A stretch of DNA of 64,000 nucleotides from Nymphaea colorata (taxonomy: Eukaryota; Streptophyta; Magnoliopsida; Nymphaeales; Nymphaeaceae), in contig NC_045143.1 in the NCBI RefSeq assembly GCF_008831285.2, positions 20,606,854 to 20,670,853 on the forward strand, given 5' to 3'. Made by a program: the position numbers and the translations under genes. Positions 1 to 64,000 of the stretch are shown here, in pieces. Each line of letters opens with the position of its first letter. The stretch's first letter is position 1. Below the pieces are notes generated by a model that saw only the letters and a list, made by a program, of their open reading frames with translations, did no database searches and was not told where the DNA came from.

Positions 1-1362
1 TGCAGTTACGTGTTGAGCTCGAATCTAACTCGATTGTTTGAATGAGTCGATTCATGAACTCGAGCTCGACTCATTAAGCAAATGACTCGGCTCGAACTTG
101 TCCACGAGCTGAGCTTTGATGAGTCAAGCTCGAGTTGTTCGACTCGTTATTCACCCCTATATTCAAGTGGGGTTGGGTGCGACAAAAGGGTCGAGGGTCG
201 GTAAGTACATGCAAGTTGAACCATATTATGAGCATTACCCCCAAGACACCTAAAGCAAACTTGGTACCCTAAATGAGATAGGGTTTGAGTTATTTCATTG
301 GGCTTTAAAATAAAATACTCCTCCTACTCACCCAATCTTAATTATGGTGGGAAGTCCGTCATCCCCTTCCACCTGGATCAGTTGCAAACTTAAAGAGACA
401 AATCAAGCCTTCTCTCAAAATCTAACCCATTTGCGTCCACAATGCAAAACAACTTATCCATTAAATCGCTAAGTAGGCATTACTAAATTGATGCTTGTTT
501 AATTAAATTAAAGAGATTTAAGAAAAACTCGCATCCGCATGTATCCAAGAATATTCGTTTGTGCAGATTCTTAAAGAGAAGTGGGCGATTCAAACCAAAT
601 CCGCGGTAAGGTAATTCTTTTCTTCGTTTAAGAGCGCCACATGTCAAATATGAACTAATTTCCTGATAATTTCTTTTAATACATTTTTCCATCGTTTTTG
701 CTAAAATTTTATTTTAATAAATTTTTTGCCTATTTAAGAGGGACTCGTTTGAGTCGGTGAATCAGCATTTTCGATTCGGTGGACAAACCGATTCTAATAG
801 CACTGAACCAGAATATCCGTTGGACGCCCCTATGCTTATCGAATCTAACTCGACGTCACGTGTTGTTGAGTCGTAAGAGACGGTTTTCCTTCCCTCCAAA
901 TTATTCTCACTGCGGTCCAAACATTATCCATCAACAGAAAAAAGGAAAAAGAAAATAAAAAGATTAGAAGTATGAAAAGAACGGAATTTTTGCCGAAGCA
1001 TATAACCTTTTATAGCTTTTACGGTTTTACCTTTCCGATAAGGATTTTTCTCCTTTTGCTTTTCCACTTTTTCAATGTGAGGTCATACTTTTACTTGCAG
1101 TGCCAGATAAGGGTCCCAACTTTCTGATCGCCCCTTACTAACTCAAAATCGCCAACAATAATAATTAGAGCAAGGCATCTCTTTCGTCAAGAAATGAGAA
1201 TATATAACAAAAAGAGGCTCTTGTTTCCACTTTCTTCGTTTCACCGCTTGGATTTGGTAAAACTACTTCACAAAAAGCACGCTTGCAAGTGACGGCAAGG
1301 ATTAATTTTTTAAAGAAAACTGTCTATTTGCCATTAATTAGGGTTGATGGACCGCGGCTGGC

Positions 1363-1395
<33 letters not shown>

Positions 1396-1590
1396 ACGGT
1401 GACTATGGTTTTTTTAATTGATTTGGTTTTTTAAATGACACAGTTTAATCAAACATGATGAATGGTTAAAAAAAAAAGTAATGTTATTTTATTATACGGT
1501 GACTATGGTTTTTTTAATTGATTTGGTTTTTTAAATGACACAGTTTAATCCAACATGATGAATGGTTAAAAAAAAGTAATGATATTTTAT
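1396..1590. repeat. Two-copy tandem duplication, period 100 bp
   Basis: The block starting ACGGTGACTATGG is repeated almost exactly 100 bases later (units about 1396-1495 and 1496-1590). The pair is bracketed on both sides by (TA)n tracts. The second unit differs by a few bases, for example in the length of the A run. Seen directly in the sequence. Confidence 0.85.
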
Positions 1591-2816
1591 TATATATATA
1601 TATATATATATATAATTAAATGATTACTTTGGTTTTTTTATAATCACTTAAAGTCACCTAACCAAGCCAAGGACATCTAATATAACATGATAAACCGTTA
1701 CTAGTAAGACAATTAAGAAAATGTGAGGGAGAATTTTGTTATTTACTATTAGTTTGTACATTTGTCTTTCTTTTTTTTCTTTACTATTCATTTTTTTTCT
1801 TTACTATCCATTTGCTTCAGATAAATAACCTTGGTTAGATGGATGGGTAATTTTGAAAACCCAAAGTTATTATTTACTTATATGAAAAATAGTAACAGGA
1901 TTTTCAAAGTCACACGGACGGTTAAAAAAAGTATGAGGAGAAAAATTAATGGCCATTTTCATCATCTAACATTAGTTTTTAAATTTTTTTCTTTGTTTTT
2001 CTTTTAAGTAGTTGAGTTATTGTAGATAGTCAAATTCATCATTCGTTCACTGTATACACTTACAGCAATGTGTTCAGAGATGGTTAAAAAATATAAAAAG
2101 CTGTAGCATTATGACATATATTTTTTTAAAGGTGAGTGGTTCATTCTAAAACACAATTAACTGTTGCATGATAGACTATCGTTAATATTTTTATGACATT
2201 CAAAAAAAAATTAATTTCCAGCCATTCGGCACATTTTTTCTCTTATATTACATGACCTTGAATGGGAGGTATAATAATATTGGACATGGATAGCGTTAAC
2301 ATAATTCCAAAATTTGGGTTTCAATAGAAATTTTCTTCAATTTTGTTTTTGGTATTGTGATGGTATTGCAGACAACGGCCTCGATCGCCTTCGGCATTAG
2401 CAGTCTGCAATGGCCAACCATCTATTCATGTTGAGTCCTTGCTGTTTCACACCATTGGAGAAAATACTTAGTAATCAAACCTCATCTTCCGCAATCAACG
2501 GTGCAAAAATAAACTTGTTAACCTAAGCAGTTAAATGCAAACATTTGAAACTCGAGATTCTGTTTGTCATAAGTTTATTTGTTAGAAGTGATGTTTCCAT
2601 AAGTTTTCATCTTTTATTGTATGTTTTTTGGGCTGTGTTTGGACGGCATGTTACAAAAATGTCCTTTTTGTACAACCTAAATTTTTAATCAGTTTTTAAA
2701 AGTTATTAATGCCATTTTGAAAATGTCGCTTCGACCAAAGCAGTTTCCATTGATTTCCATTTTATTCAAAAAAAAAGAAATGCAAAAGCAAAATGTGTTT
2801 TGGATCTACCAACGAA

Positions 2817-2948
2817 ACGTATGAACAAGCTATAAAAAATAATTAGAAAATTAGTTCTCAAAGATTACTATTTAACTTTATCACGTATGAACAAGCTATA
2901 AAAAATAATTAGAAAATTAGTTCTCAGAGATTACTATTTAACTTTATC
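2817..2948. repeat. Two-copy tandem duplication, period 66 bp
   Basis: The unit beginning ACGTATGAACAAGC at 2817 is repeated at 2883 with a single A/G difference noticed over its length. It is a recent-looking duplication in AT-rich intergenic DNA with no coding content. Confidence 0.9.
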
Positions 2949-4017
2949 AAGGCATTTTCCACCAATTTGTCAATACACTCAAATATAATGCTATATTGGT
3001 TTGATTTCTATCTTATATTTATTTTAATAAGGTGAGTAAGAGCTTACCAACCTACTCAAAGGTGAAGCATTAATGTCAATTATGACATATACACTCTTCA
3101 ATTTGGGTACCACACTCCATTGTTTAACATGCATCGACATCACTTTTAAGAGAATCATATTAAAGACCTACTCTTTTATACAACCCTAATCTAACTAATT
3201 ATACTATGTCTCTTTCAAGCTACTTTAATTAATGAGGCACAACCCCAAAATCTACCAGCCGAATTGTTTGTATCTTTTTTAATAAATTTTATAACATTTG
3301 CTTGGTTGCATTCGCATTTAGCATCAAATTCACCGTCATGGTAACTACCATAACGAGCAAATTTCATTTCAAATTCAGAGGACGGCACGAGCATTTTCTG
3401 AAACTAGGCAAACCAACTTGCTCTCACGTTTTCTTGTGGCAGTTGTGGAGAAAAGCTTGAAGCCTATATCAAGAAATTTAGAGAAAATACTGAATCTTGT
3501 TTTTCGGAATCGTAACAAGCGAATCCACCAGCATTGCCAAAAAAAAAGAGAAAAAAACAGTTCTATTTTTGGGCTGAATCGATGTAAAAAAGAGCCGAAT
3601 CGTTCGGTTCTTTTGACCCGATGGTTAAATTTTATTTATTTATTATTATTATTACAGCATTTGCGGTTTATTCGAACTTTATTTTTTTAATTTGAAAATG
3701 TAGTTTTTCAAGCGTCTCCGATTCAACCATTTCGATTGTTGCGCTTCTTTAAGAAATGATCCGATTCAAAAACAAAAGGCCGATTCACTCGGCGTAAATT
3801 AAAAAATAAAAAGTTATAAAGCAAAGGAAGAAAAGAGGAAGGATTAAAAAGTTAAAAACGGAAATCGAAGATGTCCAGTGGAGTCCGTTATAGGTAAAAA
3901 AAAAAAAGAAAAAGTTTTTTTTACCACCTCTTCTTCCATTTTCACCGTGTGAAAGGCAAAAATTCAAAGGAATCGAATCAACCCTTCCTCTCTTCTGCGG
4001 AGACTCTATAGAGAGAA

Positions 4018-4227
4018 GACCTATAAATTGGAAGACAAAGGGAGGCGCAAAAACCCTCTCCTCCCTCGTCCCCTCCCTCCCCTTCTTCACACGGCCATCT
4101 CCCTTCCTCTGTAATTCCATCCGCTCCTACCTTCCTTCCGCCACGCCACTGCCACCGCCGCCACCGCAACCCCGACCCCTTCGAGGGAGGAGAGCTCGAT
4201 CGGATCGTCGAAAAACCCTAAGCGGAG
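4018..4227 (+). promoter_or_regulatory. Probable core promoter and 5' UTR of importin-5
   Basis: A TATA-like CTATAAATT lies at about 4020-4029. It is followed by a C/T-rich leader with CCTCC and CCCTCCC blocks and an AAACCCTAA (telo-box-like) word just before the ATG at 4228. This is a common layout for plant housekeeping genes. The start site is not determined by the sequence, and the TATA call is inference. Confidence 0.35.
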
Positions 4228-7200
4228 ATGAATCCGTCGGAGATGCAGGCCGCGCAGCTTGCTGCCATCCTCGGTCCCGACCCCGCGCCCTTCGAAACCC
4301 TAATCGCCCACCTCATGGCGACCTCCAACGACCAGCGATCCCAGGCAGAGGCCCTATTCAACCTCTGTAAATCGAACCATCCCGACGCCCTCGCCCTCAA
4401 GCTTGTCGTCCTCCTTCAGTCGTCGCCGCAGCCAGAGCTCCGGGCGATGGCAGCAATCCTCCTCCGGAAGCAGATCACCCGCGACGATTCCTTCATCTGG
4501 CCATCCCTTTCCGCCCAGACTCAGGCCAACATCAAGTCCTCCCTCCTCGCCTGTCTCCAGCGTGAGGACACCAAGACCATTCTCAAGAAGCTGTGTGACA
4601 CTATCGCGGAGCTCGCTTCCAGCATCGTCCCCGAGGGGCAGTGGCCCGAGCTCCTCCCCTTCATGTTCCAGTGCGTCACCTCCGATTCCCCTCGTCTCAA
4701 GGAGAGCGCCCTGCTCATGTTCGCTCAGCTCTCTCAGTACATCGGCGACATCCTCCTCCCTCACCTCAGCACCCTCCACTCCGTTTTCCATCAGTGCCTC
4801 GCCCCATCCGCGCCGAGTGAAGTCCGGATTGCCGCCCTCAGCGCCACCATCAATTTCATCCAGACGATCGAGTCTCCCTCTGATCGCGATTGTTTCCAGG
4901 ACCTCCTCCCCCCCATGATGCAGACTCTCACGGAGGCCCTCAACCGCGGGGAGGAGGCTACTGCCCAGGAGGCACTCGAGATGTTCGTTGAATTGGCCGG
5001 AACTGAACCGAAGTTTCTTCGCCGGCAACTGGTGGACATCGTGGGTAGCATGCTCCAGATTGCAGAGGCCGATCAGTTGGAGGACGGAACCCGGCACCTT
5101 GCTATCGAGTTCATTATCACTCTTGCTGAGGCGAGGGAGAGGGCTCCTGGGATGATGAGGAAACTGCCTCAGTTTATTGGTAGGCTGTTTGCAATCCTCA
5201 TGAAAATGCTGCTTGACATTGAAGATGATCCTGCTTGGCACACTGCTGATTCGGAGGAAGAGGATGCTGGTGAATCGAGCAACTACAGCGTGGGACAGGA
5301 GTGTTTGGATAGGCTGGCTATTTCTTTGGGTGGAAATACCATCGTTCCTGTTGCTTCTGAGATTCTTTCCGCTTACTTGGCGGCTCCCGAATGGCAAAAG
5401 CACCACGCTGCCCTGATCACCCTTGCACAAATAGCCGAAGGATGTTCGAAGGTATTCTTGTTCCTTTAATATAATTCTTTCTCTGAAACAAATGAAATTG
5501 ATTTATAGGACTAACTTGGTAATACATTTCGAGTTGATTACAGGTGATGATAAAGAACTTGGAGCAAGTGGTTTCCATGGTTTTGAATTCGTTTCAGGAT
5601 CCTCACCCTAGAGTGAGATGGGCAGCGATCAATGCCATTGGCCAGCTGTCCACTGATTTAGGTCCAGATTTGCAAACTCAGTATCACCAACGTGTGCTCC
5701 CTGCATTGGCATCAGCCATGGATGACTTCCAGAACCCGAGAGTACAGGTTTGTTGTACATTTCCCAATTTCTTGTCTATGGAGAAATGAGAGGGGAGTTG
5801 CACCAATCATCAGCCAACCTTTATGCTGTCCGGCAATCTTTTATGGATGTCTAATATAGCAAATTTGATTTCTCTGGGTTCCAGAATGCACGTCAGTTCG
5901 TGATGTTCTTAAATGATTTTTTTCCCCGGTTCCATCATCTATTATATTGCTGATAAGATTGGTAACAATAGATTGATTGGTTCTATCGAGAAGTGAAAGT
6001 TGATAGCTTTGATCGCTATGGGCATTGGGAGCTGTGAATCATGCTCAAGGTTGGAATTAGTCTCTTGTTTTGTTTAACAGGATGGCTGTCCTTTGTAATG
6101 TGGGAGTTGCAAGATGGAAAAATTCTGAGAGCAAAACCTTTCTACCGATTCTTAATCTATGGCCCATTCTTTTTGTAAGATGTAAAAGCTTGATCATTAT
6201 TTCCTTCCTATTGATCTAGCTTCTTTTCACTCAGTAGAAGGAAATGATTCAGCGTCAGAGATAAAAAGAAATGTACTTTTCATATTTCTGTCATTAATGC
6301 TCGGATTGCGTGGATTTCTTCTTTTTCTTGTACCAGATTCAGTCTTAATTGTTTGAGTCCATTGAGTTCCCTGTCTCTGTTGTGTTGCCTACTACATTAT
6401 ATGACACCTATCTGTATGAATGATACTTTTTAATGTTTTAGGGGCAAATTGAAGAAGAAAAGATCCATAGAGCCTTCCTTAACCCCTTGTCTAATTGTAT
6501 CCAAATCTGGTTGCTTTCTTGGCAATCAGTTTGAAGAGTTTAAGTTCATATAGGTGGAAATTCAATGAGAAAAATAATTAATCATCAATTGTTTTCTCAT
6601 AAACAATTGGTAACGGACTTCTTTGAAGTACCAGGTTTTCTTGTTTGAAGGTATATGTTTCAAGTGTGATGTTGTTAATGTGAGGTTTTTGGAATAACAA
6701 ATTGTTCTAATAGCAGTTTATACATATGTTATTGCAATGCGGCTTTTGTCAACTATGGATATATCTGAAGCCTTTTATGTTTATCATTTTTATTAAATAA
6801 AATTATACTTTTGTATTGTGAATCTGTAACCAACGGTCTGATACCTATGTAATTGCTGATATACTTTTTTGCTTGTAATTTTTTTATTAAACGCCCTTGC
6901 AATGAGAATTGTGCTCACTTGTGATGTCATATGGGTGCGGGTGCGGGATGCGGTATATATATCAGCAAAATTTAAATAAAAATTAACAAATAACCACTAC
7001 GAATTAACAAGGATTAGATCGTTAGAGTTTTAAGGATTGTTCCATCAACTGATTCAATCATTCAACAATTGCAAAAAAAGATACAAATCAAAGAACAGAA
7101 AGACATGTAAGAATCCCAACCAAGCTCACGAACAAAATGTAAGATTCCAACATAAAAAATATACAAATAAAAGAACAGGAAGATAGAAACAAAAATAAAA

Positions 7201-10200
7201 AATCAGCAAGGCACAACAAGAGGAAAATCTGTTGCTAACATGCTTATGAACAAAAATAAAAAAATGCTACAAACAGAAGGATAGAAACAGAAATGTAGAA
7301 TATCATACCATGAGTTGATGACAACAGAAAAACAAAAAAATCGCTGGAGTCGCTTGAATGATCAAAAGAGGAAATCAACAGTAATTTGGGAAAATGGGTA
7401 AATCAGCAAGGGGCTTTTTAATTGAATGTTGGGAATGTTTAGTTGGGGCGTGGGGATGGGAAACCTGTCGTCTAACCAATAGGTTGGCTGGAAAACAGCG
7501 TGAAATCCGGTGGAAATATACTGTGAAGGGCATTGGTTGATGAGGGAGTTGAGTGGACCTACTTGAACCAGGCAGATGTTGAGGATGCCCTGTGGCGTAG
7601 AGGGACTGGACCAGTCAGGTAGGTATCTGAACATCAACCAAAGAGGAACGAGTGCCGGTGAGCTAGTGTTTGCCGGCGAGTTTGAGAACCTTGGAAAGAA
7701 GACGATTCGCCAGAGAGAACCATGATTGGCCAAGAATCTTCATCGGCCGTTGGAAACGAGCTTTTCATGATTAATGAAGCACAACAGCAACAGTCTTCTT
7801 CGGCCGTTGGGCAGCTGAAGGGCTTCAACGACGCCCTAATACAAGAGAATAAAACCCTTGTTCGACAAGGGTTTATGATGTTCAAATTAAAAAAAAAATC
7901 ATTAAAAAGAGGTCATATTTGTCCTCCGCGTGTCTTGACACACCCGACTCATCGTTGACCTGAGTCGGGTGTGCTTGCGTTGCGCCATCTTTTACAACAG
8001 ATGCGGCAGATCCCATTGGGCAAGCGTTGATCGCGTCCAGTGCTGTGTCGGGCTACACCCGTCAGTGCATCCACACCAACACCTACTTTGGTGCGGGTGT
8101 GGCGGCCTGTTAGCCGAATCCTTGTGACATAACTCATTTGTTTCCATTTCCTATATCTAGTCAGACATGATAAACTTCTATTTGTTAGAAGGGAATAGTT
8201 CACTAATAAATTATGGTTACAATAATGTTTGAGGCCCCAAGTGTTCCTGACCTATGTATTGCGAAATTGGCTTGAAATATGGGCACCTTGGATCTTCTTT
8301 ATCCTCTGAGAAAAACAGATGTAAAGCGTACTCTGACATCAACTTGTGTGTTGTGGTTTGAGGTTTGAATCCTGCCAAAAGGTTGATGGTTAGAGTTTAG
8401 ACTCATTTTCAACTGTTTCCTGCTGGAGTCTCATCTAAATGCTGAAGCCAAATTTGTTGTATATGACTATATGTAAGCATTATATCTCTACATGTAAAAT
8501 TGCATACCTGAAATTTGGTATTGTGTGATCAAGACCACAGCCTAGATCCTTGGAGTGAGCATATTTGTACTTATAGATCTATGTGACGTTGGAGACGGAA
8601 TTAGATCGATCACATGTTTATCCTTTTATCCCTGCTTCTTGTCTTGCAGGCTCATGCTGCCTCTGCTGTTCTTAACTTCAGTGAGAACTGCACACCTGAA
8701 ATTTTAACACCGTACATGGATGGCATTGTTAGCAAATTGCTTGTTCTTCTCCAGGTAATTTATCATGTCTCATTTCAGTGTTTCTTTATGTGCTGTTTGA
8801 TTAGCTGCAGTTTCTGTCTTCCTGCATGCTGCAAATGTGTGGCTTCAGTTTTTTTTTGTTCTTTTGATGTATGAATCCAGAATGGGAAGCAAATGGTTCA
8901 AGAGGGTGCATTAACAGCACTAGCTTCAGTTGCAGATTCTTCACAGGTAATTTCATGTTCAGCGCATAGTCAGAAATATAGTTCTTGGGTTCTATCGGCA
9001 ATGTTGTTTCTCTTTGAAAAATCTTAGAAATTCTTAGGAATAAAAAAAAAAAAAATATATGAAAACATACCTTAAAAAACATTAAAAATGGCTTTTAATG
9101 GAACATATTGCATATAATAGTTTTTGCCACATTTTAAGAATATCGTGAGATTTTGACATTAAAATTATCTTATACTGTTTTGCCATAAAAGCACAATATT
9201 TTGGTCTATGATTCGTTATGGCTTCTTGATATATGATTGTTGCTGTCTTTCATGTGTAATTCTTGATTTTGTACAGGAACACTTCCAGAAGTACTACGAA
9301 GCTGTTATGCCTTATCTTAAGGCTATTCTCATTAATGCTACTGACAAGTCTAACCGGATGCTTCGTGCAAAATCTATGGAATGCATTAGTCTGGTTGGGA
9401 TGGCTGTTGGCAAAGAGAGATTCAGGGATGATGCTAAGCAGGCAAGAAATTGTTACTATAACTGAAAACTAAAATTCATTTGACATTTGCTTGTTCCATG
9501 CATGTTTTTTGGTCTCAGAGTTAATGTGGAAAGACTTATACCTGAATAAACATGTATTCTTATTTTTCCAATAAGTTGATTCATTGTTAGCTGGTTTTAT
9601 GGCCTGGAGAACCTAGATTTGCCTGATAGTAATATTCAGGTATCACAGTCTCTCTGTGCAATGCAACAAGCATTAGTATACTTTCATGCATTAGTCTCTT
9701 ATTTATGTACAAGCACATTTACTTGTCTGTGTCACTATGTGTGTGCTTGACTGATCCAGAAAAACAAATGTAAAAAGATATTTCATTCATTAGGCTCTTA
9801 TTTATGTACAGGCACATTTACTTGTCTATGTTACTATGTGTGTGCCTGACTGATCCAGAAAAAAGAACGTAAAAAGATATTGTTTGGAAGTGGAAACTGC
9901 ATGTTGCTGGAGCAATGCATAATGACAATAATGATGAAAGAGAGATCATCTGTATGCCCTTTTCCCTCTCCTGTTTGCAAAGTCAATTCTAATGTGTTCT
10001 GTCTTTGTTTTGTGTTCTAGGTTATGGAAGTTCTAATGTCACTTCAAGGGTCACAAATGGAGTCAGATGACCCAACAATAAGCTATATGCTGCAAGTATG
10101 AAATCTACTTCTTGGAATCTCTATATGTTTCTCGAATAGCCTACACATTACATGGCTTTAACTCTCTACTACTATTACTGCTATGCCATTATCCAAAACA

Positions 10201-13200
10201 CAGCTTTTGTGTATGCAAGAAATTGCCCTTGATGACAATGAAAAACTTTGGAATGAACACTGCAGGCATGGGCCAGGCTGTGTAAGTGCCTTGGACAAGA
10301 TTTCTTACCATATATGAGTGTTGTGATGCCTCCACTTCTTCACTCTGCCCAGCTGAAGCCTGATGTTACCATCACTTCTGCTGATTCTGACGAGGATATT
10401 GATGAGACCGATGATGAGAGGCAAGTTCTTTTTTTAGTCATTATTTACTGGGAAATTTCAATTTTACTGTTTGGAAGATGCAAGTTTTCAAGTATGGAGA
10501 ACTATGTTCCCCTATTTTCGTTGTTGCAGCCTGCAGGCAGGGGTTAACAATTTCCATAGGATTTATAGTACTAGGCTTCATGTTATTTTGCCAAACACAA
10601 ACAAATGCATGTTCCTTGATCATAGAAAATCATTCATAAGTTATTTTTCCTCTGCTGTTTTCTGTATGGTTAATATTGTTGCATATATTATGTTGTAGAT
10701 GTGTCTTATGTTGTTTGCCAATGAGTTTTCTGTGAACTAGTGTAGGTTTTTTGGCTGTGATACTAGATGAACTTTATATGGTTGAGCAACAACCTTGTGT
10801 ATACATTGTACAACCAGGAGAAAAACATCTATTTTTCCCAAGGAATGAAAACACAAAAACTTTGCTTTAAGCGGTAGCAGTCTGTACAAAAGGTGTGATT
10901 GTGCTTTACCTGCTGGCACCAAAATTACATAGCATGTAGGTAATTAGGATATTGCATGACATTTCTTGATTCTTTCCTTTACCTGAGGATAGTTCTTAAG
11001 AGTAAACAAACAAAGAAAATCACTTTCTCCAAAAAAAGTGCATGGCTCTCTTTCTCCTACCTTCTCTTATACTTTTCTCGTATAAGTATCATGGAATAAA
11101 TTCTATGGTGAAAATGAGGTTTCTTAAGTGGGTTGCCTTTTCTGTGTAGGCAATGGTTAGCTTTACCTTTCAGTTTTGTTCTTCTTTATCTTAAATTTTG
11201 AAACAAGTAAAATCAAATCAGTAGTTTTCATGTTTAGCAGTATTATAATTACCTTATAATCCCTGCATCTGTGCAGCATTGAGACCATTACTCTTGGTGA
11301 TAAAAGAATTGGAATCAAAACAAGTGTTCTGGAGGAGAAAGCGACAGCCTGCAATATGCTTTGCTGTTATGCTGATGAACTGAAGGAAGGGTTCTACCCC
11401 TGGATTGATCAGGTACTCTACTGCCTGTTAAATACACTCTGAGAGTCTGAAATGTTCTTGTGAAATTAATTATACAAAGGTTATCACTTATCATGTTTTT
11501 GTCGAACCTACACTTTTCAGGTCGCTCCAACGCTGGTTCCTCTGCTTAAATTTTATTTCCATGAAGAGGTACGAAAGGCTGCTGTATCAGGTAACTTTTA
11601 CATGCCTTTTGCCTGTGTTCGTTCTTTTTGGCTGCCTTTGTTTTATTGTAACTTTTCTTTTGTCCATTTATAGCAATGCCGGAGCTATTGCGTTCAGCTA
11701 AGTTAGCAGTAGAGAAGGGCTTAGCACAAGGCCGTGATGAATCCTATGTCAAACAGTTATCCGATTATATAATTCCTGCACTAGTTGAAGCATTACATAA
11801 GGTTGGAGAAAAACATACATGAACTTAAGCATTTGCCTTTTTCAATATTTTATCTTGGATTCGAGTTACATGTCTTTTATAAATTTAGAATGATATTGAT
11901 ACTTGATAGTTATAAGGCAATTTTACTTTATTTCTAGAAAGTTGATAGTTATATGTCTGCTGTTCGCAGGAGCCAGAGACAGAGATTTGTGCTAGCATGT
12001 TGGATGCTTTGAACGAATGCATGCAGGTTAGTCTTAGACTCTTACTAAAGTGTGGCTTTGTGTAGGTACGACAGTTAATGAATCAATGATGGTTATTCTT
12101 TATGGTTTGGCGTTACTAGAAAGAATTTTCCATTAAAAATGCCTTAGTTTTTACAATGAAGGGCTCAAGATGCAATTGCACAAGTTGTGCAATTGCCTTT
12201 TGTGGTTCTTTTGATGCTGCCAAGAATCCGGAAATCACCATCTTCTGATCCCCCCTTTTTTTCTTATGTAGATCTCTGGAGTACTTTTGGACCAAGGTCA
12301 GGTGAGAAGTATTGTTGATGAGCTGAAGCAGGTGATTACTGCTAGCACGGCAAGGAAAAGGGAGAGGGCAGAAAGGACCAAAGCTGAAGATTTTGATGCT
12401 GAGGAAGGGGAGTTGCTCAGGGAAGAAAATGAACAGGAAGAAGAAGTCTTTGACCAAGTAGGGAATCCCGTTGCTTCACAGTTTTTTTTTTGGGGAAACA
12501 TGTACCATGTTTCTGCACTCCTTATGACATAAATGCTAAACAATTCATAATTTAAGATTTTTTTAATTGCTTTTAATTTCAGGTTGGTGATTGCTTGGGT
12601 ACCTTGATCAAAATATTCAAGGCATCCTTTTTACCTTACTTTGATGAGCTTGCTTCGTACATAACTCCTATGTGGGTAAGTTATCTAGCATAAAGGCTAT
12701 TTTTATGTTTTTACTTATTTTTGTTAGATACATGAAAATTGAAAATACATGAAAATTGAACATGTATATTTTTCATATGCAAAGCTTTTATCCTAAACAA
12801 TTAGAAATGCTTCTCTGCAGACTGATGGTTTTAGCCGCAATAGATTCATTGCTTTAATCCATACGTCATTAACTAATATGCAAATTTGTGTGATATATGT
12901 TGTCTTCTTACTTGTCAGTGCCTACACTCATGCAAGAGTGTTGACCTTAAAAATTAAAATAGTCCTGTATAAGCCTCTTAAATTCTTAATAGCTGTGGAT
13001 CGGTGAATTAAGACTTTTCTGTCCCACCGAACAGTATTTCATTTCCACATATGTACATAAAAGGACTAGTCCCGCTCAGGCATAAGGCATCATATGGAGC
13101 CCTGGCCAAGTCCTATTCAACAAAAAAAATAAAGAGGAGGAGAAAAAGGAAAAGGGACAAAGTGAGAGTTTTGAAAAAAGCTTTATGTCATTAGCTATAC

Positions 13201-14767
13201 CAGAAGATAAAATAAAGATAAAAATTAATTTTTTGGAGATCAAATTTAGAAGATAATAGTTTTTACTTGAAAGCCCCAGATTTCCCAACCTAATCATCTA
13301 GGTTAATAATGCCTAGTTCCTAGTAGGCACCCACCAGGCCACCAGGCACACTTTTAATTGCCCCTTTAAATACCGAGACTTTGGCATTCTATCATATCAA
13401 CATGTCGTACTTCTAATGACTTCAAAAACTACTATCCTTCTGTACTTTTTTCTAATCAAGGATTTTTCTTTCTTGTACTTTCAGGTGTCATGCATTGATT
13501 TGGGTAGTTTTCTTTTATTGATCATGTTTTCTGTATCTTTCTGAGAGAAAGATAAACTGGCATAACTAAGATAGGTAGCTAAAAAGGAAGCTGATGCATA
13601 CCAGATACGCTAGAAGCCTACATACAACTCACAGAGAATAGGAGAATCAGGAAGAAGAGACTTGGTGACGTCATTATGATTGTGGGATTTTGTTCTCGGT
13701 TTGCTTGAATTACTCAGATTAACAATGTGAATTTTATGTTTGTGTCCAGTGATGGAGCTAAAACATTTTTGGCTGAGGGGCATTTTGTTCTCCGCTTGCT
13801 TGAATTACTCAGATTAACAATGTGAATTTTATGTTTGTGTCCAGTGATGGAGCTAAAACATTTTTGGCTGAGGGGCACTAATTCAAAAATCATTGGACCC
13901 GTCAAATGTATATCAAAATGATCGAAGGGTACCATATATAAATAAGTAAATGCCTGAGGGGCAGGTTGTCTATAAGTATTCTAGTGTTTGGGGTCTACCA
14001 ACATGCAAATAAAAGAAACATTTCCACACATGTCTCCGCCGTTGTTTGTGTTTTTGGTGCATGCACAGATATGTGATGTGTCTTTAGTATATGTGAGTGT
14101 CTGTGAAATGGGGATTGTGCATGTCTCAGTGAGGCAGTAAAAGTAGATCTGTCGTTGTTTATACAGGGCAAAGACAAAACTGCTGAGGAAAGGAGGATTG
14201 CTATTTGCATATTTGATGATGTTGCAGAACAATGCCGTGAGGCTGCAATTAAGTCAGTCTTATCTTTCTGCTAATCTGTATTAGTCTTTCCAGCTTTCCA
14301 TTTCACCATGCTTACTGCAGTTGCTTGTGCAGGTATTACGATACTTTCCTTCCATTTTTATTAGAAGCATGCAATGATCAAAATCCAGATGTTAGACAGG
14401 TTATTACATAAACTTTTCTAGCTTCATGAATAGTTTACACATTTGATGTTATTCTTCATCTTATATTAGTTTATTTTTCCAGGCTGCGGTTTATGGGATT
14501 GGTGTGTGTGCAGAATTTGGTGGGGCAAAATTTAAGTCTTTGGTTGGAGGTATTGTCTTGTAGCGTTTGATTGTGTTATCTCATGAGCAGAGTTGTTTTT
14601 GAAGTTTATAGTTTCATCCTTTATGCTTTGCAGAGGCCCTGTCAAGATTAAATGTTGTAATAAGGCAGCCGGATGCACTTCTCTCAGACAATGTAATGGC
14701 TTATGATAATGCTGTTTCAGCTTTGGGGAAAATATGCCAATTCCACCGAGATAGTATAGATGCCTCC

Positions 14768-14803
<36 letters not shown>

Positions 14804-17800
14804 GCTCTCTCTCTCACACACGAAAACACACAAACACACACACACACACTCTCAGTCACTCACGGTGGATATCACCTTTTGGTCATTTGAATATGCTAAT
14901 TTATATATGATGCTAACATGACCTAGAATGTTGTTCTTTTGTTGGGAAAAAGCAGTTTTGTTATGGGTGATAGTCATGGAGGTCAGATAAGGTGCTTGTA
15001 CAAGCTTGAATCGAATCAGTTGCATCAATTTATGGAGATCGATATTGAGCCACGTTCTTCTAGCACTTGAACATCAAGCAGTGTAAAATACAACAAGCAT
15101 TTTGGAGTACTAAACATTTGAAACTTAAGCAGAAAAGTGAAAACAGATCTGCTATTTCAACACTATACAATCCACCATATTGTCAACAACCAAAATCTCA
15201 TCTCAATGGCTGGTCAGAAAAATGAGTCCCCTGCTCATGATTCACATCATGCATTGGCTTTCAATATCAACAACCTTGTAGGAGCATAAAAGATGTTCAG
15301 CTGATTCTGCACCTTTCAAGTACATGATAAAACTGCCAACTACTTTCGTTTTGAGTTTTCTTCTTTCATTTTATCCAGAATAAAAGTCAAATGATTGGGT
15401 GCACGTTGCCTGGCATCACTTTACCTATGGAGATGGGTCTGTACCTGGGAAGAGACCCTATGAAAGGAAAATATGGAAATACGGCCGACTCTCTGTGCTA
15501 CTTGATTTTTTGCACATTGTTATTCACTGTGCTTGAATCTTATTGTAAACAAGCAGATCATCTTTCACCTATTTGTTTTTGCAAGTATAGCTGTAGATAT
15601 TCCCACAAGCTGAGAACTTGCTCAGTAGTACTTTTATCTGCATGATATTAGAATTTAGAAGTACTCTTTTCTTCTAGTGATTTGCTACACGCTGCAGCCA
15701 AGTCAGTGGTGAAAATGAACCTTGAACATCCACCAGTAAGGAATGGAATGAAGCTACTTTTGTTATTCATAGAACTTTTGACTTTGAATGATTTTCTCTG
15801 CAAAGAAATGGAAAGATGACAAGGTTAAGCCCAAGAATGCAATACCAAGGAGGAATTTGATTATGGGTTTATGAGATTAGGAGATCTGATGTTGTCTGAA
15901 TTGCAAAAATTTCTAACATCTTAATGCATTGCTGGAATTTACTTCGATCAAGCTTGTGAGATTTTTCTCACGTGCTCGAGATGGCTTTATATTGTATGTA
16001 ACTGTTAAAATGGATTAAATTCTAAAAACACTTTTTTTTGCGTTTTTTTTCTTTTTTTTTAATTTTATTCATTTTCTTTCACCTTTATTTGCCAAACTAT
16101 TTTCTTCTCATTTTCTAATTTTTATTTGTTGCAAATATACTTATGTTTTGATGTTTGTGTTATTAGTTTCTTATTTTATTTTCCCCTGTTTCTTATTTTT
16201 TTTTAAATTTTTAAAAATGTGCTGTATTTTTCCGTTTTTTCAAGCTCGCTGTATTATATCTGAGGAAAACCTCGCTGTTTAAAATGCGAGAAAGTTTTTT
16301 GTGACTATGATACTAACAACGTCAAAGCATGTTTTGGAAAGGTAGATATGGTGTAGGAAGTCTGATTTGAAAATTCCTTATTCACTAATGTTCATTAATC
16401 CAGTTGCTTTAGAGGTGCATCAACATTGTCTTGTTTTTCAGGTAATCCCTGCCTGGTTAAGCTGCTTACCTATAAAGGGAGACCTGATTGAAGCAAAACT
16501 TGTTCATGATCAACTTTGTTCGATGGTTGAGAGGTAACAGACAGAACATTATTGTTGCATTATAATTCCTATGTATTTCTGAAGAACTGCAATATTTGTC
16601 TTGCTATTGAAGTGGTTCTTCATTCTTGACTACTTATTTGCAGGTCTGATGTTGAACTTTTAGGGCCCAACAACCAATATCTTCCCAAGATTGTTGCAGT
16701 GTTTGCGGAGGTAAATTTGCATGAGATGACTTCAAGTTTCTTCTCGTCATGGATGGGACCATATTTCCACTGCTTTCTGATTTCTGTTCCAATTAAGTTT
16801 TATACTGGAAGCACATAAGATTATTAAAAACAGAATCTTGTTTGTTTTATAGCCAAGCATTGCCCTTTAGGTTGGTATGGACCATAATCACAAATAATAT
16901 TCGCAGGTTTTTATTGGTGAGGTTTTTCTTGGGTCTTTTTCAGCAAAGTTGTTTTGACGTTCTTCAAAATATTGCATTTTTTCATATTTTTTTCGTTTTT
17001 TACTTTTTTCCAGTTAGTATTGCAATATTTTTGTCAGGCTAACCAGAAACTCGCAATATTTGTGGCTATTATGCACGTGATGCCAAGAAAGGATATACCA
17101 GATAAATATAGGATTCTATGTATAAAAGAAATTAAGAGGGCTTTGAGGAATACATTAACTACAAACTGTAAGAGGTTGTGACTTATGTATACTGTAGATT
17201 AAATAAAACTGGATTAAAAAAAAAAAAAAACTAAAATAGGACTTGACACTGTTTCCCTGTTGTAGGTGAAGACTTTATTGTCAATCTAGTGTCCAGTTGA
17301 TCTAGTAAGTGACCAGTTGGCTATCCACAGTTACGTAGTCAGCTGGGCCATCATACAGTGACCATTGACTGATTGGGTAGGTTTCTGGATGTAGGTGCGT
17401 TTATTAGACCAGTTCATGTCCCTTTTTTGTTAACTCTCCCTTTCAGCTGCTGGAAGGCTGCCTTGGACTTGTCCGTCCACTGGAAGGACCCCTTCCGCAA
17501 CATGCAGGTGAGTGATGCAGCGATAAAAAGCCGTATCTGCAGAGGAACCTATTGAATGGCGTGCTGCACCCATTAGTGGACTCCCTAGTCTAGGTTATTC
17601 CTAAAGCTAGTTAATTGTTGGCAGTAAATCTATTTCATCCTTAACAGCAGGGTTGTTGTGTATATCTAACGTGTTTCAAAAAATGCTTCATTTCCGTTGA
17701 TTTAAACCAAAGCTTGCTAATTGTTATTTGCTTAAATTTACTAACGTAAATGATGGGCTGGCTTTGATAGGTATTGTGTGCGGGCAAGGATCTGGCGACA

Positions 17801-17935
17801 GAGCAAACTGCTAGCCGGATGATAAATCTTTTAAGGCAGCTTCAGCAGACACTGCCACCATCTGCCCTTGCATCAACTTGGTCCTCGTTGCAGCCTCAGC
17901 AGCAACTTGCTTTGCAATCAATTCTGTCATCGTAG
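4228..17935 (+). CDS. IMB3: Importin-5 / karyopherin beta-3 nuclear import receptor, 20 exons, complete
   Basis: Importin-beta family receptor; members bind cargo such as ribosomal proteins and histones in the cytosol and release it in the nucleus on RanGTP binding. Coding exons: 4228-5451, 5544-5747, 8650-8754, 8881-8946, 9277-9441, 10021-10095, 10266-10420, 11277-11412, 11521-11590, 11674-11801, 11970-12026, 12272-12457, 12583-12675, 14167-14252, 14333-14399, 14483-14549, 14634-14770, 16442-16533, 16644-16710, 17771-17935. They join in frame to 1114 residues, close to the roughly 1115 expected for plant importin-5 (Arabidopsis IMB3/EMB2734). HEAT/ARM-like helices run throughout. Acidic loops lie at about residues 650-665 (SDEDIDETDDE) and 837-857 (AEEGELLREENEQEEE). 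Diagnostic stretches include ETITLGDKRIGIKTSVLEEK and the C-terminal TLPPSALASTWSSLQP. The start is the first ATG after the leader. The introns after exons 5 and 7 have GC donors; all other donors are GT. Exon 1 holds 408 codons without a break, so the gene looks functional. Confidence 0.97.
5748..8649 (+). other. Importin-5 intron 2 (2.9 kb) with a dispersed repeat
   Basis: This is the longest intron of the importin gene. Its first kilobase is plain T-rich intron sequence. About 6931-8136 is a repeat-like block that begins with GGTGCGGGTGCGGGATGCGG and ends with GC-rich DNA containing CCGACTCATCGTTGACCTGA and GGTGCGGGTGTGG. The open frames at 7362-8203 lie inside this block and match no family I recognise. 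Confidence 0.6.
6931..8136. mobile_element. Candidate non-autonomous transposon with GTGCGGGTGC-type ends, copy 1
   Basis: The AT-rich interior is bounded by GC-rich ends carrying GTGCGGGTGC words. A similar block sits in TASH3 intron 7 (about 55268-56440) and shares the left word GTGCGGGATGCGG and the right-hand motif GACTCnnCGTTGACCTGAGT. ACTTGTGA before the left end and CTTGTGAC after the right end could be a remnant of a target duplication. No clean terminal inverted repeat was found, so class and exact boundaries are uncertain. Confidence 0.4.
9690..9885. repeat. Two-copy tandem duplication, period 99 bp, in importin-5 intron 5
   Basis: The block around CTCTTATTTATGTACA occurs at 9696 and again at 9795. 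Each copy is followed by a GCACATTTACTTGTCT segment and TGACTGATCCAGAAAAA. The copies have diverged at several positions. It lies in the intron with the GC donor, between exons 5 and 6. Confidence 0.8.
13706..13895. repeat. Two-copy tandem duplication, period 95 bp, containing a hAT-type MITE end
   Basis: TGAATTACTCAGATTAACAA occurs at 13706 and 13801. Both units end in CAGTGATGGAGCTAAAACAT followed by GGCTGAGGGGCA, which resembles the degraded end of a CAGGGGCGGAGC-type hAT MITE such as the one at 19335. The following bases to about 13960 include ACCATATATAAATAAGTAAA, also found near 23565. The duplication therefore appears to have copied part of an old MITE inside importin-5 intron 13. Confidence 0.7.
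14773..14850. repeat. (CT)n and (CA)n microsatellite just after an importin-5 splice donor
   Basis: A pure CT tract begins two bases into intron 17 (the donor is CAG|GTCTCT), and an ACAC tract follows from about 14821. The tract starts within the donor consensus, so its length could affect splicing; that last point is inference. Confidence 0.85.
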
Positions 17936-18300
17936 CTGATGCCGGCAGGGTGCGGACTTCAACTGGTTGAAGATTTGTTTTATTCTGTATTTGTTGTTTC
18001 CCAATTCTTTTCCATGTCTCAACTTCCATTGAGGATGGGCTGCAACGCGAAGTGCTGTGTGAAGGTGGTGCGAGGTTGAAATGTGCTATGAGTGGTGTGT
18101 ACATTATTGATATATCATATTTTTATTCTCCGCTGTTGCGCAGTGGAGATGTGGTCGGTTTTTGGGTAGTGTTGGTGAGCGACGTGCCTGTAGGAGAACA
18201 ATGCTATTTGGGCAATTCTTGTCTCAGTTTTGGTGGTTGTCTTTGTCCATTTGATTTTGATAAACCTTGTGAAATATGAATTGAGTTTTTATCTTCAGAT
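17936..18300 (+). other. Probable 3' UTR of importin-5
   Basis: This is sequence after the TAG stop at 17933-17935. No exact AATAAA was seen; GATAAACC and GAAATATGAATTGAG near 18257-18285 are weak polyadenylation candidates. Opposite-strand frames here are coding shadows. Confidence 0.3.
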
Positions 18301-19334
18301 ATCCCTTCCTAATGGAAGCTTGGTTGGTATTTGCTTAGATTTGAAATTCAAAATCATAAACATGATTTGGAAGTTCATTTCTGAGCCTAGGCTGTAAGGT
18401 AAGGGTGCATCCTCAATTTACTGCGCATCATAATCCATCTAAACAGTCGGTCTCAAGTCTGTTGCCGTCAACCATTTCAAGCATGAAGTTAAGGCGGCCA
18501 TTCCGTACTTAAACACTTGCTTAGTCATCAGGTAGAAAATTTAGAATGACAAACACTTGTTTGGGTGTCTTTCAAATTCTCTTGTGCAATTCTTTATGAT
18601 CATTTCAATGGGATCAAACTGTGTTACGATGCGATATGCACATGGAACAAAGGTGGTCATATATGTATCACGAACACAGAGGGAAGAAGTATTTGGCGCA
18701 CAAGTAACTAAATGCCTGTACCGTAAACATAAAGGTGACGGAAAGAGGATTCCAACAAGTAAATGAGCTCAGGCACAAGGGTGGAGCGACAGTGAAGTGG
18801 GGCTCCAGCTGTTTAATTGACAGTGACGTTTCAAGCTCGATCAGGTTTATTTTTCAGCAGAAAAGTTAAAAGCACACATAGAACACAATGCATGAGAAGG
18901 GCTCGTTTGGCCCTTTGACCTCGTTCCATCCAAGTGATCCTAAATTGTTGCAGATTTGTGGACTTCTGCCACGTTGATTTCTCTGTGCTTGCACGAAACT
19001 GATCTTCGTACTCCTTTGGAAGAATGTCGACAAATTGTGCCACAAAGCTGGAGGCTGATGTTGGTCCATAGCCTCCAAACACCAAAGGGCGTTATTTGTG
19101 GATGTTAAATAGATTCGATGTAGTAGGTTTTTACTGATATGTCAAAAGATTCATGGTAAATCCAACGAAGGGTCTTAGACAACTGAATTACAGCAATAAG
19201 GATGAAAATGGAATATTCTTGAAAGAAGAGCTAGTTCACTAGGATACTGATTTAGGAGAAGTTCATATAGCACCAAGGTATGTCTGCACATGTATTTCAA
19301 GCGATTCCTTATGCTGTCCAATAGTCCATGTATC

Positions 19335-19510
19335 CAGGGGCGGAGCCAGAAAATTCTGGCTAAGGGGCACCAAATATAACATTTTAGATTTGAAGGGGCA
19401 CCGACATCTAAGTGAAAAAAATTACTCAAAATATTAATACAAAATTTTAAAAAAATTGGGTTCCGTGTGGTCTACTGCCCACACGTGGACCACACTTCCC
19501 TCCGCCCCTG
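19335..19510. mobile_element. hAT-type MITE with CAGGGGCGGAG terminal inverted repeats
   Basis: The left end is CAGGGGCGGAGCCAGAAAA and the right end is CCCTCCGCCCCTG, forming inverted repeats. The 176-bp element is non-coding. Flanking octamers CATGTATC (19327-19334) and CATGAATC (19511-19518) match at 7 of 8 bases, as expected for an old 8-bp hAT target-site duplication. CAGGGGCGGAG ends are typical of plant Tip100-like hAT MITEs. Confidence 0.85.
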
Positions 19511-19849
19511 CATGAATCACCAGTAATACGAAAGCGAGACAGATTATCTTGCTTCCATGGTGACAAGTTTTGAGGTTTTGAAAATGCTTCCTGTTCGCTT
19601 CATAGTATTCGACTGTCTGTTCTTTTTGCTGTGTATATGGAAGTTATTAATGTACTTCTATGTGGTAACGCTTTTGCCATGTTCATCGCTTTGTTAGCCA
19701 GTATGTGAATGCTATATATGCCAGTGTAATATGGCATGGCTTCTCAACTTCTTTATGTATGTCAGCAAAAGCTTTTAAATCAAAGTCTGCATCCAACATG
19801 GTTCTGAAAATTGGCTTCAGGGGCCATCATAATATGTAGTATTTGGACC

Positions 19850-20060
19850 TGAAAATTATATATACGTATATGCAGCTGTATTACAAGTCTAAACAGGTTT
19901 CACCTTACATGAAATCATCTAATTTAACATTAAACATGCAGCTGTATAGACACACAACCACGTGTTTAATGTTAAATTGGTAGATGTTTTCTTGCATTAA
20001 CCATGTAAGGCCATAACCTGTTTAGACTTGTATATAGTTGCATAAACGATATACATATTC
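19850..20060. repeat. Foldback (long inverted-repeat) element
   Basis: The left arm TATGCAGCTGTATTACAAGT, continuing CTAAACAGGTTT, is mirrored on the right by AACCTGTTTAGACTTGTATA, continuing TAGTTGCATA. The inner arms TTTAACATTAAACATG and GTGTTTAATGTTAAAT also pair. The whole can fold into a hairpin of roughly 80-base arms with a short loop. It resembles a MITE, but no target duplication was established. Confidence 0.75.
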
Positions 20061-21980
20061 ATAAGGCTCTCATATTAATATTTGTTATACACACACACAC
20101 ACATGAACAGTATGTGTCTATCTGTTATACGTGACGTTTATGCTTGTCAAGTCATATTCTCCAATATAGAAGTCACGTGTGCTGGTTTTTAGAGATCTTA
20201 TTTTCCATTTTTGAAGAGTATATGTCAGCATCATGAGTGCCGATATTGACAATATCATACTGTATCAGCAAATGCCGTTGCCCAAAAATATGTTGTCAAT
20301 AAAGTTTTCTTTAAAAGTTTATTATTTATTTAATTATTTTGAATTAGTTTTTATTATTTTATATAATAGAAGCTAGGTCAGTATGCACGGGATAAAACCC
20401 CCCCGCAGGAGATTGAATAATCTGCAGGAATGAAACTGTACCTAACTGACATCAAAGCCCAACTCTGCATCGTGTTTTGCAGTTCCTGCAATATCTCCAT
20501 TTTTTGGTTCAAAATGCACTCACAAACAACTGAGGCTTACAACAATTCCAGCTTGACGAAACTGCATTTATCAGTAAAAATACAGACTATACAGTAATTT
20601 TCAAATTATCAATCAGTATGATTCTACAACCTCCCACCAATTGTGTTACAAGAAATGCCAGATTCATAAACCAAGACTACTTCACATAAAATCCCATTGT
20701 ACATTTCATCGGCTCATCAATTTGTGGGATTTTGAAAAAATGATTACTAGTGTGATTGCCTGCATCCTTAAGAATAGATGCCTGAATTTGTACTTCTTAC
20801 AAATCTCTTAGATGGTAACAGGACTTGAGGCTTCTACTATTTCAGTTATATTCAGATGTATTTTATGCATTATGGACAAATTTGTGTCCTTTAAACTGAA
20901 GCATCTTTATGCTTTTAAGTTCAGCATTCATATTGATGCATGTAGTTCTCCATAGTAGGCAGTAGACTAATGCTACTTATTTCAGCTGGTATTCTTTTTT
21001 TTTTCATATATGTAACACAGGCTTTATTCAATCCTCAATTTGTTGATTGGTTGTAACTTTGGAGGTTTATATGTATTAGCCCTACGTATTACTTTCTTGT
21101 TTTGTTTATCTATCATTGTTCACACATAAAGATACTGTTGTGTGTCTTTGTAGCTAATAGGAGTTTGCTTTTGTGCAATGTTTTGCTGATAAATTTGTGG
21201 TTTGTCAGAGTAATCTTATTTTTCCTTTTAATTCAGTGCAAAAGCCACCAATGCTTATGAACTGGCAACGAAGAAAGTATCAGTTTTCAATAATGCTTCA
21301 GAACCTTAAGAAATTGTATTCACAAGAAGTCCACTGAGGCCATCAATCTAGTAGCATATATTCGTGTAACATGCTATGGTCTCAATGCCCTCACGAGGTA
21401 GTGATGAGTTTCACGCGCTCTCAGCCTGTGGAGTCGATGTTCCGATGACCTGTTTGGATCCTGACTGTTCCATAATGAGTCTTGACCTTTCCAGAAAGTC
21501 CTGACCTGTTTTGGTATGGTGAGTACTCATTGTTGATGGTCAGTCTGAATGACATATAATGACAATGAGTTCTGACTTTTCCTCAAGAATTCTCATTAGT
21601 CCTGACCTTTCCAGAGAGTCCTGATCTTTCAATAATGAGTCCTGACCAGTCCAAGCTTCCTGGAGGCGCGCCATAGGAAGTGAGTTCCATTCCTGCAAAA
21701 GTTCGAGTTGGCCCCGTTAACCATTCTACTCTTGAGAAAGAAAGTCAGCGAGCCTTTCTTTGAAAGAGCTTTTTTCAGGGGAGCCTATGAGAAAACACCG
21801 GCGTGGCGCTGCTGGATGCTTCTCAGCCATAGAACAGGAAGAGGAGTCAGCCAAAAAACAAACAGACCACCCTTTCTAATGACAACCCCTGGGACTCGCA
21901 GGTTCATCGAGTCTGGTAGTTGGGGCCTTGCCAGCATCAAATCTGGAGATGAGGTCTGATTAATAAGCTTTGCTTATCTT

Positions 21981-24871
21981 TCAAGCTTCATCCCCCAACC
22001 AATTACTCTTCATTTTTGGCCCTGTGGGACCGGACTCCCCAGGAACTTCTGCAGGGAGCTTTCTGATCACACTCTCCACTGCATCATTAAGCTTCCCAGA
22101 GAGAATCCTCTTCACTTTCTTTAGCTCCACTGCTATGTCATAAGTAATGGTGGGTCCCCAGCGCTTTGCATAGTTCAGCCATGGTGGCTCGGCAACCGAG
22201 TCCAAGCTCTCACCTGCAACAACAACATACCTTTCAACAATGTCTATCTTGGGCCCTTTTGCTGTATCCCTAGTCCCAACTTGCTCTTCCCTTGAAGGAC
22301 AAGCCCTGCCCTTGGATATGATGCATGGCCATGTAGAGAGGAGTAGACCACGGCCTTGTTCCTCCCTTCAAATTCTAGGTCTTCTGCACCAACCCAAATG
22401 CCCTTAGAATGCTGTGAACGGTAAACCTGCGTAGCTCCCCTGAGAAATTTCTAATTCTCATTGTTACATGCTCCCAGTCTCCCACATGTTCCCCAATCTT
22501 GCCTAGAGAGATGTTGACTAGCTTCACTTTGGCTCTAGCTGGACCATTAAGGGGTAAAAGATCCATATGGCAACATCAGTGAAAGTGGCACCCAGCATGG
22601 GCTTTGATGTGGAAGTAGCACTCAACACTTTGCAGGTTGCCCTTCTTGTCTCGTTCGGCATCGTTTTCGTCGACCGGCAAAGCAATCCAGTACGAGTCGT
22701 TCTCGGAACCACCTTGTGGGACATGCGACCCAGCTGGATCAATGGGGGATGGTGTTGAGCTGCCATTTTGGTAGAGAAGAGCTCCATTGGTGAAGAACCA
22801 GGGCACTGATGAAGGTAGGCAGCCCTCATCAGGATGGAAGTTGATCCATGGAGAATACACATCCATTATGGCCTCTACTTGACTGAGATTAGGCATGTAG
22901 GAAAGTGGATTAGGGTTCATGTTCTTCAAACAGCCGACATTGGTCAAGTTGGGTTCACCATTGACTTGTATACAAAATGTTCCCACCCTTACTCCTAGGG
23001 TACTAACGTCAACAAGGTCTGACCTTACACACGATATTTCATCAAGAGGTGGCTTCTTCGGCGTGGTCACTATAAAACCCACAGCCTTGTAGCCTTGGGG
23101 AGGAATTGGCAGCCGGAAGTAACCATGACCATCTTGCTTTATGTTCAAAGACTCACTACTCCATACCAAGGAGAAGTCTACCGGAATTTGGAGAGTTTGA
23201 GAGCCTTTTCCGGCGAGGACCCAACGGGAGGGCTGTTTAGAGTTCGGTTGGCAGTAGCAACCGAGCATGAAAAATCCAGATGGTATGCTGGCTGGTTTGG
23301 AAAAACTTGCGCCAAGATTGTCCACACCACCTTCATTGCAAGACCATATTTTTGTAAATGTTGATACTTGACACACCTCTAGCTCTCCGAGGCTTATGCT
23401 TCCGGTTGCAAATCCAGTACCTATAGATCATACATTAGTTTTCAACAGTAACTCGGAAATAAACACTGTTCGAAGTTAGTGGCCAGGTCAGAAATTTTGG
23501 TTGATGTGCCCCAATTGAAAAAGTTTTAGACCCCTCAAATACATGGTAAAAAGGATTGAGGGACACCATATATAAATAAGTAAATGATTGAGAGATATTA
23601 ATATATAAAATAAGCAAATAGATAGGCCTGACTAATCCAGTGAATAAGTAAATTTTGTAGGACAAATAAAATCACTTGGCAGTGTAAAATTGGACAAATG
23701 ATAATGTTCATACCGTGAAAATTTTGAAAAAGAAAACATGAAAGAACTTTTAAGAAACTAATTGATTGTACCATTCCTGTGCACGTTTGGTTATACATGA
23801 CAAATTTCCGAGACAAGTTTATCCTAAAAGCCATCACATTCTGAGAGTTAAACTGTCTCCTTAATTTTCGGAAGACTGTTAGTTCTTCCTTTCTATGTAA
23901 GGTGAACGATCGGAATAAAAAGAAAAAAACTTGAGGATGAAACTAATTTTCAAGCATACAGGGATTGGTGGTATAATCAGTACTCCTCTTCAGAAGCAGG
24001 GTGAAGTCATGCTGCAGAGATGAAATTATTTCTTCCATAATTCCAAACATGAGCATCAAATGTTAATGACAAATTTCTGTGGATTTTCCAATTCTTCAAA
24101 TAGTTTTTTTCCCTTAGAAGTTAGAAGTTGGAAATTCTTTTCTTACGTGGGAAAGAAGCATGTTTTGCAGAATGGATGCACGTACGTGCAGGCGGTGCTT
24201 AATTTAATTTTTACAACTTCTCACCAGCTTTCCAGAAATTAACATGAGAATATCCTTGCATATTTTACATTTTAAAAAATATATGGGGAAAATTTTAAAT
24301 TACCAGGAAAGTGCCTTACTCTTCTTTTTCTCCTCGAATCAGAGATGTATCTGTCACACAGCTTGAGTGCCAATGGATTACAGTTTCAAGTTAAGCATTA
24401 AGCATACACCTTCAGGGTCGTTTGGGAACAGTAACATCCCACTTTTTTGGAGAGATGCATGGTGCCCAAATATGCCCTCATTATTAACTCATATTTATAG
24501 AACGTTAGTTCGAATAATTTATGATTCTGTTTCAATATTTGGAGCAGATTAGTAAGACACTCATAAAGTGTTCATGTTGCCAAACAAGTCGACTTTCAAG
24601 CATGCGTCTAGTCTTTCATGCTTTTGAGCATAGTTTCTGAGCAGAATAAGCTCTCAAATGCTTGTTTTGAAAATCTTTTGATAACAATAAATATAAACCT
24701 GTTCTAATGAAAGAGAAATTGGTGATGATAAGGATGAGGAAGCCTGTGAGCTTTGATTGAAGATAATGACAACAGGTGTTGCTTACCAGGAGGCCAAGGT
24801 GGTAGTTGAGACGGCAATTTGAAAGTTGAGTTGATTGGAAGGAGCTTAGAAGAGCAATGCCGATCGCCCAT
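21981..24871 (-). pseudogene. Vps62/DUF946 family gene, broken tandem copy
   Basis: This copy closely resembles the intact copy at 26310-29720. Exon 1 (24787-24871, start MGDRHCSSKLLP) and its GT donor are intact, and exon 2 begins at 23420. Exon 2 is damaged relative to the intact copy. About 33 codons are missing near 23000, where the stretch after SDLVD jumps to STLGVRVG. One extra base near 22600 shifts the frame after YFHIK. A lost base near 22548 and further small losses near 22430 and 22275 break the frame again. The last 74 codons (22205-21981) are back in the family frame and end at a conserved ...KSNWLGDEA with TGA. A shortened protein of roughly 310 residues could still be made. 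DUF946 (Pfam Vps62) proteins have no firm molecular function that I can assign. Confidence 0.85.
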
Positions 24872-26309
24872 GGTGTAATTATATAGTCAATACTCTTCAA
24901 TGCTATCAGGATAGCATTTTCTAGAATCGAGCCGAGGACATGGTTAATACCTACCACACAATCCTACCCCTTTTTTTTTTTTAAATGTCTTTCTGATGGT
25001 GAGAATTTGTCGTTGCGTTTACGGGAAGACCGTGCACAAATGGAATGTTCAGGTGCGAAGGGGAAAAAATGCATCGGTAGAAGCAAAAGATATGTCATGC
25101 TATGCTAAGGCAAGTTAAGCCTCAAAATAATTAATTTTTAATACCGAATCTAATTTATTAGATTATCAAATTGATTTTTTAGTCAATTTTGTTTCTTTTT
25201 CAAAATAACCTTCCCATTTATTATTTTTTTTTCACTTTCTACCGATTCACCTGATTCAATCAAATCGCTGGATCAGCAGGTCCACAAGAGCGGGAGATTG
25301 CTTTATTCTCTTTGAAACAAGGCGCTCTCGCCCACGTGAGATCAAGTTTTTTTTACATGGTTTGAAAAGGAAAAAAGAAAAGTGTGACATGGTTTAGTGG
25401 TTAACAGTGCAACAATCTTCTAAACATAAGACCACCCGACTCACAACTATGTCACTGAAAAGTAACATTCTCAGGTGAAATCATCTTTACTTTGGACATT
25501 GGTTTCATGCTCCATTGCTCCTCTTATGCATTGGTTGGTAATACAAGACAGAGATAGAGGAAAAGGGAAAACAATTGACAAGAGGGTTCTCATTGGCCAT
25601 TGCTCTTATTAGGGGCAAAATTAAGGCTCTGAGACTATGCCTGTGGCCCAAGCCCGGCTCGGCTAACCCGACCTGATTTTAATTAAAAAATATATATAAA
25701 ATTCATATAATAAATATACATATTTATAATATAAATATATTTTATAGTAGATGTCGAGTTGGATTGGGACCAGCCGAAGTCGGGCCCAGGCCGGCCAACC
25801 TCTTATTTGGTGGTCTCAGCCTAGCCCTACCCGACCCGACCCAGATAGTGGAAGAAAAAAGTTGCGTAGTTGCCAAAAAGAAGCATATCACCTGTAAACT
25901 CCTCAAAAAGTTACTTGGAATGGTAGCAATTCAAGTCAGCATTGTCACAGATATGGTGAGACTTCGAAAATTTCGTGATATTTCTTAGAACAACAAGTAA
26001 AACGAAAATATCAGAAAATCTCTCAAGACTTGGAAAATTTTCAGCAAAAACGAATTTCTCGTGATCCTATCTCGATCTTTTCAAAATTTTTTGATAACTT
26101 TTCAAAAGCGATATTTGTGACAAGGATTCATGCTAGAATGAACTGCATATATCATTAAATTAAGTATTTTACAAGTGATCAGTCGGTATAGATTCCACAA
26201 ACCCCTAACAATTGCGGTTCAAGAGCTTAATTGCAAGTTCATAAACTAATTAAAACCCCTTCATATAAATCCCAATGGATTCCACATTCATCATCATATT
26301 ATAAGACCT
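24872..26309. other. Intergenic spacer between the two DUF946 copies
   Basis: No gene is seen. About 25640-25860 is a GC-rich/AT-rich/GC-rich block with GCCCGGCTCGGC and GGCCCAGGCCGGCC words around an AT-rich core. It resembles a small non-autonomous DNA transposon, but no clean ends or target duplication were found. The remainder is AT-rich intergenic sequence. Confidence 0.4.
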
Positions 26310-29300
26310 TCAAGCTTCATCAACCGACCAATTACTCTTCATTTTTGGCCCTGTAGGTCCCGACTCCCCAAGAACTTCTGCAGGGAGCTTTCTGATCACA
26401 CTCTCCAGTGCATCCTTAAGCTTTCCAGGGAGAATCGTCGTCACTTTCTTCAGCTCCACCGCTATGTTATAGGTGATGGTTGGTCCCCAGCGCTTCGCAT
26501 AGTTCAGCCATGGAGGCTCAGCAACCGAGCCCAAGCTCTCACCTGCAACAACAACATACCTTTCACCAGTGTCCATCTTGGTTCCTTTTGCTGTATCATT
26601 CCTTATCCCTATTCCCAAGTTGCTGTCCCCTTGAAGCACAAGCCCTGCTCTTGGATATAAAGCATGACCATGTAGAGAAGCATAGACCACAGCCTTGTTC
26701 CCCCCTTCAAATTCTAGGTCTTCCACACCAACCCAAGTGCCCTTAGAATGCTGTGAACAGTAAACCTGCCACAGCTCCCCTGAGAAATTGCTGATTCTCA
26801 GTGTTACATGCTCCCAGTCTCCCACATGTTCCCCAATCTTGCCTAGAGAGATGTTGACTAGCTTCACTTTGGCCCTAGCTGGACCATTGAAGGGGTAGAA
26901 GACCCATATGGCAACATCAGTGAAAGTGGCACCCAGCATGGGCTTGATGTGCAAGTAGCACTCTGCACTTTGTAGGGCACCCTTCTTGACTCGCCCGGCA
27001 TCAGTTTCGTTGACCGGCAACGCGATCCAGTACGAGTCATCCTCGGAACCGCCTTGTGGGAGATTTGACCCGGCCGGATCGATGGGGGTCGGCGTCGAGC
27101 TGCCATTTTGGTAGAGAAGGGCTCCATTGGTGAAGAACCAGGGCACTGACGAAGGTAGGTAGGCCTCATCTGGATGGAAGTAGATCCATGGGGAGTAGAC
27201 CTTCATTATGGCCTCAACTTGTGTGAGACTAGGCATGTAACTAGAAAATGGGTCACGGCTCATGTTCTTCAAACAGCCTACATTGGTCAGGTAATTGGGT
27301 TCCCCATTGACTTGGACACAAAATGTTCCTACCCTTACTCCAACAGCACTGGTTCCTCTATGTGTTGGCCTTAGACTATAGAAGCTTATAACCTCACCAT
27401 TATCCTTGTTATGATCCCAAACCCACGTGTCCAACTCGCACTCGTCGACGAGGTCCGACCTAACACACCTTATTTCATCAAGAGGTGGCTTCTCCGGCGT
27501 GGAGGTCACCATAAAACCCACAGCCTTGTAGCCTTGAGGAGGAATTGGCAGCCAGAAGTAACCATGATCATCTTGCTTTATATTCAAAGACTCACTACTC
27601 CATACCAACGAGAAGTCTACCGGAATTTTGAGAGTTTGGGAGCCTTTTCCGGCAAGAACCCAACCGGAGAGCTGTTTAGAGTTCGGTTGGCAGTAGCAAC
27701 CGAGCATGAAAAATCCAGATGGTATGCTGGCTGGTTTGAAAAAACTTGCGCCAAGGTTGTCCACACCACCTTCATTGTAAGACCATATTTTTGTAAATGT
27801 TGTAACTTGACACACCTCCAGCTCTCCGAGGCTTATGCTTCCGGTTGCAAATCCAGTACCTATAGAGTATCAGATCATCGTTGTCAAGAGGAACACGTAA
27901 CTATAGTCGAACGATCTTTCTTCTTAAGACAAATAATAATATCGCAATGCATATAAAAAAAAGTAGCATTTTGAAATTGAAAAGGATTAATCAGAAGCAG
28001 CGTCTTTTGAATGGGATCTTTAGATCTTTACCTAGCTTGATTGCTTGACTACAACTTCATCATAATAAGTCTTCCGCAAAACCGAATTGGAATATGAATT
28101 TCGATATGAATCTGATCATATGTTTATTTAAAAACGAATTTGTATTTGGATCTGATTGGCTGTCATTTCTTCGATATTAATGATGTCAAATATTATTCCA
28201 TGTCAGAATTATTTTAGCAGTTTAGTCAGATGAATCTCATGAATCCAATGCATAACATCCATAACTAGTGTGACTTGTCTTAGACATGAACCTCTTCTCA
28301 TGACTGCACATCCTTGATGAAATGTCGATGGACACTTTATCAGACCCTTCAGATCAAGCCCTTAAAGAGGAAAGAATGAAACTGCTGCAACGTCAAGAAA
28401 GATAGCGAATGCGAACATGTACTGCGAAAGTCGAAGTCGTGATAAGTCATGACTTCAAATTAAACTGTATATATACAGTGCTTACCTAATTTGTACTTGC
28501 AAAACTTAACTTCATGTACAATTGGATGGGTTTATCTAACTACATAAAGAGCTTTCCGTAAGTAATTGGAAACCCAAGTGGTCTAGAATTATTGAACTTT
28601 CATTACTAAGTTCACTTGGGTACTCCAAATAAGTCGACGATCAATTAAACTAGTGAAATTGTAAGTTCTCAACATTAATTCAGCATTGCATCGACCGTGT
28701 GGCAAAATTTTGGAAAAAAAAAAAGCAATAACAAAATTGTCATTGCACAGCACCACGAGAGTAAGTTGGGTGCTCACTCATATACGCCAAAAAGAAAAGG
28801 GGAGACACTTTGATAATTATGTTAAAAAATGTCATTTTTAATCTTTTTATTTTTTTAAATTTTCTTTGTCATCATTATAATTTTTTTTTCTCTTTTTTAT
28901 TAACTAGAGTATTTTTGTAATTAACCATACTGGCCATGCATAACAAGCTTCGCTGCACCATGGCTTCCGTTTAATCCCGGGGAGACGTTGCTTGTACGTG
29001 ACAATTTTCCAAGATAGATAAGCTTCAACTAATTAAACACTTATTAGTATTTTGAGAGTCAAAATATCACATTTTGGAAAGTCCTGTGTGTTTAAGTGCA
29101 ATAATTGGAATGAGAAAGGCAAAGCTTGAGGGTGAAAATTTCACCCGAATACCGGGTTGAGGGTATGCTAGAAAGCAGGCTAAATTCGTACACAGATCAA
29201 ATTATTTCTTCCTTTCAAACGTGAGCATCAAAAGTTAATGCTAATGAACTACAATATTTGGATGAGCGAGAAGTTAATTACCCATCAGCTAAAAGAAAAA

Positions 29301-29720
29301 GGTCGGAAGGCCTTCCATTCCCTTACCTACAGGGTTTGTATTGAGATCAACGATAGCAACGGTACACCTTTCAACTTAGGCTACCATGTCTCACCATTTA
29401 AACATAAAAGCATACAACTCACAAAAATTGATCTAAAAATCTGCCTCTTACATACTCTTTTTGAGGCAACATTAAACTACAATACCAGGTGAGCGTTTAA
29501 TGCTCTTCTTTTCCTAAATTGAAAGCCTGTGTTGTCTAATGAACTTCTGATCAGAACAATAAAGGAAACGTTCTTTCTAAGGCAAGAGAAGATGGTGAGG
29601 ATATGGAGGAGGAAGTAACGATCGATACTGCTTACCAGGAGGCCAAGCTGGTACTTGAGACGGCAATTTGAACGTTGAGTTAATTGGAAGGCCCTTCGGA
29701 GAGGACTGCCGATGCCCCAT
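26310..29720 (-). CDS. Vps62/DUF946 family protein, two exons, intact
   Basis: Exon 1 is 29636-29720 (28 codons plus one base, starting MGHRQSSPKGLP) and exon 2 is 26310-27859. Donor G|GTAAGC and acceptor CTATAG| join in frame to give ...PAWPPGTGFATGSISLGELEV. The product is 544 residues, a usual length for plant DUF946 proteins, and the family domain covers almost all of it. Recognisable stretches are YCQPNSKQ, the YSPWIYFHPDEAYLPSS block, the [17 protein letters not shown] block and the C-terminal PPWLNYAKRWGPTITY. There is no signal peptide or clear membrane segment. The Vps62 name comes from weak similarity to a yeast vacuolar-sorting factor, and the plant function is unassigned. The start is chosen from the short N-terminal exon shared by both copies; the 501-codon frame alone would miss it. 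It is the intact member of a head-to-tail pair. Confidence 0.9.
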
Positions 29721-30347
29721 GTAGAGAGAGAAGATGAGCTGTGCGGTGAGTCATGAAATTCATTTATATGAAAGAAGTGGAATGGCGTTGCGTTGGGGGG
29801 AAGAACGTGTACAAATGGAATATTCAGGCGCCAAGGAAAAGATGCGTAGAAGCAACAGATATGTCACCCTAAGGTAAGTCAATCCTTAAAATAATGTGCA
29901 ACGTTAGCCCTTGAAACGGTGTACTTGCAAATGAGGCACATAGTTTGGGATAGTTTGGGGGGTATCAAGTTGGGGGGAGCGAGCAAGAGAGAGAGATAGA
30001 GAGAATGTGATTGGAAATGCATTAACAAAACGGTTGATAAGTTGTCACCAAGTACAAAATAGTAAGGAAAGAAAAAAAGGAAAAACGCACCAAATATATA
30101 TATATATATATAAGGGAAGCTGAACCGTGACTCTAACTATTCTTGACTACTTGGAAACATCAAACTCAAGTCGTCCATCATTTTTCATGACGGTCTGTAA
30201 ATGCTTTTTGTTTTTACTGTTTTTTTCTTTTTCATTGCTGTGCATGATGGAGGAGGAGGAAGGAGGGGTGTTCGTCGCTCTTTCTCTTGTACCTGCTCCC
30301 GGGGGAGAACCGCTACCCTCAAAGGGTCAAAGGGTAGGGGCAGGAGG
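29721..30347. other. Intergenic gap between DUF946 copy 2 and the copia element
   Basis: No gene is seen. It contains a GA-rich stretch (29980-30005), a (TA)n tract near 30095-30112 and a G-rich stretch near 30245-30340 directly next to the retrotransposon end. The upstream regulatory region of the intact DUF946 gene should lie here, but I could not identify a specific element. Confidence 0.5.
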
Positions 30348-31022
30348 TGTTATGGTCGTAATCCCCAAAAAAGAATGCTTCAACAACAATAAAAGAGGCC
30401 AAACCAACACAAAACTGCAGAAAAAACGGAATCACAGTACTGCGAGCATAAGAACGAGTTTCCAACACCATTATTGCAGCAATATACGCTAAGATATATG
30501 TTAAAAATGCAGAAAATAGAAGACACCAATTTAAGTGAAAAAACCCCAAATAATGGGGTAAAAAACCACGGGCAAGAAAGACTTTCTATATATCAAGAAA
30601 GGGAGCCAAATACACCAACAGCAATATCCCTACTGTTTTAAGAAAAACAGTGAACTCAAGAGAACAATAACACTCTTATGTGAATGAAAGAAAAAGCTCC
30701 AATGATTCAAGAAAAAAATCACCCAATGAAGACTCCTTTCATTTTCTCTTTCTTCTTTGTCTTTTCTCTCTCTTCTTGGCGTGCCGATCAACCCACGCGC
30801 CTTGCTGCGATTTCTCCATCTTCTCTTCCTTGCCTTCCTCTTCTCCTTCTCTCCCTTGCTGTGCAACACAAGAGACCTTCCGTTCTCTTTTTTGCAAAAA
30901 AAAAAAAAACGAGAGAGAGACGTAAGTGGGAGGGGCACCATCGAGTGCCCGCCTTTCTCCCGCCCATCACTTAAGTGACGGGTCGAGTCGGGTCCTCTTT
31001 TGAGGCTGGACCCGACCCAACA
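30348..31022 (-). repeat. 3' LTR of the copia element (675 bp, complete)
   Basis: Read on the minus strand it begins TGTTGGGTCGGGTCC and ends in ATAACA, the TG...CA form of an LTR. The polypurine tract immediately precedes it. The segment 30348-30791 aligns with 38201-38651, with several differences per 100 bases, so the insertion is not recent. Near its start it holds an inverted GGGTCGGGTCC/GGGTCGAGTCGGGTCC pair that could form a hairpin. Confidence 0.9.
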
Positions 31023-31034
31023 AACTCCCCCTCC
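31023..31034 (-). other. Polypurine tract of the copia element
   Basis: On the minus strand this reads GGAGGGGGAGTT directly before the 3' LTR start TGTTGGG. It is the expected priming site for plus-strand DNA synthesis and fixes the internal boundary of the LTR. Confidence 0.85.
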
Positions 31035-31226
31035 AGCCTCAAGAGAGGGAACATACCTACAAAATGAACATAATTAATACACTGCCTTAAAGACAATCAT
31101 CCCAACTAAGTCACTACACATGTTATGCTTCTCTTTAGGTAGAGACTTCATCATCATATCTGCAGGATTCTTCTTTATATGTATCTTCTCTAACTGAGTC
31201 AGTTTTTGCTCAAGCACATCACGAAT

Positions 31227-33522
31227 TCAATGATATCTGACATCAATGTGCTTGGTACTTGAGTGAAACGCTGAATTCTTCGCCAAGTGTATAGCGCTTT
31301 GGCTATCACAATGCAACACATAGGTGTTCTGACTAAGGCCTATATCACGAAGAAAATTCTTCATCCACAACAACTCTTTACAAGCTTCGGTTGCTGGAAT
31401 ATATTCTGCCTCTGTAGTTGAAAGAGCAACACACTTCTGCAATCTAAATTGCCATGATACAGCTCTCCCTGCAAAAGTAAAGACATAACCAGAAAGAGAC
31501 TTTCTAGAGTTCAAGTCACCTGCCATGTCTGCATCAACAAATCCTTGTATATCTAGATTAGATTCACCAAAACATAACAGTAAATTATTAAGTACGTTTA
31601 AGATACCTTAGGATCCACTTCACTATTACCCAATGCTCATTGCCTGGATTTGACAAAAACCTACTAACTACACTAACTGCATAAGCCAAGTCTAGGTGTG
31701 TACAAACCATAGCATACATAAGACTCCCTACTACGGAGGCATAGGGTACATTCTCCATTCTTTCTTTCTCATATGCTGAGGATGGACACTGCTCATTTTC
31801 TAATTTAAAATGTGCTGCTAAATGTGTATTTACTGTTTTGGCATCTTTCATGCTGAACTTGCTAAGCACCTTCTCAATGAATTTCTCTTGTGATAACCAC
31901 AACTTCTTGGCCATCCTATCACGAATAATCTTTATGCCTAACAATTGTTGTGCTGGCCCCAAGTCTTTCATATCAAAGAATTTGCCCATATCCTTCTTCA
32001 ATTGACTAATCAATTGACAGTTCTGTCCAATAATAAGCATGTCATCTACATATAACAATAAGATAATGAAGTTACCTGATGAGAACTGTCTGGCGTATAC
32101 ACAATGATCTACAGCAGACCTGCGATACCTTTGATTTATCATAAATGCATCAAATTTCTTGTACCACTGTCTAGGTGCTTGTTTAAGTCCATACAAACTC
32201 TTCTTTAACTTACAAACAATGTGTTTCTTCCTGGCAACCACAAAACCTTCTAGCTGTGTCATGTAGATTTTTTCCTTTAGATCTCCATGAAGAAAAGCAG
32301 TTTTTACATCTAACTGTTCTAACTTCACGTCTAGACATGCCACCAAACCAAGTATTATCCTGATAGATGACATTTTAACCATAGGAGAAAAAATTTCATC
32401 AAAATCAATACCTATTTCCTGTTTGAAACCTTTCACCACTAACCAAGCTTTGTATCTTAACTTGCCTTGACCTTCATTTTTAGGCTTGTAGACTCACTTG
32501 TTCTGCAACACTTTCTTACCTTTTGGTAGCTCTACCAAATCAAAAGTGTGATTCTTATACAAAGAATTCAACTCTTCCTGCATAGCTTTAATCCATTCAT
32601 CTTTATGCACATCATTTAGCACCTCTGCATAGAATTTTGACTCTCCACTATCTATAAACATAATATATTCATCAGTAGAATATCTAATAAATCGTATACG
32701 TGTTCTTTTACCTCTTCCCAATTACTCCTCAATTGGTTCTGAATGAGAAGGAAGCTCCTCCTCCAACTCATGCTCATGATCAGTTTAAATCTCCATAGAG
32801 CTGCCATCTGTATACTGCTCATTTACCTCTCTTTCCTCTTCCTCTACATCTTCATCAGTCTCACTATGCTCAGATGAAAGTTCTTCAGATTCTGCATAGG
32901 TTGGCTCATGAACACCACTAGTATTCACACCTGATTGTTTGTCACCAACGACATCTTCAATCGTCTGATCCTTTCTGAAGACAACATCACGACTCCTATA
33001 GATTTTGTCATTCTTTGGATTTCATAACCTGTAACCAAATTCATCATCTGCATAACCAAGAAATATTAGAAGAATAGTTTTATCATCTAGTTTGGTTTTA
33101 TGTTCTTTTGGTACAAGCATAAAAGCTTTACAACCAAAAACTCTGAGGTGATCATACTTAACCTCTTCATCTGACCAAGCTAGATACCAAACTTCTAACT
33201 CTCTCAATTATAGTTCTATTCATCATTTCTGCAACTCCATTATGCTGTGAAGTATATGGAACTGTCTTTTCATATCTAATACCACGCTTTTGACAGTAAT
33301 ATGGTAAAGAAGATGCTATGTACTCATCACTATTATCTGTTCACAGTCTCTTCATCTTCTTACCAGTCTCGCGCTCAACCGCTGTATGAAAAGTCATGAA
33401 GATACTACTTACTTCACTTTTGCTTTTCATTGTAAACGCCCACACCTTTCTGGATGCATCATCAATAAATGTGACAAAATATGACACTCCACCTTTAGAT
33501 GTCACATTTATAGGTCCACATA
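31227..33522 (-). pseudogene. Copia integrase (C-terminal part), reverse transcriptase and RNase H remnants
   Basis: From right to left: an integrase core piece with GPINVTSKGGVSYFVTFIDD (to about 33345), followed after a stop by TDNSDEY and NGVAEMMNRT, which hold the second Asp and the Glu of the DDE triad. Then come the integrase tail (KAFMLVPKEHKTKLD), the reverse transcriptase with the LLYVDDMLIIG catalytic motif (31588-32439, an 850-base unbroken frame) and RNase H with STTEAEYI and CDSQSAIHLAKN (31227-31526). Several in-frame stops separate the pieces. The order is typical of plant copia polyproteins. Confidence 0.93.
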
Positions 33523-36500
33523 TATCACACCCCGACCTTTTGACATTCAAAACATTTTTTTTCAAAAAAAATATCAAGCATCGAGGCGCGACTACACAAC
33601 AATTTCAAAAGAGATGAGCCAAACAATGCAAAACAATGAGAAAGCTTTCCATTAAATAAGAATTTCAGTTCATTTGTGCAATGACAAAAATGCCCAACTC
33701 ACAACATTGGTGCCTAACAAAAATAAGACATCAATAAAACCAAAACAAGACACGCCGGCGCTACAATTGACCCAAAACCTCTCCAGTAGGATGTGAGTGA
33801 AGCCATCTGCTCAACCTGCTGCTCAGGGTCCGCCAAAACCTGAAAAAGGAAACAACTGAAGGCTTAGCCTTCGCAGTATGGTAACAAGCCAGGAAAAGTC
33901 CAAACCCTCTTAGGTATGGCTCAAATATACGAGCAAACATCAGAACAGTCTATCATCATGTCGTGTCAGGACACGACATGCAAAGGCCACTCAATGGCCA
34001 CAGTCACACAATTTCAGATCACATGCAAGTCAGGCTTAAACATGTCATTTCATTCACAATCGCATTCTTCTCATTTACTTTCACTATGAAACAATTTACT
34101 ATCATGTTGTGGTAGGGCACACATTCACATAACTTATCAAGGAGTCCTCACCTATACCTCAACATGTAAAGGCCACACACAAAGTCCGCAATACCACATT
34201 CAATAACCACATGCAATTCAGAAATAAAGCATCGTTCTCATTCACACTTCATTCATACTAATATCATTTGCATACATTTCATTTCTATGCTTTCATTTTC
34301 ATTAACTTCAGTGAATTGACAGTTCCTGTGGGTACAAACACAGGCACGTGCACACTGCGGGCGGTCTATAGCCGAGAGAAAACCCCCGTGGTGGCCCAAA
34401 ACAGTATGGATCCTTCCATCCACTGCAGCGGTAGAGCACTCATCCATGGATGTGTGAATTCCACGAAGAGATACTCATCCCTCCCTAAGACACCCAGGTT
34501 AGGAAGGCGGGAGCCCATGCTCCAAGCACGTCACACAACAGTACCCTGGGGCCTTGTACCGCCTGCGCTTCGAACAGGCGAGACCAGTGGCGAAGGTGGG
34601 ACAACTCCCAACACATAGCCACATCTCACTGGCCTCTCATCTCTTATTCTTTCATTCTTACAATTATCCTTGCACAAACACAATTAACTGGCTAGCTCAT
34701 GAGGTTGGTTCACTTCACGAGTGGACTCACACCTCCAATTGCCTCCATACGAGGGCTACACATAACAACAACAGTTTTGGCTAGCTAGCTCAACAATATG
34801 GATACAGCTACCCTCTATTCAATCATTTGCATCATTGCCCACGGCAATGTGTACTCAACAAATACAACATTCATTTTTATTATCAAAATAATCACATCTT
34901 TGAAAAACTTAGCCAAACCACTGAGAGTAGTCTTGATCTGTGATGGACTCGTAGCTGTCCTATGCAGTTATCATTCTAGGATGCTTTCTAATGCACAATT
35001 TGGGTCGATGAGACACTTGACTCGATACCCCACCTCATCTGTCCTAAACAGTTATCAATTCTAGCATGCACATGCAAATGCGTGATATTTCAAATCAGAC
35101 TTCTAATAGCTTTTCAAAACACCTCATATCAGATATCAAAGCATTTGCATGCATACACACATTCATTCACCAAACAATCAATCAATCAATCACATCACAA
35201 TCCTAAGATCCTACGATCCCAGGAACAAACATTAACACAGTGCCCGAGGTAAGGATTTGCCTGGAATGTTGCCATACCTGTCACGCGTCCAGAAAAATCT
35301 TCAAAATGCCTCGAGCTTCGAAACTGGTCGCTCAAGGTCGACGGGACGTGCTCGGTCTACCTGAAAACATACACAAGTGGTAAATGACTAAACTCTACAC
35401 TAGTTTAGATTCACAATCAAAATGATTATAGGACAAAATCATTGAGGCATTCCATTGCCTCAAGAGGGTATCGATGGGTAGTGTCGACCTAGAAGCCCTC
35501 CAATAGGCCTCCTCCTGACTTCTTGACGTTGCCACGAGACCTCAAAACTCAATGCTTCACTGAGTCCATCCTTAACACATTCTTAAATGTTTTATGTAGT
35601 CTAGGCGTCAACCCCATTGTCACATCCAACTTAGGTACACTTTTCCCAAATAACTCCAAGATACGCCGCTCGCAAAAGCGTGAGTCACGTGCTCAAAAAG
35701 ACGGTTCTAAATCTTCCCCACAACATCACAATCCCTACCATGCTTCCCTATTGCTTTAAAAATCAACACCTCGAGCCTAAGAGATCAATAAATACATGAA
35801 TCAACGCTTCTCCAACACAATTCTACACTTTCTTCAAAAAGCAAAGTCGCTAACATGCATTCCAAAACATCAATTATACCTTCCATCATGCTTTAACAAT
35901 AATTATACGCGTTCCAAAGAAAAATATACAAGAAATAGGCTCAATTACGCCTTGCTCACCCCAAATCAAGAGTCTAGACTGCTGCAATCCTTCCGGCAGC
36001 CACCTCAAGCATTCAATCGATCCCCAAATGGCAAAAATCGTGCCAAGTCACCACCACCAACACCACCTAATAACTGATATGAGGGGAAAAACACGCTCCC
36101 CAAGCTGTAATCCTATCAAACAATGATGAAATCAATGAGGAAGAATGCTCGGTTGGGAAAAAGGGGGAAAACAAATAGAAAAATGGGGAGAGAGAGCTCA
36201 CGTAGGGAGCGTGTGGGCAGGGAGAGGCGTTGACAGAGGGAGACAGACAGAGAGGGTTCAGACAGAAATGGAAAAACGACAGAGGGGGTGAGAAGGGAGA
36301 AGGGAGAAGAAAACGCGAGGGTGAGAGTGAGTGAGGAGAGGGACCGTGCGGGAGGGAGCTAACAGACAAGGAAAAGAGATTGGCAAGAGAGAAAGAGAGA
36401 ACGTGCGGCAGAGGGCAAGGGAGCATGGGGGTGGTGGAGAAGGGAAATAGCACGAGAGAGAGAGAGTTTACCCAAGCGCCGCCGCCGTTGCCGCTGCTCA

Positions 36501-36683
36501 AACCTCCGCCTTCTTCTTCTCTGTGTTGCAGTCGTAGCTCAGGGAGAGTCGAAGAGGGGAAACGAGGGAGAAGAGGGAAAGACGAGGGAGGAGAGGGTGA
36601 CGTCGGGACCCTCTTGCGCTTGGGGATCGGGTCCGGGTCTGGACCCTCTCCAACCCGACCTGAAACATGAAACGAGCATTACA
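33523..36683. mobile_element. 3.16-kb solo-LTR-like insertion, copy A, with 5-bp target duplication
   Basis: The left end TATCACACCCCGACC (TG mutated to TA) and right end GAGCATTACA have the inverted TGTnAC...GTnACA form of an LTR. It is flanked by perfect ACATA direct repeats at 33518-33522 and 36684-36688. It interrupts the copia integrase region. There is no polyprotein, so it is best read as a solo LTR of an unidentified LTR retrotransposon. Related copies are at 46984-48853 and 61206 onward. A purine-rich GAGAG block near 36180-36640 precedes the right end. Long open frames inside, such as 34268-34618, are not family proteins I recognise. Confidence 0.85.
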
Positions 36684-36688
36684 ACATA

Positions 36689-38144
36689 CATCTGAATAAA
36701 CTAAATCTAATACATATTTAGTTTTTTAATAGCGTTTTTTCTGAAAGGAAATTCAATGCAACTTACCAACCAAACAATGATCACATGGAGATAGTGCACC
36801 ATCTACCTTTTGTAACAAATTCTTCTTGGTGAGTAAATCGACTACTCATTGACTCATGTGACCTAACCTTTTGTACCACAAATCTGACGAAGTCTTACCA
36901 GTAACTGCATTGACATCCACACTATTGATCAGAGACTTCATCCCATACAAAGAGCCAAATCTGTCACCTCTAGCCAACACAAGTGCCCCCTTTGTCAGTT
37001 TCCAACCTGCCTGACTAAACAAAGTACAATATCCATTTTCACTTAGTTTTCCTGCAGAAATCAGATTCATCCTAAGATGTGGAACATGTCTTACATCTCT
37101 CAAAGTCAACTTGCATCCTGTGCTCGTCTCAATGCAAACATCTTCTATCCCAATAATCATCGAAGTGTCACTGTTGCCCATGTGAACTACTCCAAAATCA
37201 CATGCTCTATAGGATAAGAACAACTCTCTACATGGTGTGGTATGATATGATGCTCCAGTATCTAAAATCCATATAGAATCATCATTTTGAACTGTAAGAC
37301 AATCATTTTCTTCAAATGAAAATAATACTACCTCATCATCTGAAGCAACTACAGTATACTCTTTTGACTTCACATTCTCTTGACTCTTCTTTTTCTATTC
37401 TTTTTCTTCTTTCCATTTTCTGCAATCAATCTTCTTGTGCCCTGTAATACCATAGTGAAAGCATTTACTTGTCATCTTGAGCCTTGATTTGGACCTAGAG
37501 TTTGACATGTCATGCCATTTGTTACGGTTCTTCTGTTTGCCCATGTCTCCCATCACTTGCACTTGTGAGCTACCAGTACCAAGAGACTTTCTCATTGTCT
37601 CTTCAATTAAAATGTTGCTCGTTACATGCTTCATCGTAAGCATACCATCTGAAGCGGAGTTGCTCAAAGAAACAACCAAAGTCTCCCAACTGTCGAGAAG
37701 AGAACTGAGCAATAAAAGTGCCTGTAACTCATCATCTAATGTCATTTTCATGGCTGACAACGGATTGATTATGCTCTGTACTTCATTCAAATGCTTTGAC
37801 ACTGGTTTTCCCTCTCTAAGTTTCAAATTTACTAATTGCCTAATCAAGAAAGCCTTGTTCCCAGCTGTTTTCCTCTCGTAAAGACCATGCAACTTCTACC
37901 ATAACGACTTCACGCTCGTCTCTGCGGATACCAAATGAAAAACACAGTCATCTAACCATTGTTTGATGGTGCCAATGGTTTTCCTGTTCAATAACTTTCA
38001 TTTTTCATCTGTCATATTCGCTGACTTCTGGTTCTCAATGGGTGCATATAGGTCTTTACAATACAACAAATCTTCCATTTTAGCTTTCCATATAGTCCAA
38101 TTGTTCCCATTTAGAGAGACCATCCTAGTGGGGGTCGACTCCAT
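36689..38144 (-). pseudogene. Copia gag, protease and integrase N-terminal remnants
   Basis: Gag starts at the ATG at 38144 (MESTPTRMVSLNGNNWTIW) and reaches a zinc knuckle near 37425, KCFHYGITGHKKIDC. The usual second cysteine of CX2CX4HX4C is a tyrosine here. The protease follows, with its DTGA active site in WILDTGASYHT (about 37280), then the GAG-pre-integrase motif DLWYKRLGHMS near 36870 and an HHCC remnant CDHCLVGK near 36780. In-frame stops occur near 37894, 37394, 36846 and 36760. The frame then ends at the inserted solo LTR. Confidence 0.9.
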
Positions 38145-38183
38145 CCTTCAATAATAATGCACACAACCAACCTGTTGCTAACA

Positions 38184-38197
38184 TGGCTCTGATAGCA
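38184..38197 (-). other. Primer-binding site of the copia element
   Basis: On the minus strand this reads TGCTATCAGAGCCA, three bases inside the 5' LTR. It differs at one position from TGGTATCAGAGCCA, the complement of the 3' end of plant initiator tRNA-Met that most plant copia elements use. It fixes element orientation and the inner edge of the 5' LTR. Confidence 0.9.
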
Positions 38198-38200
38198 CTT

Positions 38201-38651
38201 TGTTATAGTCGTAATGCCTAAAAAAGAATGCTTCAACAACAATAAAAGAGGCCAAACCAACACAAAACTGCACAAAAAACGGAATCACAAGGCTGCGAGC
38301 ATAATAACGAGTTTCCAATACCACGATTGCAGCAATATACGCTAAGATATATGCTAAAAATGCAGAAAATAGAAGACACCAATTTACGTGGAAAAACCTC
38401 AAATAATGAGGTAAAAAACCACAGGCAAGAGAGACTTTCTATTTAGCATGAAAGGGATCCAAATACATCAGCAGCAATATCCCTACTGTTTTAAGAAAAA
38501 CAATGAACTCAAGAGAACAATAACACTCTCTTATGCGAATGAAAGAAAAAGCCCCAAAGATTCAAGAAAGAAATCACCCAATGAAGACTACCTTCATTTT
38601 CTCTTTCTTCTTTGTCTTTCATCTCTCTTCTTGGCGTGCCGATCAACCCAA
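38201..38651 (-). repeat. 5' LTR of the copia element, truncated
   Basis: It is homologous to 30348-30791 of the 3' LTR and begins (plus strand) TGTTATAGTCGTAAT. The similarity stops abruptly after GCCGATCAACCCA near 38651, so about 230 bases corresponding to the start of the LTR (U3, where the promoter would lie) are missing. Confidence 0.88.
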
Positions 38652-41127
38652 GTGTAAACCTGATGTAAGCTCATAAAAGACACTTCAATCTCTTGTAAAG
38701 TGAAAAAATGATATTGTCGCTTACCACCATATGAGAAGTCAAACACAAAATACTTTTGTTGCTATGCACTCACAACTAAGTTGGGAACATTGGTTTTTAA
38801 TAACCAATAAATGCGCCATCATGCATCCAAGCCTCAGGTGTTTACATTTGCACAACTCAACTGCACAAGTATCAAAAGTTAGTAAAGTTCTGTTAAGATT
38901 TATTCTATCAGTAACGTCAACATGAACAAAATATTCATAATGCACAAGCATGTGTATGATGACAGTTGCATCCATGCCCAACCAACTATGTCCATAAAAA
39001 AGTGATAATAACAAATAACAAAGTGTGAGCTGGAACCTATTCTATTTTTTGAATTCTTCAAATTGTTGAATCGTCACAATTTACTTGATTTGCTATGAAT
39101 TTACGTGATAGTGTTTATTTGAACCTTTGAACATCTAACATTGATAATGTTTATTTGAACCTTTGAACATGTAACATTGATAATATGTTTGTTCAAGTTA
39201 TCAAGCTCGGATGATTTCCCTTCCTTTAGCTACTGATTGGTGTTCTACGTATTATTTTAATTTAATGGGATCAAGATTTTGAATATATGGATTTTAAGTT
39301 AACAGTTTTTGTTATAAATTTTGTAATAGTACTAATATAACATACTCGTGTTCTATCAAACATAGACATAATGGATGACTTTTATTATATAAACCTTGTA
39401 TGATGTTTCCATTTCCACACTCTAAAGGTAATGGACAAAACAAGCAAAAACAACAAATTGAGCGTTTTAGATATTAAATAGTAGACAGAATGGATAGAAC
39501 AAACTGTACATGATGCAAAAACTGAACATGATATATATAACAGATAGAACATAAATAAGACGTTGAACAGAACAAACTTATGACACATTGGTGGGGTGTG
39601 GGTGCACCGAGAGTACAAACACGCACACACACACACATACACATATATATACATATATATATGATCTGTTATATATAAATAATTTTATTTGTCTATATTT
39701 TTAATCTTTTTTATCAAGGTTACCTTAATCTCATACAAAATTCAAAGTTTTATTATGTAAAATAAGAGAGGAGAGAGAGAAAGAGAGAGAGAGAGAGAGG
39801 AGGAAAAAACAAAGAGAAAAAGAAGAATGGCTGCGGTTAGCAACACCCAACTCGGTTTGCTGTATCGGTCCGCACCTGCATTCGCACCCACATCCCCACC
39901 CGAGTCGATGTGAGTGTGCCACCATATTTGCCGCACCTCTGTGAGTTCGGAACAAATATGAAAACAATATTGACAACAAGAAAAACAAACATCTTAAAGA
40001 AAAAACAAGGTGTTATGTTCCTTAAACCACCACACGATGGACAGAAAACACCAATGACATGATAGATAGGATAGAGGTGTGGTAGAGAGGACGTTCTATT
40101 TGTTCTGTCCAATATAACAATTATCAAGCAACCTCTAAGGCATAAACTTTGAGAAGCTTCGTTCTTCGTTCATATGAATCACCAATGCAACTCCTACTTG
40201 ATACTTCCTCCTAGTAAGACTGCTAATCTTCAGTGAGTCCTTTCCATTCAAGTGTTGTAAATGACTTTTTTTAGTAGAGAAACGTGTCTTGAAATCACCT
40301 TTTTGAACATGCTTCTCCTTTATCATAGTATGGTTTGGGAGATTCTCAACATTATTTATTTATTTATCTTATTAAGAGGACATTTATTGTCAAATGCATG
40401 ACATGGTCAAAGGTGTTCCCATGTACCTTTTCTTTGAAGGGGCCAAGAAGATAAGCCTAAATGAAGAAAACTTATACCCTTAGCAATTAGTGTGACTCCA
40501 AAATAATATATTATATTGCAGTTCTATAGACGAGCACCCACTCTAATGCACACACGAAGTGCAAAATTAAAGTAATATCCCAAGCTTTCATCTGCAATAG
40601 CCAGTCCAAATTTTTTATAATATACAACACAAGATGCATGTTAATATAATAAAGATAAAGGTGTAGCTCATTGTTTACACCAACAATGTTGATTTTCGAT
40701 CTTTGTTTTCAAATCACATAGCTAGCTCCAAAGCAACCAAGACAGTGCATTTGACTGAAAAAATATGTAAGAATACAGCCATTGTAGAGTTATATAATGA
40801 AAAAGCTATAAAAACAAAAAAATGCTGACATATAAATACAATGTCTAATAACGCGTATCGGTCGGTACACTGTATTAGTGAGCGATAGATGGTGTATCGA
40901 TACGGTTCTTGTAATTGTAAAAAGGGAGACGCGCACGCCGTTTCTCAGTTGTCACCTACAAGGTCAGATCGTCGTGGCATCATGTCGACACGAGTCTTGT
41001 TTCCTGAGTTTACCCCATTGTCATCGGCATTGGGACGGTAAAATGACGGCAAATCGGAAAGAGAGAGAGGAGAGATTTTTCCGGAAGGCAAGCAGACGGT
41101 GAGGCTGTAACATTGCAGGTCGCTCCG
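38652..41127. other. Intergenic region and presumed promoter/5' UTR of TASH3
   Basis: No gene is supported. It contains ACAC/TATA microsatellites near 39620-39672, a (AG)n tract near 39770-39800 and a GC-rich transposon-end-like block near 39840-39945 (GCACCTGCATTCGCACCCAC). The 250 bases before the TASH3 ATG hold a purine-rich leader (GGAAAGAGAGAGAGGAGAG) that is probably 5' UTR. No firm TATA box was identified. Confidence 0.5.
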
Positions 41128-44100
41128 ATGGCTTCCGGTGGCGAATCGGGGGGAGGGACGACCCTTATGGATCTGATCACCGCCGACCCGTCTGCCATGG
41201 CCCAGTCCTCCGCTGCACCGCCGCCCTCTACCACCCTGGGCAAGCCTTCCCATCCCCCACCGCAGCAGCAGCAGCCTGCATCGGGAACCGAGAAGAAATC
41301 CAAGAAGAGCACGTTTATGCAGATCCAGACCGACACCATCTCCGTGGCCAAGGCGCTGAACCCCGTTCGCGCTAACATCATTCCTCAAAAGCAGAAGAAA
41401 AAGGTGAGTCCATCAATCCCCTTCTCTTACTTCCCCTTCCGCTTCTGTTTAATTGTCAGGCGGCTCAGAAGAATCTATGCATTCATTGCCATTTTTGCAA
41501 TGAACAAATTGAGTAATCTTTTCCGTTTTCTGCGTTGTGGAACGGAAATGCTCCGCGATCGATTCATATTAGTCGTTTGATCCGAGTTGAATCTGGCTCG
41601 GATCTCAGGCGCGTCAGCAACATTGAACTGTAGCATAAGTGCAATTGGTCAATTTTTTGTCATTGCTTGTGAGCGAATATGAATATGAAATGCATCTGTT
41701 TTCTTTTTTACTTTCTTTGACATTGAGTGGGAAAACTAGGTGTTCTCATGGGAATGCAAGCGGTGCAAATGTCCCATAATTCATTTGAAGAGCTGCATGT
41801 TAATTGGTTTCTCGTTATTGTTTCAGCCTGTCTCGTACTCGCAGCTTGCGAGGAGCATCCATGAACTCGCTGCTACATCTGATCAGGTTTGAGTTGGTCT
41901 GAGTTTCGCCGTTTTGTTTGTTTTCTAAGTTTCAATCTTTATGTTATGTAGAGTTTTTCCTTTTCTGCAGAAAAATTCTCAAAGACAATTAGTTCATCAT
42001 GTATTCCCGAAGCTTGCAGTGTACAACTCTGTTGATCCTTCCTTGGCACCTTCACTGATCATGGTACACATCTTATCTTTGTTGATTCTGTATTATATCT
42101 CCGTATCTGAAAATTCGTGTTTGAGAAATTCCATAAATTACCAGCTTAATGAGCCTGTCAGAAGCTTGTTGCGACAAACCGATCTATAGTGCCCCCATGA
42201 CTTTGGCAACTGCAGATGGCATATAACCCCAAAGATTTTTCTCCGGATTTAGAATGGCTTCATCATAAAAAGTATTTGAAGCATCTCTCTCTCTCTCTCT
42301 CTCTAGTTATGCTGCATTAACTCAAACCTAGGAGCGTGTGTGTCTGTTTACATCACACAGTTGCAAAGTTACACATACATTACATGCAAATGCCTGTGTA
42401 ACAATCATCTATGCTGATACATATAGCTGTGGCGGTGCACTCCTAATTTATGCAAATGTAGTCATGACATGAAAATCTGACCTTCATGCTTCTTATGGGT
42501 TTTAACTTCTTATGGCTTTTACTATTTTCATGTATTAAGAGTTAAACGTAACATGATTTTTCATGCTAATGCTAGCAAATGGCAGTCTTCATGAACTGTA
42601 AAACGTAAAAATCTTCCATACTTTATATCCTTGACTGTCCTAGACATTTCTGGAAGACTGGAACTAGTAGTATGCAGTGATGCTAAAAGTCAGAATACAC
42701 TCTGAAACGGTAGCTGCTTGACACAATAGGTTCACTTTGAACTTCAGTAAGTGTCAGCTTCATAAATTGCTATAAGAAATGACAAAAAATTTCAAAGATA
42801 AAAGACTTTCTAATGTATTTTAGTTACCGTAACACTTTCCTTCATTAATCCAATTTTATTTAGCTGTACAAATTGAAGAACCGATTACAAAATGAAATCT
42901 TCCATACTGTTTGCTGCCATGTTAATCCCACAATAAATAAATAGATAGGACTATGAGTAGCAAAAACAGGAAGAGTGAACTTATATGCTTGCAAATGTGT
43001 AATAACTATTGTAATAAGTATTGGTGAGTGTGTACCATAATGACACGAGGAAAATGCAGGAGTGAACGCATACTACTTTGTTCTGCTGCTTGTCATATAC
43101 AAAATTGTGCTCTGAATTAGAATTAATGTCATTTGTGAAATATTAAAGAATGAGAGCATGTCTGTGATATAACCAAGAAACATGTATCGGATACAAGTTC
43201 ATCTTCATTCACATATGTCACATAAACAAAAAGAACTAGCAAATAATATGACATGTCAAACAAGAACAGTGGAGAGAGATTTGGCGGTTGGGATTACGTA
43301 GAAAGACACACAAGCATGATTTTTGAAGGTGCCTATATTGGTTAAGAGCTATCTTTAACTGCATCTGCATGTATATGTTACACCATGAATGTTTGGAAAA
43401 TTTATCCATGTACAAGTAACCAGGTCTAAATGAAAATACATGAAAATATGCAAGGAATACACAAAGAAGATATTACGAAGTAGCAATACCGGTCTCTGCC
43501 TTCATGCCAGTTTGGAACTCAAAGTGCGATCAATGTCTTAGAAACTATAATGCGGTGAGTGGAGATAAGACTACAGATTGATGCTCTAGTTTAACATAGG
43601 CAGTGGATCTCAAAGTGTAGATTGACACCCTCAAAAATACATTTACTAAATCAATCTCTTTTCCACTATAATGTAGTCAGTGGACACCCAGTGTAGGGTG
43701 ATGCTCTTAAAGGTTTACTAGAGAAGTTATGTAAATTAACAGATTGTCTCAAAAGAATCATTGTTGGAGTTCTAGTACTTGAAGGTGTACTCCATATGCT
43801 TCAACGCACTCTGGTAGTTTCAGTTGATCTTGTCAAAACGGTACTTATGGTTATGTCATCTTTCAAGATTTTACTTTATTTTCTCTGCTTGGTTAGGTGG
43901 ATAGCAACTATAGTTTTATGTTATACTCTTTCCATCTTGCAGCTTCACCAACAATGTGAGGACAGAAATGTCCTGCGTTATGTCTATTATTATTTGGCTA
44001 GAATTCTATCAGATAGTGGTGCTCAAGGATTAAGTCCTGGTGGTGGAATCCCTACACCAAACTGGGATGTACTGGCTGATATAGATGCTGTTGGCGGGGT

Positions 44101-47100
44101 AACCAGAGCTGATGTTGTGCCTCGAATAGTTGAACGGCTTACTTCTGAGGCTTTAAATGCTGATACTGAAGGTCTGGCTTCTACCCCTGTTCCTGCAGTA
44201 ATTGGATTTCAATGCCCCGGTCTTGGTCATTGATTGAACTTGGTGAACTATGTGTATAGCTATTTCTGATCCTGAAATTGTCTCAGATATTTGGTTTTTC
44301 CAACATCCATGGCCTTTTCAAAGAATTCTTCTCCGCTTTGAAATTAACCTTGTATATACTGACAATGGATGTTATTGCTATTCTGCATTGATTTGTATGG
44401 TGTGGATGGTGTTGTATGCTAACCTGTAGTTACTTGATTATCTTTCCTGTTTAACAAGCTAACAACTTAACTGTTTAAGGTTTTTCTTGCTGTTATTCCT
44501 AAATGTATTTTATATTTTACAGTTTATCCAACTTCCAAGCAATTGTTCATCATGTTACACTCTATTTTCTTTTACATTTTCCAACTTTTCTGTGCCTGTG
44601 AGAGTTTTCAACAGGAACTGATATGAAAGGGTATGTTATAAATTAGTTTGCACAAGGAATAATTTGAAATGGTTAAGATGTCTAAATCTGGTAGGAAATT
44701 TCTGTTACGGTTGGTACCTGTTCTCGTTCAACATTGGGATTTAGTGATGGAATAGTAGAGGCTAAAACAGCACTGTGGGTTTCATTTTGCAGAGCTGACT
44801 AATTGTTTATGGAATTTTAGTTCTTGGAACTAAAGATGTGTTTGAACTTGCTGGACCTTAACCCTAGTTAAGCTGAAGAATGGCTTTCGATTTGCCTAAA
44901 TTTGTTCTAAGTTTGTTTATTTGGGGAATACTGTTCATATAAGTGCTAGAACTTGCTGTCGACAGTATGAGACATACTTCAGCATTAGGGAGTGAATAAA
45001 TTTTGTCATTGTTGTTTCTGTGTATGGGAAAGTTCAGTTGTTTCTAAAATGTAAATCCAGATACAGCACATCATCTGTAAGATAGGCTTCATTTCTGCTG
45101 TGGCATCAAGTGCTTTAATTCATTGTCAGGAACATTTTACTAGGTTGTTCTTTAGCATGTTTGCTTGTGGATTATGAATTTGCAAAGTAGAATCATTGAA
45201 CAGGTACACTTGAAGGCAAGGTTGATAAATTACTACAGCAAAACTAGTCCATTTTGTTGCATTGTGGTGTAGATTTCTAATTGACATGTGCCATTATGCA
45301 AATAAATTGATTTGAGGCTTAAGATTAACCTTTTGTGAGGTTTCTTGTACTTTAATTGTCTTAAATAGTAGTTTCTTCAAGCCTTTGTTATTGTGATAGC
45401 CATAGCACTCGATGATAGTTTGATCTATATTTTTACTGAACTGTTGAAACATCACCTCATGTGATGTAGTTTTACTACCAAAGTCGAGGGTTGAAATACT
45501 GTCTTCATCAAAACATACAATTCATGGCCCTTCTAGTATTCCATATCTATGAATCTGTACATTAACAATGAGTCAATGACTGTTGGTGGGACTACATCAC
45601 ATTTGGAATTTATTGGAGCTTACTTGATCCAGAATTATATTTATATTTTCGGGGGTTTTGGTGTGTGTGGGGGGGGGGGGGGGTTGATTTAACTTATTTT
45701 AGTGAAATAAAGATACAATCTGGTCTGTGGCTTATCACTGTTTAATTAAGTGACTATAATCGTGCTCTTTAGCTGTACGAAGAGTGAAATACTTGTAGTT
45801 ATCATTGTTTAAATTTTCAATATATGAACTCATTACAAAGTTGTACACATATAACTACATGGAAACTGATGAAATGCTTGTGAAACTGGTTTCAGGGGTA
45901 TATTGCCCCAGATCAAGTGAAGCCTGTTATGTTTAGTTTGTACAGCAATTACTTTCTTTATCGCAAGCAAAAGAATACATCATAGATGGCAAACCCATGA
46001 CTCATACTCAGATTGGCTCACAGCTGGGTCACTATGTCAGCAAGTTGACTCATTGACTTGATTGGGTTGGGACATAGATTTTTCTAATGCATTTTTTCTG
46101 CAAATAAATGAAGAAGGTAAATTTACCAGGACTTCATATTTGATTTTTTCCTTGGGTAAAACTGAATGAGATGTAATATGAATGTTTGTGTGTATGTCTA
46201 GTAAAGTTAGTGGTTGGATGTTTAACAAGGTAATAACTTGGGGGGAAGCCAGCCTAAGTGTTCACCTATCCTTTAATCTCTTTTCATTAAGAAGTTGTTG
46301 AAAATGAATATGATACAAGTTTACAGCATGATAAAAGCCACTTTAGGACTATTGCATATTGACATATACTTCAGAATGTATAAAATAGCAAACTTCAATT
46401 TTCAGCAATGCATGACAAGAAAGGACTTGTAATTAGTTGATGATCCCACCCGACTTGGGCAGGTCCTCTGACCCAGTAAATGGAAAACATTGTAAGACTT
46501 TGATGTATATCACCAAACCACCAGATGGAGTCTTAAAGAGGTGTGAGAAAACGAGAAAAGGAATAGGCCGCTCGAGAAAAGAGAGAGAGAAGAATAAGGG
46601 CCTTAGCCTTGGTGCTTGCCCCTTGTCATTACTTTAAACTAATTACACTTTAGTGTTACAAATAAAATACACAAAACAACAATAAAAATTACAAGTTTGC
46701 CACCACCCATTATGTGTTGCATGTGGTGAAGATGGGTCGGGTCTGAGGTCTGACTTGACCCGAACCATATCTTAACAAACAATGCTGACTCAGGTGACCT
46801 GTGAGTTGGATCAGTGAGTTTTCCAACTACGGAATACATTGTTTGTGTTGCTGGTCTTCGGACTGGGGGTGAAGACCTATTCAGATGTGAGTGGAGCTTC
46901 CAACAATCCAACAATCCTACAATGTGTGTGTGTGAGCGTGCTTGCTTGTGGCATTCTTCCAGGCATGTTCGTGCAACATAGATTGTCACACCCCGACCTT
47001 TTAACACTCAAACATTATTTTTTTTTTCTAAACATAAAGCAACGAGGTGTGACTACACAACAATTCAAAAAAACGATGAGCCAAACAATTCAAAACAATG

Positions 47101-50100
47101 GGGCAAACTTTCATTTATATAATCATTTCAATTCATACAAAATCACATCTATGTCTGACAAAAATGCCCCAAACAATATAATTGATGCCTAACAAAAACA
47201 AGACATCAATAAAACCAAAATAAGACGCGCCGGCACTACAAAAGACACATCCCAAAACCTCCCCAGTAGGACGTGAGTGAAACCATCTGCTCAACCTGCT
47301 ACCCTGGGTCCGCCAAAACCTGAAAAAGGAAACCATTGAAGGCTTAGCCTTCACAGTATGGCAACAAGCCAGGAAAATACCAAACCCTGATCCTAGGAAC
47401 ACACAATCACACATTGGCCTCAGGCAGGGATTTGCCTGGAATGCCGCCATACCTGTGGCGCGCTCACCAAATTCTTCAAAACTCCTCGAGCTTCGAACTC
47501 AAGGTCGACGGGACGTGCCTGGAGCACCTGCAGACATAAACAAAAGGTAAGACTCCTACTAGATACCTAAACAATTCAAACAAATACCAAACAAAATCTT
47601 TGAGGCACGTGTCATCGCCTCAAGACGGGTAGTGTCGACCTACACGCCCTCTAATAGGCCACTACGCAACTTCTTGCCGTTTCCACCCAACGTCAAAACC
47701 CCAATGCTTCGATCAATCCATCCTTAACGCATTTCTCATAAACTTTCCGTTAGTTGAGGCGTCTTCCCAACATGCGCACCCTCTTCCTACTACACATACC
47801 ACCCACAACATCAAGGGTGCTCCAAGCATTCCCAAAAGGCGGTCCTACGCTTCTTCACAATGTCTCTAACTCTACCATGCTTCCCTATAGCATCGAAAAC
47901 AACCTATCATGCATAAAAGATCATAATAAACACGAATCATCTCTTCTCTCCCATTATCCTACACTTTTCCCAAAAAGCAAGGTCGCTTGCATGCGTCCCT
48001 AACTATCAATTCTACCTTCTAGCATGCTCAAACAATAATTATATGCGTTCCAAAGAAAAATATATCATAAAATAGGTTCAATTTCGCCTTACTCACCCCA
48101 ATTTGAAGGTCTAAACTGCTGTAATCCTCCCGGCAGCCACCTCACGAGTCCAAGTGGTCCCCAAATGGCTAAAATCCTCCAATGCCTCCACCACCAAGGC
48201 CTTCTCTAATCGCTGTTACGAGGGGGAGGACAAATCCCCAAGCTGAAATCAGATCAAACAGTGATAGAATAGTGAAAATCAGTGAGAGAGAGTGTTCGAT
48301 TGGAGAAAATAGAAAAACAAGCAGAAAATGGGGAGAGAGCGTGAAGCATGGACAGAGAGGGAGGTCGAGTAGAGGGAGAGAGAGAGAAAAACAGAGGGGG
48401 ACTGATAGGGGAGAGGGTTCGGTCAAAGGGGAAAAAGGCCAGCAGTGAGGTGAGCGTGAATGAGAAAGGGGAAGGAGACGAGAGAAAGAGTGAGCGTGGG
48501 CAGAGAGAGATGCGAGAGAGAGCAGATGAAAGGGGAAAAAGAGGAAACGGGAAAGGCAGCAGAAATAACGAGAGAGGGAGAAGATAGGGCAGCAGAGGAG
48601 AGCTTACCCACGCTGCCGCTGTCGCCACCTCCGCTGTTGCCGTCGCCACCTCCGCCGCTGCCGGTCCAGCCACCGCCTGCACCACCTCCGTCTTCTTCTT
48701 CTCTGCACTGGCCGTGCGTAAGGAGATAGACGAGAGAAAAGAGGGAAAGGTGAGGGAGAAGAGCCCTTGCGTCGGGCTCTTTCACGCCAAGGGTTCGGGT
48801 CCGGGTCTGGGTTCCGATCCAACCCGACCTGCCAAAAAACAACGAGCGTTACATCTCAAATCTGTTACATGCTGATGGCTTGTTCCTTCTTCATCTATGG
48901 TGCATCTGCCCCTCACAACTGGGTTATTATGGTGATACGGTCTGAAATTGCACAATGAAGAAAGCCTGAAACTAAAACTTACTTTTTGGCTGTTCTTATG
49001 ATTGATATGGTGATACGGTCTGAAATTGCACAATGAAGAAAGCCTGAAACGGAAACTTACTTTTTGGCTGTTCTTATGATTGACTGTGTGTTTTGCTTAT
49101 ATTTGGATGGTCATGTTTGATGTATGCACTCCTTTAGATAGAAGCCCCTTTACTAAAGTTAAAAGAACCATCAGATCTTGCAATGACTGCACAAATTCAA
49201 CTTAGCTCGTGGTGGCAACCCATGCCCTTGCAATTTTCATTGGTAAATGAGCCAACTTCAGTCCTATCGGATAAACTTTAGCTACGTTTGTTGTTTTCTT
49301 TGGCTACTGTTACGTAAGCACATTTTGAGGATAGGTTGAACTGAAATACGTCTGCATGAAAGACATTAGCGTGTATTACATCTGATTTGTGCATAAAGTT
49401 AAGAAACTAGCCATGTAATGTTGCAGGGGAATTCATGGACACTATTTGGAACGTTGGTTTCTAACATTTTGGTGATTGTTTACCTGGAAGTGGCATCTTT
49501 CAGTTTCTTGATGTTGCAGTTGAACTTCTTTATGACTCCTCGTTTTCTGATTCTTTGGTCTCTAATAGTTGCTGGGAAACGCATAATTGTAAGAAAAGAA
49601 CTTCAAATTTACCCCCTAACAGATTCCAATTTTATATTGTCATTAAATCCAATGCTATAGCTCTGCTTCTTACTATTTTGAATGGACATGTCTATCTCTT
49701 TTGTTCCACGGAGTGTATTGACAAAAACTTTTTTTGATAATGACTATTGTTTAGTTTCATTTGAAGTCCAAGTTGGATATTAATGTTGCCTTTCATTCAT
49801 ATTTCATCCTTATTGCTCTGGTTTTCTTTCAGTACATGCTCGAAGGCTTGCAGCTTTGAAAGCTCTTACATTTGCTCCAGCTAGTAACTCAGAGGTTTTG
49901 GGAAGGCTATATGAAATTGTATTTGATATTTTGGACAAGGTATTATTTTGGCATGAGTTGTTTTCTTTCTCTTGTGCCTACTGATCATTTTTAGGCTGCA
50001 TTTGTGTACACATGATATGCAGTATGGGCTTTTAAGCCAGAGTTGTTTTTTCTCTCTTTCATTCTGGAACCTCTGACATTTTTGAAAAAGTTATGTCGAT

Positions 50101-53100
50101 CTGAATTCCCTTTTTGTCCTCTCTGAATCTGTAGCACGAGCACTAGCATGTCATCATTATCCTTATAGATACCTCCAGCATTACCTTTTAATTTTCTTTT
50201 TATGTTGTGTGGTTAACTGAACCCTCTGCCACTCCAAGGAATCCAATTATGTAAGAGCAAATGCACTACCTACACTATTGTTTCTCCATTTAAGTGTGTA
50301 TGCCTACTAGAGGAGCTGCAGTACAAGTTTAAGTCTTGGTGGAATAGCCATATTGTTTAATCCTCTCATTGAAAAGAAAATTTTCAATGCTCTACTTGTG
50401 ATATTAGGTTGCTGATTCTGGTAAGCAAAAACGAAAGAAAGGAATGTTTGGGAGGCAAGGGGCAGACAAAGAGGTGAGTGGCTACTCTGAGGCAGACTTA
50501 TTCAGAAAAAATGCTCGTCACCTTTGTTGACTAAACTTGTCTGTTATAGCATTTTTTTCATGTAGTTGTGCTTATGCATTTTATCCTCTGAGCAAGACTG
50601 TCCCAGCTTACTTGATTGATCAATCTTTTTCTCAGAAGCTATGGTGTCAAAATCGCTAGGTGCAACCTGGGCGGCAGGCTGCGCCTAGCGGCTAGGCGTG
50701 CCTGGGCAAGACTAGGTGCACTTAGGCGACCATTTAACTAATTATGACTCTATGTGTATACCACTCTTATCCGTATCTTATGATACTTATCATATAGGTC
50801 AGAAAAACCTTTATGACACAAGCACAATATACAAATTGCATGTGCATCGTGCTCGTATCGGCCGTATCTTATGATAGAGCACCCATATTGTACGATACGG
50901 CTGATACAAGTTGTATCTTACAATATGGCTCTGTTTTACAAAAAGCGTCTGATGCCTCTTTTTTGTTGATTTTTTTTTTTTAAAGTTCCTCTCTCCTTTC
51001 ATTTTCAATGCTTCTAAGAGTTGTGGGAGGGCGAGCTTTCACCATTTTAAAAGGAAATCGCCGAGAAATCATTACCTCAAGGAAGAAATAATCAGCTTGA
51101 AAGGATGAGCATGCAGATGAAGAAGATAATGATTATTGTATCGATTGATAATAATCATGATGTTATTTAATTATAATTTATAAACATGATTTCATTTCTC
51201 ATTTGAAAGCGAACGGCTATGGATTATACGTTTGATGTGATGTAAAATACGATAGACTTCAGACTTTATTTTATTAATGTGTCATTACTTATGAACAGTA
51301 AATCATGAATGTTCATTATGTATGTAATGAGTTTTTTTTATATGGAACATATTTTTTCTTGATTTTTCTCTATTTTCCATGATTTTTTATGAATTTAAAA
51401 ATACATTTATGATATGTTTAGAATACTATACGTTATGATACACGTATAGTAGGGGTGGGTATCGGGCCGGGCCGGGCCGGGCCGGCCCGGTCTGCTAAAA
51501 CCTGACCCGGGTCGGCCCGTCGGGCCTGAAACCCGGCCCGGGCCTGGCCCGATAATATTGCCGGGCCGGGCCGGGTACCGGGCCGAGTCCACCAAAATCA
51601 GGCCCAGCCCGGCCCGTTTGGCAGGTCGGGCCGGGTCGGATCTTCTTGCGCTCCAATGAGTTCGGTCCAACCTGCGCTCGACCGCCCGTCACCGACTCAC
51701 CGCTCGCCTGCCGAGTGCCGAATGGCAGGGCGGTGGTCTTTCACCGGCAGGCGGCAGGCCACCCAACTTCGTGGGTGGCCACCGGCGGATGCCGCCAGGA
51801 CGGCCGGCCGTCGCTCGCCGCGATGGCCGGCCGTCGCCCACCGCCCACCGTAAAACAGCTCAAGGGATCGAGAGAGGAAGAGGGAGGGGGAGTGGGAGCA
51901 CAGACGGAGAGGGAGAGTGGAGAGGGAGAGGAGGAGGAGAAGGGAGAGGGGAGCAGATCCCAAGCATGTGAACGAAGACGTCGAACTTGGGAGATCCCGA
52001 TCTTCTTGTTGCGGACCTGCGGTTCTTCGCGTGGACGGAGACGTCGAACTCGGGAGACGCGATCAGCGCTTGCGAGACGTCAAAGCCCTTGATGGAGAGG
52101 GAATCGATGGAGTAGGAGGGTGCTTTGGGCTGCAAGACGAAGCACAAGACGGCGGCGAACGCGAGGAGGATGAGAAAGAAGACGAACCAGCAGAGGACGC
52201 GGCAGAAGGAGCAGCCGCGCTTGGAGCAGCTCCCGCGAGGAGAGAGAAGATTGGGCGAGAAATGAAAAAACATTTAGGGTTTGACAAGTTTTATATCAAA
52301 TTTGGAAAATTACAAGAATGGTCCACCATATTTGCAAACTTTTTAGAAAAACAGTTATAATAATATAATTTTCAGAAAATTTGCATAATGCAACCGGGCC
52401 GGCCTATCCGGCCCAGGCCCGGCCCAGGTCCGCTGCCGGGCCGGCCCACCGGCGGCCCGGCGCGACGCCCAGCCCTAACGTATAGGTCGGCCCGACCGAT
52501 ATGCATTACAATACACCTTTATAACATTGTTACATACAGTCAAGATTATATAATATATCAGATTGTCATAAATAACTTAATATATATGTTAAAAAGTGTT
52601 TAAGTTATTAATTATTAAGTTATATAATATGACCAATATTGATGTAGTTATCATATAACAATAGTCCATTACAGTCAATATTATTATATGAATTGTATTA
52701 TACTTGTATATTGAGGACAAACTGTAGTATTGAAGACTCAAGAAACTGAAAATCAATACAACAGCTTCCTCGACTGAAATGTTCACTTAAATAGCTGTCT
52801 CCACATTGAAGGAGGAGTGAAAAACTTTCTATTCGGCTTCCACAACTTAAAAATGTGCATCACACCAGTCTCCAACACTATTTAATCCTTATTAAAGAGT
52901 CTTTAAGAACCGTGTATTTCCATGTTTAAGAAATATTGGAGAACTATCTCTTTGGCTTCCACAACTTAAAAATGTGCATCACACCAGTCTCCAACATTAT
53001 TTGATCCTTATTAAAGAGTCTTTAAGAACCCAGCTGAGTCACTGACTGTCTCTTCGACTTCTGTGGACTAGGCACAGGCATGCCTAGTTGTGCCTAGGCA

Positions 53101-55314
53101 CGACTAGGTGTGCCTAGGCACGACTAGGTGTGAGCCTAGGCACACCGACACCTTGCATTGCCTACATGCTGGACTTAGGTGATGCAGTGGAGTAGCACCT
53201 AGGCAAGGCCTAAATGACATAGCTCAGAAGTGGCTGATGCCTTTATTCTGAAACCATTTGAACTGTTCGTAGCATGTGGGGTCAGCAATAGAATGTGAAA
53301 ATAAAATGATAGATGATTTTATTAAAATCTTATTGCAACAAAGAATATATGGAGTGCATTACTATGCTTCTAAATGGAACTCTATATTGTGAAGAATGCA
53401 TGCTTGAAATCTTAACAGCCCTCAGATTTTCAGGCCTGCATGCTTGCTTCATTCATTTGCAATACAAAAAACTTTTCTTTCATTTGTATTCTACAAGTAA
53501 AATGTCTGCTTTGTGATGTGTCCCAAGATTCATTATTTTTACTAATTTAATGCTAATGGCAGAACATTCACTAACTTTTATATTATCTTCCTCTTCTTTT
53601 GAGTCACATTTCATTGTGAAGTTACTGCTCCTGTTTATTTTGCAGTATGTAATTCGAAGTAATTTGCAATATGCTGCTCTTAGTGCACTAAGAAGGCTTC
53701 CCCTTGATCCTGGAAATCCTGCATTTCTACATCGAGCTATTCAAGGGTAACCTGTTTTTCAGACTTTGGTATCTATGTTGTTCTTATCTATTCTCTGAAA
53801 TCCTTTTGATTAATGAAGAATTGAAAAGATACCATTGCTTAAATAGATATAATCGTGCTAAGAATAATTTAGATATTGAAGATCAAGTGTGTTGTTTATA
53901 CACGTTTTAACAAAGTGTGTAAATGGTTTCTGGAAGGATCCTAGTTCATCTTTAAATTCCTGAATCACCGTCAGTCCTCAAAAATCCATTTTGCACTATA
54001 AGGAGATGTAAGCTGGTCATATGCTGGTGGTTGAAGAGGCTATTCAAGATTCATGAACTAATTCTTTATATATATATATATATACATATATTCTCTTTTG
54101 GTGTAATTGTGGATATATTTGCTTATTAGTGATAGCATTTTAGCAGTCAACCATCTTCTCGATCATTCATGTTATGTTTTTTGCTCCCTGATACATGATA
54201 TGTGCTCCTTTAGCTGTTAGTTTTAGTCTAGGCATAAGTACAATTATGCCTGAGACTTTACCCAAAAACAATTTGTGAGAAAAATTACGTTCCATCCTTG
54301 GTTCATTTGTGATGCTTGTGTGTGTGCGCATGAGAGGCATTCTAGGGATGCATGGACGTATAAGCTATTGGTGCATGTGCATGTAGATGAGGAACTGATT
54401 TGGTGGCCTTGATATACCTACGGACTGGCTAATTCCAGTCCGGGATGCTGCAAGCTTCTAATTGTGAGCAGACCTAATGCTTTAGCATATGTAGTAGAAG
54501 AATCTATTCAGTCGAGGCCCTTAGTCTGACCACCTTCTTGAATCTACATCACAGGCATGGCTTCGTGCACTGCAACGACTTAGACATGCTTGGTTTGATA
54601 AAAAAAATTGGAGAGAGGGAACATGCATACTATATATGACTAGCAGAATATGAGCAGAAGGAAATCTGATGACTTGTGGGAGCTTCTATGAGCCTCCTAT
54701 ATAGGTACCTGTTGGATGACGTACAAACTACCGTATCAGAAGGGATTTCATGAACTCGAACCACTATTTGTCATTCACCTTTTTCAATTACTTTTGTATC
54801 AGCAATGTGTAAGCTATCTGGTCAGTCTAATCGAACAGTATGTAATGGTTCTCATAGTTATCACATTTTCTATTCATTCTCTCTCTCTCTCTCCCGCCCT
54901 CTCTCTGTCTCACCCACACATATGAGAAAAGTGTACGTGTGTGTGTTTGTTATCCTGTGACCCTGTCAGCTTTTGGAAAGGAATTTTTTGTGTCAAGTTG
55001 GCCTTTTAACTTGCTCTAATGACCAGGCCTACTATTTTGCCTTCATTTGACCACTTTCTGGACTTTCAAGATGATTTCCATGATTGCATCACTATCCTTA
55101 ACCAAAATCATTATGGAAAAACCAGTGGTGGATTTTGAATTTTAACTTACATAGCCACAAACATGTAGTTCAGGAAAAAAAGTACTACCATAAGCAAACA
55201 CATTAAAAAATGTAAAAGTGCTAATTTTTTTTGTCTTCTATCGATGCCTTTTCAATATGCCACCTGAGTGCGGGATGCGGCAAATCCCAAAAAAGTTTCA
55301 GTGCGGTATATATA

Positions 55315-55347
<33 letters not shown>

Positions 55348-57251
55348 ATATATGTGTGTGTGTGTGTGTGTGTATCTATCTATAAAATTTCAACCAAAAG
55401 TAAATGACAACATTATAAGTTATAAGTATAATTTCCTAGTTTCCTACATGTGCAGTGTATTGCACAGCTGCTAGATAATACTCAAAAGAGTAAAGACAAA
55501 AACAGCGTTCGGTAATAACTAATATATATCTTAGCTTCACACGTAGGAAACTGAAATAATATAACTCGAAAACAGCATCTCACATGACTTTCTTAGCTGC
55601 ACAGCTGCTAGATTTAAAAGTTAAAACTCCTACAAGCACAAACAAAAAACCAGATAACTAATAACTAATATATAACTAATAACTAATATATGACTAAGAA
55701 CAAAATTCTTCAACAGAAAAAGCATGGCTTGGACAGCATAACTCAATAGAAAAAGGATGGTTCTAACGGAAATACTGAAATAGATTAACATTATAAGAAA
55801 TCAATAAGCAAAAGAACATAAAATATCTTAACGAAAGACAAATAACAACAATGAAAAGGTGTACAACTCAGAAGAGCATGCCCAAATTGGGCCAAATCAG
55901 TAGGAAATAGGCGAACACATGAAAAAAACGAAATAAACAAGATATTAAGCGTGAAAACATTCGTAAGAAACAAAGAAAAAAAACATGAAAATCACCGTTG
56001 CCGGTCACTACTCACTGTCAGGTGTCGTTGTCATGGATTTTTTGTCTGTCGTTGAGCAGTGATGTCGCCAGACAATGAAGGGGGGAGGGCCGCCGGAAAA
56101 ACCAGATTCTCACTGGAGGAATCGTCGGAGCAATGGAGGAGGTCGAGGGAGGTGGGCGGCGCTCCAAAGCCTCAAGTGTAAACCCTTTCACACGTGAGCT
56201 TTAGGGTTTAAACTTTAAAACTTAAAAGTTAAGTTAAACAACAAAACGTCATCCATGCACGCTGACCACACCGACTCGCCGTTGACCTGAGTTGAGTGCA
56301 CGTCGAAAAAATGACAATTTTAATCATGTGCAGTTGCCCACACGGGATTCGCCTGGTGCTGCGTCAGTGCTGCATCCGAGACGAATCCGCACCCACACCC
56401 ACTCACGTTCGCATTGACACGGGTGCGGGTGCCTAAATGACACACACATGTGACTTAGCTTTTTATGTGTATATACTATATACTATATGCATGCACATTT
56501 CATATGGTTAAGCTATTCTTGCTTGATCCAATGGCACATATTTTTTTTGCATGCAGAAAAAGTTCAAATAGTTATTGTCCTCTTTTGACCACAACAATAT
56601 ATGTTTTTTGAGTTAAGGATTTGATGCCCTTGCAGGCATTGGTTCTTGGATCACCAAAAACTCCTTGATACAAATGCATTCTACATTAAAGTTTATAACA
56701 CGGAATATTCCTGGAGCATTTCATAATATGGCATTTTTCTAGGGATTCAAAAAACTAGTGTCCATAGAATGTTTCTTATACATCACCTGCAGAATTGGGT
56801 TTCAGAAAGAAGCAGAAACTCAAAAAATGAGAAAATGCAACTAGGTTGCATATATAGACAATTGTGTATATATATATGTGTGTGTGTGTAGAATTTGTGG
56901 ATTTCTCCATTCGGGCTTGGATGGAGAAATCCTCCAGCCTCTTGCAGTGCATCAGACAGCCGTGATTGGACGAAGCTCAAGATGGCCGGAGGATTTCACC
57001 TCCTCTCTCTCTGTCTCGCTGTCTCTTTGTCTCTCTCTCTCTATAGAGGAATTGAAGTAAGCTGGCTATGGATATCGCCAGATGGCTAAATATTTAAACC
57101 CATTGCTAAAGATCTTTCGCCACATGGACATTAGCAGCAATTTATTGTGTAGGATGGTTTGTTCTGGTGTTAGCAAGTGTGTACGTTGTTTGCAATAATG
57201 GTTTTAAATATTTAGCCATCTGCCAACATCCGGCAGCTGACTGATTTCAAT

Positions 57252-57317
<66 letters not shown>

Positions 57318-58982
57318 TATATCTTCTCCTTTGTATATGTATCTATGCATGTTATATAGAATGACTCGTTGCTTGAAATTGGCAATTTCTTTATAGCCCA
57401 AGGGAGAAATTTCTCATAGTTAAGGGGAAATAGATTTTGCAAATTTCAAGTTAACAAGGATGAGTTTCAAACTTGATGATGAGAGTCTATTACCAAACCT
57501 GTTTCATGTAACAGTGACGAAGGGACCAATTTGAATTTAGAGTGGCAATACCCACCATCCTGGAACTTAAATACCATAACTGGATCCAGGCTAGGCAAGC
57601 ACTCATACTGATCCAAATGTAGCCCCACCACTGGAAAGAATGTCCATTCTTTTCCTAGTAATTGTGATGGTAAGTAGGATAGTAATGTTCAAACACTTTT
57701 TGCTTCCGCTGAATGTAATGAGAAGCAGTTTCTTTAGAAAGTGAATAGGCTTAATCTAACTGACATAGAAACACAAGACCGCGATGTTCTTATCAACCGT
57801 AATTCTCCCTGTTCTTCCACTCATTGGATCCTCTGTGATGTACTTGGTTAGTGATTTACTTCCATTTTGATTTTTTAACTGTGCAACTGTTTCCTAAATT
57901 CACTGACCTTAATATTTTGAATGAAGTTTCTGAAAGCAAGTAAAGTTTCTACTATTGCTATAAGTTTGATAGTATGCAATATGCCTTTTTTTTGCTTTCA
58001 ATGGCTGACATTTACTCTATTATTTTTAAGGGTATCATTTGCTGACCCTGTTGCTGTAAGGCATGCTCTCGGGATTATATCAGATTTGGCAAGAATGGAT
58101 CCATATTCAGTGGCAATTGCATTAGGTATATTCTCAGTCTTTTTGGTAATATTTCATCCTGCATATAGTGCCAGATTTTGAGCGTCATTTGGTATAGAAG
58201 ATTTCAGTCTTCTGTATTGTGTGTCATTTGACTTTTCAGTTATGAACAAGTTATACCCAAGTCACATGGGTACTTCAATGAGGTCCACGCACCCATGTTG
58301 CCATACCCATACCCAAAGTGGGTACTTGGACACACTTGCATACTTAGACGAAACCAATCCAAAGTTCTTAATTTTACTTGATTTAATTTTTTTCTAACTC
58401 TGTTTTCATCCTGTTTTTAGAGTTATTGTTCATTAACATGTAAAGTTTTTATTTATATCACTTGTTTATTTAAATGTTGCTTCCTTTTTTTGTGTGTTAT
58501 TTTGCATATATATATATATCTGCCGTATCCCCCATACGCACATTTTCTAAAGTTGCTATGTCCGTACCCAAACCATACCCATACCCATGTGACTTAGGTA
58601 TATACAACTTTCTTTACAGGACATTTAACTTATGAAGTTGATCGATTTTATATTTTTTCACATATAGTTCATGGGGTACTTTAATTTCATGTGTAATGTG
58701 ATGTGACTGTGGATACTGTTGAAATCAAGGCTTTCCTTGAGTTGAATTTGAATATTTCAGAAAGCATCTTAGCGCATGGGAATATGATGATACAAACTTC
58801 CATTGCATGGCCATCAAGGAAGCAATCACTTTCCATAGTATATATATATATATTTTCTTTAATAAAAGCTCTGTAAAAGGTTCTGTCTTGAGTTCTGGAA
58901 CTATACACCTTAGATATTGTTGGATACATTTACTAATTTTCTTTGTTGTTTTCTCATGCAGAAAAACTTCTTGGGTCAGGAG
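41128..58982 (+). CDS. TASH3: TASH3, TPLATE-complex ARM-repeat/SH3 subunit, N-terminal part (9 exons)
   Basis: Coding exons: 41128-41403, 41827-41886, 41971-42063, 43943-44171, 49833-49939, 50408-50473, 53646-53746, 58031-58125, 58962-58982. They join in frame to 349 codons, starting MASGGESGGGTTLMDLITAD. Stretches conserved in plant orthologues (Arabidopsis At2g07360) include KPVSYSQLARSIHELAATSD, QCEDRNVLRYVYYYLARILS, SPGGGIPTPNWDVLADIDAV, RSNLQYAALSALRRLPLDPG and VSFADPVAVRHALGIISDLA. TASH3 is a subunit of the TPLATE adaptor complex in clathrin-mediated endocytosis at the plasma membrane, with ARM-like repeats and a C-terminal SH3 domain. Only the N-terminal third is here. The last exon ends EKLLGSG with a spare base, where the family continues G-A-L-Q; that next exon was not found before base 64000. 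Start: first ATG of exon 1. The name rests on my memory of the orthologue. Introns reach 5.7 kb and hold many transposons. Confidence 0.85.
45669..45683. repeat. 15-base G run in TASH3 intron 4
   Basis: An uninterrupted run of guanines follows GTGTGTGTG. It is a simple repeat, prone to length error in sequencing. Confidence 0.9.
46984..48853. mobile_element. Solo-LTR-like repeat, copy B, internally deleted
   Basis: Left end TGTCACACCCCGACC and right end GAGCGTTACA match copy A. The order of segments is the same, but about 1.3 kb corresponding to roughly 33905-35215 of copy A is missing: the sequence jumps from CAAGCCAGGAAAATACCAAA to a CACACAATCACACATT segment. The purine-rich block and GCTGCCGCTGTCGCCACC segment near the right end are kept. 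The flanks (TAGAT and TCTCA) do not form a target duplication. Confidence 0.8.
48931..49086. repeat. Two-copy tandem duplication, period 78 bp, just outside LTR-like copy B
   Basis: GGTGATACGGTCTGAAATTG occurs at 48931 and 49009. The 78-base units are nearly identical (ACTAAAAC versus ACGGAAAC). It lies in TASH3 intron 4 and has no coding role. Confidence 0.9.
51450..52477. mobile_element. Inner hAT-type element carrying a captured gene fragment (Pack-hAT)
   Basis: The left end TAGGGGTGGGTATCGGGCCG and the reverse complement of the right end, TAGGGCTGGGCGTCGCGCCG, are imperfect inverted repeats (about 16 of 20). Perfect ACGTATAG octamers flank the 1028-bp element at 51442-51449 and 52478-52485. 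The subterminal regions are GGCCGGGCC repeats, as in many plant hAT elements with TAGGGGTGG ends. No transposase is present. The interior holds a GC-rich segment (51650-51860), a purine-rich segment and a reverse-oriented NDR1/HIN1-like gene fragment. Confidence 0.85.
51965..52231 (-). pseudogene. Captured fragment of an NDR1/HIN1-like (LEA_2) gene
   Basis: The minus-strand frame reads a Cys-rich stretch (SCSKRGCSFCRVLC), a hydrophobic segment (FVFFLILLAFAAVLCFVL) and then PKAPSYSIDSLSIKGFDVS and SPEFDVSVHAKN. That order (cytoplasmic basic/Cys region, single membrane anchor, start of the LEA_2 domain) is characteristic of plant NHL proteins. The similarity then stops, and a second degenerate SPKFDVFVHM copy follows, so a short internal duplication occurred. 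Most of the LEA_2 domain is absent. It lies wholly inside the inner hAT-type element. Confidence 0.75.
52835..53030. repeat. 77-bp direct repeat, period 119 bp, inside the outer hAT-like element
   Basis: GGCTTCCACAACTTAAAAAT at 52835 and 52954 begins two 77-base copies that both end in TCTTTAAGAACC. They differ at only a few positions and are separated by 42 bases. Confidence 0.9.
53075..53150. repeat. Tandem CCTAGGCACGACTAGGTGTG-type subterminal repeats
   Basis: TGCCTAGGCACGACTAGGTG is repeated in tandem with a 22-base spacing, and related CCTAGG words follow to about 53210. Similar words (GCGCCTAGCGGCTAGGCG) occur at the other end near 50680. Clustered palindromic words near both ends suit subterminal transposase-binding repeats; that role is inference. 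Confidence 0.75.
55268..56440. mobile_element. Candidate non-autonomous transposon with GTGCGGGTGC-type ends, copy 2
   Basis: It begins near GTGCGGGATGCGG and ends near GACACGGGTGCGGGTGCC. The right-hand third contains CCGACTCGCCGTTGACCTGA, also present in the importin-5 intron 2 repeat. The interior is AT-rich and has no transposase frame. Boundaries are approximate and the class is unknown. Confidence 0.4.
57058..57243. repeat. Foldback element in TASH3 intron 7
   Basis: GCCAGATGGCTAAATATTTA on the left is inverted on the right as AAATATTTAGCCATCTGCC. The pairing continues outward (AGCTGGC against GCAGCTG), giving arms of about 40 bases around a loop of about 100 bases. Directly after it lies the (CA)n(TA)n tract at 57255-57317. 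Confidence 0.7.
58251..58603. repeat. MITE-like repeat with ACCCAAGTCACATGGGT ends, copy 1 (TASH3 intron 8)
   Basis: TTATACCCAAGTCACATGGG at the left is inverted at the right as CCCATGTGACTTAGGTATA. Both subterminal parts are full of TACCCATACCC words. A related block at about 59430-59750 shares the right half (CCCATACnCAnATTTTCTAAA through CCCATGTGACTTAGG). It is non-coding. Confidence 0.7.
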
Positions 58983-59429
58983 GTATGCTCTGTTATTCCT
59001 CTGTCATCTGCTTTATTATAAATACTTGCATTATATTTCAGTTCAAAACATTACTTGTAGTTTCAGGAGATGGTATTATGCAATGGTGCATGAATGCTTC
59101 TTGAGTGATTTCACCTCGTCCTTTTTTTCAAGACCAGTTTTACGAGAAGAGTACTACTCCTTTTTCTTCCTCTATGGAAGGCTAAACTAAATGGTTCAGC
59201 CACGTTAAATATTATCTTATTCAAGTACATAGCTATAATAATGTTTCTATAAAAGTATATAGTGTTACATAAGTAAGATTGAGATATTAGTGTCTTTTGA
59301 TTCTAATCTGTTTCATGCATTCCTTCCTCATTATGGCATGTTTACTTTATACATTTATATTATTAGCAGCTATTATTAGGTTTCACTTTCACGTCACCTG
59401 CAAAATGTCATCCATTAATATAGTCCTCA

Positions 59430-59750
59430 GTCTGCTGGTACGCGGGTACGGCGATAAGGGTACGTGAGTATAGTTGTATTTTGAAACTTAGAAGTTTATA
59501 TTTTCAAACTTAAAGCTTTAATTTTGATTTTGCACTTCCTTTTTATTTCCTTTCCACCCAGATTCTATATTTTTCTTTCATTTTTCTTTAATTTTGAGAA
59601 ATTTTTGTGGGTTATTATTTATATAATAACATATTTACAATACATATACACTCTGCTGTACCCCATACCCAAATTTTCTAAAAATTACCTACTCATACCC
59701 ATCTTGATGTACCCGTATCCAAATCCATACCTGTACCCATGTGACTTAGG
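59430..59750. repeat. MITE-like repeat, copy 2 (downstream of TASH3 exon 9)
   Basis: The right end, ACCTGTACCCATGTGACTTAGG, and the CCCATACCCAAATTTTCTAA block before it match copy 1. The left end (GGTACGCGGGTACGGCG) has diverged, so its exact start is uncertain. Confidence 0.55.
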
Positions 59751-60523
59751 TTGGTATTCATCAGGTTCTTATATACCAACCTCTCGACTTGAGTCAAATT
59801 GCTATTTTACATCTCTCATATGGTACTGCAGGATGTTGAAGAAGTTTAACTTTTGGGTTTATTTGTTAGTGTCGTCCCTTTTGGTATTCAAAAGCACTAA
59901 GGCAGTGAGAATTCACTGCACGGTTAATGGTGAAAGGTTCAATGAGCACAAGCCGAACTTGTATGATCTGCTATCCCTCATTTAGCATAAACCAGTTGGA
60001 ATCTCAGTGTGCTTTTCAACCTGGTTTTTACTTTTTGAAGGTGTAGGTTGCATTTTGCTTTTAGTGGTGAAAGTAAATGCATAAATCAGTTGTCAGGAGA
60101 GATATGGGTTGAACATCATCTTACTTGACTGTGCATTACTTCCTTCAGGAGTTGAAGTTCAAGACTCAAATCATGAACAGATATGAGTTTGGCTCCTCCT
60201 AAAATCTTGCGTTTTTGATGCCACAAAAGAAAGCCACCTCAAACATTCATCAACAACCAAGACCCTGTTTGAGGGTCCAGCTCTAGAAAATGGTTATAAG
60301 ATCATTTTCTTATATAATGTACCATCAGGTAGCATAAATCCTAGGATTTTAATTGTGGAACCATTAGAATGGTGATTTGCATCCCTATTCCAAAAGCAGG
60401 GCATCTTTGTTTAATTTGGATTATAATCTATTGGATTTATATACAGTGTTTGTTGACAGTAAGAAAAAAAGATTGAAAGGTTGGCAAGGTTGTTAAATAA
60501 CAACTTTCTTAAATTGAAAGTTG

Positions 60524-61036
60524 TTAAATACTCATACCAGTATGTTTCATTTTCTTAAATAATTTTATTGCTCCATGAAGGTCACCAACTTGAACATAGC
60601 CATTGATCATTGCATTCCATGAGATGTCATTCCTCTCAGACATTCTATCGAACACTTTAAGTACATCATCTGAGCCACCGGCTTTCATATACATAACCGA
60701 ATTCAGCAGCACACCTGCACTCATCATCTCATGAAAAGTACTAATGAATTAAATGGGCATCCACACACTTTGGGGAGGTTAGGACAAGTAGAGAGTATTT
60801 GGGAATATGTTTATAGTTCGAGGAACAGGCAGATGAACAGAGAGCCCTGGATAGGGTTCAGCAGAAGCAGTGGGGAAATGGAGAGCTTGAACAGGGTTCA
60901 CCTCTCCATAGCTGAAGTGTGGCAGTTTCCTGCAAATGGTTCGGCAGAGAGAAAAGAAACAGCCGACAATGGTTTTGAAGCTAAGGTTCAGGCTGGCAAT
61001 AATATTCCTCTTGGAGAAAATTCCACCAGAAACCAT
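60524..61036 (-). pseudogene. Pentatricopeptide-repeat (PPR) gene fragment
   Basis: The minus-strand frame 60727-60524 contains VFDRMSERNDISWNAMINGY followed by VQVGDLHGAIKLFKKMK, a clear PLS-type plant PPR repeat, and then stops. An upstream frame (61036-60779, starting MVSGGIFSKRNIIASLNLSF) is Ser/Arg-rich like an organelle-targeting N-terminus. It is separated from the repeat by stop codons and could be the 5' part of the same gene. PPR genes normally have ten or more repeats, so this is a remnant, lying opposite to TASH3 within its presumed intron. Confidence 0.65.
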
Positions 61037-61205
61037 TAGAAAACGTTGTGACTTTGAATGGTACTCGCGAGGCAGGAGAAAAATAAGATGGTTAAAAGAA
61101 GGACTAAATTGGCGAGAAAACGTCGGAGGATGGAGGTGAAACTAGAGTCGAAGAGCCCCTTGATGGCGAAATATAGCCGGAAACAATGTTTTTGTGGGCC
61201 AGCCA

Positions 61206-64000
61206 TGTCACACCCCAACCTTTTTGACCCTCAAACACATTTTTTTTTTCTAACATAAAGCATTGAAGTGTGACGACACAACATTTCAAAAAGGGAGCTA
61301 TGTCATTCCAAACAATGGGGCAACTCTCATTTATATAACAATTTCAATTCATACAAAGTCACATCTAAGTGTATGACAAAAATGCCAAAAACCACAACTT
61401 TGATGCCTAACAAAAATAAGACATCAAAGAGACCAAACCATGACGCGTTGGCACTATCAAAGACCCAAAACCTCCCCAGTAGGATGTGAGTGAAGCCATC
61501 TGATCCACCTGCTGCCCTGGGTCCGCCAAAACCTGAAAAAGAAACAACTGAAGGCTTAGCCTTCGCAGTATGACAACAAGCCAGGAAAAATCCCAAACCC
61601 TCTTAAGTAGGGCTCAAGTCTGAGAACAATCATACAAACAATCTATCGTCATGCCGTGTCAGGGCATAGGCACATCATTTGCCAAGAAAACCCCCAACAT
61701 AGACCACGACATGAAAAGGCCACTCAAGAGCCACATTAACACATTCTCAATCGCATGCAAGGCATGCTTAAACATTTCATTTCATTCATATCATTCACAT
61801 GCCCATCAGTCACATACATTCATTCACACACATTTCAATCACATACTTTCATTTTCATTAACTTTAGTGAATTGACAGTTCCTGTGGGTGCAAACATAGG
61901 CACGTGCACACCATGGGCGGCCCATAGCAGAGAGGCAACCCCCCGTGGTGACCCATAACAGTATGGATCCATTCATCCGCTGCAGCAGTAGAGGACTCAT
62001 CCATGGATGTGTGAATTCCAAGGAGAGACACTCAGCCTTCCCTAGGACACCCAGGTTGGGAAAGCGGGAGCCCAACGCTCCAAGCACAACACACAACAGT
62101 ACCCTGGGGCCTTGCACCGCCTGCGCTTCGAACATGCGAGACCAGTGGCGAAAATGGGACGTCTCCCAACACATAGCCACATCCCACTGTCCTCTCATCT
62201 CTTAATCATTCATTATTATCATTAGATTAACACATTTACAAACTGACTGGCTAGCTCATGACGTTGGTACACTTTACGAGTGCACCCATACCTCAAATTG
62301 CCTCCACACGAGGTCTGCACATAACACTAGCAGTCATAGCTAGCCGTCATACAATATGGGTACAACTACCCTCCAATTCAATCATTTGCATCATTGCTCG
62401 CAGCAATGTGTATGCAACAAAACAAAACATTCACATCATTCATCATATCAATCACATCTTCAAAAACCTGGCCAAACCACAGAGAGTAGTCTCGATCTGT
62501 GATTGACTCGTAGCTGTCCTATGCAGTTATCATTCTAGGATGCTTTCTAATGCACAATTGGGGTCGAGGAGACACTCGACTCGATACCCCACCTCATCTG
62601 TCCTAAACAGTTATCAATTCTAGCATGCACATGCAAATGCGTCACAGTTTTCAAAATATGCTTCTCATAGCCTTTCAAAACAAATCATATCATATATCAA
62701 ACAATTTGCATGCATACACACATTCATTCACAAAACAATCCATCAATCACATCACAATCCTAGGGTCTCACGATCCTAAGAACACACATTCACACAATTG
62801 CCCAGGCAAGGATTTGCCTGGAATGCCGCCATACCTGTCGCGCGTCCACTAAACACCTCGAACTACGTCCCACGTTGCTCAAGGCCTACTTGACTTGCCC
62901 GGTGTACCTACAAACATAACCAAATGGTAAGTTCTCTACTCGTTTCGCTTACAATCGATACAAATCTGAAAATACCATCATCGAGGCATGTCTTCGCCTC
63001 AAATGAGTGTCGACCCACAAAGCCCTCCAAAAAGGGGTCTTTTCCCACCCGTCGAGGTTTCCACCAACGATTAGAACTCAAACTTATATTCGACTTATCA
63101 CATGTGCGATTCTCATTTGTTTTCCATAGTTGAGGCGTCTTTACCGCAATGAAGATTCTCAACATACAACGCATATGTACATCAATAGAAGCCTATTTCC
63201 CAAGCTTGCTAAAACGGTTCTAAACCTTCACCGCAACATCACAATTTCTACCATGCTTCCCTATTGCTTCGAAGATCAACACACCATGCTAGAAAACACT
63301 TACACACATAGATCCTCGTCTGTCTCAAAATGGGCATAAACTTCCCCAAAATAGCGACATCTCTAGCATGCCTTCTAAAACATCAATTTTTAATTCTAGC
63401 AAGCTCAAACAATAATTATACATGCTCTAACAGAAAATATTCGATAATTTAGGTTTCATATAGCCTTGCTCACCCCAAATTTAGTGTCCAAACTGCCGCA
63501 ATGTTCTTAGCAGCCGCCTCAAGCGTTCGATCAAGTGCCAATGCCCAAAATTGATCGCTGCCTCCACCACCAATGCTTTCTCTTGACTGGTATGAGGGAA
63601 AAATCATCTGTTCCCAACTGAAATCGAAACCAACAGCCCCAAAACAGTCAAAAGCAGCAATAAAAACGGACGGGGGAAAAAGGGAGAGTGTGCAGCAGAG
63701 AGGACGAGAGAGTGTGGGAGTGAGAGCTCGAGCAGAGGAGGAGAGGGAGAGAAACAATAACAAAAAAGACGGAAGGGGAGAGGCTGCGCAGAGGAGGCCG
63801 TGTGGCAGAGAGGGGAGACGGCAAAACAGTGGGAGAGGGAGGAGGAGAAAAAAGAAGAGAGGGGAACCGGTGGCTTACCTACGCGCCACCACCGCCGTCG
63901 CCCTTCACCTTTTCCGCTGCTGCCATCTCTTCCGCCTCCTTCTTATCTGTGTTGTGTTCGTTGAAAGGAAGAGACAGAGAGGAAGAAGAGGAAGGAGAGG
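61206..64000. mobile_element. Solo-LTR-like repeat, copy C, running off the window
   Basis: It begins TGTCACACCCCAACC at 61206 and follows copy A segment by segment (for example TTGACAGTTCCTGTGGGTnC at 61874 and 34315; TCGTAGCTGTCCTATGCAGT at 62508 and 34948). At base 64000 it is in the purine-rich block near the right end. By comparison with copy A, roughly 300-400 bases lie beyond the window. It keeps the central part missing from copy B. Confidence 0.85.

Follow-up and report, generated by a model that had tools for sequence, protein, structure and literature searches.

Positions 51450-52477 of the Nymphaea colorata DNA analysed here (a stretch of 64,000 nucleotides, hereafter the window) bear on the unsettled question of how part of a gene comes to be copied into a cut-and-paste element. 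The initial annotation had read this segment as a Pack-type hAT element with a captured fragment of an NDR1/HIN1-like (NHL) gene, and the ends of the element, the donor gene, the family copies and the related empty sites all speak in favour of that reading. Taken as a whole, these 1,028 bp are best explained as a non-autonomous hAT element with part of a membrane-protein gene copied into it, a reading to which we assign a probability of roughly 0.94. A single genome supplies the donor, relatives without the fragment, two composites, a truncated copy, a coding relative and related empty sites, and the junctions are therefore legible down to single bases. For the genome itself, nothing more than a commonplace gene fragment in decay is involved.

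The element is bounded by imperfect terminal inverted repeats at 51450-51474 (plus strand, TAGGGGTGGG...) and 52453-52477 (minus strand, TAGGGCTGGG...), which are identical at 21 of 25 bases. A perfect 8-bp target site duplication, ACGTATAG, lies outside both ends at 51442-51449 and 52478-52485, so that ends, duplication and outer coordinates are as first claimed. Under a strict criterion (perfect 8-mer outside, 21 of 25 bases inside, ends 200-3000 bp apart) the real window contains one case, and there was none in 60 order-2 Markov windows (248,777 8-mer pairs, maximum 18) or in 200,000 shuffles of the element ends. A looser rule, demanding the 8-mer and agreement at 9 of 10 terminal bases, was satisfied by chance 12 times in 20 order-1 Markov windows, and the longer match of 21 of 25 bases is therefore needed. 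Short terminal inverted repeats (range 10-25 bp, according to PMC3942097) and 8-bp target site duplications are both hAT traits, and the latter was also seen in seven other distinct elements of the family. As is typical of a non-autonomous element, a Pfam scan of its eight open frames revealed no transposase, the three weak listings obtained all being below the cut-offs.

With the complete element as query, the same genome (408 Mb, 783 contigs) yielded at least 88 matches, 40 of the 597 first-look candidates being scored. At this depth the 30 loci represent 25 distinct places: besides the window and the donor gene there are 23 others that belong to the family, among them the left end of a coding relative (see below); other copies in the same genome, which had been named as a check, are thus present. 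Counting the one in the window, at least eight distinct elements possess the two ends along with a perfect 8-bp duplication, and their 8-mers are all different. It should be underlined that this number was obtained under a defined end pattern, which picked out only eight distinct elements among the 25 places, and that L004, L007 and L011 failed this search. Among pattern stretches in bacterial and viral contigs (137 and 5, respectively) no relative of the family was confirmed.

The relatives reveal which part of the element is its own. L003, L004, L007/L010 and L011/L013 contain the left body and the right body (element position 774 onward) with a different middle and no NHL sequence between them. 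The left family body (51450-51957), consisting of GC-rich subterminal repeats, the block at 51650-51860 and a purine-rich tract, extends to element positions 501-508 in L003 and L004 and is interrupted in L007 and L011, while the right family body (52223-52477) includes the AT-rich part at 52262-52395. Since relatives free of the fragment possess both halves, the NHL fragment has replaced part of the element's middle. The block at 51650-51860 had been suggested as a second captured piece; as it belongs to the body of relatives without the NHL fragment and lacks codon periodicity (its spread is attained in 2828 of 5000 permutations), it was not captured together with the NHL piece, and this suggestion is not supported. 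The block may represent an old capture by an ancestor of the family.

The assignment to hAT was also examined at the protein level. A search for the hAT dimerisation domain gave at least 150 matches (150 of 1113 candidates scored), and inspection by eye placed four family end matches 1.2-1.8 kb away from, and oppositely oriented to, such a domain; each of these places was read. One of them, L040 (contig C2, 653-6488), is a complete 5,836-bp element with the target site duplication TTTGTGGG that matches the window element at the ends only (query positions 2-190 at 81% and 962-1028 at 82%). It carries two 327-codon frames in line, separated by one TGA, with the hAT RNase-H (PF14372, 1.5e-24) and hAT dimerisation (PF05699, 2e-30) domains and a BED finger just below the cut-off (20.1 versus 20.6 bits). 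These ends and transposase domains make the family hAT by protein as well as by its ends. L041 has both end matches, yet no end pair with a matching duplication under the pattern, and L042 and L043 have the left end only. An intact helper was not found among these four places, the frame of L040 being broken by its TGA; a hAT transposase of the L040 kind would be expected to move the window element in trans.

The left flank of the element is part of a dispersed repeat (40 of 308 first-look candidates scored), and we compared the joined flanks (plus strand, joint at position 400) with five copies of this repeat. The alignment of L035 spans 1 to 435 and that of L036 1 to 429, in both cases past the joint and with a single copy of the target, whose 8-mers differ from ACGTATAG at some bases. 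For L037 and L038 the alignment stops at 416, 16 bases beyond the joint, and L039 gave no match to the joined flanks on the plus strand compared. As the repeats pass across the joint with the target in single copy, the 1,028 bp is an insert in an older repeat, and the related empty sites together with the target duplication establish the insertion. For the comparison with an allele or relative lacking the insertion, which had been called for, the uninterrupted related repeat copies L035 and L036 serve; identities of 77-80% over the joined alignment mark L035-L038 as diverged paralogous copies, not alleles. The insertion target (window 51050-51449 and 52486-52520) is thus itself a dispersed repeat. 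Inside L036 there is an inverted further copy of it, in which ACGTATAG is followed directly by GTCGGCCCGACC, and a palindrome-like sequence, GGTCGGCCCGACC, directly to the right of the insertion is common to the related repeat copies, with changes.

Other features of the window include a multi-kilobase repeat present as three diverged copies (about 33700-36013, 47180-48149 and 61393-63526; 62-94% in compared blocks), and a Copia-type LTR retrotransposon at 30348-38650, whose similar flanking repeats (92-93% in compared blocks), spaced by about 7.85 kb, enclose minus-strand frames for gag, Pol_BBD and reverse transcriptase. Tandem Vps62/DUF946 genes lie at 21980-23427 and 26309-27869, about 4.3 kb apart, one with an open frame of 519 aa and the other split into several frames. 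An importin-5-type coding exon is located at 4222-5469 (TPR_IPO5, 6e-44), and a telo-box-like AAACCCTAA (either strand) starts just upstream of it at 4213.

Between the two family bodies lies the piece that had been described as a reverse-strand fragment encoding the Cys-rich, membrane-anchor and early LEA_2 parts of an NHL protein. The main captured piece (51992-52227, minus strand) comprises 236 bp, corresponds to residues 70-147 of the donor and has a 15-bp deletion relative to it. A second short copy of donor sequence, the SPEFDVSVH segment at 51968-51994 (minus strand), is joined to the main piece via TCT, and about 10 bp of filler (51958-51967) occupy the left capture junction. The internal duplication of the SPEFDVxVH segment noticed at the outset is confirmed, as 51968-51994 and 52031-52057 are 89% identical, the donor also matches element positions 523-553, and the duplication recurs in the copy on contig C14. 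GC content by codon position is 0.49/0.42/0.90 in the reverse-strand fragment, a spread reached by 0 of 5000 permutations, and this codon periodicity, along with the match to an open NHL gene, upholds the description except for its last part: LEA_2 starts at donor residue 140 and the piece ends at 147, leaving only about 8 LEA_2 residues. Accordingly, the donor has a LEA_2 domain, whereas the captured piece stops about 8 residues into it and is broken by an 8-bp insertion (within 52009-52024, AACCGCAGGTCCGCAA versus AACCGTAA in the donor) found in both the window and C14 copies. This insertion is a near-direct duplication of its neighbour, with changes at the joint, and could be either a hAT excision footprint or a copying slip.

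Similarity searches with the fragment itself were less sharp. Pfam returned no NHL or LEA_2 match for it and no complete LEA_2 domain; the sole listing was Vac7 (E 0.089, below the cut-off, in a version including a piece of the next frame). A chloride-channel likeness in a PDB sequence search (two chains, E 0.45) was rejected as not meaningful. Aligned with Arabidopsis NHL6, the fragment scored 113 against a maximum of 51 in 2000 shuffles, and 73 against 41 for the post-anchor part, while the similarity to NHL10/YLS9 was weak, 54 against 52, with a post-anchor score of 29 reached by 100 of 2000 shuffles. The Cys-rich stretch, the membrane anchor and the KP.P.YSID segment resemble those of Arabidopsis NHL6, and we presume the fragment to be of NHL6 type. 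When motif 1 of the NHL proteins, as given in PMC12223711, was scanned over the window, its best place was the captured fragment, a score that is not significant alone as it was equalled by 13 of 200 Markov windows and 16 of 200 shuffled motifs; motifs 2 and 3 scored higher elsewhere in the window than at the fragment.

The origin of the piece is much clearer from the genome. Sequence 51958-52240 occurs at four places in the 408 Mb (4 of 4 first-look candidates scored): the window, C14 (89% identity), C1 (86%, gaps counted) and a short part on C12 (88%). The place on C1 is an open single-exon NDR1/HIN1-like frame of 266 aa, without intron and with a LEA_2 domain at residues 140-242 (Pfam, 5.3e-9), which is identical to the window at 210 of 223 aligned bases. 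When this gene served as query in a protein search, at least 40 matches were obtained, among them its own and those of the two captured pieces (50 of 50 candidates scored). Its best paralogue is 40% identical in protein, compared with 86% and 85% for the C14 and window pieces, and the donor is therefore unambiguous in this assembly. An NHL donor gene in the same genome, anticipated by the initial annotation, has thus been located, and the element has the Pack-TYPE trait of an identifiable host gene fragment between its ends. The LEA_2 match of this donor in Pfam takes the place of the comparison with plant NHL/LEA_2 proteins that had also been proposed.

The element on C14 (L002) measures 929 bp and has a perfect target site duplication of its own, GTTTTGAC. 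Compared with the window element it shows 813 identities in 968 columns, 97 of them gap columns (93% of ungapped columns), and its right end, aligned separately, matches at 38 of 43 positions. Both copies have the donor piece, the second SPEFDVSVH copy and the 8-bp insertion absent from the donor, and they share 7 differences from the donor; identities over aligned bases are 219 of 238 for donor and C14 and 216 of 231 for C14 and window. A copy on C12 (L005) has the same CTTGGAGCAGCTCCCGCGAGG junction, lacks most of the piece and has no visible right end. These common junctions and rearrangements demonstrate a single origin of the NHL capture, followed by transposition: the composite element would then have moved to give at least the window and C14 copies at unrelated sites, with a truncated copy on C12. 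Further composite copies, another Pack-TYPE trait, are thus represented by the full copy on C14 and the truncated one on C12. The private changes (7 of 9 C>T in the C14 copy, 4 of 6 G>A in the window copy) are, small numbers as they are, in line with decay of methylated DNA. The C14 element also decides against the idea, raised because the fragment is degraded, that the NHL-like sequence is an old gene remnant, beside or within which the transposon inserted, and not cargo: at another site and with another duplication, it holds the same fragment inside its ends, and the related repeats continue through the joined flanks without any fragment. No support was found for such a remnant, and we give it practically no chance.

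The order of sequences at the capture site, read on the plus strand, is family sequence, about 10 bp of filler, 27 bp of donor, the TCT joint (as read on the coding strand), 236 bp of donor-derived sequence, a GG joint and family sequence again, and the donor is re-entered with an offset of 63 bp in the element and 55 bp in the donor. Read in this way, the GG and TCT microhomologies, the filler and the 55-bp back-jump point to template switching during repair, since synthesis of that kind leaves re-copied stretches, filler and homologies of 2-3 bases behind. Probably a break or gap inside a family element was repaired with a switch to the NHL gene, and on a single occasion a family with GC-rich ends would have gained the 236-bp donor piece and a re-copied 27 bp. 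Replication errors during the repair of excision breaks have been suggested as the origin of captured pieces (PMC3260210).

Alternatively, two family members could have flanked the NHL segment and later moved with it as one unit. Such joint remobilisation has been put forward for Pack-TYPE elements by Gisby and Catoni, where hAT examples also appear (PMC8903248), and the family is numerous (597 first-look candidates, 40 of them scored). The composite, however, is one element body with its middle replaced, not two halves with inner ends, and neither a back-jump duplication nor filler is predicted by that model. Moreover, the 3.2 kb read at the donor locus contain no family element and share only the NHL piece with the element, besides one match with 3 mismatches to the 14-base end motif, which speaks against joint remobilisation in the present case and makes it rather unlikely here. 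Capture of a reverse-transcribed NHL transcript instead of DNA would leave much the same sequence, since the donor frame is without intron and its spliced and genomic forms look alike. Against this route, the piece carries no poly(A) or transcript end and is internal to the coding sequence (residues 70-147), and PMC3260210 describes introns kept in fragments captured by Ds; we regard it as very improbable. The junctions thus seem to favour template switching during repair over joint remobilisation.

As to what the capture produced, the minus strand contains a chimeric open reading frame of 137 codons (52273 to 51860) that consists of a family start, the NHL fragment and a family tail. The start peptide MFFHFSP is found in all six family copies read from that ATG (L002, L003, L004, L007, L011 and the window), and four of the six have the common tail (PLPLSI, then P or L); the C12 copy has ACG in place of the ATG. 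Despite the back-jump and the 8-bp insertion, the NHL piece is in frame with start and tail, giving open chimeras of 137 and 142 codons. Two in-frame joints would arise by chance about once in nine cases and so lend a functional frame weak support. Over 52 codons in four fragment-free copies no sign of purifying selection was seen (pN 0.039, pS 0.024, summed over 6 pairs), and synonymous/nonsynonymous changes in the captured piece, few as they are, number 9/7 for donor and C14, 4/7 for donor and window and 6/8 for C14 and window. It is conceivable, though in our judgement very improbable, that a resident family frame with its own start takes up foreign coding pieces in frame, so that a chimera with the NHL anchor could be made and interfere with the donor protein. 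Most likely, the captured fragment is passive cargo. A TATAAA on the minus strand (52295-52290) lies 17 bases from the ATG, probably too near to be its promoter, and was dismissed as such. The telo-box-like AAACCCTAA is found at 52274-52282 as one of four occurrences in the window, on either strand.

Among the papers listed by literature searches on the end sequence, the GC repeat and hAT capture with NDR1, none was relevant, and none of those listed for the GC repeat contained it. Comparison was made with known hAT systems. Rice Dart/nDart elements (PMC2956540) are likewise hAT with 8-bp duplications, and their 19-bp end TAGAGGTGGCC... (the reverse complement of the printed form) is similar to TAGGGGTGGGT... 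in the window; the end sequences are not the same, and this is a likeness of ends only, not a family assignment. As the initial annotation had it, clear hAT examples of gene capture are fewer, yet they have been published (PMC3260210, PMC8903248): such capture was termed rare in 2011 (PMC3260210) and has since been surveyed (PMC8903248), with Pack-hAT elements described in maize. Maize Pack-hATs resemble the window element in being non-autonomous hAT elements with host coding DNA and clusters of related copies. They differ in the proposed route, which is joint remobilisation (PMC8903248), whereas the window junctions look like template switching. The maize Ds2 and Ds-l4 elements, with gene fragments in 2 and 9 cases (PMC3260210), are hAT elements with 8-bp duplications, a modal length of about 1 kb for Ds-l4, short conserved ends with filler DNA between them, and fragments of host genes found on another chromosome; they belong to another element family and are likened here on these traits. 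In contrast to these, the window case has its donor resolved, and with it a sister copy, relatives free of the fragment and related empty sites, and the window element is thus a well-resolved further case of the published Pack-hAT/Ds type of gene capture.
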